64,000 nucleotides of DNA, taken from contig OX595999.1 in the NCBI GenBank assembly GCA_951394045.1, positions 1,302,001 through 1,366,000 on the forward strand. The letters are read 5' to 3'. The notes beneath the pieces were generated by a model. That model saw nothing but the letters and a program-made list of their open reading frames with translations. It was not told where the DNA came from and did no database searches. The position numbers were made by a program, and so were the translations under genes. Below, piece after piece: positions 1 through 64,000 of this stretch; within the stretch, counting starts at the first letter, position 1; each line of letters opens with the position of its first letter. The stretch is from Nitzschia sp. DOCU1 (lineage: Eukaryota > Bacillariophyta > Bacillariophyceae > Bacillariales > Bacillariaceae).

Positions 1-150
1 GTAGCGTGAGAAGTGGGTGATCTTGGAAAGCATGGCAACAGCGTGGCCAGCAACAACGCACGTAATCTTGAGTAGCAATGGCTGCGAAAGAGGGTCGTTG
101 ATAGTGCCAGATCTCAACAGCATGGCAACGACAGCGAGTTGATCTCTGGA
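1..150. repeat. Degenerate ~90-bp minisatellite, left block
   Basis: Two imperfect units are visible. A phrase like GATCTTGGAAAGCATGGCAA near position 19 recurs as a degraded copy near position 109, with a core like CTTGAGTAGCAATGGC between them. The same unit recurs at about 3230-4005, so the block probably continues beyond the left edge. No coding function is apparent. From 150 to 429 I see only the presumed promoter and 5' region of the next gene. Confidence 0.6.
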
Positions 151-429
151 GTTAATTATCATCTGCAAATTGGTGACAAAACATAGACTATGTTTTCCTC
201 TAAACACCTAAGCGCTTGTTTCCCCGTAGGGGAAAGAAGCGCGTTTCCATATTCGAACAACAAATTGTCATAGTTTTTGTTTTTATCTGCCAATTCCTTG
301 TGTGCAGCACTAAACGCCATTCATGATATTTCTGTCTTTTAACAAACTCTCAGCCTGAATAAAATCAAAAATAAAATCTACTTTGCTCTTCTCTGCAACT
401 CTATTGACCCTTGCTGTCACAAAATAGCA

Positions 430-1320
430 ATGAAACGTATCAACATGGACAGCTTTCCTCATAGCAATCACCTTCAAAGTGAATCTCCTTGTGTCTTTAT
501 TCCTATAGCTTCTCCGGGCACCACATCAAACCAAGAAGAACAACCTGAGGCTCTTGTCACGCCTGATCGTGAAAAAAGACAACGTACCACTACAACTACT
601 AATGACAATAGAGCTGTGCCTTTTCTGCAATGGTCACAGATATTCCGACCCAAAATTGTACCAAGAAATCTAATGACACTGGGAGCAGAAGTGATGGTAA
701 CAAGAACCTGTTCAGACCTATTAGCGTTATTTGAAATCAACCAGGGCAATGAAGAATCTTTTATTCATCCTATGATAAAGTTCATCACTACTGATAATAA
801 CACAAATGAAGCACGTGACTCCTTCCTCAAAGAAGTGCCCGTTGTTGCTGTGGTGCCACGAAGAACTTCGAAAGGAGATAACACTCCTATATTCAAGACA
901 GGACAAGGAAAAAACCAATATAAAAAATGCTACATTGTTTGCTTCAGACCCATGGGCTTTACCACTGCTAACTGCCGTCAAATTGCTGATCGCATCTCAA
1001 GTTTTCTCAATACTTGGCGCCAGGCCAACCCCTATCAGGGTTCAAATAGAGAGTCCACTCTGAATGGTGGTTCTGATCCATTTACAACAGTTCCTGACGA
1101 CTTTGACCAAACTCCTCCTTTAGTGAAAACAGCTTTGGATTGGTTTGTTCTTGATGAAGATGTCATGAAGATTATGAAACTTTTTATCCAAAAACGCCAT
1201 CTCCATCCTGGTTTTTATCAGGCAAACAAGAAGTTGGCTAAAGGTTTGTTTTCTCCCCCATACCCTTTCATTGCCACCAAGGAGCTTGGTTATGATAGTT
1301 TCAGTGCAGATGTTGTGTGA
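430..1320 (+). CDS. Hypothetical protein, 296 aa, upstream member of a gene pair
   Basis: This is an intact ATG-to-TGA frame. The first ~60 residues are polar and look disordered. A better ordered region of mixed alpha/beta composition follows from about residue 65 (FLQWSQIFRPKIVP) to 200. I see no signal peptide, membrane segment or catalytic motif that I recognise. The coding sequence is AT-rich compared with most genes in the window. The next gene starts about 420 bp downstream on the same strand, and both lie between blocks of the same minisatellite, which suggests but does not prove that they form a unit. Function unknown. Confidence 0.6.
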   Translation: MKRINMDSFPHSNHLQSESPCVFIPIASPGTTSNQEEQPEALVTPDREKRQRTTTTTNDNRAVPFLQWSQIFRPKIVPRNLMTLGAEVMVTRTCSDLLALFEINQGNEESFIHPMIKFITTDNNTNEARDSFLKEVPVVAVVPRRTSKGDNTPIFKTGQGKNQYKKCYIVCFRPMGFTTANCRQIADRISSFLNTWRQANPYQGSNRESTLNGGSDPFTTVPDDFDQTPPLVKTALDWFVLDEDVMKIMKLFIQKRHLHPGFYQANKKLAKGLFSPPYPFIATKELGYDSFSADVV

Positions 1321-1742
1321 AATCCATGAATGTTCCGTGTTCCATCTTCCTTTAGGACACTCCCATTGTCCCTCTTCGAAATAATTCAAAAAATTTATAC
1401 TTAATTCTGTGTTCTTACCTAATCAAGTTTCTTAGAATACCAATTTATTTGTCATAGTAAACAGCTAACTCTGGAATAGCATTGTCAGTAAGTTCTCTCC
1501 CCTAACATAACTGAAATTATAACGTTACCCTATCGCTGTTGCATGCAAATGACCATTGTCTTATTGCCAGTTACAGTCAAAGTTGGTCGTCACAATTACA
1601 AGATACTATTATAAAAAGCTGAAGCGTTGTTGCATTATGTTAAATAACAACTTTTTCACAGCAAAAAGAGTTTTTTGCCGTTCTCTTTGCTTATCCTTTT
1701 CCATCCCATTCCATCACAGCTTACAATTCTTGTTTTGCTATC

Positions 1743-2945
1743 ATGGAATCGCTAGTTGACATGTCTTTGGTTCCCGCCGATGGACCAGGAGAAATGCTTC
1801 TTGGGCCAACCACAAAGATTGTACCTCTTGTTTACTTCCAAAATCGTGACCATGCTAATGCTTTGGAAGATAGAGTTTTGCATCTAAAAGTCCTCTCTTG
1901 TACCATGGGAGGAAGTTCTCGAAGTGCAACAGTCAATAACTATACCACAACTGGCACAAAACGATTGAAAACTACACAAACAACAAAAACATACAATCGT
2001 TTCTTTCTGTGTGCTGACCTCTTAAACCCGCCTCATTGCTGTGCACTGATGACGCAAAATGTACAGCAAACTACTGACCTTCTCAGGCATTTACACGGAA
2101 CATCTTATGTTGGTAGAGATTTCTATCTTTATGAACCCAACTTAATCTCGCAGAGTATTGGGAAAACGCTGCCAATTGTTAATTTCAAGGACCGTACCCT
2201 CATTCCCCTTCTCCAAACTGAAGATTCCACCCTTGATACTTCCCACAAACTGCGCATACCAACTGTGCCAGCTGAAACAAACTATTTTGTTCTCAAGAGT
2301 CAGAGCATTAATGTGCACCGCCCCACAATGCCATTTGATGTATCTTGCAGCGGTATCCAGTGTGATCGACAAAAACCAAAAGGAGAATGTACCTGTCTCC
2401 ACACTGGGCCTGACAAAGCTTTCGTCTACTCCTTTGATATTGAATTTCCATTGCCTCAAAAATTTGGCTTGGGGACTACGTATACAACCAGCGGTTTTCG
2501 CTCTCTTCAAACTACCAAGTTATTCTTCGAGAACTTTGACGACTATGTCTCAACCTTTGAAGTTGAAGACGAAATGGTTGCCGTCAAAAGAACTCATCGT
2601 GCTAAGATTGCAGATATGGTTCAACACGTTAATAACCATGGCGGCTGGACAGTTGTTGGATGGTTCAAACTAGGCAAAGTTGCTGATGCTGCAGATGAGA
2701 AGGAAAAAGTGGTCAACACAGATATTACTGTTCGACTTTCATATCTGTACCCTTCTATTGGAAAAAATGTTTTGGAATCTCAAGGTTTCCGATCTCTTCG
2801 TATTCGCCGTCCTAATCTTGATAGAGCAGAGAGGAACAGAAATGCCAGGTCCAACAATGACAACAACAGCAGTGACGATGACGATGAAAATGACAGTAAC
2901 AATGGAGATGATCCTGCTGAAGATCCGAACCGTGCTTTTGTTTAG
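1743..2945 (+). CDS. Hypothetical protein, 400 aa, with a Cys cluster and acidic tail
   Basis: This intact ATG-to-TAG frame has a compact cysteine group near residues 200-218 (CSGIQCDRQ followed by CTCLHTG), which resembles a small metal-binding knuckle. A beta-rich segment around residue 295 contains GGWTVVGWFKLGKVAD. The C-terminal ~35 residues are Asn/Asp/Ser-rich and very acidic. There is no signal peptide or membrane helix. The Cys motif and the ordered core are what convince me it is a real protein. The fold is unknown; a nucleic-acid-binding role would be a guess. It lies downstream of the 296-aa gene in the same orientation. Confidence 0.6.
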   Translation: MESLVDMSLVPADGPGEMLLGPTTKIVPLVYFQNRDHANALEDRVLHLKVLSCTMGGSSRSATVNNYTTTGTKRLKTTQTTKTYNRFFLCADLLNPPHCCALMTQNVQQTTDLLRHLHGTSYVGRDFYLYEPNLISQSIGKTLPIVNFKDRTLIPLLQTEDSTLDTSHKLRIPTVPAETNYFVLKSQSINVHRPTMPFDVSCSGIQCDRQKPKGECTCLHTGPDKAFVYSFDIEFPLPQKFGLGTTYTTSGFRSLQTTKLFFENFDDYVSTFEVEDEMVAVKRTHRAKIADMVQHVNNHGGWTVVGWFKLGKVADAADEKEKVVNTDITVRLSYLYPSIGKNVLESQGFRSLRIRRPNLDRAERNRNARSNNDNNSSDDDDENDSNNGDDPAEDPNRAFV

Positions 2946-3229
2946 TTTTGGCGTTAGTCATCTTATATATAGTTTATACTTTACATATTATTGAACACTT
3001 CCTCTATTATAACTATGGGTTCGCTCCCTTTCTTTTTCATCTTTCCCCATTTAAGTTTCGCCTACGCATAACCACCTATGTGTCAAAGGCCCGGTCCTCC
3101 AGGAAGAGTGGCAAGTGCTAAAACAACTGCATGCAACAATGTGCCTTGCTTGTGTACTTATTCCTCAGGCCCCCGATCAAGTACGAGATCACTGCTTTTA
3201 CCTGTATTTTTTGCTGAAATCGATTTGAT

Positions 3230-4005
3230 GCATGCCGAGACCGTGAATAAGATGACAACAGCAGCCAGAACAGCGGCACGTATTCTAGTACCAAGGGTGG
3301 TGAGAGAAGTGCGGGGATGGTGCATGATCTGGAAAGCATGACAAAACATGCACAAGAACAGTGGTGCGTCATTTTGAGTAGCAACTGCCGCAAGAGAGGT
3401 GCCTTCATAGTGCGTGATCGCTGTGGAAACCATGGTGATAGCAGCGAGAACAGCTGCTCGTTATCTATTAGTACCAATAGCGACCAGAACAGTGTGTTCA
3501 TACTATAAGATCACACAAAGGAAAGCATGGTGGCAGTGCCAAGAGCAGCAGCGCATAATCTTGAATAGCAACAATGGCAAAAGAGGTGCATTGGTAGTGC
3601 ATGATCCTGAAAGCACGGCAGGAGCAACAGATTGATCTTGGATAGTTTGCCCAAAAAAACCAACAAACCCAAACAAAATGGCATGAGATTTGGAAAACAA
3701 CAGTGACAACAGTATTGAGTGAAGTAGCACCCGAATGTTGCTGCAAAGAAGCCACAGGTTAGGCAGCCTACTGAACGTTCCTTCTGGTTGTTCCTAAGAG
3801 TATTGCCCTGCCGCCATGATAGCCATTATTGGCGCGTTGATAGTATGAGATCTCGGAAAGCACGACGACAGCAGCGAGAACAGCGCCGCCCAATCTAGAG
3901 TACCAACAGCGGCAAGAGATATGTGGTGATGGTGCATGATCTCGGACAGAGCATGGCGCAAGCGTGCACGGGAGCGACGGCGCGTGCCTTGAGAAGCAAT
4001 GCGAG
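3230..4005. repeat. Degenerate ~90-bp minisatellite, right block
   Basis: At least seven decayed units occur here. Recurrent phrases are TGCATGATCT(C)GGAAAGCATG, CAGCGAGAACAGC and TGAGTAGCAACNGCNGCAAG, spaced about 85-100 bp apart. The unit matches the block at 1-150, so the two genes at 430-2945 are flanked by the same repeat. The many short frames on both strands here are by-products of the repeat and not genes. From 2946 to 3230 I see only AT-rich 3' flank. Confidence 0.7.
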
Positions 4006-4285
4006 GTCATTTGGCATCAATCCGAAAGGACTGAATAATGCGCTTTGGACGTACGCACGTTGATCACGACTCGTGAATGAAACGTGTGCTTTCGTCCATT
4101 CCCCTCTTCTCCATCGAAATCCGGAAATCGTTGACCGCGTCATATCCGCGAAAATGAAATCTCACATCGCACAAGGAAGACCAACAACATCCCACGGCAA
4201 TTCATCATTACTATCCATACAATTCTTCTATCAAAGAATGGTATTGGCTATCTACGAATATAGGCTTGCCTGGTTAATATCGGCA

Positions 4286-5101
4286 ATGGCGACGTATGAA
4301 GCCCCGAGATATGATGAGGACGACGGCGCCGTCGACATCAACCTCTTTCCCCAGTTCTGTACCAGCGAGAAAAGAGTGAATTACCACGTCACCCCAAGCA
4401 TTGGAACAACGGGTGCTGCCGATCACAAACTGTGTCGATGGGATATTGTGACGAGCGACACAATAACAGTGGGCACGAAACGACGAAAAGTGCCGTATCA
4501 GGGCCCACTGAAGCTGAAGATGCGCGTCAATTTCAATGGTGGCCTTGCCGCTCCCGCAAAATTCCTTTCGCTGTTCGAACTTAAACCCATCACATCTCGA
4601 GACCACAGTAGCGTTTACGGCTTATTTTCCCTTGTCACTTTCGATGAAGGACGTATCATCACCGTTAAGTTTCCCGAAGAAGATGCAATCGGGACAAACC
4701 GAGCCTTGAATTTCGGAGCGACGTTGATTCGCGAGTCTGGAGAAGACACACCACCTCCTAATGCACGGCTTACGCCAAATGGTGTAATCCGGGCCATTAA
4801 AACAATCAACAAAGGCAAGGAAATCATTCTTCAGCCAGTCGGCGCGGCACCTAAACATCCTGTGGATTTGTTGGATCGAGTGCTCCTAAAGAAAAACTAT
4901 CGTGGAGAATTCATCCGTCCTTCCTTATGCCGTGTAAAGACCTTTGTTAAGTCCCCAGACGGAAACGTGACCTACACCGTCCAAATTGGAGACACCGACA
5001 CAGAAGAATTGCTAAACGAAAGCGAGGTTCTCAAGCGTTCTCTATATTCAGAATATGAAACGCCTAATACCGCTGCTCTCCCAGGCAATGTTCAATCTTA
5101 A
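4286..5101 (+). CDS. Hypothetical protein, about 271 aa
   Basis: The frame is open from an ATG at 4073, but I prefer the ATG at 4286 (MATYEAPRYDEDD), which has G at -3 and G at +4; the 4073 ATG has T at -3 and A at +4. The protein has an acidic start, a beta-rich middle, and basic stretches such as TKRRKVPYQG that could be nuclear-localisation-like. A C-terminal part around residues 195-240 (DLLDRVLLKKNYRGEF) resembles a small beta-barrel. No family is recognised. The last 72 nt of the gene are repeated just downstream. Confidence 0.5.
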   Translation: MATYEAPRYDEDDGAVDINLFPQFCTSEKRVNYHVTPSIGTTGAADHKLCRWDIVTSDTITVGTKRRKVPYQGPLKLKMRVNFNGGLAAPAKFLSLFELKPITSRDHSSVYGLFSLVTFDEGRIITVKFPEEDAIGTNRALNFGATLIRESGEDTPPPNARLTPNGVIRAIKTINKGKEIILQPVGAAPKHPVDLLDRVLLKKNYRGEFIRPSLCRVKTFVKSPDGNVTYTVQIGDTDTEELLNESEVLKRSLYSEYETPNTAALPGNVQS

Positions 5102-5147
5102 CTACTCCTATTGCCAACAAGTAATCTCCTCTTCTGACTTTTGAATG

Positions 5148-5219
5148 TCAAGCGCTCTCTATACTCAGAATATGAAACGCCTGATAGCGCTTCTCTCCCA
5201 GGCAATGTTCAATCTTAAC
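5148..5219 (+). repeat. Partial duplication of the 3' end of the 4286-5101 gene
   Basis: This 72-bp stretch matches 5031-5102, including the stop codon, with about six substitutions. The two copies lie 117 bp apart. It is a small tandem duplication of the gene's C-terminal codons and is not attached to an open gene of its own. Confidence 0.85.
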
Positions 5220-5697
5220 AACATCTTAACTACTGATAGTGCTACTATTTGAAACCAAGTAGTCGTGGCGTCAACCACTTTCGTACTGCAACCCCTTCCC
5301 CCATCCCGACCCCTTTTCTTGCTTCCAAGAGACAGCACTCCCCGTTTTCTTTCCCCCCCCTATCGCTCTCCATTACCGTGCGCGCCTGCGGCACCACCCT
5401 ACCCTTCCCTCCCACGCCACTTGGTTGAACGGATATGTATATGAGTTCGCCATTCGGCGCGCCTGTCTGGTACGTTTTACGAGTACTATGCAAAAGAGAG
5501 AAGAAAACGAAGCAAAGCAAGAAGCACGCCACAAACGCTACGATACTATGTTATTTTCAAATTTTTCTTCCACTACTTGGACAACAAGGCTCGTCTATGT
5601 TTGTGATGACAGCTGATACAAGGTCACCCTTTGTTGACAGGATTTCTTTCCATTGTTTGTTCCAGTCCTCAATTACGTGTTCTGCTCGTTTTTGACC

Positions 5698-6864
5698 ATG
5701 AGCCGTAACAATCCGCAAGAAGAAAGCTCCTCCACCGATACAAGAATTTTGTCGAGCGACTTTGCAAATGATCAGCGTCCTCAACAGGAGCAGGACCTCA
5801 TAGTTTCGGAAGATACGAATTTCATCGATGTCGTGTGGTCCTTATGGAGCAATGCATTCTTTCTGGTGGGGGGCATGGTCTATATTGTGGCCACAACGTG
5901 GCAATGGACGGCCGGAAAAGAGGTACTACAAAGTGGTGAAAGCATTTCGCCTGTATTGGATCTTTTATGGATTGTGGGTCCGTCGGTCTATTTACTCAAT
6001 GCTATGATTGATGTCGCGTGGGCGCTTCATTTGCTGCAACGAAAAAAGCAAAAGCGCTTAGGCGAACAACAACAACGCCAGAATCTTCCTCCAGCATCAG
6101 TAGGAGCAGATTTGTTGCTTCACAAAAAGAAACGAGACGGTCACAAGCCCAAAAGTAAAATCACGTATGTGAAACACATACTACGCAGGCTACGCCGGTA
6201 TGTGGGCCATCGTCGTGATTTGAGTGCGGCCACCACCTTTGGATTGGCTGCCTTGCTGGGTGTTTTCGCTGCTGTGGTAGAGGATGATTTGTTGGCATCG
6301 CAACTGGAAGCGGCCTCAACTCACATGTATTTATTATCTGCTGTATTTGCACTATTTGTCAACCCCTGTGCTGGAACTACTTTTACCACCACCACCACCA
6401 ATATACTCGATACGGCTTCTTCTGACGATATGAGTTCCACTGGAAGCACGGTGTCTAGTGACAGTAGTGCTTCTGCCACTAACCCATTCTCTCTACTGGC
6501 TGATTTTCAAGCGCTTTTCCGCGATGCCTGTGCGTTAGGAAAACTAGGAGATATTCTTTTTGGCATTGCCAGTGTTGTTGATACCATTCTATGCGACACG
6601 CATTTTGACGATGACATCTTATCGTGGCCTGTTCTGTCGGCCGTTTTATGGATGCTGGATGCTTTGCTGTATATTCGAGGCGATTATTGCACGTTGTACT
6701 ATTGTGGCAATAAACTTGATGTGGACACCGAGGAAATGTCCGCCACGGACGAGTATCGACTCGATACTAGTACTACTGTTCGGACTCATGAAGTCTCGCG
6801 CGGATCACTACCGGGGCCAGCAACGATCCAAGGGTTTTTACTTGATAAGACAGCAATTGTTTAA
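5698..6864 (+). CDS. Multi-pass membrane protein, tandem copy A, 388 aa
   Basis: The frame is open from 5653, but the ATG at 5698 aligns with the start of copy B and is followed by a homologous polar N-terminus. About six hydrophobic segments can be seen: residues 45-68 (VWSLWSNAFFLVGGMVYIV), 88-110, and four more in the second half, including WPVLSAVLWMLDALLYIRG. A basic loop after the second segment (QRKKQKRLGEQQQRQ) is probably cytoplasmic. A Thr/Ser-rich linker precedes the fifth segment. No transporter or receptor signature is recognised. The paralogue at 7321-8511 is close throughout, with mostly conservative changes, which indicates selection on the protein. Confidence 0.75.
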   Translation: MSRNNPQEESSSTDTRILSSDFANDQRPQQEQDLIVSEDTNFIDVVWSLWSNAFFLVGGMVYIVATTWQWTAGKEVLQSGESISPVLDLLWIVGPSVYLLNAMIDVAWALHLLQRKKQKRLGEQQQRQNLPPASVGADLLLHKKKRDGHKPKSKITYVKHILRRLRRYVGHRRDLSAATTFGLAALLGVFAAVVEDDLLASQLEAASTHMYLLSAVFALFVNPCAGTTFTTTTTNILDTASSDDMSSTGSTVSSDSSASATNPFSLLADFQALFRDACALGKLGDILFGIASVVDTILCDTHFDDDILSWPVLSAVLWMLDALLYIRGDYCTLYYCGNKLDVDTEEMSATDEYRLDTSTTVRTHEVSRGSLPGPATIQGFLLDKTAIV

Positions 6865-7320
6865 CTCAATCGTGCAATATTCCAACCAGTGACTAGTAGG
6901 CAGCGTCCTTACAGACCTTGAAAAAGGAAAGCCAGTAGCCCGAGCGCGGCCGAAAAGTAATGGCCAAGAATCTTGGCCATAGGATGGCCAAGACTTCATT
7001 CGGGATTGGCATGCTCGGTTGAACGGATAAATGAGTTCGCCATCCAGCGCACCTCCTGTATTTTTTGCAATACTGGCGCGCACGTAACGAATACGGAACA
7101 GAGAGACGCGGAAACGAAGGAAAGCAAGCGACCACGCCACATCACACGATGATAACTATTTCTGTGAGAGTTTGTTTGTTTGACTATCGCTATTTCAGAT
7201 GGACAACATAGACAAGGATCATCATAAGTTTGTGATGGCTGATACAAGGTCACCCTCTTTTGACAGAATTTCTTTCCATTGTTTGTTCAAGTCCTCGACG
7301 TTTTCTGCTCGGTCTTGACC

Positions 7321-8511
7321 ATGATATGCGACAGCAAGAACAGTAACAATCCGCTGGAAGAAAACTCCTCCACCGCTACAAGAATTTTGTCGAGCGACTT
7401 TGCAATAAATCTTGCGAATGATCAGCGTCCTCAACAGGAGCAGGATCTTACAATTTCGGAAGATACGAATGCCAGTGATGTCGTGTGGTCCTTATGGAGC
7501 AATATATTCTTTCTGATGGGGGGCATGACCTATATTGCGGCTGCATCGTGGGAATTTACGGCCGGACAAGAGGCAGTAGAAAGCGGTGAAAGCATTTCAC
7601 CTGTATTGGATCGTTTATGGATTATGGCTCCGTCGGTCTATTTGCTCAATGCCATGATTGATGTCGCGTGGGCGCTGCATGTGCTGCAACGGAAAAAACA
7701 AAAGCGATTAGGCGAACAACAACAACGCCAGAATCTTCCTCCTTCCGGAGAAGGAGCAGAGTCGTTGCTTCACAAGAAGAAACGAAGCGGTCACAAGCGC
7801 AAAAGTAACATCACGTATGTAAAACACATACTACGCAAGTTACGGCGGCATGTGGGCCATCGTCGTGATTTGAGTGCGGCCACAACCTTTGGATTGGCTG
7901 CCTTGCTGGGTGTTTGTGCGGCTGTGGTGAACGATGATGCGCTGGCATTGCAACTGGATGCAGCCTCCATTCACATGTATTTATTATCTGCTGTATTTGC
8001 ACTGTTTGTCAATCCCTGTGCAGGAACTACTTTTACCAACAGCAACAACAATACACTCGATTCGGCTACTTTTGACGATATGAGTTCCACTGGAAGCACG
8101 GTATCTAGTGATAGTAGTGCTTCTGCCACTACCCCACTCTCTCTACTGTCCGATTTTCAAGCGATTTTCCGGGATGCCAATGCGTTAGGAAAATTTGGAG
8201 ATATTCTTTTTGGTATTGCCAGTATTGTTGATACCATTCTGTGCGATATGCATTTTGACGATGCCGGCTTATTATGGCCTGTTCTGTCAGCCGTTTTATG
8301 GATGCTGGACGCTTTGCTGTATCTTCGAGGCGATTTTTGTACGTTTTACTATTGTGGCAATAAACTTGATGTGGACACCGAGGATATGCCCGCCACGGAC
8401 GAGTATCAACTCGATACTACTTCTCTTGGGACTCATGAAGTCTCACGCGTATCGCTACCGGGGCCAGCAACTATTCAAGGGTTTTTACTTGATAAGTCAG
8501 CAATTGTTTAA
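7321..8511 (+). CDS. Multi-pass membrane protein, tandem copy B, 396 aa
   Basis: This is the paralogue of the gene at 5698-6864. The start is placed at the ATG at 7321 (MICDSKNSNNPLEEN), which matches the start of copy A; an open extension to 7279 is not favoured. The six hydrophobic segments, the QRKKQKR basic loop and the C-terminal GPATIQGFLLDK are conserved. Small indels occur in the N-terminal tail (an extra INLA) and in the Ser/Thr linker. Function unknown; an integral membrane location is the only firm inference. Confidence 0.75.
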   Translation: MICDSKNSNNPLEENSSTATRILSSDFAINLANDQRPQQEQDLTISEDTNASDVVWSLWSNIFFLMGGMTYIAAASWEFTAGQEAVESGESISPVLDRLWIMAPSVYLLNAMIDVAWALHVLQRKKQKRLGEQQQRQNLPPSGEGAESLLHKKKRSGHKRKSNITYVKHILRKLRRHVGHRRDLSAATTFGLAALLGVCAAVVNDDALALQLDAASIHMYLLSAVFALFVNPCAGTTFTNSNNNTLDSATFDDMSSTGSTVSSDSSASATTPLSLLSDFQAIFRDANALGKFGDILFGIASIVDTILCDMHFDDAGLLWPVLSAVLWMLDALLYLRGDFCTFYYCGNKLDVDTEDMPATDEYQLDTTSLGTHEVSRVSLPGPATIQGFLLDKSAIV

Positions 8512-8719
8512 CTCAATCGTGCAATATTTCAACCAGTGACGATGCAGCGTCCTTACAGAAATCCGTCATGTATTTCTACTACGGTTGCTCAAGAAGAAAG
8601 CCAATAACCCGGGCTTGGCAGAACCTTGGAGAATAGTGCCGTGATGTCGCGCTAGTCTGAGTATTATCTCTATTTTCTGTTATGAAAGGGCAGTCATTTG
8701 ACTATGTGATGCTTCTGCT

Positions 8720-9517
8720 CTAAGGCATGTCCCCGCGTCTGGGTCGACGATACAACTTGAATTGATCACGCAAGGTCTCTTTCGGGACGTACACATAGTC
8801 CCCTACTGGTTGGCCAGCAGGTTGCTCCGTGGGTTGCGGCGCAGGTGTGGAACTTCCACCAGCAACGGGTTCATCCACAGGGGCTTGGGTAGAGGGGACA
8901 GGGGCTGGGGTCGAGGGCGGGACAGGGGCCAAGCTAGGGGCAACAATCGGAGCAGCAGCCGGAGATGCAGGGACAGATGGACGTGGTGCGGGGAACCATG
9001 TGGGGAGTGGTTCGACTGGTGCTGCAGCAGGGGTGTAGCAATCTTGTTCTACTTTGCCGCCACCAATGTACTGACAAGCACATGTGATCGTCGTGCCATT
9101 CAGGGCGACAAACGTCGTTTTTGAGTTGGTTAGCTGGCATCTGATGGAGTTTTTTGTGCGAATTTGGCAGTATGAGCACGATGATTCTGATGACAAACTT
9201 CCAGTGCAAGTACATGGGTACGTGAGGCCGCTGCAGGTTGCGGTGCTGCCTGCACACGGATCCTCGTTAATTGCAGGGTCACCCCCGCAGACGTATTTGG
9301 CTGTGTACGAATTAGGGTTGCATACACCTTCCGATTGTAGAACACGTCGAAGAAAGGACTGACTTTCGCTGCTTTGCTCCTTGGCGTCCCCGAAAGGCAA
9401 GAACTCTTCGTGTAGGATCATGCTATCTGGATCATTGTCGTTGAAATCATGGCCAAGATCGGTGGAAGATGCCGCGGCCAGGAAGGCGATGAAATAGATT
9501 TTTCGAAAGGTCAACAT
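8720..9517 (-). CDS. Secreted 12-Cys/Pro-rich protein, family member 1 (265 aa)
   Basis: The protein has an N-terminal signal peptide (MLTFRKIYFIAFLAAASS), an acidic propeptide-like stretch, and then FLRRVLQS, a basic site of RXL type. Twelve cysteines follow at about residues 92-190, with spacing C-x10-C-x10-C-x6-C-x6-C-x-C-x9-C-x2-C-x9-C-x18-C-x-C-x11-C. A Pro/Ala/Val-rich linker and the tail LRDQFKLYRRPRRGDMP complete it. RXL processing sites are known from diatom silaffins and cingulins, so a cell-wall or extracellular role is a reasonable inference, but the Cys core matches no domain I can name. It is separated from the rest of the cluster by Copia element 1. Confidence 0.8.
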   Translation of the reverse strand: MLTFRKIYFIAFLAAASSTDLGHDFNDNDPDSMILHEEFLPFGDAKEQSSESQSFLRRVLQSEGVCNPNSYTAKYVCGGDPAINEDPCAGSTATCSGLTYPCTCTGSLSSESSCSYCQIRTKNSIRCQLTNSKTTFVALNGTTITCACQYIGGGKVEQDCYTPAAAPVEPLPTWFPAPRPSVPASPAAAPIVAPSLAPVPPSTPAPVPSTQAPVDEPVAGGSSTPAPQPTEQPAGQPVGDYVYVPKETLRDQFKLYRRPRRGDMP

Positions 9518-10572
9518 CTTGAAGCCCTTTTTGTGTGTGTCGGTAGAATGTGGTTCGAGGAGTCCTTTTCGATTTTATGAGATATAATCGATCTGAGACT
9601 TTCGACCCTTGGAACATGTGGAATGCGTTTGCTACTGCGAACGCAAAAATTTGAAAGTGCCAACTCTGGGATGATTTGTATCGTCAACACAGCGTAACCT
9701 TTGATTGTTACATAGGCCAAGATTTGATGCACGTGCCAAAGAACCTCTCCGAATGAAGACGCGCGCTGGGTGGATAGCTACTATTATGTCTTTTTGAATC
9801 GAATCGGGGCCAGTTTTGCACGATGCGCAATCGATAGTGCGCTCAACGCTCTCTTTTGCGTTTTTTCACCTCAACGGATTCATTGGTGGTTTTCGGTCTA
9901 TCCCAAAAAAGCCGGAATTAGTTGGACGGAAGGCATATCAGGTCCTTCCTTCGTCATGTTCGGGACTTTCACGAACAACACGAATTGTCGTCTATTTGCT
10001 GAAGACATCGCGATAACCCGAGTTCTGTACCACTAAGAAAATCTACTTAAGGAAAGGTTATTCAGTCTCAGTATTATATACCACCGGGACCTCCCTCCGA
10101 GCACGTTGGATTTGCAAAATTTCGACAACTCGAAGTTTCAAGAAGTCATTTGAGTCAGATCTCATGGCGCACCTCCTGTCTGCCTGCTCACGATGCAAAC
10201 GAACAGACGAAAAGCAAGGACCAAGATCTTCATCGACAACAGCCAAAGACAACAACTATCGGTAGCTGCCGGTAGAATGCATTCATGTTGTCACGCGAGA
10301 AACCGGTGCCAGTTCCTGGGAGAAGCCACCACTTGCCCCCGAGAGATCAAAAGGTTGGATGTAGTTTCATCGGAAGACCACGGAAGTGTCACAATAGACT
10401 CTTCCGGTAATCGAAGGTGCAACCCGAGAGCCGCATTCCGCCATGCCGAACGATGCTGTACATCCGAGACACAACAAAATTGTCAATGCTGGCTCTATTT
10501 TTTATTCTATCTACCGCTTTTCCTTCTTCTTATTAACATCTACGAAAGTCCGTACTAAGAAGCAATTGCAAG
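9518..10572. other. No supported gene
   Basis: The stretch contains the promoter of the minus-strand gene ending at 8720 and otherwise only short overlapping frames without recognisable domains. The longest, 10193-10558 on the plus strand (121 aa), is Cys/Arg-rich with a hydrophobic end. I find no reason to believe it is expressed. Confidence 0.5.
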
Positions 10573-10577
10573 ATTCC

Positions 10578-10738
10578 TGTCGTTGTCTCCTTGACAATCA
10601 ACTATTGCAATGGCAAAGAGTCGAAAGCGAAAAGAGTGAACTATTTTATTGGAATGACTTTTGAGCGTCGTCTCGTCGTCTCGGAACGTCTCAGAATGTT
10701 GGTCTGTCATGCGTGCGGAAGAATTGATTCGTTCGACA
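10578..10738 (-). repeat. 3' LTR of Copia element 1
   Basis: This is the 161-bp 3' LTR relative to the minus-strand element. It is identical to 17494-17654 by eye and has TG...CA termini. The adjacent internal sequence at 10739-10747 reads AGGGGAGAA on the minus strand, which fits a polypurine tract. Confidence 0.93.
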
Positions 10739-10808
10739 TTCTCCCCTGATCTTCAACCCAATAGAAGATCATAGCAAGAACGAATGATGAAAGGTTAGTG
10801 ACAGACAA

Positions 10809-13800
10809 TCAACCAGGAGAATCGTAGTGGCCCATGAGGCGACGGGCGTGACGGGAGTGCAAGATCCAGCCAAGGGGCTTGGTGAGATCATCCGACGGGT
10901 TGAGCACCCCAGGAATGTGTCGCATGATGATATCACCTTGTTCTTTCCAATCTTGAATGGCAAAGTATTGGATGAGGAGGTGACGAGATCTTTCGGTGGG
11001 TATCCGGGCATTGATCATTTTAATCGCGGACTGATTATCGCAGTAGAGTGGGGTAGGGTGTCTTTGCGGGAATCCGAGCTCCTGAAGGACAGCGCGAAGG
11101 TACTTGACTTGCTTGGCTGCCGTGACGGCCGCATAAAATTCCGCCTCGGTAGAGCTGGTAGCCGTGAGCGGCTGCGTTTTGCATTTGGACGAGACACATC
11201 CGCCGGCCATCATGATGGCAAAACCAGTGGTAGAGCGACGACGGCGGAGATCGTTGGCATGGGCAGCATCTATGAAGCAAGTGAGCTGGGCACCGGACTC
11301 GAGGACAGGGAATGCAGGAAGATTCGTTTCATTTCCAACATCAACAGCATAAAAGGGACACGGAGGAAGGGTCGGATCACGTTTGGAGCGACGGAAATGA
11401 ATGCCCCAGTCTCTGGTGCGACGAAGGTACTTGGTGATCTTCTTCAGCATGTGGAAGTGATATTCGCCAGGACAGGTGGCAAATTTGCTGAGAGTGATAA
11501 CCGCATAGCCAATGTCCGGTCGACAAGTGACGTATGCATATAGCAGTTCGCCAAGGAGCGTTCGATAAGAAAATCCCATCTTCTTCTCAAGCACTTTATA
11601 GGCATCAGTACCCTCTGCAACTCCAACAGTAGCATAGAGCGTAGGAATACAGTCGGTCGGAACGGGTGCGATGGGTTTGCTTGATTCCAGCGTTTCACCA
11701 GGCGAAGGTTGGTCCCAGCCATGAGTGCGGAGGACACGATCGATGTAGCTTTCGCAGGAGATCACAATTCTGTCAGCATACTGATGAACATCCACACCAT
11801 TGAAATCCTTGAGAGGTCCAAGGTATGAAAATGGGGGCTTGTCTTCAGATGGTAGCTGCAAAACCTCGCCGATACGTTTGTAGATACGCTTGGCAATCTC
11901 TTCCGACGGAGCAGCAAGTGCAAAGTCATCAACCTGCCGTAGCAAGAATATGGGAACATCATCAAAGTCACCGCGATAGATGGATTTATCATGGGTAGTA
12001 GCGCGAAAGTTGAAATCTTGCGACAACAGTATCGTAGAGATGTGTCGTTCCCAAAGCCTACCGGACTCGGGATGGCCTTGCAAAGCATGCTGGACAGGTA
12101 GAACTTTAGAGCGATCCACGGAATGACCAAATTTGTAGCGATACCACTCGGCATAGGCGTCATCAATCGCAACAAACGTAGGGCGTTCTGGAGGTGGCGA
12201 GTGGGCGTAGGCATCCTTGGCGTCCCCACCAAATACTCGATAATTAAGCTCAGCCGCAAGGGCAAAGAATAGACGCTGAACAGGTTGCTCGACGCAAGAA
12301 GAATATGTTTGAGCAAAGCGGTGCAAAGTGGGTGCAGCACGTGGCGATCCATCGCAGCAATTGCGAGCACGGCGAGTACCATCTCGTTTGATGTGATACT
12401 GCCAGTGTTGTCGTAGGACAATTGCGCCTGGGGGAGGATCAACTGGAGATCCATACATTCCAAGCTCGTGGAATTGGTCGAGCTGTTTGCGCTCCCCTGC
12501 TTCCCAAGCAGGCCACGTAGCAAGGTTCTTGAGCTTGCAGCGAGTAAATCGGCCGATGGCCTGTTCCGCATCAGTCGTAGCGCTTGATCGAATCGCATTG
12601 ATAGCACTGGCAGCTTCTCGATACGGAATGTTGGTCTCAGAGAAGTCGTCATCGGGGAATCTGACACTGGCAATGGTGCGGACATCGGCAATGGAAAGCC
12701 GATGGACATGTTCTGTGTCACGGGGCAGCTCGGGATTGTGCAAGTCCAGTTCTCGAACAGCATTGCGAACAGCTCCAGCAGTCAATCGCTTTTCCGGGGC
12801 AAACTCGATATCAAAGGATTTGACATTATCGTCCCGAAGCTTGCGCAAAGCTTCCAGAACTTCCTGCTTGGTAAATACCGCCTCTCCATTGATCTTGATC
12901 ACGTATGCGCCACGTATTTTGTTCGTGGTTGCCTTGTGCGAAGAGAAGAGCTTAGACGCACTGCTATTATTCTTGACATCGGAAATAAAGGCTCGGTTGT
13001 TCAGATCATCGGCTTCGATGGCAAGGCCAAAAGTTGCTCCACGGCAGGTTCGTGTCAAGGTCTTGGAGATGGTGTAAGAGAACGGACTGGTGCCAACATC
13101 AAAGATGGGAATCGTGGCCTCTTCGTCTTCGGCTGGCAATGCTTCACCATTTTGAGTGCGTTGCAGGTGCACTACATTTGGCGGCACGGCGTCAGGGGAC
13201 AGATCGTTCATGCCCTCATCGAATCGGGCATGCTTTGCAATCTTTACACGAGACGTCTCCGGATCATACCAGAGAATATTCTGAGTAGTATTGGGGACGT
13301 ACCCAAGAAAGATGCCCTTCCGGGAGTTGGGAACAAACTTGGCACTTCGCCTTCCAGGTGGCCTTACCCAAACTCTGCAACCAAAAGTGCGCAGTGCAGA
13401 CAGATCATCGACAAGGTCTTCCGCCATTTTCAACGGGGCTTGCGCTTGGTCTCGAGAGGGGAGGGAATTATCGATCCTCAGCCAATGATGAAATGCGTAG
13501 GGCCAGAAACGTACATCCAAATTAGCTCCAGTGAGCATGGCACGAATGGCATTGGCCGCCGTCAGGTGGGCTCGTTCCACAGGGCCATTTTGATTGGAGG
13601 CGTCTGCCCCTGTAGGCCGGATGGCATAGCCGAATTCTCGGAAGAGATCACGGACCTGAGGATTATTGTAGAGCTCTCCACCTTGATCCATGACCACATA
13701 TTTCCGATCACAATCGGGCGCATGTCGACGAAGAAAATCTCGGAGCCAGCTGAGCGGGGAGGCCTTGGAAATTCTTGTATCCCCGTGCTTCATGCGGGAG

Positions 13801-15212
13801 AAGTGGTCCGTAATGAGGATCCAGCACGTCTCTCCATTGATTCCCACAAAGTCCTTCGCACGCTCTGAATTCTTGGACCGTTGCCCCGCAAAAGAAAAGT
13901 CTACCGATAAGCCCTGATAAGGTCGTTCGGCAACACGCGTGGAATTGTTGCCCGCTGGTTCCTTGACTTGTTTCGCACGAATGCACGTGGGACAATTATC
14001 AAGAATCGGATTGATATGCTTGAATTTTGGTACGCCCTTGATGTGCTTGTGGGCGTTGAACAGGTAGTAATCTCCAGGGTGACCTAACCGTTGGTGCCAA
14101 AGGAGACGCTCGGTTTCTTTCTTGATGGCGTTGACCTTGGTGTGCTTTTGAATGAACGTATGGAATGGGATCGAGTGATGCATCCGCGCCAATTGTTCCA
14201 ATTCACTGCGTAGTTCAGTATACTTGTGTTCTTGATTCATGAATACGTAGTAGAGCGCAGCACGTTCGCAATCCTCGACAAAAGATTCATCCTGTTCCGC
14301 TAGTTTCGTAGCTCGATCCTTGGAGAAGGGAGGAATCAAAACTTGTGTGTAGCACTTGCCGTCCTTTAAAACTCCATGGAGCACAACGTCGCGAGATCGT
14401 TTCATCTTATGCGTGGCCCGATAGGTGAATGTGCCAGCATCATACATTTTCTCGATGGTTTCTCCAGATACGTCTCTTGGCTTCAATCCTGCCGCCTTGA
14501 TGAGGTCCCGTTCATCAATGACTGTGGTGCGAAGTGCCGGAGTGTAGAAAGCTCGAACCGCCAGAAAACCAGCCTCATTTGGAGCCGGCACATGAATATA
14601 GCCGTAGCCTTTGGGTACTGCATCAGATCCATGGACAGCAGGGGACAGTCGGATTGGGCACGGCTTCGTTCGGGTGAATTTGGTGTAGCCATGAAGCCAA
14701 TTGAATTGATCGGTGCAGGTCACGAAGGCTCCAGTGTCGATTTGGGCACGAAGTCCTTCATCTTCTTGATTCCCAGCATCAGAATGCGATTCCACAGACG
14801 GGAATCCCACAGCAGGTCCAATATCAATATCAATTGAGTTGACCGCTGCGGCAAGGTCATGAATCGATATTTCCTCGTCTTCGTCGTCGTTGGTGGCTCT
14901 CCCCACATTCGGTGATTCTTGCAATGAATTGACTGAGCCACACGCAGGGTCGGGAGGCTTTCGCGGAGGTTCCGACGGCGGGAGCAGTTTGACCGACAGT
15001 TCCGGCTCTTGTACTCTCCCCTCATTGCATGATGGAGAATCCCCATCCATCGGAGCTTTGAGAGAGGCAGAACAATGGGACGTTTTGACGGTGACGTCAT
15101 CTGTCAGAGTCGGAATGTTGGACTTTGGAGCCGAGGACAACCTACCGGTAGAGGGTAGTTCCAACTTTGTCCGGCTACCAAGACGCTTGGATTTTCGTGA
15201 ACGGCGGCGCAT
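10809..15212 (-). CDS. pol: Copia element 1 pol: protease, integrase, RT, RNase H (~1467 aa)
   Basis: One uninterrupted frame. Numbering includes two upstream codons: aspartic protease DTGA at 161-164; integrase zinc finger H375/H380/C409/C412; integrase catalytic D440, D511 and E548 (D-x36-E); RVT_2 reverse transcriptase in the second half with FGGDAKDAYAHSPP and the active site RQVDDFALAA, where Gln replaces the usual Tyr of YVDD; and RNase H ending in YCDNQSAIKM and HIPGVLNPSDDLTKPLG. The frame overlaps the end of gag by about 30 nt in the -1 phase (open up to 15257), so a gag-pol fusion by -1 shifting at GATTTTCCCC is possible; the first ATG at 15212 is the alternative. All catalytic residues are present. 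Confidence 0.9.
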   Translation of the reverse strand: MRRRSRKSKRLGSRTKLELPSTGRLSSAPKSNIPTLTDDVTVKTSHCSASLKAPMDGDSPSCNEGRVQEPELSVKLLPPSEPPRKPPDPACGSVNSLQESPNVGRATNDDEDEEISIHDLAAAVNSIDIDIGPAVGFPSVESHSDAGNQEDEGLRAQIDTGAFVTCTDQFNWLHGYTKFTRTKPCPIRLSPAVHGSDAVPKGYGYIHVPAPNEAGFLAVRAFYTPALRTTVIDERDLIKAAGLKPRDVSGETIEKMYDAGTFTYRATHKMKRSRDVVLHGVLKDGKCYTQVLIPPFSKDRATKLAEQDESFVEDCERAALYYVFMNQEHKYTELRSELEQLARMHHSIPFHTFIQKHTKVNAIKKETERLLWHQRLGHPGDYYLFNAHKHIKGVPKFKHINPILDNCPTCIRAKQVKEPAGNNSTRVAERPYQGLSVDFSFAGQRSKNSERAKDFVGINGETCWILITDHFSRMKHGDTRISKASPLSWLRDFLRRHAPDCDRKYVVMDQGGELYNNPQVRDLFREFGYAIRPTGADASNQNGPVERAHLTAANAIRAMLTGANLDVRFWPYAFHHWLRIDNSLPSRDQAQAPLKMAEDLVDDLSALRTFGCRVWVRPPGRRSAKFVPNSRKGIFLGYVPNTTQNILWYDPETSRVKIAKHARFDEGMNDLSPDAVPPNVVHLQRTQNGEALPAEDEEATIPIFDVGTSPFSYTISKTLTRTCRGATFGLAIEADDLNNRAFISDVKNNSSASKLFSSHKATTNKIRGAYVIKINGEAVFTKQEVLEALRKLRDDNVKSFDIEFAPEKRLTAGAVRNAVRELDLHNPELPRDTEHVHRLSIADVRTIASVRFPDDDFSETNIPYREAASAINAIRSSATTDAEQAIGRFTRCKLKNLATWPAWEAGERKQLDQFHELGMYGSPVDPPPGAIVLRQHWQYHIKRDGTRRARNCCDGSPRAAPTLHRFAQTYSSCVEQPVQRLFFALAAELNYRVFGGDAKDAYAHSPPPERPTFVAIDDAYAEWYRYKFGHSVDRSKVLPVQHALQGHPESGRLWERHISTILLSQDFNFRATTHDKSIYRGDFDDVPIFLLRQVDDFALAAPSEEIAKRIYKRIGEVLQLPSEDKPPFSYLGPLKDFNGVDVHQYADRIVISCESYIDRVLRTHGWDQPSPGETLESSKPIAPVPTDCIPTLYATVGVAEGTDAYKVLEKKMGFSYRTLLGELLYAYVTCRPDIGYAVITLSKFATCPGEYHFHMLKKITKYLRRTRDWGIHFRRSKRDPTLPPCPFYAVDVGNETNLPAFPVLESGAQLTCFIDAAHANDLRRRRSTTGFAIMMAGGCVSSKCKTQPLTATSSTEAEFYAAVTAAKQVKYLRAVLQELGFPQRHPTPLYCDNQSAIKMINARIPTERSRHLLIQYFAIQDWKEQGDIIMRHIPGVLNPSDDLTKPLGWILHSRHARRLMGHYDSPG

Positions 15213-15226
15213 GTCCAAGCTATTGA

Positions 15227-16447
15227 TTACATGCGGCAGAGGGGAAAATCCGGTTCCTCATCTGTATCTTCGGCCTCGTCATCGGTGCGATCATCATCAT
15301 CATCGCTCTCAGAGTCGCTTTTGCCAGGGATAGCACCATCGACAAAATTGACCGGGCGAATGGTGCGAGGCTTGGTTCCAGGGCCTTCTTTTGCTTTCTC
15401 ATCACGATTCAGCATTTGACAGAGACGCACATAGTGGCTCCTGAGAAAATCAACGTTCTGCAGTACCTTGCATTGGTCGAAGGTGTGCTGTTTGCGACAG
15501 ACGACACAAGTCTGGGTTTGGGCCTTTTTCGGGTCGGCCACAATTTGATTAACCGCTAGAGCATAGAGGTGGAATATGCCAAGCGATTTTGAATCTTGAG
15601 GAACAGCAATCGAGTAGACTGCTTTGGCAATCGGATGCAACCCATCTGGTGACTCCTCCTTTCCTTCGTCCTTGTCGTCATCATCAGGCTCGAAGAAGGA
15701 TTGCACGATCGCGTCATCGCTAGCAAATCCAATCTTGTTGATCGATGTTGTTTTCTTGAATCCCAGTTTAAACGGTCGCGAAGAAGAATTCTTGTCTCCA
15801 TATCCTCTCATAGGATTTTTCTTCTTCACTTCTTGCCACATCGGACTGTCGGCTGCCATCAGAAATTCTTCCAGAGTATCCACGAGCTGCTCCCCTTGGT
15901 AGCGTCGCTTCATTGCTGGAGCGGTTTGTCGGCGTTCATCACGGGAGCAGCGACGTAGGTGCAAGGAGTATTTCGCATTGTCAATGAAAATGGAGACTTC
16001 TCCTTCGTCATCGAGAGTGCCCTTATGGTTCAGGCAGAACGCGCGTAGTTGCAAATGATCCTTGAAAATCTTGTAGTATTCTCGGAGAGATTGTCCAGAT
16101 TGTTGGGTCGGATATCTCTTGACCATGGTTGCCGGTTCTTCGTGAAATACCGGGTGCGCACGACGAATAATCGATTTGAGTGCAGCATACCCGTTTCCAG
16201 GAGAGGATTGGACGATGGCAGGGTTGCGACTATCCTTGGGAAACATACCACGGCGTAGCAACACGCGGTAGAGAATGGCAGAGGACTCATCAATGCTGGC
16301 TTCCATGCGCAAGGGACAGTCATCTCCAACTTTGTCTCCGCAGACGAAACCATGAGCAGTACCCGCGTCCTTCCGAAAACACCAGAATGGGTGAATATAC
16401 ACGCCATAAAGTCGACAAGTAGGGCCGAGAATGTTCTCGTACCAGGT
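15227..16447 (-). CDS. gag: Copia element 1 gag, C-terminal part with zinc knuckle
   Basis: This is an in-frame continuation of gag after the UGA at 16448-16450, open for about 406 codons to a TAA at 15227-15229. It holds a helical capsid-like region with VKRYPTQQSGQSLREYYKIF and a zinc-knuckle variant CVVCRKQHTFDQC (C-x2-C-x3-H-x4-C) about 90 codons before the end. The tail is very acidic. No ATG near 16402 gives a natural independent start, so readthrough of the UGA, or a disabling point mutation in an otherwise young element, are the two options. Confidence 0.75.
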   Translation of the reverse strand, partial: TWYENILGPTCRLYGVYIHPFWCFRKDAGTAHGFVCGDKVGDDCPLRMEASIDESSAILYRVLLRRGMFPKDSRNPAIVQSSPGNGYAALKSIIRRAHPVFHEEPATMVKRYPTQQSGQSLREYYKIFKDHLQLRAFCLNHKGTLDDEGEVSIFIDNAKYSLHLRRCSRDERRQTAPAMKRRYQGEQLVDTLEEFLMAADSPMWQEVKKKNPMRGYGDKNSSSRPFKLGFKKTTSINKIGFASDDAIVQSFFEPDDDDKDEGKEESPDGLHPIAKAVYSIAVPQDSKSLGIFHLYALAVNQIVADPKKAQTQTCVVCRKQHTFDQCKVLQNVDFLRSHYVRLCQMLNRDEKAKEGPGTKPRTIRPVNFVDGAIPGKSDSESDDDDDRTDDEAEDTDEEPDFPLCRM

Positions 16448-17347
16448 TCAAAGTCCCGCATTCGATTCATCTTCACAGTATATTTCCGCCTTGATAAGTG
16501 CTTTCTCGTTCGGGGCTTGTCCTAGAATGAAAAGAGTTCCATCCGCTAGGATCAGCTGATCAGCACCGTCAATATGATAGCGATGGCCTCCGCTGTCAGC
16601 AGCACTGTACGGAGTTGCGACTTCATCGCCAGTTATGATGCCGTTCGCAGTTTTGTTTTCGTAGCGGGTTTTGACATCCGAAGGTAGAGCATTGTAATTG
16701 AAAGTTCCAAGAGTGATACTGCGAGCAATCGTCGTACTTGATCCTCCACTGCCTGTGGTACTTCCAACACCAAGAGTCGCCATGAGGTTTGCAACAGCCA
16801 CAGGGTCGAAAGTGGCAGTGATCGAGGTTGCCGCGGCAGAAGTTGCGGCGGCTGGGGCGGCTGCGCCAGGTGGCGTTGCGAATGCGGTCCTGTCTGTCGA
16901 GAATTTAGTCCAATCCAGGTAGGATATGGGCTGACTAGCATCAAAGTACATGCCAATGGTCTTGATACCGATTTGAATTTCCGGATTGCCATTGCTTCTC
17001 GCCTCTTCCAATGCCTGGAGCAGATTTTTCTTGTTGAATATCTTGGCCTTTCCCGCAATGTTGATTCCAATCGGAAGATTATCGATGACTGCAGCGATGG
17101 ACGTTGCATCCACTGTTTCTGTGGCAAGAGGGGCAATATGCTCATGCACAATGATCCTCTTGAGCTCCGTGAGAAGGTCCGGATCATCGAGTGGAGCTTT
17201 GTAACCGTTTGGACCAGCATCGGTCCAAAGCGAGTCAAAACCGGGAAGGTCTCCCGAATAGGCTTCCATCAACATCTTGGAGTGTTCCTTGTTCGGGTGG
17301 TTTCCGAAGTAGATGTAGTATTGGTTGATCGATTCGTAAGAAGTCAT
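16448..17347 (-). CDS. gag: Copia element 1 gag, N-terminal part (299 codons)
   Basis: The frame starts with MTSYESINQYYIYFGN and includes a helical N-terminus, an alanine-rich linker around residues 165-190 and a beta-rich end. It stops at TGA (16448-16450), but the same frame continues open into the downstream gag part. Gag is therefore interrupted by one in-frame UGA rather than by a frameshift. The start is the first ATG after the 5' LTR and PBS. It is the likely capsid precursor. Confidence 0.8.
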   Translation of the reverse strand: MTSYESINQYYIYFGNHPNKEHSKMLMEAYSGDLPGFDSLWTDAGPNGYKAPLDDPDLLTELKRIIVHEHIAPLATETVDATSIAAVIDNLPIGINIAGKAKIFNKKNLLQALEEARSNGNPEIQIGIKTIGMYFDASQPISYLDWTKFSTDRTAFATPPGAAAPAAATSAAATSITATFDPVAVANLMATLGVGSTTGSGGSSTTIARSITLGTFNYNALPSDVKTRYENKTANGIITGDEVATPYSAADSGGHRYHIDGADQLILADGTLFILGQAPNEKALIKAEIYCEDESNAGL

Positions 17348-17476
17348 TTCAACAGTAGTCGTGAGAAGCTAGCTTCTCAGTCGGTTCTTTTCTCGTTGGA
17401 CGTGGAAAGGAGAAAAAATCAACTCACTCTATGACAATCCGCGAGTGCGAATTAGCCAGAGAGAGGAGGAAGAGTT

Positions 17477-17493
17477 GATTTGGGCTCATAACC
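17477..17493 (-). promoter_or_regulatory. Primer-binding site of Copia element 1
   Basis: Directly inside the 5' LTR the minus strand reads GGTTATGAGCCCA. This is complementary to TGGGCTCATAACC, the anticodon stem-loop of initiator tRNA-Met as in yeast, and not to a tRNA 3' end. This fits half-tRNA priming as described for Drosophila copia and yeast Ty5. Confidence 0.65.
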
Positions 17494-17654
17494 TGTCGTT
17501 GTCTCCTTGACAATCAACTATTGCAATGGCAAAGAGTCGAAAGCGAAAAGAGTGAACTATTTTATTGGAATGACTTTTGAGCGTCGTCTCGTCGTCTCGG
17601 AACGTCTCAGAATGTTGGTCTGTCATGCGTGCGGAAGAATTGATTCGTTCGACA
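17494..17654 (-). repeat. 5' LTR of Copia element 1
   Basis: This is the 161-bp 5' LTR of the minus-strand element, presumably containing its promoter. The target duplication ATTCC follows at 17655-17659. Confidence 0.93.
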
Positions 17655-17762
17655 ATTCCATCATCCCGCAACTTGCAACTTGGAGGATTTCGATGGCGCA
17701 CAATCTTTTACCAATCCTTGCCATTTATCTCACGACCACGTTCCTACATTTCCAAGGTGCCT

Positions 17763-18584
17763 CTATTCAACCACTTTACTCTCCCGGTGGAGTTTCTTGG
17801 AATACGTTGATTCCACCGCCCTCAGTTTACGATCATCATCGCCTTGCTTGACTTTATTCTTGTTATTGGTAGCGGTGGCTGGGCGACGGGTTGGAGAAGG
17901 TGCTACTGCAGCAGCAGCAGGAATGCTGGGAGGAATCACAGGGCGCTGTGTTGGTGGCGGAGCAACAGGAGTGAATACCGGAGTTGGAACAACGGCAGGA
18001 ACGGCAGCAGGAGCCGAACCGCCTAGCGAGGCACGAACGTCACCAGGGGGCCATGTGGGGAGAGGGATCGGTTGTGGAGTGGGCGTCCAGCATGATTGTC
18101 GCACTTGACCGTTGCCAATGTACATGCAAGAGCAGGTTTGAATAGTGAAGTTCGGGGCCACAAAGGTCGCGACCGAGTTGGAAACATGGCACGAGATTGC
18201 ATTGGCCGTTTGGATTTGGCAGTACGTGCACGAAGATTCAGATGACAAACTTCCACTACAAGAGCAAGAGTAGCGGGGCAAGGAGCTGCAGCTAGCAGTA
18301 CTGCCATAACAAGGATTACTTGCACCTCCAGCTGCACCTCCACAGACGTATTGGGTGCGGGGCGCAGTAGCGGAGCACACGGGTTGCACCGTAGCAGTTG
18401 TCTGCAGAGAACGCCGAAGAAAGTGGTGTTCGTCATCGGCCTCTTCGTCAGTGAATGGAAAGTACTCTTCGTGCAGGATCATCGTGTCTGGATCATAGTC
18501 ACCGAAATCATGGAAATCCTTTGAAGATGCCGCGGCCTGAATGGCAATCACGAAGACACAAACAAGAACTTGTCGGAAGATCAT
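17763..18584 (-). CDS. Secreted 12-Cys protein, family member 2, divergent tail (273 aa)
   Basis: The protein has a signal peptide (MIFRQVLVCVFVIAIQAAASS), an acidic segment and FLRRSLQT. The 12-Cys core has the family spacing (C-x10-C-x10-C-x6-C-x7-C-x-C-x9-C-x2-C-x9-C-x18-C-x-C-x11-C), followed by a Pro-rich linker. Its core and propeptide are closest to member 1 (both have GSLSSESSC and DPD[ST]MILHEE). The C-terminus differs: the KLY...DMP tail is replaced by a basic Lys/Arg-rich end. This could be a frameshift in the linker or a genuine divergent form. Confidence 0.75.
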   Translation of the reverse strand: MIFRQVLVCVFVIAIQAAASSKDFHDFGDYDPDTMILHEEYFPFTDEEADDEHHFLRRSLQTTATVQPVCSATAPRTQYVCGGAAGGASNPCYGSTASCSSLPRYSCSCSGSLSSESSCTYCQIQTANAISCHVSNSVATFVAPNFTIQTCSCMYIGNGQVRQSCWTPTPQPIPLPTWPPGDVRASLGGSAPAAVPAVVPTPVFTPVAPPPTQRPVIPPSIPAAAAVAPSPTRRPATATNNKNKVKQGDDDRKLRAVESTYSKKLHRESKVVE

Positions 18585-19299
18585 GCTGAAAATCTCGGGT
18601 GGTTATGGATGTAGATTGTTTTTGGAGCCCTTCTTGATTTATGAAAACTAAATGCGGGGATGATCGATACGAACAATAAGGCTGTAATTTGTGGAGCAGC
18701 ATCCTGGCAAGTCGAAGAATCTTGGATTGAGAAAACCGAGAGCAAGAATGAGTTGCTGCAGAAAGAAACTTCCCCAAAGGAGACACATGGTGTTTTTGCA
18801 ATGTGCGGAGGCAACGACCTTTCGAGCCGCCAAAGATTGCGTCCTTCGATCATGTACCATCTACCGGTATTTCATGTTGTTGGAGCCGTTGGCGCGACGG
18901 ACGCCAAAAACTGCTCGGGTTCCTTCCCGGTACTGTTTTAAATATGCCCACACGACTGACGAAAGCTCCAGTCGTGCTTGTGAATCCACAGCTCGTGAAT
19001 CGCGAAGATCCGGGCTTCTTAGAAAATCCGTCTCAAGCGCATCATGGACAAAGACGGTTCTCTTCTACTAATAGCAACTGCGCAGACAGGCTTGAGCCCA
19101 GCGGCCGCTTGCCCCCCAACGCCACTACCCGGTCCTCTGATGATAGCAACGTCTTTTTTAATGTTGCCTGTTGGTGGGTTACCGTAACAGGTTTGAATTG
19201 CTTGGAATTCGGCCCTCTAAGGAAACATTCAAAGAAATGGACAATGATGTCTATGTATATCCGATTATGCAAAGGCGTCCCATTGGTCTTGGTGATGCT
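18585..19299. other. Intergenic spacer of the 12-Cys cluster
   Basis: No gene is supported. The stretch holds the promoter of member 2 and the 3' flank of member 3. It contains decayed copies of sequence found downstream of other cluster members (a GCCGCTTGCCCC...TGATGATAGC block). Confidence 0.5.
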
Positions 19300-19995
19300 C
19301 TAGGGCATGTCCGCGTTCCCCCTCACTCTATGATACAACTTATACCGATCCCGCAACGTCGTTTTGGGAACGTACACGAATGCATTTTGAGGTGGCAGGC
19401 TAGGTTGATCCGTGGGAATTGTAACAACTGAGTCCCCAGGAGTGTCAGGATTTCTCACTCCCCCCGGAGGGACAGATGGTACAGGGAAAAATGTGGGGAG
19501 AGGGACAGGCGGGGGAGAGGGCGTGTAGCAGGTTTGATGAACTTCGCCTCCCACGAAGTCACACTGGCAAGTCTGCATTGTCCCGTCTAAGGCAATGAAA
19601 GTACTTTTAGCCCCCGTCACTTGGCACAGAATGGCATTTTTTGTGCGAACCTGACAGTAGGTACAGATGGTATCGCTGGATCCAGTGCAACTGCAGGAGT
19701 AGCCATCGGGGAATTCTCCAGCACATGTGGCGACGCTATTCTTGCAAGGATCGTCGTCACCTCCTGCATATCCTCCGCAAGCATAGACATTTCTTGGGAC
19801 GGTGGCTTGGCAAACGTTTGAAGTTTGGAGATGGCGACGAAGAAAGTGGTGACCATCGTCTTCATTGGCTTCTTGCACTGAGAATTCTTCACTGATCACA
19901 TAGTTGCCATCGTGCTCCAAATCCTCAAGGTGGCCCAGCAATGCGGATGGCATGACTAGCACCAAATATAGAAGGCAAAGAGTTCGATAACCCAT
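19300..19995 (-). CDS. Secreted 12-Cys protein, family member 3 (231 aa)
   Basis: A signal peptide (MGYRTLCLLYLVLVMPSALLG) precedes an acidic pro-segment and FLRRHLQTSNVC. The core is C-x10-C-x10-C-x6-C-x9-C-x-C-x7-C-x2-C-x9-C-x18-C-x-C-x10-C. A short Pro linker and the tail LRDRYKLYHRVRGNADMP follow. It is the first of six neighbouring copies with a start-to-start distance of 1.35-1.6 kb. Confidence 0.82.
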   Translation of the reverse strand: MGYRTLCLLYLVLVMPSALLGHLEDLEHDGNYVISEEFSVQEANEDDGHHFLRRHLQTSNVCQATVPRNVYACGGYAGGDDDPCKNSVATCAGEFPDGYSCSCTGSSDTICTYCQVRTKNAILCQVTGAKSTFIALDGTMQTCQCDFVGGEVHQTCYTPSPPPVPLPTFFPVPSVPPGGVRNPDTPGDSVVTIPTDQPSLPPQNAFVYVPKTTLRDRYKLYHRVRGNADMP

Positions 19996-20708
19996 GGTTG
20001 TTTTAGGATAGTTGTGGGATGTAGCATGAATCGCTGAAGGGGGGAAATAATTGTGTCGATGACAACAGCATCAACGATTTGTGTCGAAGAACATTGGTAC
20101 GATTGCAAGCAATGAAGTGGGATGAGAACTCACGAACAATTAACAGGGAATCCGGAGATGTGGCACATGAGGACGGCCCGACGGAGGCATATTAAAGCTT
20201 CATGTGGCAATCTGGAACGACGTATTCTTTCGGCATAAGCTATCATTTTTTCTGTTTGGCATGAACGGCAAACCCTTCTCAAAAGAATGTTCTGCACGAC
20301 AGACAGATATTGGATTCGCTTCTTTTAAAAAATGGGGCTGCCGCGCGCTAGACGGGGATCATGGACTCATCAACTGATGGCGACACCAAGTGCGACGCTA
20401 TCAACTACTACTAGTAGGGTCGATTAGGAGCGTAGGCAGTTCTACTTTTGACTATAGAAAGTTACAGGAATCTTTAAAGGCCGACATTTGCACAGCGTAT
20501 CAGTTGGCCACGAAAGACCCCATGGTGTCCTGAAAGCCATTACCCGGGCCCTTGACTATAGCACGTCTTGGCCCTCGTATTGTTGCATACTTGTCTTCCA
20601 CCGCGGCAGGTTTGCACTTTGGATGAATTCGGTTCAAAACAAACATTCAAAAACATAAATCGACAAACATCTCTGTCTTCTATGTAATCCGTGGCTTTTT
20701 GTCATGCG

Positions 20709-21398
20709 CTACGGCATGTCAACGTTCCCCCTTATGCCATGATGAGGATACAGGTGATATTGATCGAACAAGGACGTTTTGGGGGAGTACACAGGCGTAT
20801 TGCCCGGCGGATCCGTGGGAATGATTACAACCGTGTCCCCAGTAGTGCCAGGGTCTCTCACTCCCCCTGGAGGGACAGTTGGTGGTACAGGGAACAACGT
20901 TGGGAGAGGGATTGGGTCCGGAGTGGGCGTGTAGCAGGTTTGATGAACTTGTCCGCCTCCTACATAGTCACACTGGCACGTCTGCATTGTCCGGTCCAAG
21001 GCAACAAAAGTGCTTTTAGACCCCGTCACTTGGCACAGAATGGCATTGGCTGTGCGGGCTTGACAGTAGGTGCAGGTGGTATCGCTCGATGCACTGCAGC
21101 TGCAGGAGTAGCCGTCGGGGAACTCCCCAGCACACGTCGCGACGCTATTCTTGCAAGGATCATTGTCACCTCCTGCATATCCTCCGCAAGCAAAGACGTT
21201 GTGAGGGACGGTGGCGGTGCAAACATTTTCTGTTTGGAGATGACGACGAAGAAAGTGGTGATTGTCGCTATCATTTGGCACGTGGAATTCTTCACTGATC
21301 ACATAGTTGCCATCGTGCTTCAAATCTTCGAGGTCGTGGCCCAATGTGGAGGACATTAGCGCCAAGAAAGAAATGACAGAAAGCTTATGAAACAGCAT
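20709..21398 (-). CDS. Secreted 12-Cys protein, family member 4 (229 aa)
   Basis: Close to member 3: signal peptide MLFHKLSVISFLALMSSTLG, HFLRRHLQTENVC, all twelve cysteines, and the phrase GEFPDGYSCSCSASSDTTCTYCQ. The Pro linker is short, and the tail (FDQYHLYPHHGIRGNVDMP) has lost the KLY spelling but keeps DMP. The upstream and downstream flanks are also homologous to those of member 3, so the duplication unit is larger than the gene. Confidence 0.82.
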   Translation of the reverse strand: MLFHKLSVISFLALMSSTLGHDLEDLKHDGNYVISEEFHVPNDSDNHHFLRRHLQTENVCTATVPHNVFACGGYAGGDNDPCKNSVATCAGEFPDGYSCSCSASSDTTCTYCQARTANAILCQVTGSKSTFVALDRTMQTCQCDYVGGGQVHQTCYTPTPDPIPLPTLFPVPPTVPPGGVRDPGTTGDTVVIIPTDPPGNTPVYSPKTSLFDQYHLYPHHGIRGNVDMP

Positions 21399-22275
21399 GA
21401 TTATTGTAGGATGATTGTAGGATGCAGCAGGAAATTATAATGTGTCGATAACAACTGGAAGCATTCCATGATGACAGCATCAACAAAGTTGCGTAGAAGC
21501 ACATGTTTTCGTACGATTGCAAAACATGAAGTGGAATGAGAACCGTCCGTCACAGGCAGGAATCTCGAGAAGCAATACCCTTGCCCGCATGTGAGCACGT
21601 CCCCACCACCTGAGGCATAAAAGCTTTATGCGGCAATCTGAGACGATGTATGATGCATCAACATGAAGCCTCTTCCGCCTGCCACGAACGCACCCGAAGC
21701 ACCAAAGTACATGTAGCTGTTTGTTGAAACCCGATTCCGTTTCTCAAAACATGTTGTGTACGGGAAAGCTGATTTCGCCAAAGTGTTCTGGTCATCGTGA
21801 GTTGGAAATGCTTTGTACATGTCATCGTGACAATCACACTGTTTTGGCGATTCTGGAAGCCCAATGTGACGTCATGAAGTCTTTCTTGGCGGTCATTTTG
21901 GGGAACACCGAAACCAAAAGGATACCCTCTATCGGAATGACGGAAACAATGGCACCCGTCTCATCGTTAGTGTTGGTCCTTTCTTACTTGGGATGCTTCT
22001 ATGAAATGCTATCTGTGGTGACCAATGAGTCCAAGGAAACGTTACACACAGACAGAAGTTGGCACAGAGGGCCGCTTGCCCCGACGTTTTGTCCCAAAAA
22101 CCACAACCCTGCCCGCTCATGACGGCACCAACCACGTTTTGGTGCGGTTGACGGAGCTCCCGCAGTTTTTCATCGTTTGAAATCCGGCTATCAGTAAGCA
22201 TTCAAATACAGCAGTCTAGGATTACATCTATTCTATATGGTCATTGGATAGTCATTGGAACAATCCACTTCTGCG

Positions 22276-23043
22276 CTATGGCATGTCGGCGTTTCTTGGT
22301 GCCCGCCTGTACAACTTGAATTGATTCCTCAACGACGTCTTGGGGACGTGCACGGGCATTGCCGGGGGAGGTGATGAACTAGGTTGCTCCGCGGGGAGGC
22401 TGACAATGGAACCTCCAGGAGCGCCAGGGTTTCTCACTTGCGAGGCAGGAGCAATCACAGGCGCTGGCGTAGGGATCGGCGGCATGGATGGGATAGGAAC
22501 TGGAGCAAATGAAGGTCGTGGCACAGGTGCGGGGAAAAACGTGGGCACCGGTATGGGTGGCGGAGTGGGCGTCCAGCAGGTTTGTTGAACTTGTCCGCCT
22601 CCCAAATAGGCACAGTCGCAGGTCTGCATTATCCCCTCTGGGGTAGCGAAGGTACTTCTAGCCCCCGTCACTTGGCACATAATGGTACCGGCTGTGCGAA
22701 CCTGACAGTAGGTGCAGGTGGTATCGCTGGATCCAGTGCAACTGCAGGAGTAGCCATCAGGGAACTCCCCAGCACATGTTGCGTCGCTATCCTGGCATTT
22801 GTCGTGATCTCCCGGTCTTCCGCAAGCATAGACACTTCTTGGGATTCCTGTGGCTGTGCACACGTTGGAAGTTTGGAGCTGGCGACGAAGAAAGTGGCGA
22901 GCATCGTCCCCGTTTTCTTCGTGCACATTGATTTCTTCAATGATCTCAAAGTTGCCATCATCGTGGTCCCAATCGTCGAGTTGGCCTAATGAATACGATG
23001 GCATTAGCGCCAAAGAGAGAAGACAAAGAGTTCGAAAAAGCAT
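22276..23043 (-). CDS. Secreted 12-Cys protein, family member 5 (255 aa)
   Basis: Signal peptide MLFRTLCLLSLALMPSYSLG, then HFLRRQLQTSNVC, the 12-Cys core with the insert GRPGDHDKC before Cys3, and a longer Pro/Ala linker (PVPRPSFAPVPIPSMPP). The tail is LRNQFKLYRRAPRNADMP. The protein, linker and flanks are nearly identical to member 6, so this pair is a very recent duplication or has been homogenised by gene conversion. Confidence 0.82.
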   Translation of the reverse strand: MLFRTLCLLSLALMPSYSLGQLDDWDHDDGNFEIIEEINVHEENGDDARHFLRRQLQTSNVCTATGIPRSVYACGRPGDHDKCQDSDATCAGEFPDGYSCSCTGSSDTTCTYCQVRTAGTIMCQVTGARSTFATPEGIMQTCDCAYLGGGQVQQTCWTPTPPPIPVPTFFPAPVPRPSFAPVPIPSMPPIPTPAPVIAPASQVRNPGAPGGSIVSLPAEQPSSSPPPAMPVHVPKTSLRNQFKLYRRAPRNADMP

Positions 23044-23860
23044 GGTTGTTGCAAGAGTGCTACAGAATAAAGCAGGCTAGCAGGAGATTGGCAGGGAAGG
23101 AAATTGTGAGATCGAGGACATTAGGAAGTATTTCGTGGATGAAAAGGTCGACGAAGCTCTATAGAAAAACATAAGCACGATTGCAAAAACGAGGAGGAAA
23201 GAGAAAGTCACGAGCACCAAACCCGGAATGTGGAGATTACACGTGCTCGCATAGGATGAGAAAGGCCCATTGGAGAAGCACATTGTGGATTTACTACTAT
23301 CGGAATCTGAAGCGATGTACTTCGAGATACACATTATATTTTTTGCGCCGGCATGAACGCAACTGAAGTCAGCTCCCTCATACTCTAGAGTTGGGCTATT
23401 TTGGAATCCAGCTTTTTCTTGAAAGGCTGCGTGCAAGAGAATTCGCTAATTATCCGAAATCTTTGGAGCTTCTGTTCACCGAACAGCTTAGAAAATCCAT
23501 TTCTGTTTCGCCACAAGAAATTCAGTTTTGTGGCACACGTCTCATAGTTACTGTTGGTCCTTCCTTGCTTTGGATGCTTCTATGAAATGCTATCTTTGGT
23601 GGACAATGAGTCCAAGGAAACGATACATACAGACAGAAGTTGGCACAGAGGGCCGCTGGCCCCGATGTTTTGTCCCGAAACCCACAACCCTCCCTGCTCA
23701 TGGCGGCATCAACAACGTTTTGGTACGGCTTACGAAGCACCCCCAGGATTGCATCGTTTGAAATCCGGCAATCAGTCAGCATTCAAATGCAGCAGTCTAG
23801 GAGCGATTACATCTATTCTCTACGGTCATCGGATAGTCATTGGAAAATTGCACTTCTGCT

Positions 23861-24625
23861 CTATGGCATGTCGGCGTTTCTTGGTGCCCGCCTGTACAAC
23901 TTGAATTGATTCCTCAACGACGTCTTGGGGGCGGCCACAGGCATTGCCGGTGGAGGTGTTGAACTAGGTTGCTCCGCGGGGAGGTTGACAACGGAACCTC
24001 CAGGAGCGTCGGGGTCTCTCACTTGCGAGGCAGGAGCAATCACAGGCGCTGGCATAGAGATCGGCGGCATGGATGGGATAGGAACTGGAGCAAATGAAGG
24101 TCGTGGGACAGGTGCGGGGAAAAAAGTGGGCACCGGGATGGGCGGTGGAGTGGGCGTCCAGCAGGTTTGACTGACTTGTCCGCCTCCCAGATAGTCGCAC
24201 TGACAAGTCTGCATTGTCCCCTCTACGGTAGTGAAGGTACTTCTAGCCCCCGTCACTTGGCACATTATGGTACCGGCTGTGCGAATCTGACAGTAGGTGC
24301 AGGTGGTATCGCTGGATCCAGTGCAACTGCACGAATAGCCGTCGGGGAACTCCCCAGCACATGTCGCGTCGCTATCCTGGCATTTATTGCCGGGCATTCC
24401 TGGAATTCCGCACGCATAGACATTTCTTGGGATGGTGGCTGTGCAAACGTTGGAAGTTTGGAGCTGGCGACGAAGAAAGTGGCGAGCATCGCCTCTGTTT
24501 TCTTCGTGCACATTGAATTCTTCACTGATCACAAAGTTGCCATCATCGTGCTCCCAGTCGTCGAGTTGGCCTAATGAATACGGCACTAGCGCCAAAGAGA
24601 GAAGACAAAGAGTTCGAAAAAGCAT
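23861..24625 (-). CDS. Secreted 12-Cys protein, family member 6 (254 aa)
   Basis: Near-twin of member 5, with the same signal peptide, FLRRQLQT site, core, Pro/Ala linker and LRNQFKLYRRAPRNADMP tail. The differences cluster around Cys2-Cys3 (GIPGMPGNKC). The 5' flank, including a CTAGCAGGAGAT stretch and the promoter, is shared with member 5. Confidence 0.82.
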   Translation of the reverse strand: MLFRTLCLLSLALVPYSLGQLDDWEHDDGNFVISEEFNVHEENRGDARHFLRRQLQTSNVCTATIPRNVYACGIPGMPGNKCQDSDATCAGEFPDGYSCSCTGSSDTTCTYCQIRTAGTIMCQVTGARSTFTTVEGTMQTCQCDYLGGGQVSQTCWTPTPPPIPVPTFFPAPVPRPSFAPVPIPSMPPISMPAPVIAPASQVRDPDAPGGSVVNLPAEQPSSTPPPAMPVAAPKTSLRNQFKLYRRAPRNADMP

Positions 24626-25302
24626 GGTTGTTGCAAGAGTGCTGCAGAATCTAGCAAGCTAGCAGGAGATCGGCGGGGAAGGCAATTGTGAGATTGAGGA
24701 CATTAGGAAGTATTTCGTGGATGACATGGTCGACAAAATTTCTATAGAAAAACACAAGCACGATTGGGGAAAATAGGCAGGAAAGAGAAAGCCACGAGCA
24801 ATAGCCGGAATGTGGAGATTACACGTGCCCATAGGATGAGAAAGGCCCATCGGAGAAGCACAGTGGATTTACTATCGGATCTGAAGCGATGTCCTTCGAG
24901 ATACACATTATTTTTTTGGCCGGCATATGCAATTGAAATAATAGGGCTATTATTCGGAATCCACAGTTCTCTTGAAAGGATGCTTGCAAGAGAATTCGCT
25001 AATTATCCGAAATCTTTGGAGCTTCTGTTAACCGACCAGCATAGCAAATCCGTTTGTTTCGCCACAAGCAAATGGATTCACTTCGTTTACTGTTGTTAAA
25101 CGGAAGTTGGCACAAAACAGCTGTTGGCCACGGAGGCCCAGAGATATTGTCTCGAGACCCACACTACACAACCAATGTTCATTGTCAAAGCAATTTTTGG
25201 CACCAGCCGCCGTCAACTCAAAAATTGAAAGACTCAAGTCTAGCAGGGTTATATCGATTCTCTAGTACTATGGTGACCGGAAAATCCATTTGATGTCGTT
25301 CT

Positions 25303-26058
25303 CTAGGGCATGTCCGAGTTTCTCTCTCGGTCATATAACTTCAATGAATTAAACAATGACGATTTGGGGACGTACACAGGAGCGGGTTGAGGTGGTAAAT
25401 TACCAGGTTGTTCCGCTGGAAGCGCAGCAGCGTCAGGCACCCTTACGTTTACGTTAATCGAAGGCGCCGGTGTCGGGATGAGTCCAATCACGTTGGGAGG
25501 AAGAGCGGGAATAGCAACCGGAGCAAATGGAGGTGGTGTGACAGGTGCGGGGAAAAACGTGGGCACAGGGATGGGCGGTGTTGTAGGCGTCCAACAGGTT
25601 TGTTGCACTTGTCCGCCTCCCACATAGGCACAGTCGCAGGTCTGCATTATCCCCTCTGGGGTAGTGAAGGTACTTCTAGCCCCCGTCACTTGGCACATAA
25701 TGGTACCGGCTGTGCGAACCTGACAGTAGGTGCAGGTGGTATCGCTGGATCCAGTGCAACTGCAAGAGTAGCCATCGGGGAACTCCCCAGCACATGTCGC
25801 GTCGCTATCCTGGCATTTATCGTGCATTCCTGGTCTTCCGCAAGCATAGACACTTCTTGGGTCTGTGGCTGTGCAAACGTTAGAAGTTTGGAGCTGACGA
25901 CGAAGAAAGTGGCGAGCACCGCCTCCGTTTTCTTCGTGCACATTGAATTCTTCAATGATCTCAAAATTGCCATTGTGCTCCCAAGAATCCTCGAGTTGGC
26001 CCAATGATGAGGACGGCATTAGCGCCAAAGATAGTAGACAAAAATTTCGAAAGAGCAT
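25303..26058 (-). CDS. Secreted 12-Cys protein, family member 7 (251 aa)
   Basis: The frame is open 86 codons further upstream, but the ATG at 26058 (MLFRNFCLLSLALMPSSSLG) begins a signal peptide aligned with the other members, so I place the start there. It has HFLRRQLQT, twelve cysteines and a linker containing FAPVAIPALPPNVIGLIPTP. The tail is shortened to LFNSLKLYDRERNSDMP. It pairs with member 8, with which it shares the linker and tail. Confidence 0.82.
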   Translation of the reverse strand: MLFRNFCLLSLALMPSSSLGQLEDSWEHNGNFEIIEEFNVHEENGGGARHFLRRQLQTSNVCTATDPRSVYACGRPGMHDKCQDSDATCAGEFPDGYSCSCTGSSDTTCTYCQVRTAGTIMCQVTGARSTFTTPEGIMQTCDCAYVGGGQVQQTCWTPTTPPIPVPTFFPAPVTPPPFAPVAIPALPPNVIGLIPTPAPSINVNVRVPDAAALPAEQPGNLPPQPAPVYVPKSSLFNSLKLYDRERNSDMP

Positions 26059-26656
26059 TGTTCTTGTAAGAGTGCTGCAGGATGTAGCATAAATTCGGCG
26101 AGGGGGGGGGATAATGAGCTCACAAGAAGCATTTCTTGGGTGACGGCACCAACGAAGTTGTTGTCGAGTAAGAAAAACATTGGCACGATTGCGAGGATCT
26201 GCCTGGGAGGAAAGAGAAAGCCACGAGCTACGAACCCGGAATGTGGCGTGCCTACATATGAGCAATAACCGTTGGAGGCATATTGTACCAGCTTTTAGCA
26301 TCGGAATATGTACCATTTCTGGCTTCCCTGCCTAAACGGCAAAACACGTCGGCCCAGTAAACTAAAGGTACAGTAGGTTTATTTTTGAAAGCAGCTCCAT
26401 CGAACTAATGCCGCAGTATCATACGACGATATTGGAGCCGCGTCGTTTACTACTGTGCGGACAGAAATTGGCGCACATCAGCCGATGGGGTCGGAGGTCC
26501 CGGAACCCACAACCCGCCCCCCTGATGATAGCAGAGGTACGGGTGCATAATTTCGCATCCTTTCGAATTTGGCTGTCATCTCAAGAATTCAACGACTCAA
26601 GTCTAGGGTTATATCTATTTTCTATGATGACCGGAAAATCCATTTGATGGCATTCT

Positions 26657-27403
26657 CTAAGGCATGTCCGAGTTTCTTTCTCCGTCGTACAACTTCAATG
26701 AATTAAACAACGACGATTTGGGGACGTACACAGGAGCCGCTTGAGGTGGTAGACTACCAGGTTGCTCCGCTGGAAGCGCCGTATCGGGCACTCTTACGTT
26801 TAAGTTAATCGAAGGCGCCGGCGTCGGGATAAGTCCAATGACGTTGGGAGGAAGAGCAGGAATAGCAACTGGAGTAAATGGAGGTGGTGTGACAGGTGCG
26901 GGAAAATATGTGGGAAGGGTGAATGGCGCTGGTGTAGGCGTCCAGCAGGTTTGTTGCACTTGTCCGCCTCCCACATAGGCACAGTCGCAGGTCTGCATTA
27001 TCCCCTCTACGTTAGCGAAGGTACTTCTAGCCCCAGTCACTTGGCACATAATGGTACCGGCTGTGCGAACCTGACAGTAGGTGCAGGTGGTATCGCTGGA
27101 TCCAGTGCAACTGCAGGAGTAGCCATCGGGGAACTCCCCAGCACACGTCGCGGTGCTATCCTGGCATTTATCGATCATTCCTGGAGTTCCGCACGCATAT
27201 ACACTTCTTGGGTCTGTGGCTGTGCAAACGTTAGAAGTTTGGAGCTGGCGACGAAGAAAGTGGCGAGCATCGTCCCCGTTTTCTTCGTGCACATTGAATT
27301 CTTCAATGATCTCAAATTTGCCATCGAGCTTCAAGTCCTCGAGTTGGCTCAATGTTGACGGTATTAGCGTCAACGCTAGAAGACAAAGACGTCCAAAGAG
27401 CAT
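26657..27403 (-). CDS. Secreted 12-Cys protein, family member 8 (248 aa)
   Basis: Sister of member 7. Signal peptide MLFGRLCLLALTLIPSTLS, HFLRRQLQT, twelve cysteines, a linker with FTPVAIPALPPNVIGLIPTP, and the tail LFNSLKLYDGERNSDMP. The 3' flanks of members 7 and 8 share GATGACCGGAAAATCCATTT just after the stop. It is the last minus-strand gene before the six-copy array, whose left target duplication begins 288 bp upstream of its start. Confidence 0.82.
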   Translation of the reverse strand: MLFGRLCLLALTLIPSTLSQLEDLKLDGKFEIIEEFNVHEENGDDARHFLRRQLQTSNVCTATDPRSVYACGTPGMIDKCQDSTATCAGEFPDGYSCSCTGSSDTTCTYCQVRTAGTIMCQVTGARSTFANVEGIMQTCDCAYVGGGQVQQTCWTPTPAPFTLPTYFPAPVTPPPFTPVAIPALPPNVIGLIPTPAPSINLNVRVPDTALPAEQPGSLPPQAAPVYVPKSSLFNSLKLYDGERNSDMP

Positions 27404-27698
27404 TGTAGTATTACTGCAGAGCGTAGCAGGAATTCGGCGAGGGAGGAAACAAGTTTGTCGAGGACAAGAAGTATCTCTTGGATGACAGCACCAACGAAGT
27501 AGTTGGGTTGAAAAACATTATGGCACGATTGCGCAAATGAGGAAGATAGAGAAAGCCACGAGTTAAAAACCCGGAATCTGGCGAGTGACTGCGTATTTTA
27601 AAAAAAAACCGTTGGAGACATAATGTAGCTTTACTATCGGAATGGGTGCCCTTTCTCGCTTCGTTCCTGACCGCCAAACCACCTCAGCCCAGTAAATA

Positions 27699-29083
27699 GG
27701 CCAATGTCCGGCCACGTAGGTAGCTCAAGTGTAAGCCTTTGACAAAAAGACCTCAGAATCATCATAATTGAGCCATTTTGGCCGATTCTAAACTGTCAGA
27801 AAAGTGTAAGCCACCAACAGCCCACCAATGGAATTGCCTCAAAAAAGTGTAAAACATCATTTAGAAAGTCATTATTTTCGGTTCTTGACGTCACTGAACC
27901 CAATGCCACGGTCCGATTCATGGTCATACGAGTCGACATGTTCGTATCAGTCGAAGAACTATCCACTCGCGACTGCAACTGCCTTCGGCCGTTGCCTCTC
28001 TATTTCCTTTGTAATGGTCCCCTATGCACTTGGTGACCTATTCAACAATGAATCTATGTTCTTCTCGAGCTTTCTATTAGTATTATACGAGCAATCCTAT
28101 AGTGTTCCAAAGAGGCCGCCAGAAGTTGATTGTTGCATTCGTGGTATCCTCTCAAAAGAAGAAATGACCGACGAGTTCAACAAGACAGTGGCGGGGCGGC
28201 AGCTTTGTTGAGGTAGCCACGAATAATGAAGTGCATTGTAGCGTAATTATAGTGGTAGTGGCAGCTTGTAGATGAATTCAGAGCGATCCAAAGTTGATTG
28301 TAGCGTTTGTTGGCAGGGAAACAAACCACCCACGAACATAATGATCGACGAGATGAAGCTACGCCGCGGCGGCTTCATAGAGGTGGAAGCGAGTAATGAA
28401 GTGTATTGTAGTGTAGTTCTAGTGGCGGTGGTAGCTTGTAGACGAATCAGCAGTGATTCAAAGTTGATTGTCGCATTCATTAGCAAGGAAACAAATGCCT
28501 GACGAGTTGAAAGTGGCGGTGGCGATGACAGCTTCGTGTTGGGAGTATATTCACAGCAAAGGCCACAACAGGCGAATTGTAGAAATGCTGGGTGGTGAGC
28601 AGGTTGTCAAGTTTAAATGACAATGTTAGTGAAAGGCATGAATCAAAATACTTTGGTCTGCGATGGAATGCACTTACCTTGGTAATATTGAAGTAGTAAT
28701 TAAATAATAACTATCAATCGAATAATACTGCTGCTGCAACGACTGTATAGCGCCAATCAAGGAGTTTATATACATGGGGTGGTAGGAGGACAGCAGCAGT
28801 ACTCGAGAAGTACTCGCAAAGAAAGTTTGACAGTGAAAGAATGGATTTTTGTGTTGCGCCATTGTCGCCGCTCGTCCGACCAATTTGGACCAATTCGACT
28901 TAATGGCAGGCAGCGCAAGCCAGCCAATGATTGTCATCGTGGTAGGTCATCCCGTTAAAATATATCTCTTGTTATTGAGAATAGCGAATTATTGCCGTCC
29001 TTTTGTTCTTTGAATTTTTTCCTTTCTTTTTTCCCCTTTCTTCTTTATAAAATCTTAGCTACCTACGTGACCGGACATAAGCC
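27699..29083. repeat. Array unit 1, 1385 bp
   Basis: Left TIR at 27699-27725 and right TIR at 29057-29083. Subterminal AAGTGTAA motifs recur near 27729, 27803 and 27845, as expected of transposase-binding sites. Three decayed ~170-bp internal repeats begin at 28125, 28293 and 28463. The frames of 60-127 codons inside have no recognisable domain and are not called as genes. Confidence 0.92.
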
Positions 29084-29089
29084 ATTCTC

Positions 29090-30474
29090 GGCCAATGTCC
29101 GGCCACGTAGGTAGCTCAAGTGTAAGCCTTTGACAAAAAGACCTCAGAATCATCATAATTGAGCCATTTTGGCCGATTCTAAACTGTCAGAAAAGTGTAA
29201 GCCACCAACAGCCCACCAATGGAATTGCCTCAAAAAAGTGTAAAACATCATTTAGAAAGTCATTATTTTCGGTTCTTGACGTCACTGAACCCAATGCCAC
29301 GGTCCGATTCATGGTCATACGAGTCGACATGTTCGTATCAGTCGAAGAACTATCCACTCGCGACTGCAACTGCCTTCGGCCGTTGCCTCTCTATTTCCTT
29401 TGTAATGGTCCCCTATGCACTTGGTGACCTATTCAACAATGAATCTATGTTCTTCTCGAGCTTTCTATTAGTATTATACGAGCAATCCTATAGTGTTCCA
29501 AAGAGGCCGCCAGAAGTTGATTGTTGCATTCGTGGTATCCTCTCAAAAGAAGAAATGACCGACGAGTTCAACAAGACAGTGGCGGGGCGGCAGCTTTGTT
29601 GAGGTAGCCACGAATAATGAAGTGCATTGTAGCGTAATTATAGTGGTAGTGGCAGCTTGTAGATGAATTCAGAGCGATCCAAAGTTGATTGTAGCGTTTG
29701 TTGGCAGGGAAACAAACCACCCACGAACATAATGATCGACGAGATGAAGCTACGCCGCGGCGGCTTCATAGAGGTGGAAGCGAGTAATGAAGTGTATTGT
29801 AGTGTAGTTCTAGTGGCGGTGGTAGCTTGTAGACGAATCAGCAGTGATTCAAAGTTGATTGTCGCATTCATTAGCAAGGAAACAAATGCCTGACGAGTTG
29901 AAAGTGGCGGTGGCGATGACAGCTTCGTGTTGGGAGTATATTCACAGCAAAGGCCACAACAGGCGAATTGTAGAAATGCTGGGTGGTGAGCAGGTTGTCA
30001 AGTTTAAATGACAATGTTAGTGAAAGGCATGAATCAAAATACTTTGGTCTGCGATGGAATGCACTTACCTTGGTAATATTGAAGTAGTAATTAAATAATA
30101 ACTATCAATCGAATAATACTGCTGCTGCAACGACTGTATAGCGCCAATCAAGGAGTTTATATACATGGGGTGGTAGGAGGACAGCAGCAGTACTCGAGAA
30201 GTACTCGCAAAGAAAGTTTGACAGTGAAAGAATGGATTTTTGTGTTGCGCCATTGTCGCCGCTCGTCCGACCAATTTGGACCAATTCGACTTAATGGCAG
30301 GCAGCGCAAGCCAGCCAATGATTGTCATCGTGGTAGGTCATCCCGTTAAAATATATCTCTTGTTATTGAGAATAGCGAATTATTGCCGTCCTTTTGTTCT
30401 TTGAATTTTTTCCTTTCTTTTTTCCCCTTTCTTCTTTATAAAATCTTAGCTACCTACGTGACCGGACATAAGCC
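29090..30474. repeat. Array unit 2, 1385 bp
   Basis: Copy of unit 1, preceded by the spacer ATTCTC at 29084-29089. I noticed no sequence difference from unit 1. Confidence 0.92.
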
Positions 30475-30480
30475 ATTCTC

Positions 30481-31865
30481 GGCCAATGTCCGGCCACGTA
30501 GGTAGCTCAAGTGTAAGCCTTTGACAAAAAGACCTCAGAATCATCATAATTGAGCCATTTTGGCCGATTCTAAACTGTCAGAAAAGTGTAAGCCACCAAC
30601 AGCCCACCAATGGAATTGCCTCAAAAAAGTGTAAAACATCATTTAGAAAGTCATTATTTTCGGTTCTTGACGTCACTGAACCCAATGCCACGGTCCGATT
30701 CATGGTCATACGAGTCGACATGTTCGTATCAGTCGAAGAACTATCCACTCGCGACTGCAACTGCCTTCGGCCGTTGCCTCTCTATTTCCTTTGTAATGGT
30801 CCCCTATGCACTTGGTGACCTATTCAACAATGAATCTATGTTCTTCTCGAGCTTTCTATTAGTATTATACGAGCAATCCTATAGTGTTCCAAAGAGGCCG
30901 CCAGAAGTTGATTGTTGCATTCGTGGTATCCTCTCAAAAGAAGAAATGACCGACGAGTTCAACAAGACAGTGGCGGGGCGGCAGCTTTGTTGAGGTAGCC
31001 ACGAATAATGAAGTGCATTGTAGCGTAATTATAGTGGTAGTGGCAGCTTGTAGATGAATTCAGAGCGATCCAAAGTTGATTGTAGCGTTTGTTGGCAGGG
31101 AAACAAACCACCCACGAACATAATGATCGACGAGATGAAGCTACGCCGCGGCGGCTTCATAGAGGTGGAAGCGAGTAATGAAGTGTATTGTAGTGTAGTT
31201 CTAGTGGCGGTGGTAGCTTGTAGACGAATCAGCAGTGATTCAAAGTTGATTGTCGCATTCATTAGCAAGGAAACAAATGCCTGACGAGTTGAAAGTGGCG
31301 GTGGCGATGACAGCTTCGTGTTGGGAGTATATTCACAGCAAAGGCCACAACAGGCGAATTGTAGAAATGCTGGGTGGTGAGCAGGTTGTCAAGTTTAAAT
31401 GACAATGTTAGTGAAAGGCATGAATCAAAATACTTTGGTCTGCGATGGAATGCACTTACCTTGGTAATATTGAAGTAGTAATTAAATAATAACTATCAAT
31501 CGAATAATACTGCTGCTGCAACGACTGTATAGCGCCAATCAAGGAGTTTATATACATGGGGTGGTAGGAGGACAGCAGCAGTACTCGAGAAGTAGTCGCA
31601 AAGAAAGTTTGACAGTGAAAGAATGGATTTTTGTGTTGCGCCATTGTCGCCGCTCGTCCGACCAATTTGGACCAATTCGACTTAATGGCAGGCAGCGCAA
31701 GCCAGCCAATGATTGTCATCGTGGTAGGTCATCCCGTTAAAATATATCTCTTGTTATTGAGAATAGCGAATTATTGCCGTCCTTTTGTTCTTTGAATTTT
31801 TTCCTTTCTTTTTTCCCCTTTCTTCTTTATAAAATCTTAGCTACCTACGTGACCGGACATAAGCC
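30481..31865. repeat. Array unit 3, 1385 bp, with a private substitution
   Basis: Copy of unit 1, preceded by spacer ATTCTC at 30475-30480. At 31595 it has G where the other units have C (AGTAGTCGC versus AGTACTCGC). This is the only difference between units that I noticed. Confidence 0.92.
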
Positions 31866-31871
31866 ATTCTC

Positions 31872-33256
31872 GGCCAATGTCCGGCCACGTAGGTAGCTCA
31901 AGTGTAAGCCTTTGACAAAAAGACCTCAGAATCATCATAATTGAGCCATTTTGGCCGATTCTAAACTGTCAGAAAAGTGTAAGCCACCAACAGCCCACCA
32001 ATGGAATTGCCTCAAAAAAGTGTAAAACATCATTTAGAAAGTCATTATTTTCGGTTCTTGACGTCACTGAACCCAATGCCACGGTCCGATTCATGGTCAT
32101 ACGAGTCGACATGTTCGTATCAGTCGAAGAACTATCCACTCGCGACTGCAACTGCCTTCGGCCGTTGCCTCTCTATTTCCTTTGTAATGGTCCCCTATGC
32201 ACTTGGTGACCTATTCAACAATGAATCTATGTTCTTCTCGAGCTTTCTATTAGTATTATACGAGCAATCCTATAGTGTTCCAAAGAGGCCGCCAGAAGTT
32301 GATTGTTGCATTCGTGGTATCCTCTCAAAAGAAGAAATGACCGACGAGTTCAACAAGACAGTGGCGGGGCGGCAGCTTTGTTGAGGTAGCCACGAATAAT
32401 GAAGTGCATTGTAGCGTAATTATAGTGGTAGTGGCAGCTTGTAGATGAATTCAGAGCGATCCAAAGTTGATTGTAGCGTTTGTTGGCAGGGAAACAAACC
32501 ACCCACGAACATAATGATCGACGAGATGAAGCTACGCCGCGGCGGCTTCATAGAGGTGGAAGCGAGTAATGAAGTGTATTGTAGTGTAGTTCTAGTGGCG
32601 GTGGTAGCTTGTAGACGAATCAGCAGTGATTCAAAGTTGATTGTCGCATTCATTAGCAAGGAAACAAATGCCTGACGAGTTGAAAGTGGCGGTGGCGATG
32701 ACAGCTTCGTGTTGGGAGTATATTCACAGCAAAGGCCACAACAGGCGAATTGTAGAAATGCTGGGTGGTGAGCAGGTTGTCAAGTTTAAATGACAATGTT
32801 AGTGAAAGGCATGAATCAAAATACTTTGGTCTGCGATGGAATGCACTTACCTTGGTAATATTGAAGTAGTAATTAAATAATAACTATCAATCGAATAATA
32901 CTGCTGCTGCAACGACTGTATAGCGCCAATCAAGGAGTTTATATACATGGGGTGGTAGGAGGACAGCAGCAGTACTCGAGAAGTACTCGCAAAGAAAGTT
33001 TGACAGTGAAAGAATGGATTTTTGTGTTGCGCCATTGTCGCCGCTCGTCCGACCAATTTGGACCAATTCGACTTAATGGCAGGCAGCGCAAGCCAGCCAA
33101 TGATTGTCATCGTGGTAGGTCATCCCGTTAAAATATATCTCTTGTTATTGAGAATAGCGAATTATTGCCGTCCTTTTGTTCTTTGAATTTTTTCCTTTCT
33201 TTTTTCCCCTTTCTTCTTTATAAAATCTTAGCTACCTACGTGACCGGACATAAGCC
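31872..33256. repeat. Array unit 4, 1385 bp
   Basis: Copy of unit 1, preceded by spacer ATTCTC at 31866-31871. Confidence 0.92.
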
Positions 33257-33262
33257 ATTCTC

Positions 33263-34647
33263 GGCCAATGTCCGGCCACGTAGGTAGCTCAAGTGTAAGC
33301 CTTTGACAAAAAGACCTCAGAATCATCATAATTGAGCCATTTTGGCCGATTCTAAACTGTCAGAAAAGTGTAAGCCACCAACAGCCCACCAATGGAATTG
33401 CCTCAAAAAAGTGTAAAACATCATTTAGAAAGTCATTATTTTCGGTTCTTGACGTCACTGAACCCAATGCCACGGTCCGATTCATGGTCATACGAGTCGA
33501 CATGTTCGTATCAGTCGAAGAACTATCCACTCGCGACTGCAACTGCCTTCGGCCGTTGCCTCTCTATTTCCTTTGTAATGGTCCCCTATGCACTTGGTGA
33601 CCTATTCAACAATGAATCTATGTTCTTCTCGAGCTTTCTATTAGTATTATACGAGCAATCCTATAGTGTTCCAAAGAGGCCGCCAGAAGTTGATTGTTGC
33701 ATTCGTGGTATCCTCTCAAAAGAAGAAATGACCGACGAGTTCAACAAGACAGTGGCGGGGCGGCAGCTTTGTTGAGGTAGCCACGAATAATGAAGTGCAT
33801 TGTAGCGTAATTATAGTGGTAGTGGCAGCTTGTAGATGAATTCAGAGCGATCCAAAGTTGATTGTAGCGTTTGTTGGCAGGGAAACAAACCACCCACGAA
33901 CATAATGATCGACGAGATGAAGCTACGCCGCGGCGGCTTCATAGAGGTGGAAGCGAGTAATGAAGTGTATTGTAGTGTAGTTCTAGTGGCGGTGGTAGCT
34001 TGTAGACGAATCAGCAGTGATTCAAAGTTGATTGTCGCATTCATTAGCAAGGAAACAAATGCCTGACGAGTTGAAAGTGGCGGTGGCGATGACAGCTTCG
34101 TGTTGGGAGTATATTCACAGCAAAGGCCACAACAGGCGAATTGTAGAAATGCTGGGTGGTGAGCAGGTTGTCAAGTTTAAATGACAATGTTAGTGAAAGG
34201 CATGAATCAAAATACTTTGGTCTGCGATGGAATGCACTTACCTTGGTAATATTGAAGTAGTAATTAAATAATAACTATCAATCGAATAATACTGCTGCTG
34301 CAACGACTGTATAGCGCCAATCAAGGAGTTTATATACATGGGGTGGTAGGAGGACAGCAGCAGTACTCGAGAAGTACTCGCAAAGAAAGTTTGACAGTGA
34401 AAGAATGGATTTTTGTGTTGCGCCATTGTCGCCGCTCGTCCGACCAATTTGGACCAATTCGACTTAATGGCAGGCAGCGCAAGCCAGCCAATGATTGTCA
34501 TCGTGGTAGGTCATCCCGTTAAAATATATCTCTTGTTATTGAGAATAGCGAATTATTGCCGTCCTTTTGTTCTTTGAATTTTTTCCTTTCTTTTTTCCCC
34601 TTTCTTCTTTATAAAATCTTAGCTACCTACGTGACCGGACATAAGCC
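33263..34647. repeat. Array unit 5, 1385 bp
   Basis: Copy of unit 1, preceded by spacer ATTCTC at 33257-33262. Confidence 0.92.
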
Positions 34648-34653
34648 ATTCTC

Positions 34654-36038
34654 GGCCAATGTCCGGCCACGTAGGTAGCTCAAGTGTAAGCCTTTGACAA
34701 AAAGACCTCAGAATCATCATAATTGAGCCATTTTGGCCGATTCTAAACTGTCAGAAAAGTGTAAGCCACCAACAGCCCACCAATGGAATTGCCTCAAAAA
34801 AGTGTAAAACATCATTTAGAAAGTCATTATTTTCGGTTCTTGACGTCACTGAACCCAATGCCACGGTCCGATTCATGGTCATACGAGTCGACATGTTCGT
34901 ATCAGTCGAAGAACTATCCACTCGCGACTGCAACTGCCTTCGGCCGTTGCCTCTCTATTTCCTTTGTAATGGTCCCCTATGCACTTGGTGACCTATTCAA
35001 CAATGAATCTATGTTCTTCTCGAGCTTTCTATTAGTATTATACGAGCAATCCTATAGTGTTCCAAAGAGGCCGCCAGAAGTTGATTGTTGCATTCGTGGT
35101 ATCCTCTCAAAAGAAGAAATGACCGACGAGTTCAACAAGACAGTGGCGGGGCGGCAGCTTTGTTGAGGTAGCCACGAATAATGAAGTGCATTGTAGCGTA
35201 ATTATAGTGGTAGTGGCAGCTTGTAGATGAATTCAGAGCGATCCAAAGTTGATTGTAGCGTTTGTTGGCAGGGAAACAAACCACCCACGAACATAATGAT
35301 CGACGAGATGAAGCTACGCCGCGGCGGCTTCATAGAGGTGGAAGCGAGTAATGAAGTGTATTGTAGTGTAGTTCTAGTGGCGGTGGTAGCTTGTAGACGA
35401 ATCAGCAGTGATTCAAAGTTGATTGTCGCATTCATTAGCAAGGAAACAAATGCCTGACGAGTTGAAAGTGGCGGTGGCGATGACAGCTTCGTGTTGGGAG
35501 TATATTCACAGCAAAGGCCACAACAGGCGAATTGTAGAAATGCTGGGTGGTGAGCAGGTTGTCAAGTTTAAATGACAATGTTAGTGAAAGGCATGAATCA
35601 AAATACTTTGGTCTGCGATGGAATGCACTTACCTTGGTAATATTGAAGTAGTAATTAAATAATAACTATCAATCGAATAATACTGCTGCTGCAACGACTG
35701 TATAGCGCCAATCAAGGAGTTTATATACATGGGGTGGTAGGAGGACAGCAGCAGTACTCGAGAAGTACTCGCAAAGAAAGTTTGACAGTGAAAGAATGGA
35801 TTTTTGTGTTGCGCCATTGTCGCCGCTCGTCCGACCAATTTGGACCAATTCGACTTAATGGCAGGCAGCGCAAGCCAGCCAATGATTGTCATCGTGGTAG
35901 GTCATCCCGTTAAAATATATCTCTTGTTATTGAGAATAGCGAATTATTGCCGTCCTTTTGTTCTTTGAATTTTTTCCTTTCTTTTTTCCCCTTTCTTCTT
36001 TATAAAATCTTAGCTACCTACGTGACCGGACATAAGCC
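34654..36038. repeat. Array unit 6, 1385 bp
   Basis: Last copy, preceded by spacer ATTCTC at 34648-34653. Its right TIR ends at 36038 and is followed by the target duplication AGTAAATA instead of ATTCTC. Confidence 0.92.
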
Positions 36039-36046
36039 AGTAAATA

Positions 36047-37370
36047 GGGTTATTTTTTTAATTTTTTTAGATTTCTCGCACGGAAGAATCGAATCAATCG
36101 GCGCGAAAACGAAGAATGGATTCATTCGATTCCACAGGGCTCAAGTACTCTACCCGAGAGGCGAATGCTACGGAAGCACTTAATTTAAACTTGTTGGTCA
36201 TGCAAGGAAAGCCATCGAACTACGATATCATTCCGATTTTTAAAGTGTTGCACCAGTCAAAAACAAATCTAGCAGTACTAGCTACTTTACTGAAAGAGGA
36301 GCTAGCTCAGCTAGTTGTCATGCTTCTTCGTGCTGGTCCTCCTCGCTGCCACCTCCGCCTGCCGTGGTGTTTTCTTATTTCTTGCAGCGTCAATTATTTA
36401 TTCTACTATTAAATCAGCGAAAAGTGCGCCATGGTGCTATCCATTTAGCAGCCACCTGAACGATAGGAGAGGAGGGATCTCGCCAATCGTCGCCGGAACA
36501 TTGTGCTACTAGAATAGCTCCTTGCTGCTCTTCTTAGCTCGAAGTTGTTAATAGTAGTGTGATACTCTGGTAGAGTAGTACTCTACTAGTACTCTTGTAA
36601 TATGTCGTCGCTTTCTTGCCTATGCCCACCACCTGACTGATGCTGGTGGAGGACGGAGGCAGCAGCAACCAGCTATCAGAGAGAAAGCGGATGGAGCGGT
36701 GCAGTCATTTGCGAATACCTCTCTACTCTACTACCGAGAGGAAGTCTACGGGGTGGTAGCCTCTCGTGTCGTCGTTCATCCAACAACAGATGCCGTTTCC
36801 TTTCATTCCAGCTGCACTTCTGCTGAACAGTGGCTGGAGTCTACAAACAGTTATCCTCTCCGATGCCATCGGACGGAAAGTGCCGATGACGTGATCGCGA
36901 GAAGGACGGCGTTTGGGAGAAAGCGTAGTGCAACGACATATTTCTCCGATAATCCTCTTTGGGCACGCGCGGTGGCAGATGGCCGTGCTCGGACGACTGT
37001 TGGTGGTGGTGCCATGCCACCAACGTTCATTGGGTACACGTCGTCGGCAGCAGCAAAACGCGAGCAGAACAGCTCTTGGAATGCCGAGCTTCATCGATTT
37101 TGCCGTTGCACACAAGCCAAGATAAAACTCCGAAATAGCACGGTGCTTCGAATTCTCACATGTATTTAAATATGCCTTCGGACCTTAATTACACTAATGC
37201 AAAGCGCGCGCAAATCTCCAAATTCTCGGTTCATTGTGTCGTGGTTTCCTCACCCTCCGATGCTCCGATGTGCAATCGTGCAAGATTAGAGATAGGATGG
37301 AAATCTAAAAGCGTCATTTTTCATACCAGCCGACATCCTGCGATACCCCCAAAGCAATCCTGCAACAACC
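36047..37370. other. No supported gene; contains a dispersed repeat
   Basis: Only frames without domains occur here; the longest, 36699-37169 on the plus strand, overlaps several antisense frames of similar length. At about 36403-36487 lies a copy of a short dispersed repeat also present inverted at 48360-48438. The last ~200 bp are presumed promoter of the 12-Cys gene at 37371. Confidence 0.5.
36403..36487. repeat. Dispersed repeat, copy 1
   Basis: CTACTATTAAATCAGCGAAA through CTATCCATTTAGCAGC to ATCTCGCCAA matches the reverse complement of 48360-48438 with scattered substitutions and a small indel. Element type unknown. Confidence 0.6.
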
Positions 37371-38054
37371 ATGCTTTTTCGAAGCTTTTTTCTTCTATCA
37401 TTGGCGCTAATACCCTCAACATTGGGCCACAACGAGGATTTGAAGCACGATGGCAACTTTGTGATCAGTGAAGAATTCAGCGTGCAGCATGCCAACGAAG
37501 AGGACGGTCACCACTTTCTTCGTCGCCATCTCCAAACCTGCACAACCAACGAAATCAATGTCTATGCCTGCAGAGGGGCTGGAGGAGGTGACTCCGATCC
37601 TTGTAAGGATAGCGACGCGACGTGTCCTGGGGAATTCCCTGACGGCTATCCGTGCAGTTGCGGCACATGTTCATACTGTCAGGTTCGCACAGCAAATGCC
37701 ATTCTGTGCCAAGTGACGGGGGCTAGAAGTACTTTCGTTGCTTTGGGTGGTACAATGACGACTTGCGAGTGTACCGATGTGGGAGGCGGACAAGCCAGTC
37801 AAACCTGCTATCAGCCCTCTCCACCACCCATCCCTCTGCCCACTTTTTCCCCGGTACCCGCCGTCACACAACCTCCTATTCCTACGCCAGCGCCATCGAT
37901 TAACTTAAACGTAAGAGTGCCTGACGCTGCGCTTCCAGCGGAGCAACCTGGTAGTCTACCGGCCGAACCGGCTTTTCCTGTGAACGTTCCCAAAACGTCG
38001 TTGAGGGATGAACTTAAGCTGTATACTCGGGTAAGAAACTCGGACATGCCCTAG
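37371..38054 (+). CDS. Secreted 12-Cys protein, family member 9, inverted (227 aa)
   Basis: Signal peptide MLFRSFFLLSLALIPSTLG, then HFLRRHLQT and twelve cysteines. The loop between Cys6 and Cys7 is shortened to two residues (CSCGTCSYC). A linker with INLNVRVPDAALPAEQPGSLP matches members 7 and 8, and the tail is LRDELKLYTRVRNSDMP. It lies on the opposite strand to the other eight, on the far side of the six-copy array. The mixture of member 3/4-like and member 7/8-like segments suggests recombination. Confidence 0.82.
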   Translation: MLFRSFFLLSLALIPSTLGHNEDLKHDGNFVISEEFSVQHANEEDGHHFLRRHLQTCTTNEINVYACRGAGGGDSDPCKDSDATCPGEFPDGYPCSCGTCSYCQVRTANAILCQVTGARSTFVALGGTMTTCECTDVGGGQASQTCYQPSPPPIPLPTFSPVPAVTQPPIPTPAPSINLNVRVPDAALPAEQPGSLPAEPAFPVNVPKTSLRDELKLYTRVRNSDMP

Positions 38055-38584
38055 AGAATGAGATCAATTGGATTTCTTATAAATAGAAAATAGATATAAG
38101 CCTAGACCGGAGTCTTTGAATTCTTGAGATGACCGTACCAAAACTTTGCTATCCAGCAGCTCCTGTTGTGTGCCAATTTCTGTCCATCGATAAAGAAGTA
38201 AACGACGCGACTCCAATATCGTGCCGCTGTTGTCTTGCTTTTCAGGAGCCATGGACAGATTTTCTAAAGATAGAGAGTCGGCAAGCCGAAATTCCATCGA
38301 TTTCGAATCGGCCGATCGTCTTTCCCCGCGCGTGCGCCGGTTGCCGTAGCATACGGGCGACGTAGCTCGCGAGGGATCACGCGTCTGTCGACTTTGTGTG
38401 GCATCTACATTCGTAGGTCATTAAGATCTAATCCACAACTACACCTGCTTCGGACAACGTTTTCTTGTGAAGACGTGTGCTAGTTGTTGTCCCGTCCCTT
38501 GGGGTATACGGTAGCTCTCGACGCTTATTCATTCCTTTGAGTGGGTTGGAGCTGACGGGGTTCTTTAAACTCAGTAGAAACATC
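38055..38584. promoter_or_regulatory. Intergenic region with presumed oxidoreductase promoter
   Basis: The first ~60 bp are a 3' flank related to those of members 7 and 8 (AATAGAAAATAGATATAAGC). The rest has no supported gene. The downstream frame is open back to 38477, but without an ATG before 38585. Confidence 0.4.
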
Positions 38585-39958
38585 ATGCCGACCGACACCG
38601 ACAACTGCAACTACGATGTGATTGTAATTGGTGCTGGTGTTGCCGGGGCATCGATCGTCCATCATTTACTGCAAGAGGGTCTCTACTGTCCCACGAATAC
38701 TCAAGGTGATAATGACGGTGCACCCATTCGTTCGATTCTGGTCGTCGATGCGGGCCCAGCCCCAGGCGAAGGCTGTGACGACCGCAAAAGTGGCAGTGCC
38801 ACCATGAATCATCAACCCATCTCGATTATCAAAATGATGACTCAAGTCTTTGCCTGCAATTCGAGTGAATTCATAAAACATCATGGCATGGAAGGAGCTC
38901 GACGATATTTACAAGCCACCAAAGAAGGACTGGCACTTCAAAAGTCCATTGCCAAATCTTTGACGTCGTCAAACGACCAACCCAATATTTTGAATGAGCT
39001 GGGTTCCTACTATGTTTGCCCTGCCGATCAAAGAGAGGAACTCAAGGCGGAATATGAATTCTTTCAATCCTTGGGTAAATGTTGTGAAGGTTTGGAATTT
39101 TTGGAAGATATCACTAGCGTGCCGGGTGCGAGCCCGGATTTTCCGTGTGCCATTTACTTTCCCCAGGATGCCGTGATTGATTCCGCCGAATATTCCAAAC
39201 GAATTTTGGTGGCAGCGGTAGCTACAGGAAAAGTCACGTTACGATGCAACAGTCGAGTAACACGGATCGTTACTCATCCGACCGATACTACGAATGGAGA
39301 GCAACCATCCCGCGCTAGCGTTATAGTGGAAGGACCTTCTGGCAAGGAGACTTTTTCCGCCCGCCATGGTGTCGTGGTAGCTACAGGTGGTGTGGATACC
39401 TTTCCCGAATGGTTGCATGGAATTGTGCAACCCTGCTATTCCTATTTGGCCCATGTTCCCATCGACAACAATCCCGTTCAAGAATCGGCCAATTTTTTCA
39501 CGTGGGGATTTTCGCATGATTGGTGCTTTACTCAAGGTCACGTTCGTGTTTCGGGAGAAGACCATTTTTCAGCCTTCAAGGCTCCTTGTGTAGAAGAACG
39601 ATGTGGTCGAATGATTGATTGGACAAGGGAACGATACCAGTGTACTCCGCTGGAACTTGGGTCGCCGGTTCGAACGAGTATTCCACAGCAACATGGCATT
39701 TATTCGGAAACTTCAGACCATGCACCCGTGGTAGGAACATTGCACGATGGATCACCGATCTGTTTTGTCATGGGATGCAATGCCTGGGGACAAGCGGTCT
39801 TGTCGTATTGTGCGAGTTTGGTGCCGGGGGTATTGGGGTTTTGTAAACAAGAAAATGGCACCACCGGGAAGAATTGTCTATCCGAGTCGCAACGAGATGC
39901 TTTGCGATTGTTTACGATTCGAAGGTTTAGTGAGCTCCCGCAGTTGCGGAAAAAGTAA
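38585..39958 (+). CDS. FAD-dependent oxidoreductase, D-amino-acid-oxidase superfamily (457 aa)
   Basis: The N-terminus YDVIVIGAGVAGASIVHHLL carries the Rossmann FAD-binding GxGxxG (G16, G18, G21) after a beta strand. HGVVVATGGVD in the middle and a C-terminal block with SDHAPVVGTLHDG and GCNAWGQAVLSYCASL match the layout of glycine/D-amino-acid oxidases (Pfam DAO). Family members oxidise amines or amino acids, reducing FAD and usually producing peroxide; the substrate here cannot be told. The start is the first ATG of the frame. No obvious targeting peptide precedes the FAD motif. Single exon. It may be an ordinary metabolic gene outside the duplicated clusters. Confidence 0.85.
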   Translation: MPTDTDNCNYDVIVIGAGVAGASIVHHLLQEGLYCPTNTQGDNDGAPIRSILVVDAGPAPGEGCDDRKSGSATMNHQPISIIKMMTQVFACNSSEFIKHHGMEGARRYLQATKEGLALQKSIAKSLTSSNDQPNILNELGSYYVCPADQREELKAEYEFFQSLGKCCEGLEFLEDITSVPGASPDFPCAIYFPQDAVIDSAEYSKRILVAAVATGKVTLRCNSRVTRIVTHPTDTTNGEQPSRASVIVEGPSGKETFSARHGVVVATGGVDTFPEWLHGIVQPCYSYLAHVPIDNNPVQESANFFTWGFSHDWCFTQGHVRVSGEDHFSAFKAPCVEERCGRMIDWTRERYQCTPLELGSPVRTSIPQQHGIYSETSDHAPVVGTLHDGSPICFVMGCNAWGQAVLSYCASLVPGVLGFCKQENGTTGKNCLSESQRDALRLFTIRRFSELPQLRKK

Positions 39959-40184
39959 CAATTGCACTGACTGATGTCGAGAGAGAAGTACCGGCAGACT
40001 CGTCGTCTCGGCCGACGTTCCTATCAGAGGCCGGCTAGTTCTGGACTGGTATATTTTGAATTATAATCACAAGAAGGGAAGGTCATACAATTATTCTAGA
40101 GTAAATAGATTAGAAAGAGCCGACTGCAAATGAATAGTCGCGCCTTGGAAATGTAAAGTCCCTCACAGAGAAAAAATAAACACT

Positions 40185-41018
40185 CTACTCGGTGGTAAGT
40201 TCGGGGTTCTCGGCTTCATTCTTGATCAGTCCAAAAGGAGACAGAAATTTGATGAGAATCGGCTTGAGGACACCTTCTGACTTGTTAGCAGCGTTCATGG
40301 CAACGCTGACCACTGCCTCAATGGCAGGATTAATAACATCGTGGTCCAACTTGCCAAGCTGCGGCTTGATTTGATTGTCTAGGCCTTCGAAGTCAGTTCC
40401 CAAGGCTACCTTGACAGCCTTGCCCACCACAGCTTCGGTGATTCCAAGGCCGATGGACACAACAGGGACGCCCTTGCCCCAGGCCCAGATGTCCTTGGCT
40501 TTTTCATAGACGTGTTCAGCCACGTCCATTCCTTTGGCTTCGGCTTCCGGAACATTCGTTACGGGAGCCGTGTTGGCCTTCTTGGAGCGCTTGGAGGAGG
40601 AAGTTGCAGACATGTTGCTGTTTGTTGGTGTTTTTCTTCGAAAGATGGAAAAGAACGTATCGTCGTCTTCGTTGTCGTTATCTGTAAGGGGAAATTCATC
40701 AATATCGTCAGAAAATTCGGCACACGAATGAAAGTCGTCGGTCAATGCACTCCTGATGGAAGCCCCCGAAGGCGATCGCCTCGGTTGCAAAGAGCCAAAC
40801 GAATACTTGTGGGCGTGCCGTAGTTTGGACGAGAGGGCGTCCGCGCTGATCTTGGAGGTGGCAAGACCTGCCAAGAACAACGACTCGGCGCCACCTGCCG
40901 GTGACAGTGGCGGCTGAGCTTCAGAGGGAGAGGAATCGTCTTGATCCTCCTCGAAACTCTCCAATTCAGTGATTATCGTATCTCGAATCATAATGCCACC
41001 ACCACCCAGTTGATTCAT
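40185..41018 (-). CDS. Hypothetical protein, possible perilipin-like lipid-droplet protein (277 aa)
   Basis: The first ~145 residues are acidic, Ser/Pro-rich and probably disordered (FEEDQDDSSPSEAQPP). From about residue 160 an amphipathic region AEHVYEKAKDIWAWGKGVPV runs into a hydrophobic stretch and then LDNQIKPQLGKLDHDVINPA. The pattern of paired Leu-Asp and Pro phrases recalls perilipin/PAT-type lipid-droplet coats, but the resemblance is weak. There is no signal peptide and no clean transmembrane helix. It is convergent with the oxidoreductase upstream; the gap of about 225 bp contains both 3' ends. Confidence 0.6.
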   Translation of the reverse strand: MNQLGGGGIMIRDTIITELESFEEDQDDSSPSEAQPPLSPAGGAESLFLAGLATSKISADALSSKLRHAHKYSFGSLQPRRSPSGASIRSALTDDFHSCAEFSDDIDEFPLTDNDNEDDDTFFSIFRRKTPTNSNMSATSSSKRSKKANTAPVTNVPEAEAKGMDVAEHVYEKAKDIWAWGKGVPVVSIGLGITEAVVGKAVKVALGTDFEGLDNQIKPQLGKLDHDVINPAIEAVVSVAMNAANKSEGVLKPILIKFLSPFGLIKNEAENPELTTE

Positions 41019-42273
41019 TCACGCAATTACACTGCAAACTCTTTCAAAAGATACCACAAGACAAGCGGGGGCAACACATGAGGGTACTAAATTTGGAAGT
41101 GACGCAAAAGGGGTGAGGACCTTGTCATCATCATCGTACAACGAGAAGCGACGCATGCAAACAACAGGCGACGACGCGGCGAATTTTTGGTGGATCATCT
41201 GATTCGCAGGAATCGAATGTGACGTGTCGTCCTGCCAATGCTTAATTAAAAAATTCGAAGACTCATTGATTGGAGCATTCATGGCTAAAAAAGTCGCCAA
41301 AACCCGAAGACAGCGATTTGCATTCGAGGTCGACGGAAAAAGCAAATCGACCATGGAAACGATGCCGCCAGGAAGAAATGAGTCCATGTGGCAATGGCAA
41401 AAGATCTACTCCATCGTAGCCATGTAATGTTCAGAGCAATACTGATCCAGTAATTGAACGATCGGTGCGAAAACGAGTCGTTTGGAACTAACAAAAAGAC
41501 ACAAGCCGATTCTTCTTTCGATGCCACAAGAAGACGAACATCTCATGCCCTCTTCACCACGCTTTCTGTAACAGCAGCATTGGTGGCATTTGTATCTCTG
41601 CTGTAACACATTCCAGACAATATATTTGCAATGACAGGATGCCGTTTCTTACCTTACTTAATTTCCAAAAGGGAAATGGTTTTACGCTTCGTATCAGTGG
41701 ATGATTTTTGGATGCCTCTTCTTGCGGGTGGTGCTGGTTTGGCTGGGATGATGACGACGATGATGGGAACTCCATTGGGCTCGTTCCGTTCGTGCTTTCG
41801 ATCGATTTGTGGGCACCTCTGGCGTGGCTGGCCGGCCTGGCGCAAGAGAGAATCCTTTTTGGTGAGCGCCGGCGCTGGACCAATCAAACGCGAGAATCGC
41901 GTTGGAAGGTGCCGTGGCGCGCCAGGCGGATTCACGCCGGCAGGGCTGTACTCTACCACAAAACGCAACATCCCCATCACGTCCATTCTTCTTGTCCCGA
42001 ACCATGACACACAATAACATTCAACGAGAGAAAAGAAGAGCGTCATCCATCGACGGTATCATTCTTGTCTCGACAAATACGTAACGGATCGTGCAGCAGA
42101 CGAGAAGTCAGCGATGCAAGGCAAAAGATGACGATGAAGTCTTCGTAACATCTTTGTCATCATCGATAGACATGCTTCGTTCGGAGAAAAGTCAGCTCAT
42201 ATTATATTGCGTTTGTCTGATTATGCTACTCTTCTGCCCCGTGTGCAAAAGGACAAAGCACGCAACGCTATGT
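41019..42273. other. No supported gene
   Basis: GC-rich sequence around 41690-42020 leaves several overlapping frames of 60-130 codons open on both strands. None has a recognisable domain, and the competing frames argue against any one of them. The region includes the promoter of the 277-aa gene and the 3' end of the kinase gene. Confidence 0.45.
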
Positions 42274-43683
42274 TTATCTATCGTCAAATATGAACGTGAA
42301 TGTGGAATCCGATAGCGAAGAAGTTCGTTCCGTCCGATCCGACTTGGAATACTGGTCAGGAGATACGGGCTGGACCGCAAAGAGATCGTCCAACTCAACA
42401 ATCAGCTGGATCATACGACTTTTGTGAACCAACAATCGCTGCTCCACGGCTTGGACTATCAATCGAAGCTGCGCTTTGACATTTCGAATGCAAGGTCTTT
42501 GACAAGGATTTCTAGCCCAAGATTCTTGTAATAGAGATTGCAGTTCGACGGGCCAGTCCGAGTGCAATTTCGGTCGAACGCCACCTTCTACAACCAGAGC
42601 CTCATGGATCTCCTTGGTATACACTTCAAAGGGTTTTTCCAGAGACAACATTTCGTACAGAACCATCGACAGGCTGTACACGTCAACCTTTTGATTGTAC
42701 CCGCTCCCCAGGATGACTTCCGGTGCTAGATATCTTCGAGAGCCGACACCACTCAAATCATATACCACATCTGGAGGAGGATTTTGTTCTGGGAGTTCGC
42801 AGCAAAGACCGAAATCGAATAGTTGGACCAAGTCGTCGCCACGAAAGCCAATATTGTCAGGTTTCAAATCACGAAAGATCAAGTCACGGCTGTGGAGATA
42901 CTCGAGGGCTTTTGAGATTTGGCATGCGTATCCAATTTTTTCGGCAAAACGTCGCCAAGCGCGCGATGTGGGTGTGTGACGAATGGGGTTCTGTCTTTCA
43001 TTTTGCCAAGATGTAGATGTCAAGCTATTGGCAGTACTGTCATCCCAAGACTTCCATCGCTCCATGCGTTGCGTCAGGGTTTCATCGAGGCGATCTAGCA
43101 GTATAAAAAAGCCATCGTTTCGTCTATTGGCATAACTTGCAGCTCCATTCGCCGACCATCCGTGAACTGTGATAATGTTGGGATGGCTAAGCCTCGCCAA
43201 GAGTTTCGCCTCGATGATCAGATCGGATGCAGCCTGTCGAAAAGTACCGGCGTGAACGACAAGGTCTCCTCGGAGTTGTTTCAGAACAAGTTTAGTAGTA
43301 GCTGCTGGGGCACTACCTGTATTTGTTGTTTGGCTGTTGCTATGATTGTTGTGACTCTCGCCTTCGGAGGAGCCCGAGCCTGTGTCCTGTTCAGCCGCTA
43401 TTTGGATACTCTGGACCTGGACATTGTACACTTCACAAAATGCCCCCCGTCCCAAGAGCTCTTCGCATACTATATCCCTTCGTTCAAACAAGAAGGGACG
43501 GCCTCTACGAGCATATGATGGCTCGCTTAGCTGAAGGATTCTCATCCGGCTAGTCCTCATGGCAACTTCTTCACAAATCGCTTGTGCTGTCCGATGGGCA
43601 ACTGATCGTCTTACCCATTCAAGAGCCTTGGCAGATTGGTCCCCATATGGAACGTCACGGTTACGATTGCACCTGCAACACAT
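42274..43683 (-). CDS. Protein kinase, TKL/Ser-Thr type (469 aa)
   Basis: The kinase fold spans about residues 70-400: glycine loop GRGAFCEV (78-85), VLK with K135, helix-C glutamate near E158, catalytic loop FRDLKPDN (D272, K274), DFG at 290-292, and APE at 320-322. The usual HRD histidine is replaced by Phe, an unusual but tolerated change. A Ser/Asn-rich insert lies between the glycine loop and the lysine (residues 98-128). The N-terminus is Cys/Arg-rich (MCCRCNRNRD), with no membrane segment. The start is the first ATG of the frame. A degraded copy of its 5' part lies upstream. The likely role is cytoplasmic signalling; the substrate is unknown. Confidence 0.88.
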   Translation of the reverse strand: MCCRCNRNRDVPYGDQSAKALEWVRRSVAHRTAQAICEEVAMRTSRMRILQLSEPSYARRGRPFLFERRDIVCEELLGRGAFCEVYNVQVQSIQIAAEQDTGSGSSEGESHNNHSNSQTTNTGSAPAATTKLVLKQLRGDLVVHAGTFRQAASDLIIEAKLLARLSHPNIITVHGWSANGAASYANRRNDGFFILLDRLDETLTQRMERWKSWDDSTANSLTSTSWQNERQNPIRHTPTSRAWRRFAEKIGYACQISKALEYLHSRDLIFRDLKPDNIGFRGDDLVQLFDFGLCCELPEQNPPPDVVYDLSGVGSRRYLAPEVILGSGYNQKVDVYSLSMVLYEMLSLEKPFEVYTKEIHEALVVEGGVRPKLHSDWPVELQSLLQESWARNPCQRPCIRNVKAQLRLIVQAVEQRLLVHKSRMIQLIVELDDLFAVQPVSPDQYSKSDRTERTSSLSDSTFTFIFDDR

Positions 43684-44204
43684 GCTTTTTGCCTTTCCCC
43701 GCTGAAAGACTGTAGCTAATGATCTCACTCCTAATACAATACTACTGATAACGCTCTACATTGAAGGTGCCGAGGCATCTGAAAGCCGAGCATGTTTCCA
43801 CACCGGAGGTGCACCGTGGTTCAAGAGACGAAAAACGTCACACAACACCAAATCTCTCACATCATAATAATGCCCAATTCAACCAAGTTGGGGCTCAAAA
43901 CCGAATCGCTCTATCATAGACCTTTCGACTTGAACTGTATTCTGTTGGCTGTCGTTCTGATAGCAAGTCCGAAAAGCGAACCGTACTGTAGGACTGCGAT
44001 TTCGTTTGTCCGCGTACTTTGGGCGTGTCGGCGGCATATTTGACAGCTTTCGCTGGGTTATCTCAGTTCGCGTTTTGTTCAGAGAGGGAGGAGCGAAGAA
44101 CCGTGATTTCGGAAGCAACCGACGCTCGCCTTTGGGAAGAAGTAACAACTCATTTGTGTCTCATGTAACGCCCAGCCGCTATTACTTGGGAGATGGCAAG
44201 CATA

Positions 44205-44310
44205 AAATGTCCTCCCTTCGTTGAAACAAGAAGCGGTCTCTACTACCGGTAGAGTCTGTGATGGCCCGTTCTTTAGCTGAATGATTCTCATCGGGCTAGC
44301 GTCCTCCAGA
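44205..44310 (-). pseudogene. Relic of the kinase gene 5' region
   Basis: This segment resembles 43435-43560 inside the kinase gene: both carry CCCTTCGTT(C/G)AAACAAGAAG and TTAGCTGAA(G/T)GATTCTCATC(C/G)GGCTAG. Its peptide MRIIQL corresponds to MRILQL of the kinase. It carries indels and has no kinase domain, so it is a decayed partial duplication. The rest of 43684-44661 holds no gene I can support. Confidence 0.6.
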
Positions 44311-44661
44311 GATTTGATTTCCCCGGTTCGTGATGCTGGAATCAAATGAGGGTGTGGCAGACAACTTGATGCTACAGGGTTAATCGTCACCATTAACCAA
44401 CGCCGACGAAGGCTGTATTTCTTGTCTTCCCTACAGCACCAGCCCAAACCGAAATGGTATCCAAACTAAAACTCTACGAGAAATAGCTAACGGATGCACT
44501 CATGAGAAGCGGGATGAGGACTGGTGATGCCCAGACGATGTTGAATAAAAGATTTTCAATGTTACGCTCAACGCCCTCTGCTGAATCCTGTTCGTCGACC
44601 AAGATCTGGGATTACAAGTTATCTCGGGCCTCGTCACGCGGGCCGCCTCCCACGGGATTGG

Positions 44662-47600
44662 TCATACACAAAGATCGGAGCGACAGCCCCCGTCGAGCGG
44701 GGTGCACTTCAATGTGCCATTAGAGTACTCTCCGCTGCAACAACCATTTGAGCACTGGTAGCTGTTGGTGCATTCCTCCCATTCACCCAAAACGTCGCCG
44801 TTGGGTGTTTCGGCGCAAGCATCTATGTCCACATCGCAAAACGTGCAGCACGAGCAAACAACCTCTGGTTGAACGCCCCCGCAATCAGCTTCGAGTAGAG
44901 TAATTTGAGTTAATGGGCAAAAAATCTCGTCGATGCTTCCGGTAAAGCTGTTGCCGGCCAATATCACACGCTCCAGCGCTGTCATCCCTCCAAACTCGGT
45001 AGGAATCGTGCCCGTTAGAAACATGTCGCCAATCCAAAGGTCTCGTAATTTCTGCAAGCGACCAATCTCGGATGGCAAAGGACCTTGAAATCGACTCGCG
45101 GAGGAGTAAAGGACGCCCAGGTTGGAAAAGTTGCCAAACTCCGTTGGAATAGTCCCAGAAAGACCCGTGTCGCCGATGTGAATGTATTCCAACGCTGTCC
45201 ACGCCCCGAACTGCTGGGGGAACGGACCATTCAGCTGAGGATTGTTCCACACGTAAAAATACTTCAATCGCGTCAAAGTATGTAACTCGCTTGGAATCGT
45301 TCCGATTAGGAAGTTTTGTCCAAAACTCAAGTACTGTTGTGAAGAATGATATACTGCATGTGAGAAGATGGTGGCGATTCGGGCTTCCAGTTAAAAATAC
45401 AAACTCATGCAGAGCTAATACTAGATAGGCAACTGACCTCAAGATTTGTTGCGTTACCCAATTCGGACGGGATAGTCCCAGTTAGAATGTTTTCCCTGAC
45501 CTCAAGGGTCTGTTGGTGGAGTGCGAGCAGAAGAAGTTTGTGAGGAACTGTTGTGTCCCACCCCCTCCTGCATTTACGTGAGCGAAGTATCGAGGTCTCC
45601 AACTTACCCCGAGATTCGTTAATCGCCCCAGCTCAGATGGAACCGTTCCGGTAAATTGGTTCGTCCATAGATCCAGTAACTGTCGTGGCACAATTGAAGC
45701 ATGTTAGCAAGAACGGCAACCTGTGGACGTGCAGTGGCTGGTGTGATCCATAGAGATCCAGTATGTGACTCACCTGAAGATTGGCTGCACTAGCTAACTC
45801 GGATGGAATGGTTCCGGTAAACCGGTTTTCCTTGAGCTTGAAAAACTGTTTGTCAAGCATGCCAAAAAGTGCGTTAGCAATGGGTGCGCTGTCAGCCAGA
45901 AGTCACGTTCGCCATATGTGCGTCATTTCCTCCAACGTACCCGAAGATCCGTCAATATACCCCATTCCGTCGGGATCGTGCCAGTAAATCGGTTCGTGCT
46001 AAGATCCAGGTACTATCACATCGCGTTTATGAAGACTGTTAGAAGCATGAATGCTGCATCCTGCACAAATCAGCCGACTTACTCCGAATTTCACCAAAGA
46101 ACCAAACCCAGGTGGAATGGGCCCGGCAAGAGAGTTAGCGTGTAGATCGAGAGCCTGTTGTGGCGCGTGCAAGCGTGATGAGGTGAGAAGAATACACAGA
46201 TGTGGGCTGAAAAGGCTCTATTTTCGAGTCTATAGAACGCACCACAAGATTTCTCAAGGAAACAGCAATTTCAGATGGTATTGTTCCAGTCAAACGATTC
46301 TCTCCCAATGACATGTCTGTCATTTTGGCAAGTCGGAGAATATCACGAGGAATGGTTCCGATGAGATTATTGGTGTCCAAATTCAGCTTCTCAAGATTCG
46401 TCAATAGAGCCAACTCAGTTGGAATCGTCCCCGTGGCGCCTACATTAGCTGTAGTGTGGCGAGGGTTAGCGACACGAATACGTGCCGTGGAATTGGGGTC
46501 TATTCTCTACCCTTCCTACTTACATAGCTCCAACGTTTGAACATCAAGAATACCATCGAAACATGAAACGCCAGTCCACAAGCAGACGCTCGAGGACTCC
46601 AAGAATAAGCTTTGAGCTGACCAGCCTGGACCATTCGTCGAATAGTACAGGACGGCAAGAGCATAACGTTCCACCAATTCTTGAGTGGAACGATTAGACT
46701 TGTCCCACTGATCAGAATCCGCCAACCAAAACAAAGCCTTGTACTGAACCGTTTCAGGGTTTGTTAACGTATCGAGGTCATCAGAAACAATACTTCCAAT
46801 AGAGTCTATAAGTGCAGCGAACGCCGGTGTTGTGTAACGGGTGGGTAATAGGGTCGGCACTGCGGTCTGCAATGGAGCCTTAGGACTTGGACTTGGTGGG
46901 TTTGATGTAATTGGTGTGCTTTGTGGTCTTCCCAACGTGACGCCGACGCCTACTGCAACAACGACAAAAACAAGAAGGAAAACCACCATCCGATAAAAAG
47001 TTGTCTTCGACAAACCCAGGATTTGGGGCGTATTCTCCGCCTTGGAATCGACTTCTATGGCGTTAACGGCAACACGCTTTAAAGCCTCCTGGACTTCCCT
47101 TTGGACTCGTTCAGCGATTTCTTCATCAACGTCTGGTACCAGCTGGGCCTCAAAAGGAACACCTTCCGATGCACCTATGTCTCTTTCTGAAGGCGACCGG
47201 GGCGAAGAATATGCCGATGCTTCTGTGGTTGTGCCGGTGATGGTGCTGGTGGTCGCAATACTAGCGCCACCCGTTGGCAATCGCAAACTCACGGGCGGCC
47301 CCGAAGTGCTAGTGGGCTGTTCCTCGTCGGTTAGCTGCGGCGTAGTGTCGCGCAATTGATTTGTCCTTGGTGATCGTTTGGCTCGTTTAGCTCGACCGCT
47401 GGTGGCGGCCGAAGAATGTGAAGAGGGTCCATTTTCGCCGGTGACGATTTCCTCCTCTATTCCAGCGACCGCCAGTGCTCCAGGGACGACACCATGGTCG
47501 CCTTGATCCTTGGGTGTTGGTCTATACGGCGCTTTGAGTGGCCCATCATCATCTTCATAATTTCTTGCTGCTGACACATTGTTGGCGTCGGATGTTGGAG

Positions 47601-47724
47601 GATTTCTTAGCCGACCATACGCTGCCTTATCTGCGCCTTTGCTCTGCTGCTCGGGTGGCCTATACGGCGCTTGCAGTGGCGCATCGTTATCATTTTCATC
47701 ATCTGCAGTGTGAGTTCTTCCCAT
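44662..47724 (-). CDS. LRR membrane protein, eight exons, 812 aa
   Basis: Exons on the minus strand: 47724-46524, 46448-46243, 46154-46083, 46012-45941, 45845-45774, 45679-45608, 45509-45438 and 45333-44662. All introns have GT donors and AG acceptors. The joined frame is 2439 nt without internal stops. The N-terminal ~240 residues are acidic and disordered, with two repeats of APL(Q/K)APYRP. A membrane helix follows at about 243-265 (VVFLLVFVVVAVGVGVTLG), then a stalk, a cap with CLWTGVSCFDG, about 12 LRRs of 24 residues (LxGTIPxELxxLxxL), and a Cys-rich C-terminus (CSCCTFC, CSNGCCSG). There is no signal peptide, so a cytoplasmic N-terminus and extracellular LRRs are inferred. No kinase domain. 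Exons 3-7 are each exactly 72 nt, phase 0, and encode one LRR. Confidence 0.88.
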
Positions 47725-48549
47725 CGCGTGCTTGCTGGAGGGATCTTGTTCGTCTTGGTTGTTCCAGCAAAAACAGAAAAAAGCCAGAAGAATGGAGAAG
47801 AGCGGGGATAGGCAGGGGCTGGTTTTGTTACAGCCAGGGGTTGGCGACCAAAGTGGCTGCTCACAAGTGGCAGGAAATCATCAAGTCATGGAGGACGAAT
47901 TACTATGGTTCCCTGGCGTGGGTCTCGCTGTCGTCGTTTTGGCCAGCACCAAGGATCCCCTCGGTCTCGGATAGCGAGAAAAGCCACCACAAGATTGTGG
48001 TTCGTTCCGAGTGACACGTGACGTCAGAGCGCGGTTCCAATCAGTCCCGCGCCTGCTGATTGTACCTGCTATGATACGTACGTACGGACTGTGGTACCTT
48101 TGAAAAGGGAATTTCTATCATACCTCTCGTCGTACCTGGTACACCGGCAGTGCCCCTACTACTACTACCGGTATCTTGGCAGCAGCCCAACTCCCTCCTA
48201 AACTCACTCAATGAAATTGATGAGGGATGCAAGCACAAAGCTCAGTTTCATCGTCTCTGTAGGTGTGCAGACTAGCGCTGATGATCCCTAACGGGTGAAA
48301 AAGTCGGATGAGTCGTGAGACTCAGCTGCCTTTCCAGGTAGCCGTTATCGCTTTGGTGATTTGGCGAGATCATTACTTTCCGATCATCTAGGTAGCTGCT
48401 AAATGGATAGTGCACACTTTTTGCTGCTTTAATAGTAGTACTACTACCGGTAGAGTTGCTATTCAGACTGCTGGATAGTATGGCTCCTACGTAGTGGTCG
48501 AAGTAGCAGGAAGAAACAGAGACAATCAAAAGATATCATATTGCATTCC
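47725..48549. other. Intergenic region upstream of the LRR gene
   Basis: No gene is supported. Sequence up to about 48010 resembles the upstream regions of the paralogues ending at 56904 and 59302 (TTGTTCGTCTTGGTT; GCTGTCGTCG(T/C)TTTGGCCAGCA), so the promoter region was duplicated with the genes. A short inverted dispersed repeat lies at 48360-48438. Confidence 0.5.
48360..48438. repeat. Dispersed repeat, copy 2 (inverted)
   Basis: Reverse complement of 36403-36487 with scattered changes. It lies about 110 bp from the left LTR of Copia element 2 and is outside it. Confidence 0.6.
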
Positions 48550-49145
48550 TGTGACGATACGGTCCGAATTGGCTGTATCGCTGGGCAATAGCTAGTGATA
48601 GCGGTAGAGTTGAGTAATTGCGGCGATAGATTGGTTTCTATGAAGTAATTATTTCTGTGTTTTCTGAAGTAAAAAAAGAGATGGATTGACACGAAAAAAA
48701 GACGTTGTTCGACGTTTCGATCGTTTGAAAGCAGGTTGGGTAAAGATACTTAGGTTTCCCGCTCTTGGGTTCATGTCGCAGGGTGTCATGTAGGATCGCC
48801 GTGAATGCAAAGATATATAGACCGTCGAGAGGTCAATTTTACGAATGTAGCAATCGTCGTCGTCGAATAGGTAGCTGGTAACGATGCTTTGGCTGATTTG
48901 GAGTGATGGGTTGAAGGGTTCCGCTAGAACTCGTGCGGAACAAGTCAGCAACTGGTCGAACACAGACTTTTGGGACCGGCGGCTCGCCGTGCTCGTCGTG
49001 TGTATGCCCGCGGGCTATGGGGGCATAGTAGTGTGGTCGCGCGCCGTCCTCACCAGTGACTTTTCCCCGCGGTGTAGGGAATGGCGATTCCCCACATCAC
49101 GAGACGCGCAGATGTTTGTTGATTGTCGTCGTCACAAACGTCACA
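48550..49145 (-). repeat. 3' LTR of Copia element 2
   Basis: 596 bp, identical to 54734-55329 as far as I can compare by eye. Short frames inside it are mirrored in both LTRs and are not genes. Confidence 0.93.
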
Positions 49146-49178
49146 CTCCCTCTCATCGTTGGCAGCGGACTTAGGTCG

Positions 49179-49502
49179 TTAGACCCAACCGCAGATGAGC
49201 GAGGCGAACTTTGTGAACGACTCCACTGGCAGTGGTTTCGTGAAGATGTCTGCCAGTTGATCCTTGGTCGAGATCCAATCGATCGACATGATGTCTTTAT
49301 GCGATCGCATGAAGTCGACGTAGTGCCAGTACTTCACGTTGATGTGCTTGGTCCGAGGGCGGATACGAGGTTCCGTAGCAATGGCGACGGTTCCTTGATT
49401 ATCCTCAAGGACTCTGCAGTGGATCTTGGAGTTCGAGAGGTTCATGTTTAGGCCTCCGAGATCGTTGGCGTCTTGGATGAGCCGGATCAGGAAGATGTTC
49501 TC
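49179..49502 (-). CDS. pol: Copia element 2 pol, RNase H C-terminus after an in-frame UGA
   Basis: In frame with pol beyond the TGA at 49503-49505. It encodes the last RNase H segment, with LEDNQGTVAIA, RTKHINVKYWHYVD and STKDQLADIFTKPLP, the standard Copia ending. The UGA lies inside a 7-bp inverted repeat (CTCTCAG/CTGAGAG, 49500-49520). Either this copy is disabled by a point mutation, or UGA is read through here too. Confidence 0.82.
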   Translation of the reverse strand, partial: ENIFLIRLIQDANDLGGLNMNLSNSKIHCRVLEDNQGTVAIATEPRIRPRTKHINVKYWHYVDFMRSHKDIMSIDWISTKDQLADIFTKPLPVESFTKFASLICGWV

Positions 49503-52500
49503 TCAGGTGGCGGCTGAGAGAGCGACCATCTCGCTTTCGGTTGAGCTGAGACAGATCTCAGTCTGGAGCTTGCTGCCCCAGGTCAGCGGCACACCTGCAA
49601 AGAAGATGACGAAGCCAGTTCTGGATCGGGCCATGTTGGGATCGGTCATGGCCTGCCATGTTCGGCCAGAGTCCCACTCGCCAGCGAAAGAGGCGTCGAC
49701 AAAGCACTCAAAGCTTTTCGACAGATCCGGCTTGAGATGGAGCCCTTTGCCTCTGGTCTTCAGAAGGTAGCGGCCAATCCTTTTCACTGCCTGTCCATGC
49801 AGCTTGGTTGGGTTCGACATGAAACGGGCGCATTGATGGACGGCATAGGCCAGGTCCGGTCGTGTCGACTTCTCAAGGTAGTTGAGCTTACCGATCACAG
49901 ATCGGTAGTTGAAATGCTCATCGAAGGGCTCTCCGCCTATGTCTGCATGGAGGGTCACAGAGGAGAGCGACGGCGTTGTTGCTGTCTTGGACTCACCTGT
50001 GAGGCGGAGGTCCTCAAGGATGGAGTCGATGAGGTGCGGCTGGGTCAGAGTCATGGAGCCGTCGTCCTCATACTCGACGTTGACGCCAATGTAGTCCTCA
50101 ATGGGGCCTTGGTCATCGACGTCAACGTTATCCTTGATGAGTTCGATAACGTTGTCGACCTGTGTCTTGGTCGGCCCGCCGATGATTACATCATCAACGT
50201 AGAGAAGTAGAACACAGCCCTCATAATAGAAGACACAAGGATCCACTTTGGATGCAGTGAATCCTAGGTCCTCCAGGTACTTCTTCGCGAACAGAAAGTA
50301 GGTTCTGCCGCTAGCATGTCCTCCATAGATGTTTTGGAGGATCTGTAGAACGTGTCCTTTCCTCGACCCCTTGAAGGCGAAACCTCGAGGGATCTCAAGG
50401 AACTTGGGGCGCTCAACTTTGGCATGGGGGTAAGCCAAGACAAAGTCGAGTTGGCGGGTGACCCACTTGTGTAGGATAAAGTAGATCAAGAAGAGCCTAA
50501 TCGTGGGCCATGCCACGACTGGGGAGTAGGTCTGATCATAGTCCAGACCAGGCCTTTCCTTGTGTCCGCCAAGATTGAGCCGAGATTTCCACTTGTAGAC
50601 CTTTCGGGTCTTGATCTCGCGCTTTCGCTTCATTGCCCATACGGCAGGGAGAACGATAGCTCCCTCTGGAACCTCGGAGCGAGGGATCATCTTCCAATGT
50701 CCCCTCGACTCATGGTCCCGAACTTCCTTGAGCATCGACTTCAGGAACTCTACTCGATCAGGGGCCTTGAGAGCCTGATCAAGATAGAGAGTGTCCGGGT
50801 CGTTCGTTGCCTTGAATAGCACCCAGGGATGCTGTTCTTGGTAGTCAAGCTCATGGGTTCCATCGTACTCGAGAGTCGTCACGAAGCTCTCGAGTCGACT
50901 GGGCAGTGATCCTGTGAATCCGCCAAGGAATCGATTGGGTCGACGACTTGTTCGACCCGATCGAGTCACGACTGGCGGTGGCGGCGGCTCTTGCTCATCG
51001 TCCTGTGGTAAGACTTGGGCTCTTGGTGCCCTAGTTGCCCTTGATGGCCTCAATGGGGCTCCCTCTGAGACGGTAGTGGTCTCGGTGGGGGCCGTCTGTG
51101 GTTCGTTGTTGACCACTTCCTGCGTTGGTGGCTCGTCGCCGCTTGGCTGCGCGCCATCTGGTCCCTCATGGAAGTAGGTGCTGACATGCCATGTAGGAAG
51201 TGGCAACTTGAACTCGGAGTCAGGCCTCGTTGTGTCGAAATGATCATCATACTCCGCATGAAACGTCGGAGAGATGTGGCCTGTCGCCAGATTCAACAGC
51301 AGGCCAATCGAGCTGCCGTGCTGGGGAGATGGCCCCAGATAGATCGACACCTTGGCTCGATCGGACCAAACGTGTCGAGTTCGTCGTTTTCCCGAGGCTA
51401 GTTCGCCGTCTAGCTGGTAGGCGGGGCAGCCGAAGGTGTGCAAGTGATTGTAGTTGATCACTGGCTCACCTACTTGGGAGAATAGAAGAAGTGGGACCTG
51501 CCCTGTCTTGGAGCTAACCACACAGTTGTGTGTGTGGTTGACGGTCCTTAGGGCATACGGCCAGAGATGGGCGTTGATGGCATTAGGCCATCGTCTCTTG
51601 GCGTGGATCAAGACTGCTCTAGCAGCCTCTTGAAGATCTCGAATGCGCTTCTCAGCGACGCCGTTTGCATGGTGGGCGTGGGCCCCACAGAAGCTGAGCG
51701 TTTGCCCTGACTTCTTGCATGCGTCCTCCCAGGCCTTTTCAGCAAACCTGCCATTGTCACAATGATAGTGACGGATGATGACGCCTCTCGAGCGGGAGTA
51801 TTGCTCGAAGGCATCCTTGGCTGCAACAGTGTCAAGGGCGTTGCAAGTCTCAGAGAAGTGCACATAGCTGAGGCTTGTGTAGTGGTCCACGAAGATCGTC
51901 GCGTAATGCAGACGTCTCTTCGTGATGAAGCCCCTCATTTGCCCAAACAGACCAGGGGTAGTCGATTGTAGTTGATCGACCGAGACACAGTCGCCTGGTC
52001 TAGTGATGACCGGCAGAGCTCTCTTGTTTGGGGTCGCCTTGGTTCGCCATGGTCGGTGCGTTGCCTTGCCAATGAGGCAGGCGGCACACTTCGGTGGGCG
52101 CGCCTTGGCTATCTTGGATGGCAGCAGACCGTCCTTGACCATCCGCAGGAGACGCCTAGGCCCGATGTGGCCGAGTCTCTGATGCCATGAGAGGTAGAGC
52201 TGGCGTGGGCTCAGCTCGTCCTCAATTTCCTGAGTGTCGTTCGGTAGGTCGGCCTCAGTTAGGCCGGCCGTTCCGAAAGCGACAGGTCTCGGGCCCATGG
52301 GCAGCTCTGCCTCTTCAGGCAGATCTTGGTCTTGGTCTTCGTCGTCCGATTCTGAGCAATCGTCGCTCTGGGTGTCCTCGTTTGACTCCTGGTCGGATTG
52401 CTCATCATCGCTCACGACGTTGCGTCGGAACAGCGCTGGAAGGTGGCCCTCCTCGTCGTGCAATGACACTGATTGGTCGAATTGCACGTAGTCCTCTGCA

Positions 52501-53450
52501 AACATCGGTGATGAGTGCAGTATCGAGACGTTGGAGCCTGTCCCGATTGGCACGGTCCTCTTGGACTTGCCATTGTTGAAGTGTAGGACCGTGCAGTCGG
52601 CATCGGCGGTGGCATAGCCACAGTCGCCTTGATCCCTTAACACTTGGCTCCAATGATGGATCGCAAGTATCCTTTCATTGTTAGTCGGCATGTAGAGTGT
52701 TTTGGGGATGATGTGGACATGTCGATGTCCGTCGTCGTCATCCCAGAACCATCGTACGGTTCCTGAGAATTGGACCTTTGTCTTTGAGTTGCCAGCTCCG
52801 ATGATGACGCTCTTGATTGGGACCATCGGCCCAATGTAGTCCGTCTTGTTCGGTGTGGACGAGTAAGAGCTGTGTGTGTCTAGTCGGATGGGGTAGCTGT
52901 GGGTGTCGAATGACACCATCCTTGGCGACCTCAAACCGACAAAACCCTCATCGTCGGGGTCCGGATCCGGAGGCCGGTCATGCTCGTCGCATGGTGGCCA
53001 GTCCGGCTCACAGTCGTAAGACGGTGGGGACTGATCCGGTTCCACGATGTCTCTTGGTCGCCGGGCTTGCTTTGGGCGTCGCCGGCGCACTTGTACGTGT
53101 ATATAGAGCCACGCCCGCCATCCAAGGTCAGTCTTGGACCCGATCCGGGCCGAGTTTCTCTTGGTACCGCGCACATAATAGCGGGGGCAATAGTGACTTG
53201 GGCGCTTGAGGCGTCCCTTTGTTCTCCTCTTGATGAACCATAGGAGAGAGTTCGCGATGTACATAACCATCCATAGTGGGACGCAAATCACTGCAATCAG
53301 CATGTGAATTGCGCCACCAAGGAAGGTGATCAAGAACAGGGACAGTCCCCTCATGACCAGGCGGTGCAGGGCCCTGAATAGCCCCGCTGCCACTTGGTTC
53401 ATAAGTTGGCTGCAGAAGGTGATAAGCGACGTCACCTTCCGCCAGAGGCT
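49503..53450 (-). CDS. pol: Copia element 2 pol, main part (~1315 codons)
   Basis: Open in the gag frame after the UGA; there is no ATG at the start, so readthrough is the natural expression route. A hydrophobic region near residues 28-70 (LSLFLITFLGGAIHMLIAV, then VPLWMVMYIANSLLWFI) precedes basic and acidic linkers. A protease-like IRLDTHSSYSS follows, with DTHS in place of the usual DTGA. Next come the integrase zinc finger (HQRLGH...CAAC), catalytic residues in SVDQLQS, HCDNGRF and GVAEKR, and RT with LLLYVDDVIIGG. The RNase H start ends in STESEMVALSAAT before a TGA at 49503-49505. The frame continues open beyond it. Confidence 0.88.
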   Translation of the reverse strand, partial: SLWRKVTSLITFCSQLMNQVAAGLFRALHRLVMRGLSLFLITFLGGAIHMLIAVICVPLWMVMYIANSLLWFIKRRTKGRLKRPSHYCPRYYVRGTKRNSARIGSKTDLGWRAWLYIHVQVRRRRPKQARRPRDIVEPDQSPPSYDCEPDWPPCDEHDRPPDPDPDDEGFVGLRSPRMVSFDTHSYPIRLDTHSSYSSTPNKTDYIGPMVPIKSVIIGAGNSKTKVQFSGTVRWFWDDDDGHRHVHIIPKTLYMPTNNERILAIHHWSQVLRDQGDCGYATADADCTVLHFNNGKSKRTVPIGTGSNVSILHSSPMFAEDYVQFDQSVSLHDEEGHLPALFRRNVVSDDEQSDQESNEDTQSDDCSESDDEDQDQDLPEEAELPMGPRPVAFGTAGLTEADLPNDTQEIEDELSPRQLYLSWHQRLGHIGPRRLLRMVKDGLLPSKIAKARPPKCAACLIGKATHRPWRTKATPNKRALPVITRPGDCVSVDQLQSTTPGLFGQMRGFITKRRLHYATIFVDHYTSLSYVHFSETCNALDTVAAKDAFEQYSRSRGVIIRHYHCDNGRFAEKAWEDACKKSGQTLSFCGAHAHHANGVAEKRIRDLQEAARAVLIHAKRRWPNAINAHLWPYALRTVNHTHNCVVSSKTGQVPLLLFSQVGEPVINYNHLHTFGCPAYQLDGELASGKRRTRHVWSDRAKVSIYLGPSPQHGSSIGLLLNLATGHISPTFHAEYDDHFDTTRPDSEFKLPLPTWHVSTYFHEGPDGAQPSGDEPPTQEVVNNEPQTAPTETTTVSEGAPLRPSRATRAPRAQVLPQDDEQEPPPPPVVTRSGRTSRRPNRFLGGFTGSLPSRLESFVTTLEYDGTHELDYQEQHPWVLFKATNDPDTLYLDQALKAPDRVEFLKSMLKEVRDHESRGHWKMIPRSEVPEGAIVLPAVWAMKRKREIKTRKVYKWKSRLNLGGHKERPGLDYDQTYSPVVAWPTIRLFLIYFILHKWVTRQLDFVLAYPHAKVERPKFLEIPRGFAFKGSRKGHVLQILQNIYGGHASGRTYFLFAKKYLEDLGFTASKVDPCVFYYEGCVLLLYVDDVIIGGPTKTQVDNVIELIKDNVDVDDQGPIEDYIGVNVEYEDDGSMTLTQPHLIDSILEDLRLTGESKTATTPSLSSVTLHADIGGEPFDEHFNYRSVIGKLNYLEKSTRPDLAYAVHQCARFMSNPTKLHGQAVKRIGRYLLKTRGKGLHLKPDLSKSFECFVDASFAGEWDSGRTWQAMTDPNMARSRTGFVIFFAGVPLTWGSKLQTEICLSSTESEMVALSAAT

Positions 53451-54686
53451 TCATGCCTCGTCGAGCAAGCCGGCCTCGTAATCGAGGGTCGCGTTCATCT
53501 GCACATTTCGGGTCGCGCCATTCTCGCGGTGCTCTTCATGCCTCGCGAGGCGGCACTCTGCCGACTTGTGCAAGGTCCATTTCTTGTGAAACTTGCACCA
53601 GTGGTAGGTCTTTCCTTCGAAGGTCCGAGTGTGCTGACCGGGCTTGGGGGTTTGGTCTTTCCATGCCCACTTGCTCTTGTCGGCGCCTGCGCCAGGTGCT
53701 CGGGGCCCCTGCTTGGGTCCCTTGCCCTTGGGCTTGTCGTTGCGTCCAAACTTGACCTGTTTGGCGCGGCGATCTTCCCATTGACGTTTGAGGTTCTTGT
53801 TGTCCATGTTGACTTGCTCAAGCTGCGCAGTCAAGGCGACTAGCTGGTTGTCAGCTGATGCTGACATCCACTCCCCTTCCTTGAAGATCTCATCATACTT
53901 CGACTTGGCGAAGTGCATGAGTTGGGAGGTGGTGAGCACAATCGATCCGTCGTTGTGGTCGTCGATCTTCTTGCGGATGTAGGCTCCGAAGGCCTTATCC
54001 GGGACCTGCTTGTACGCCTTCGTCAGATGGGCAAAGAGGTCCTCCGAAGTTTCGCCACTGGAAGCTAGACGCTGGACAATGGCGTCGATGCTGGTGTTGA
54101 AGGCATCGACATCGTAGCCTTTCTCGACAATCAGCTCCTTCGCCTTGGAGATCTGGATGCGGAGTTGAGAGGTGGTGCCCTTTGTCTGCACCTGGTAGAG
54201 CTCGATGATGGTCCTGATGAAGCAAGGGCCATCTGGAACTCCATTGATGGTGTAGCTCGCTGCTTCGGTCACCAGGCGCTCATCGACGGACTCAGAAATC
54301 GATTTGCGGCATGCAATGTAGATCTGTGTCGAGATCTGTGCGTTGCGGACCTGCATGCCGATGTAGTCGTCGATGGCGTTTTGCCTGACCATGGCCAAGG
54401 TGATGAGTCCATACTCGTCAAGGAGAGGACGGAAGATGTCAACTCCTTGAGCATCTTGACCCACAAGGATGTCCAGGATGTCGGTCCATCCAGCCACAGT
54501 TGAGCGGTCCTTGATGGCCTGCAGCCATGTCACGATCGACGAGTCCTTTCCGGCAAAGATGTAGGGGAACTTCTCGGTCGCAGACTGGTAGAGAGCCTGA
54601 CCGGCACGGGTCGAGTAGTCGATGGGATCGTTGACAGCTGCTCCCACGAGGGCGGGAGCGAGCGCAAAGGGGACTTGAGCGGCCAT
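53451..54686 (-). CDS. gag: Copia element 2 gag (411 aa)
   Basis: The frame begins MAAQVPFALAPALVGAAVND and contains a helical capsid-like region. A basic Gln/Lys-rich stretch (FGRNDKPKGKGPKQGPRAPG) and a zinc knuckle CKFHKKWTLHKSAEC (C-x2-H-x5-H-x4-C) follow near residue 375. It ends in TGA at 53451-53453, and pol continues in the same frame directly after. The UGA lies in the loop of a 5-bp inverted repeat (GAGGC...GCCTC, 53445-53459). Confidence 0.88.
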   Translation of the reverse strand: MAAQVPFALAPALVGAAVNDPIDYSTRAGQALYQSATEKFPYIFAGKDSSIVTWLQAIKDRSTVAGWTDILDILVGQDAQGVDIFRPLLDEYGLITLAMVRQNAIDDYIGMQVRNAQISTQIYIACRKSISESVDERLVTEAASYTINGVPDGPCFIRTIIELYQVQTKGTTSQLRIQISKAKELIVEKGYDVDAFNTSIDAIVQRLASSGETSEDLFAHLTKAYKQVPDKAFGAYIRKKIDDHNDGSIVLTTSQLMHFAKSKYDEIFKEGEWMSASADNQLVALTAQLEQVNMDNKNLKRQWEDRRAKQVKFGRNDKPKGKGPKQGPRAPGAGADKSKWAWKDQTPKPGQHTRTFEGKTYHWCKFHKKWTLHKSAECRLARHEEHRENGATRNVQMNATLDYEAGLLDEA

Positions 54687-54719
54687 TGTGGAGGCGTTGC
54701 GGTGAGTTTATCGATCTTT

Positions 54720-54733
54720 GCGCAGAGGAAGCG
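54720..54733 (-). promoter_or_regulatory. Putative primer-binding site of Copia element 2
   Basis: The minus strand next to the 5' LTR reads CGCTTCCTCTGCGC. Its complement GCGCAGAGGAAGCG resembles the D-arm of eukaryotic initiator tRNA-Met (GCGCAG-GGAAGCG with one variable base). An internal tRNA fragment as primer is therefore suggested. Confidence 0.45.
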
Positions 54734-55329
54734 TGTGACGATACGGTCCGAATTGGCTGTATCGCTGGGCAATAGCTAGTGATAGCGGTAGAGTTGAGTA
54801 ATTGCGGCGATAGATTGGTTTCTATGAAGTAATTATTTCTGTGTTTTCTGAAGTAAAAAAAGAGATGGATTGACACGAAAAAAAGACGTTGTTCGACGTT
54901 TCGATCGTTTGAAAGCAGGTTGGGTAAAGATACTTAGGTTTCCCGCTCTTGGGTTCATGTCGCAGGGTGTCATGTAGGATCGCCGTGAATGCAAAGATAT
55001 ATAGACCGTCGAGAGGTCAATTTTACGAATGTAGCAATCGTCGTCGTCGAATAGGTAGCTGGTAACGATGCTTTGGCTGATTTGGAGTGATGGGTTGAAG
55101 GGTTCCGCTAGAACTCGTGCGGAACAAGTCAGCAACTGGTCGAACACAGACTTTTGGGACCGGCGGCTCGCCGTGCTCGTCGTGTGTATGCCCGCGGGCT
55201 ATGGGGGCATAGTAGTGTGGTCGCGCGCCGTCCTCACCAGTGACTTTTCCCCGCGGTGTAGGGAATGGCGATTCCCCACATCACGAGACGCGCAGATGTT
55301 TGTTGATTGTCGTCGTCACAAACGTCACA
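54734..55329 (-). repeat. 5' LTR of Copia element 2
   Basis: 596 bp, TG...CA termini, followed by the target duplication ATTCC. On the minus strand the PBS lies directly inside it. Confidence 0.93.
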
Positions 55330-55459
55330 ATTCCACGACACCAGGCGGCAATCTGACAGCGTGGTGGCAGTGGCTTCACAATTCTGACCTTGTCCTGGCA
55401 TGATAATCTACTGCACCTTCGTCAACGTGCGCTTTGAAAAGTAGATTTGCATGTTATTG

Positions 55460-56904
55460 CTACAACACTGTTAGACTTCGGGAACAATTTGGGTTCGAGA
55501 TGCAAACATTCACACCTCCATTTGATCTTGTCAACTCTGTGTGAAGCCCTAAGTTTTGATAACCATCTTCGCCCCAAATGAACCCGCTACATGATGCATC
55601 GCGCATCTGACTAGAGCAGTGACTGTCATTGAGATCAATCCACGGGTCTTCTGGAAAACCCTCTCAGCTCAAAACACTCCCCCGCTTTCTCTCATATGAT
55701 TTGGCTCCATCATTGCTGTACAGATAGTCACTGTTGGCTTCAAACTCTGAGCCTCTAGCATTGATGACATCACGAAGTTCAGTCAAGTTGTAAATGGCCA
55801 AATGGGCCAGGTTGCCTGTTTCAAACTTGATGTAGTCCGGTGCAGTAAAAGGAAGATTCGTTGAAAGTTGTCGGTGTCTGATACTGGATTATCGACAAAG
55901 GTTCCATTGGCAAAATCAGGTTTGAGGTTGGAATTGTAAGCAAACAGTTTGCTGTCTTTACCCAACGCATGGGCAACCAACGCCCAGGACAAACAGGAAA
56001 CTGACAGTGCCAAGCTGGGAGATTTAGTAGAGGGGAGCAGAATTGGAGACGGCAAGGCAGCACTACTTGTAGCAGAAACTGATGGGGCCAAACCAGGAAA
56101 TTCAGAGGGGAACGGACTTTGAGTCGGCATGGCCGCACTACTAGGAGAGCTAGTAGCTCCCACACGCACTCCCACACCCACTCCCACGCCCACTGCAACA
56201 ACAACTAAAACAATGTGATAAAAAGCTTTCCTCGGCAAACCCAGGATTTGGGGCGCTTTGGAAGCTGTCGGGGCGTTCACTGCAACACGCTGTAAAGCCT
56301 CCTGGACTTCCCTTTGGACTCGTTCAACGATTTCTTCCTCAATGTTCGGTACCAGCTGGGCCTCAAATGGAGCTCCCTCCGATGTACCTATGTCTCCTTC
56401 TGAAGGCAACCGGGGCAAAGAATATGCTGATGCTTCTGTGGTTGTGCCGGTGATGGTGCTCATGGTCACAATGATACTAGTGCCACCCGTTGGCAATGGC
56501 AAGCTCACCGACGGATCCAAAGTGCTGGTGGGCTGTTCCTCATCGGTAAGATGAGGCGTAGTGTCGGGCAATTGATTTGCCATGGATGATTGTTGTGGAG
56601 AGGATCCAACATTTTCTCCGGTGACATTTTCCTCCTCTATTCCAGCGACCACCAATGCTCCAGGGATGACACCCCCATGGCCACCATTTGTATCCCTATT
56701 AGGTGGTGGTCTATACGGTGCTTTGAGCGGCCCTTTGTCATCTTCATAATTTCTTGCTGCTGACACATTGTTGGCGTCGGATGTTGGCCGACCATGGGCT
56801 GCCTCATCTATGCCATTGCTCTGCTGCTGGGGTGGCCTATCCGATGCTTGCAATGGTGCATGGTTATCATTTTCATCACCTGCGGTGTGAGTTCTTCTTC
56901 CCAT
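55460..56904 (-). pseudogene. Frameshifted relative of the gene at 58046-59302
   Basis: It starts MGRRTHTAGDENDNHAPLQA, like the LRR gene, and has the same acidic tail, a membrane segment near residue 235-255 (HIVLVVVAVGVGVGVGV), a Ser/Pro stalk and the ectodomain start SWALVAHALGKDSKLFAYN. After FQRIF the frame shifts and stops at 55783. Comparison with 58430 shows GGAAG here against GGAAAG there, a one-base deletion. The remaining ~320 bp still align with the intact gene down to its stop (equivalent at 55460-55462). It may be a recent pseudogene, or a truncated 373-aa protein may still be made. Confidence 0.8.
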
Positions 56905-58045
56905 TGCATGCGTGCTTGAGGGATTTTGTTCGTCTTGGTTATTCTAGCAAAAAGGCCAAGAAAAGAAAGCCAGAAAAATGAGAAGAGTGGTGTGGTGGAG
57001 GTCACGGAGCACGAATTACTTTGGTCTCTGAATGTTGCTTTCGCTGTCGTCGCTTTGGCCAGCAAGACGAGTACATTGTTTGCTGCGACCACTCTATCCA
57101 GTCTTGCTAGAGAACCTCCTCTACTCCAGTTTGAGTACCCATGTCGACGGTCAACATTGGTACGTACTGACCAGTTGGTTTCGGCGACCACTACCACGAT
57201 TAATTTACCACGACAAAAGTTCCTCGACTGGACGCGATGCTGATGAGTTCATCGGAGTTGTTTGTGTTGTATTCATGTGGTGGTGATCGCATTGGCACAA
57301 GACCGTCAATCAGTCATGGACTCCGAAATGGTGCCACTTGAAGATTGAGAAATGTGCGGCAAAAAAGGGGGCCCGCGATTTCACAATTTCACGATTTCGC
57401 TCGTCTTCTCCCACCGCGACCACTCTGACTCTTGCAGCGACCCATCTACGATAAAGCGACTCCCCGAAACGGAAATGGACGGATCTTCCCAAGCTGACTA
57501 TCGCCATTCTCAATGTTTGCAAACAATGTCTTTGTGTTCACAATTTCGGCTTTGTAAGTATTGAAAACAACAACCCTTATTACGACAGCAGCATCAAGAT
57601 GAACAGCATTGTTGGAGGAAGTTCTGCCGTGGCCGACTTGGCCGACTCGAAGGAAGTCCCAGGACCAACGACTAGGTAACCAAAGACAACGATGAGCCGG
57701 ACGGCAATCAAAACTAGGAAGGAACGACAGGAAGTGTGACATTGGAGAAGTTGGGAGGAAGAGATCCAGACGGAGAAGAAGATGGTTGGCAGCTGGTGGC
57801 GCCACGACGTAGGAAAAGAACGTCCCGTGGTGGGCCCAAGTAGTAGCAGCGTCAAGAAGGCAAGAACATCGAGTCGCCGGTGAGAAAATGTAACCCCGGC
57901 AGCAACGTTTCAAGATCATTATCTTGGAAACATCCAGTTATTAGACGACATAATGACATCCTCTTTATAACCTAGTTTCACGACCTACTACTACAACTTC
58001 GTCAACGTGCGCTCCTTTGAGTAGTAAATTTGCATGTTCCTGCTA
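56905..58045. other. No supported gene between the two paralogues
   Basis: The first ~150 bp form the presumed promoter of the 55460-56904 copy and resemble the region upstream of the LRR gene. The rest has only short competing frames. A small plus-strand frame at 57599 (MNSIVGGSSAVADLADSKEV) ends just after a possible GT donor, but no second exon can be identified. Confidence 0.45.
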
Positions 58046-59302
58046 CTACAACACTGTTAGAATAGGGGGACAATTTGGGTTCGAGATGTAGACAATCACA
58101 CCTCCGTTTGATTTTGTCAAATTTGCGTGTTTGTCTGAGTAATAACCGTTTTCGCCCCAAATGACCCCGCTACATTCGGCGCCCATCTGAGCAGAGCAGT
58201 GAGCGTTGTTAAGGTCAATCCACGGATCTTCCTGATCAACCACTCGGCTTAAAACATTTCCCCACTTGCTCTCATACGATTTGGCTCCATCATTGCTGTA
58301 CAGATATTTAATGTTGGCTTCAAATTCCGCACCTCTGACGTCGATGACAGCCCTAAGTTCAGACCAGACGTAAATGGCCGAATGGGCTAGGTTGACTGTT
58401 TCAAACTTGATGTAGTCCGGTGAAGTAAAAGGAAAGATTCGTTGAAAGTCGGTTGTGGTGTCTTGTACCGGATCTTCGACAAATGTTCCGTAGGCATATT
58501 CGGCTCGAAGGTCATTGTTGTAAGCAAACATTTTGTTGTCTCTGGCCGACGCGTAGGCGACCAGCACCCAGGACGAACAAACTGATGGAGCCGCACTGGG
58601 GAATTCAGTGAGAATCGGACTTGGCATGGCTGCACTAGGCGCGTTAGTAACTCCCACGCCCACGCCCACTGCAACAACAACCAAAACAACAAGCATGATG
58701 GCCAGCATCAGATAGAAAGTATTCCTGGACAAACCCAGAATTTGGGGTTGATTCACCGCGTGAGGATCGATTGCTACAGCGTCAACCCCAACACGCTCTA
58801 AAGCCTCTCGAATGCCCTTTTGCACTCGTTCTGCGATCTCTGCCTCAATGTCTTCGGGTACGAGCTGGGCGTGAAATTGAGGAGCACCCGCCGATGTTCC
58901 TACATCTTCTGGCACGGGCAAGGGGGGCGACGAATAAGTCGATGCTTCTATGCCCGTACCGGTGATGGTACTTGTTGCAATACTAGCACCTTCCCTTGGC
59001 AGTTGCAAACTCACTGGTGGACCCGCCGGGGTGCTGCTGGCGGGGGCGGGCTCGGATGGTGGTCTATACGGAGGTTTGAGTGGCCCGTCGATATCTTCAT
59101 AGTTCCTTGCAGGTGGGGACACCACGTTCTTGGTGCCGGGTGTTGGAGGATTTCCGCTTGGCCCATCTTCATATGCTGCCTGGTCTACTACGCCCCCCTT
59201 GCCCTCCTGCTCCTGCTTGGGTCGTCCATCATCATCATCAGGTGCTTGTAGTGGTGGCGCATCCTCGTTATGATCCTTTTCATCGTTTCCCCCCGTAGGC
59301 AT
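58046..59302 (-). CDS. Membrane-anchored protein with the LRR-gene N-terminus and a non-LRR ectodomain (418 aa)
   Basis: Start taken at the ATG at 59302 (MPTGGNDEKDHNEDAPPLQA), which aligns with the two relatives; the frame is open to 59380. The acidic tail, the EAQLVPED...EIAERVQKG segment and the membrane helix near 245-268 (LMLAIMLVVLVVVAVGVGVG) are shared with the LRR protein. In place of LRRs there is an ectodomain of about 150 residues: CSSWVLVAYASARDNKMFAYN through WGENGYYSDKHANLTKSNGG to SNPNCPP. It contains several Trp/Asn motifs and paired cysteines. I do not recognise this ectodomain. It is probably a surface protein. Confidence 0.78.
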   Translation of the reverse strand: MPTGGNDEKDHNEDAPPLQAPDDDDGRPKQEQEGKGGVVDQAAYEDGPSGNPPTPGTKNVVSPPARNYEDIDGPLKPPYRPPSEPAPASSTPAGPPVSLQLPREGASIATSTITGTGIEASTYSSPPLPVPEDVGTSAGAPQFHAQLVPEDIEAEIAERVQKGIREALERVGVDAVAIDPHAVNQPQILGLSRNTFYLMLAIMLVVLVVVAVGVGVGVTNAPSAAMPSPILTEFPSAAPSVCSSWVLVAYASARDNKMFAYNNDLRAEYAYGTFVEDPVQDTTTDFQRIFPFTSPDYIKFETVNLAHSAIYVWSELRAVIDVRGAEFEANIKYLYSNDGAKSYESKWGNVLSRVVDQEDPWIDLNNAHCSAQMGAECSGVIWGENGYYSDKHANLTKSNGGVIVYISNPNCPPILTVL

Positions 59303-59699
59303 TCTTCTTTTCCTTGCGTGTGTGCCGATGGTATCCTGTTTGGCTTGTATTCGAGGGAAAAGAGCAAAACGTAACAACAATGGAGAAGAGCAGTGACGAC
59401 GGCTGCTGATTCTTGCTTGATCGCGATCTCGCCTACGCAGGATACAGTTCTTGGTGCGACCGCCGAGGGAAGTGTTAGTCCTTGCTCAGGAGGATATCAC
59501 CACCAATATTGCTGAGGAAAAGGAATCGTGTCAAGTTAGCTGTGGCTTAAAAACGCTCTACCGGTATCTAGTAGTGATGAACTTCGTGAACGCTCGCAGC
59601 AGAAATATTTTGATGAAAAAAGGGAGTGAAAGGCACTTCTGGCACCAACGCATAACCATTATTCTATCCACCTTTACTGGTGATGATTTTTTGGATTTT
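59303..59699. other. Intergenic region, no supported gene
   Basis: Presumed promoter of the minus-strand gene at 58046-59302, followed by sequence up to the TTAA insertion site of the PiggyBac-like element. Short plus-strand frames have no domain. Confidence 0.5.
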
Positions 59700-59722
59700 T
59701 TAACTCCAATTGTAAGACGGCC

Positions 59723-59857
59723 AAAAATGTGACAATATAGTGTCACGGGCGGCCCGGCGCGCACCAAAATGTGACAATTTTTGTGTCACATTTTTCTTAA
59801 CGGAACCCCCGGTTAAGAAGAATGTGACACTTTTCTCTTAACCGGTCTTAACCGGAC
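59723..59857. repeat. Left subterminal palindromic block of the PiggyBac-like element
   Basis: Contains two imperfect palindromes around ATGTGACAATATAGTGTCAC (59727-59746) and ATGTGACAATTTTTGTGTCA (from 59769), a half site ATGTGACAC at 59822, and repeated CTTAACCGG phrases. These are likely transposase-binding sites or hairpin-forming ends. Confidence 0.75.
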
Positions 59858-59891
59858 CCTCCCTCCAATGCTGAAATCTGGTGCCAATGAC

Positions 59892-59898
59892 TATAAAA
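59892..59898 (+). promoter_or_regulatory. TATA-like box upstream of the accessory gene
   Basis: TATAAAA lies 20 bp before the ATG at 59918, inside the PiggyBac-like element. The spacing implies a very short 5' leader, if it is used. Confidence 0.4.
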
Positions 59899-59917
59899 TA
59901 GAATTCATTCTACCACC

Positions 59918-60391
59918 ATGAGCGAGAAGCCCCAGCGCAAGTCAACCTTCGACCAGGACATCAGCATCGTCTGTGTCCCACAGCCCGGCGCAACCCCCGA
60001 GGAGATCGAAGCCTACGTGGAGGCGCAGTTTCGTGCTGCCATGCCCCCCTGCGAATTGTGTGGGGAGTATCCCTGTGTGCTCGACCAGTGGGTGGACCTG
60101 GACATGCTCGACTATGAGGTCGACATCGAGGATCCCGACCACCACCGGCCAACCCTCTGCGAGTACATGATGACTCTTGGTGACCAGATGAAGGAGCAGG
60201 AGGGGGCGGACAACAAAGCCATCCGCTTCCAACTCTACAGCGTTGCATCCCGCTTCGTGCACGGAACCCTCGGCAAAGGCAATCGTAAGCCCCTGCCCCA
60301 GTGCGTGCAAACCGAGATACGCGACAGCTACCCAGCCCACATTGGTGAATCCTACACAGGATTCAAAGAAGGGTCTAGTAGCAACAAGTAG
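59918..60391 (+). CDS. PiggyBac-element accessory protein (157 aa)
   Basis: Small soluble protein with a Cys motif PCELCGEYPC near residue 45-54 and an acidic middle. The C-terminal half contains RFQLYSVASRFVHGTLGKG, then LPQCVQTEIRDSYP and ESYTGFKEG. The context ACCACCATGA is a strong start. It lies inside the transposon borders, convergent with the transposase (stops 36 bp apart), so it is carried by the element. The C-terminal motif with a following IR.xYP and YxGF looks like a conserved small domain; its function is unknown. A role in regulating or assisting transposition is inference. Confidence 0.75.
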   Translation: MSEKPQRKSTFDQDISIVCVPQPGATPEEIEAYVEAQFRAAMPPCELCGEYPCVLDQWVDLDMLDYEVDIEDPDHHRPTLCEYMMTLGDQMKEQEGADNKAIRFQLYSVASRFVHGTLGKGNRKPLPQCVQTEIRDSYPAHIGESYTGFKEGSSSNK

Positions 60392-60426
60392 ATTATAAAC
60401 ATCTAATATGTACTAGTCTTTACTAT

Positions 60427-63264
60427 TTAGATATCATTATCCTCCGTTCTTTGTTTCTTATGAAGCTCCCTTAGTTCCAATAGCTTCGGGTTACTAGTCT
60501 TTGTCTGCGTTTTGTTGTTGTGTCCTGCACCCCATATTTGCCTCCCATCGGTTGTTTTCACTATGTCGTGGCAAGTCATGTTTGCCGGGAACAACAAATG
60601 GATCTTTCGTTTCTTGTCGAGTATGTGTTCATGCACGTGGAGCTTGCATGTCTCGCAGTAAAAAACCCTCTTACGAATGCCCACACTACTTATCCCACCC
60701 ACTTTGCAGTCCGTCTGGCAGACAGTGCAGCGTGACTGACGGCTCTTACTTTCTGAAAGCCGGCACTCACGTAGACCCCGTTGATCCTCATTGATTGCTG
60801 TCGGTTCGTTAGCCACATTGTTGGCTACTCGCAACTCGTCTGGGTCCTTGTACTTGCATAATTCTTCAGCAATGTAGCGGTAGAATCTCCTCCTTTCGAA
60901 GTAGTATCTGTCAGGCCGATCATTCCTCGAAAGATTCCACGCCACCAGGGCATTCAGCAGCATGATGTCAAGGACCGCGAAGAAACTTTTCTTGTACCAT
61001 TTTTTGAAATGTGACTTTCTAGCAAATCCGCCCATATGCATTCGTAGTTGGTCCCCTTTATCGACTCCACCCATGAAACGATGATAGATTTTCAACGCAC
61101 GTGGACATTGGACCATGCGTAGGTTACCATTTTTTTCACGTCGCTGGGCCATGTCGTAGCGCGAGTCCAGTATCGTCGAACAAACATTCACGACCCTGTT
61201 ATCATACCACTGAATGCAGAGAACTTTGTTAGCTTTGTCCAGCGCAACCTTGCACGTACCCCGTTCGATATCCTTTTTCTTGACCATCGTCATTATTTCC
61301 TTCGGCCAGCCCTTTCTACCGGTCACGCATGTACCGGTGGAAAGGATCTTGCACCGATCACGTAACAACACACCAAGCTCAGGACACATATACCGCCGGT
61401 CCATTGAAATACAACGATACCCATAAGCCGTATCCTTCGCGATGCCGGTTTGAATAACTGCGTTCATCACAGCCTTCTGCGTTGTTCCAAGGCCGCGCAC
61501 TGACTCGTCAATCTTTGGCGCGTTTTGGTCGTTCTTGCCTTGGTAGACATCAAGGTGGAGGACGTTGTAGTTCCTTGCATCCGCCAAAATAAAAAACTCG
61601 ACTCGAAACTTCTGAGGCTTTTGCTTATTGTACTGGCGTACAGGGCAGAGCCGGCTTCGACAACTGACGCCGCCTTCGTCAAAGGAAAGATGCCCCGACG
61701 GAATGAACGTCCTCTTCGAAGCTTCGTTCAGTTCGTTGATTGCCCGCCTCAGCTGGTAGCACTTGTCGCCTCCCCGACCAGCGTCCTTCTGTTCCGGATG
61801 GAAGGCACCACGGATTTGCTGAAAACGCCACAGTGGCATAATCTTCTGCGCCCAACCTTTGGAATCTTCTAGTAGCAGACTCGGAGCACCGCTGCCGCAG
61901 CCGGTGTATAGTACCTGGTCGTTGTTGTCGAAGTAGGCCCTGTACCCCCCGCCGTCTCGTTCCTCCATAGAAATTCGGAGAATGATGCCCATGAAGCGGT
62001 GCATTTCTCCCAGAGTCACCGGAGTCCATGGATAACCTAAGTAGTGGTGGGTTTTTTGTGGAAGTTTTGGACGAATGCTGATCTTGAAATAATCATTCGT
62101 TTCTGTCACCAGTTGCTTCACAAAGCTCAGGGTAAAACCCCCACAAACGCGAAAACAGTCAGTGGGACTGTCAAAAGAATCGGCGACTCCCGGTCGTAGT
62201 CCAGTCGGTCCATGATAGTCGTCGGGAGGGTGGTCTTGATGAAGAGTTCCGCCCTGGACTTCGTCGAATCTCCATTCAAGAGCGTCGAGTAACTCTTTTA
62301 ATCCCACATCTTGGTTGGCATCCGCCTGGGTCGCTTCTTCCTCTTTGACGTCGCCGTCGCTGTCCTCGTTGTCAAATTCGTCTCGGATTTCCTCCCATGC
62401 GTCGTCGTCCTCGTCTACTTCTGAACCATCGTCAGAGTCGGAATCTACCACAGTCTCGACAGATACTGTTGACCTAGTTGATCGATTGTTGATTGTTGCC
62501 TGCTGCTGTGAAAGCGACTGGGTCAGCGTCGACACAGAGTCAGCAGCAGTCAACAAGGTAGCACGACGAACGCATCGCAGTGGGGTTGCCATATCGTCTC
62601 CACGGTTGGCAGATGGAGAATCACCAGCGGCTGCAGGATTGGCGGCAGTTGCGGCAGGTGGCGGCAAATTGTTGGCAGCAGGTGTCTCCAAATTGTTGTC
62701 GGGAGCCGCCAACGAGGAAAATGAGAGGCCCAGAACTTCTTGAACACCCGCAGGCCCCGCCTCGTCATATGCGTCGATGGCAATGTCAAACATTGCCTTA
62801 AACTCCGGTGGGTACCATCTCCTAAGGAGATCTTTGTTGATTGTGGGTGGCATGCCGGTGGAATATTTTTCCCAGTCAACACGATACTGGCCACCATTCT
62901 TCCGCTTGTTGGGACATTCGGCGATGACTCCTACCAGACATCCATCGATACCATCGATTGGCATCCCAGTGACAGAATATAAAGTAGACCCAGCCAACAT
63001 TTTCTTCTGGCCATATTTGGAACGTTTGCGTGTAGTGGCAGTAGGCTGGCCAGGGACATCAACCGCTTCGTCGGGGGGGGCGGGGGGATCTTGCACTTGA
63101 TCGACTGAATTCGAGACCATTGTCGCGTCTGTAGTAACGGCCCGCCTAATTTCGTCGTTGGGGATCTGCGATGCGTCATAAAGGTTCCTAACTATCTCCT
63201 GTGTGAAGGGAGACACAGAACGAGACCGATGCACAGGTTCTTGGGGGGAAGAAGGAGCCGACAT
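60427..63264 (-). CDS. PiggyBac-like transposase, DDE_Tnp_1_7 (945 aa)
   Basis: Single frame starting at MSAPSSPQEP. The long N-terminal extension (to ~330) holds a basic patch TRKRSKYGQKK, a compact module around residues 90-155 and Ala/Pro-rich then very acidic linkers. The catalytic core has D529 (LSFDEGGVSCRSR), D622 (ISMDRRYMCPEL), D688 (QWYDNRVVNV) and D735 (GGVDKGDQ), as in PiggyBac/PGBD. A C-terminal Cys/His domain (C846-x2-C849 ... C870-x2-C873 ... HVHEH) resembles the PHD/RING-like finger of the family. It is longer than insect PiggyBac (about 600 aa) because of the N-terminus. It acts in the nucleus, cutting and joining at TTAA. Confidence 0.93.
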   Translation of the reverse strand: MSAPSSPQEPVHRSRSVSPFTQEIVRNLYDASQIPNDEIRRAVTTDATMVSNSVDQVQDPPAPPDEAVDVPGQPTATTRKRSKYGQKKMLAGSTLYSVTGMPIDGIDGCLVGVIAECPNKRKNGGQYRVDWEKYSTGMPPTINKDLLRRWYPPEFKAMFDIAIDAYDEAGPAGVQEVLGLSFSSLAAPDNNLETPAANNLPPPAATAANPAAAGDSPSANRGDDMATPLRCVRRATLLTAADSVSTLTQSLSQQQATINNRSTRSTVSVETVVDSDSDDGSEVDEDDDAWEEIRDEFDNEDSDGDVKEEEATQADANQDVGLKELLDALEWRFDEVQGGTLHQDHPPDDYHGPTGLRPGVADSFDSPTDCFRVCGGFTLSFVKQLVTETNDYFKISIRPKLPQKTHHYLGYPWTPVTLGEMHRFMGIILRISMEERDGGGYRAYFDNNDQVLYTGCGSGAPSLLLEDSKGWAQKIMPLWRFQQIRGAFHPEQKDAGRGGDKCYQLRRAINELNEASKRTFIPSGHLSFDEGGVSCRSRLCPVRQYNKQKPQKFRVEFFILADARNYNVLHLDVYQGKNDQNAPKIDESVRGLGTTQKAVMNAVIQTGIAKDTAYGYRCISMDRRYMCPELGVLLRDRCKILSTGTCVTGRKGWPKEIMTMVKKKDIERGTCKVALDKANKVLCIQWYDNRVVNVCSTILDSRYDMAQRREKNGNLRMVQCPRALKIYHRFMGGVDKGDQLRMHMGGFARKSHFKKWYKKSFFAVLDIMLLNALVAWNLSRNDRPDRYYFERRRFYRYIAEELCKYKDPDELRVANNVANEPTAINEDQRGLRECRLSESKSRQSRCTVCQTDCKVGGISSVGIRKRVFYCETCKLHVHEHILDKKRKIHLLFPANMTCHDIVKTTDGRQIWGAGHNNKTQTKTSNPKLLELRELHKKQRTEDNDI

Positions 63265-63454
63265 GTTGGGTGTGGCGAGTTTTTGTAATTTTCATGCCGA
63301 CAGGCGCAACTTTGAGGCGAAAAATGAAGACAAATGCTGAAGATCCGTCGGGAGTCACTGTGACCTTGCCATATCAGAATTTCACGAGCTTTTCAACGGT
63401 GTAAAGTTTAGTAAGTGGGGACAGAGTTAAGTCCGTCTAACGAAAAGGATTAAA

Positions 63455-63509
63455 AAATGTGACACTATAGTGTCACATTTTAAAAATGTGACACTATAGT
63501 GTCACATTT
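63455..63509. repeat. Right subterminal double palindrome of the PiggyBac-like element
   Basis: Two perfect 26-bp palindromes (63455-63480 and 63484-63509), each with the core TGTGACACTATAGTGTCACA, are separated by 3 bp. They lie 11 bp inside the right end and match the less perfect copies at the left end. Confidence 0.9.
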
Positions 63510-63524
63510 TACGATTGGAGTTAA

Positions 63525-64000
63525 AGGATTATGATTGGTGGAATGCATCAAAACCCGCCGTAACGTAACGGGCTTTCGGTCGGCTGTTTAAGGGAACGGA
63601 AAATATCTGGTAGGCAGTTTCTCCGACTGCCGAATACTCGTAGTGGAGGGCCGTGTGTACTACTAAGTAGTCCATTCAAGAAGCGCCAGTAACATTCCCA
63701 ACAACAGGACGGCTGGCGAAGGCGATTACCTATGTCTACCGTAGTGCCTCGTCGGGGGCGTGCAGCCCACACGGCCCACGCGCAGAGATGTGGAAAACCT
63801 CGTAGAAAATGTACTGGCAGCTACGGGAGTACACCACTACCATCACATTCATCGACATCCGAAGCTACCTTGACACATGATGACAAACCAAAAAACATCA
63901 CGAACCAATAGCCAACGTAGTAAACTAAAGGTATATATGAGGGAAGAGTTATTCATCCTATTAGTTGACGTAGATATCACACTCAAAGTATCAAGCGCGG
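63525..64000. other. Right flank, no supported gene
   Basis: Only a short minus-strand frame (63548-63772, 74 codons) without recognisable features. A gene extending past the right edge cannot be excluded. Confidence 0.4.

Follow-up and report, generated by a model that had tools for sequence, protein, structure and literature searches.

Tandem arrays of Dada-like DDE transposons in a Nitzschia genome bear flank-derived spacers that suggest copy-out-type strand transfer

The window, i.e. the whole 64,000-nucleotide stretch of Nitzschia sp. DOCU1 DNA analysed here, contains six direct units of a 1385-bp element in the assembly, all on the forward strand and at a spacing of 1391 bp. Unit 1 (27699..29083), whose longest ORFs are 127 and 87 amino acids, is followed by units 2 (29090..30474), 3 (30481..31865), 4 (31872..33256), 5 (33263..34647), and 6 (34654..36038). 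The terminal inverted repeat of the window unit is 27 bp with 24 matches. The spacer ATTCTC, which is foreign to the local flanks, occupies all five unit junctions and is 6 bp at each of them (29084..29089, 30475..30480, 31866..31871, 33257..33262, and 34648..34653, forward strand). The octamer AGTAAATA flanks the array on the outside, as the left (27691..27698) and right (36039..36046) copies of an 8-bp target-site duplication. This architecture had been described in the initial annotation, and the head-to-tail units, the five spacers, and the outside position of the duplication were all confirmed in the assembly sequence. The units differ at one of 1385 columns, where unit 3 has a private G at 31595 and the other five have C. 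In a diverged paralogue of the locus (84.6% identity over the left flank), an array-free site is present at 26356..26386. It consists of AGTAAA, 12 other bases, and TAGGTTTATTTTT, and the target sequence is single there, not doubled. It should be mentioned that a third copy of AGTAAATA lies at 40100 and has no relation to the array.

The window units are non-autonomous and belong to a Dada-like group of DDE transposons. At least 19 tandem arrays, including the window array, were found in the 52-Mb genome, and they belong to three families. The transposase of full-length members of each family is of the Dada-like DDE type and has a 3'-5' exonuclease inserted in it. The transposases of the two families with related ends are 49% identical; that of the third shows 19% identity over the alignment and, against the relative P0002, 26% over the part that matches best. 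D419, D493, D970-x2-H973, and E1138 are invariant in all six aligned transposases, which include all three families. As assigned by this alignment, the putative DDE triad has DxxH after the second D, as in the definition of Dada (Kojima and Jurka 2013, PMC3706591), and the interval from the second D to DxxH contains the DEDDy exonuclease, an arrangement shared with the Ectocarpus and Laccaria elements of that superfamily.

The Pfam domains above the cut-off in the three transposases were the 3'-5' exonuclease and, in one, DUF6729, for which no useful literature was found. Among 12 relatives at E values up to 1, only the exonuclease (eight members) and ZSWIM1-3_RNaseH-like (one member, E 0.19) were matched, and no IS256-type model was. 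The J protein and P0001 have a C-terminal C-x2-C...H...C stretch, and that of the C10 copy is in another frame. The R protein and the N-terminal cysteines fit the Dada zinc fingers (N-terminal CCCC, C-terminal CCHC) only partially. The DDE part of the predicted structure of P0007 was of low confidence. The predicted structure of P0024 was better (mean pLDDT 73.6), and the matches listed in two fold searches fall on its exonuclease part, not on the DDE part; these exonuclease-part matches include no chain of IS256, hAT, or Mutator. A PDB profile search gave mainly exonucleases. Protein searches yielded 5, 9, and 23 relatives among the 7981-7996 candidates sharing most words, two of these relatives coming from Skeletonema menzelii and Sparassis crispa. 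Outside the genome, searches of viral contigs and of prokaryote genomes confirmed no relatives, and no junctions of the first family were found in viral contigs.

All evidence on the arrays is the sequence of one genome assembly. In 15 of the 19 arrays (12 of 16 and 3 of 3 in two array sets), the spacer is the local flank abutting the left end, which, in the single full-length array examined for each family, is the 5' end with respect to the transposase. The matching spacer corresponds to the last 6 bp of the flanking octamer (7 bp in one array and 5 bp at one junction), and in none of the 19 arrays does the spacer match the bases with which the right flank begins. Array G was left out of the shuffle comparison owing to its common origin with array F; 11 of the remaining 15 arrays in the first set have left-flank spacers, versus at most six in 20000 shuffles. 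The rule is common to the two families with related ends and to the third, whose ends are different. The proposal that the spacer is a coupling sequence from the donor site was therefore largely right.

The outer duplications are 8/8 in 16 arrays, 7/8 in two, and 5/8 in one (array L), where the flanks are unlike each other and the spacer is the left one. Twelve of 14 single copies also have an 8/8 duplication. The 31 target octamers are diverse and A/T-rich in the core, with values of 0.71-0.77 at positions 2-7; array G and the pairs at C16:1427199-1429348 (1/8 flank match) and C3:2444009-2445332 (no flank match) are excluded from this set. A candidate array at C14:1903134-1906144 proved to be a single element that has a duplication of its own, CATTTGAC, and lies beside another right end; it was left out of the count.

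Spacers of 6 bp are found at 35 of the 40 junctions, 7 bp at two, 10 bp at two, 5 bp at one, and 8 bp at none. This distribution bears on the view that unequal crossing-over, or slippage during replication, between the 8-bp target duplications tandemly duplicated a single insertion. Such a process leaves an 8-bp spacer and cannot yield the foreign spacers found in four arrays, as had already been argued for plain unequal crossing-over at the window locus. Coral MITE arrays have been ascribed to slippage, and the near identity of the units in many arrays and the change of copy number described below would agree with it; once a first dimer exists, it may account for further expansion. For the dimer itself, however, an origin by unequal crossing-over was rejected because none of the 40 junctions has 8 bp, and as a whole this explanation seems very improbable.

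Units are nearly identical within arrays A to I, R, and S, and in A to I they are much closer within an array than between arrays. The units of arrays K to Q were compared by length only, and the first unit alone was read in array J. Unit lengths show strong differences in arrays Q and T and a 38-bp difference in array N. These differences might be caused by stepwise insertion of further copies from elsewhere beside a resident element, and IS30 circles are able to target their own ends. However, ordinary insertion would add 8-bp duplications, and the closeness of units within A to I contradicts such an origin for the homogeneous arrays; as a general explanation, it is very improbable.

One insertion is present at two segmentally duplicated loci, with six units in array F versus three in array G, and one base is private to F1-F5 in this comparison. 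This means that, for this insertion, the unit number alters in place, and rolling-circle amplification is therefore not needed. According to the initial annotation, an excised circle was amplified by rolling-circle replication, and the concatemer was inserted or recombined into a resident copy. The window array, with five copies of a foreign spacer, one outer duplication, and near-identical units, is what such a process would give. However, no positive evidence for it was obtained: 15 of the 19 arrays hold the spacer of their own site and therefore seem to have formed in place after insertion, arrays F and G differ in copy number, and no rolling-circle initiator domain was recognised by Pfam above the cut-off in the three transposases. 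We consider this origin unlikely.

In eukaryotes, the elements of the hAT/MuDR/P/Kolobok/Dada group, to which the relatives of the present elements belong, are commonly regarded as cut-and-paste, which counts against a copy-out reading. In 15 of the 19 arrays, the joined ends are separated by a flank-derived spacer of fixed, short length, which suggests copy-out/paste-in. Asymmetric strand transfer of the copy-out type probably makes the tandem junctions, the multimers being mobile and their unit number changing in place afterwards. The transposase would attach the 3' end of the right terminus to a point about 6 nt beyond the left terminus on the same strand, and this right-to-left joining would be the asymmetric strand transfer that opens copy-out/paste-in. 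Within one copy, such joining would produce a circle carrying a 6-bp spacer. Joining between sister copies, or of a circle beside a resident left end, might give a tandem dimer in place, and its spacer would be the local left flank, which is the pattern observed. Insertion of the junction would generate the 8-bp duplications. Dimers and larger multimers seem to move whole and to carry the old spacer to the new site, and the later change of unit number in place would most likely be due to unequal exchange. Our best guess is that the dimers arise by asymmetric strand transfer and are expanded by recombination.

Alternatively, in cut-and-paste transposition, staggered cuts might keep 6 nt of flank on one end, host repair might circularise the element, and the circle might re-enter by homologous recombination at the donor or at another copy. 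This would yield spacers taken from the flank and dimers whose outer duplications are unaltered, and it would suit local and foreign spacers alike. However, the left flank alone must be used in 15 of 15 traceable arrays from three families, and re-entry at the same locus must be favoured over other copies; we regard this route as unlikely. It should be noted that some observations count against the copy-out reading. Staggered excision by 6 nt with end joining could mimic the spacer, although not easily its one-sidedness. The four foreign spacers, two of them not 6 bp, have no donor among 30 left flanks. In addition, either end of ISCth4 serves as donor in vitro (right to left in five of eight), whereas the present arrays are one-sided.

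The foreign spacers are those of arrays A (the window array), C, O, and Q, the two aberrant ones being 10 and 7 bp. The best of the 30 left flanks, a set without those of arrays R, S, and T or of the single-ended copies, agreed at four or five of six bases, and the anticipated donor locus flanked by ATTCTC was not among them. Since 15 of the 19 arrays carry the local left flank as spacer, ATTCTC most likely records the left flank of the former site of the window array. This array is best read as a multimer that formed elsewhere and moved as one unit with its old spacer. Movement of the whole concatemer, one of two routes envisaged in the initial annotation, is the one favoured here. As for the other route, recombination into a divergent resident copy is disfavoured because the units are near-identical, whereas an identical resident could still have served.

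It may well be that the whole Dada-like eukaryotic DDE group with a built-in exonuclease uses bacterial-style copy-out/paste-in, in which the right end would always be joined to the left flank, with circle junctions of 6 bp and 8-bp insertions. The junctions would be fossilised in the arrays, and mobile multimers would seed satellite-like arrays. The literature compared treats copy-out/paste-in as a pathway of bacteria, and KolobokP is the one eukaryotic case compared in which a copy-out-like circle was raised (PMC9587614). The 40 natural junctions give a signature of donor end, recipient end, and spacer length, so that the pathway can be tested directly in a eukaryote. In addition, a dimer made by the transposase would be a concrete first step from transposons to tandem repeats.

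The initial annotation knew of no described system of this kind. This is only partly so: IS30 tandem dimers and circles, IS256 circles, tandem Dada-U1 copies, and KolobokP multimers have been described. The joining of the right end 6 bp outside the left end and the 8-bp duplication upon insertion are like IS256-type copy-out/paste-in. ISCth4, of the IS256 family, has 6-8 bp spacers, 8-bp duplications, and A/T-rich targets. In IS2 and the IS256 of Tn4001, the right end is the donor and the left end the recipient. IS256 circles with flank-derived spacers have been described, the spacer being shorter than the direct repeat, and the title of a cited paper refers to IS256 tandem dimers and circles. 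The present arrays share the flank-derived spacer, the 8-bp duplications, and A/T-rich targets with ISCth4, a spacer shorter than the repeat with IS256, and the presumed right-end donor with the IS256 of Tn4001. Unlike the present elements, the IS256 family is bacterial and its steps were shown biochemically, whereas those proposed here are read from sequence, and no IS256-type Pfam model was matched. IS30 also forms head-to-tail dimers with a short spacer, as well as circles; these dimers may arise between copies after replication and are able to insert whole. However, its spacer and duplication are both 2 bp, and the present arrays reach six units.

KolobokP forms tandem multimers usually within one target duplication, as here, and its authors likened the excision footprints to copy-out of IS3 and IS256 and left a circular intermediate open (PMC9587614). 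Unlike the present elements, it has long terminal direct repeats, and its multimers were ascribed to unequal crossover or an inter-repeat circle (PMC9587614). The coral CMITE likewise forms tandem arrays of full-length non-autonomous elements, for which slippage was proposed; it is piggyBac-like with TTAA duplications, and the available part of its description does not mention a flank-derived spacer rule (PMC2872659).

In common with Dada, the present elements have a putative DDE domain of the DxxH type with an intervening DEDDy exonuclease, and they show the 8/6 pattern seen in the published Dada-U1. The present elements depart from the published definition in several respects. Their duplications are clearly 8 bp, not 6-7 bp; their inverted repeats are terminal, not subterminal only; and their targets are diverse, not small RNA genes at the loci scanned, where Rfam at the gathering score gave no match in the window and seven array loci. 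Dada-U1 has an apparent 8-bp duplication, CTGCGAAT, and its tandem copies are spaced by GCGAAT, the last 6 bp of this sequence; in the view of its authors, the real length of the duplication is that of the 6-bp separation (PMC3706591). The copy-out reading offers a second explanation of this 6-versus-8-bp question.

The array in the window (array A, 27699-36038) is composed of six head-to-tail units of 1385 bp with a period of 1391. The five spacers between them all read ATTCTC, and AGTAAATA is present at both outer edges, one copy per side. The units, the spacers and an 8-bp duplication restricted to the outside, all described in the initial annotation, were re-found in the window sequence, and the near-identity ascribed to the units holds: only one of the 1385 columns is variable. 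The unit ends show inverted pairing over 27 bp with 3 mismatches, and the largest ORFs within a unit span 127 and 87 aa. A paralogous, diverged version of the left flank (26356-26386) contains a single target sequence, then 12 other bases, and lacks the array, which fits a true 8-bp duplication around array A. This flank lies inside a duplicated cluster of small paralogous frames with a common tail (25303-26316 and 26657-27403, minus strand; 37371-38054, plus strand). Other elements in the window include two minus-strand frames, 10812-15218 and 49506-53435, with RVT_2 and GAG-pre-integrase domains, which we take to be Copia-type, and a 945-aa frame with a DDE_Tnp_1_7 domain (60430-63264, minus strand), presumably of the piggyBac type. 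Just past the latter, a 29-bp palindromic unit is found in two tandem copies (63453-63511).

The genome search covered 52 Mb in 63 contigs of one assembly. The first 114 bases of a window unit matched 40 scored places, many of them regularly spaced. Arrays were identified by pattern searches for ends and junctions, and by reading the ends. This gave at least 19 arrays (A to O and Q to T), a lower bound since the patterns tolerated only 2 or 3 mismatches. By their ends, arrays A to I form a first family, which comprises non-autonomous units of two kinds as well as the full-length units of array I. Arrays J to O and Q form a second family with related ends, whereas the ends of the third (R, S and T) are different. 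The outer duplication is perfect (8/8) in 16 of the 19 arrays, 7/8 in I and O, and 5/8 in L. Among 14 single copies with both ends, it is 8/8 in 12, 7/8 in one and absent in one. A pair of third-family ends showed no flank duplication. At C16:1427199-1430592, two right ends face outward with a left end in between, and the flanks do not match.

With each element read in its own orientation, the spacer was identical to the flanking stretch that touches the left end (the 5' end with respect to the transposase) in 15 of the 19 arrays, namely B, D to N, R, S and T. Because F and G share one segmental duplication, this corresponds to 14 of 18 independent cases. In none of the 19 arrays did the spacer equal the bases that begin the right flank. 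When spacers were shuffled among 15 arrays (G removed; R, S and T belong to a separate analysis), at most 6 matches were obtained in 20000 shuffles, versus 11 observed. Junction length, over 40 cases, is 6 bp in 35, 7 bp in two, 5 bp in one and 10 bp in two. The 7-bp spacer of array T is identical to the final 7 bases of that array's duplication; the joining point may therefore shift by one base while its source is still the left flank. In array L, where the outer flanks agree at 5/8 only, the spacer again equals the left flank. It should be mentioned that one of the three junctions of array M is the 5-bp ATATC (C12:1874500-1874504), and its neighbours are the 6-bp AATATC. Foreign spacers are found in A and C (6 bp each), O (10 bp) and Q (7 bp).

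The numbers of variable columns are 0 in C, E, H and R, 1 in A, B and G, 2 in I and S, 6 in D and 9 in F. Compared across arrays of the same kind, first units diverge by as little as 0.1% (F/G) and as much as 7.9% (A/C); between the two non-autonomous kinds within the first family, their divergence is about 40%. Unit lengths are strongly unequal in Q (939 and 1498) and T (3176 and 1498) and 38 bp apart in N, which argues against perfect homogeneity in every array. Unit 1 of array E is identical, across 1499 aligned bases, to a lone copy at C4:3.41M, yet the spacer is array E's own flank; thus, insertion came earlier and dimerisation in place later. Arrays G (three units, in the copy at C1:3838500-3848400) and F (six units, in the copy at C1:3863000-3884000) represent one insertion within the segmental duplication, whose aligned pieces are 99.6-99.8% identical. 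One base is present in F1-F5 and absent from F6 and G1-G3. These differences indicate that both unit number and sequence alter in place. In the shorter copy of the duplication, an extra right-end fragment follows.

When the exact right end is joined to a position 6 bp outside the left end, the result is what an asymmetric strand transfer should yield. Such a transfer is the opening step of copy-out/paste-in transposition, known from bacterial insertion sequences, and would make the junction. Arrays with local spacers would have formed in place; A, C, O and Q would have moved as multimers, keeping an older spacer. Had array A dimerised anew at its left end after moving, TAAATA would be expected, and it occurs in none of the five spacers. 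Therefore, its units were multiplied either ahead of the move or through recombination. The initial annotation had likened ATTCTC to a coupling sequence from a donor site. This idea gains from the 15 left-flank spacers, with A, whose own spacer is foreign, read as a moved multimer. The pattern is read directly from the arrays, and from it we infer the enzyme step, a route through sister copies or a circle, and expansion by unequal exchange.

The predicted transposase of full-length members is Dada-like in architecture. A relative was found in Skeletonema for one transposase, and more distant relatives with long open frames lie at C9:569k, C13:170k, C14:392k and 437k, C10:436k and 447k, and C6:2.83M. 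In the array I transposase, a C-terminal zinc-finger-like stretch (locus L024, 3694-4116, minus strand) is placed past the stop and in another frame, and stops lie within its best genome-search matches. A 6-7 bp duplication, absence of terminal inverted repeats and small-RNA-gene targets, all Dada features, were looked for and not observed here. Since, in addition, Dada is known to us by description rather than by protein comparison, we speak of a Dada-like group and not of a certified Dada family.

Among the listed titles and abstracts of the open-access literature, flank-derived spacers or copy-out junctions are unreported for Dada, and the available parts of a long-read study of mobile elements in Arabidopsis contain nothing on such junctions (PMC12312487). 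As far as the accessible texts go, KolobokP multimers (PMC9587614) and coral CMITE (PMC2872659) are also eukaryotic arrays but are explained otherwise; the KolobokP authors noted a resemblance of the excision footprints to IS3/IS256 copy-out (PMC9587614). For Dada-U1, the portion consulted of Kojima and Jurka gives an apparent 8-bp duplication, CTGCGAAT, and tandem copies GCGAAT apart, and the authors chose 6 bp as the duplication. The spacer rule offers another reading of this published description, a duplication of 8 and a junction of 6.

According to the sections available, ISCth4 of the IS256 family has 6 to 8 bp spacers, generates 8-bp duplications and prefers A/T-rich sites; its in vitro joins were right-to-left in 5 of 8 cases and in the opposite direction in 3 (PMC7780238). 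The right end is reported to act as donor and the left end as recipient both in IS2 and in the IS256 of Tn4001, and the spacer of IS256 is shorter than the direct repeat (PMC3299598). For IS30, the same joining reaction, when it occurs between two copies and probably, too, when the chromosome is only partly replicated, is described as yielding tandem dimers, whose insertion mode is also described (PMC9333248). Judged from the sequence of one assembly, the Dada-like group would thus appear to behave like IS256-type elements.
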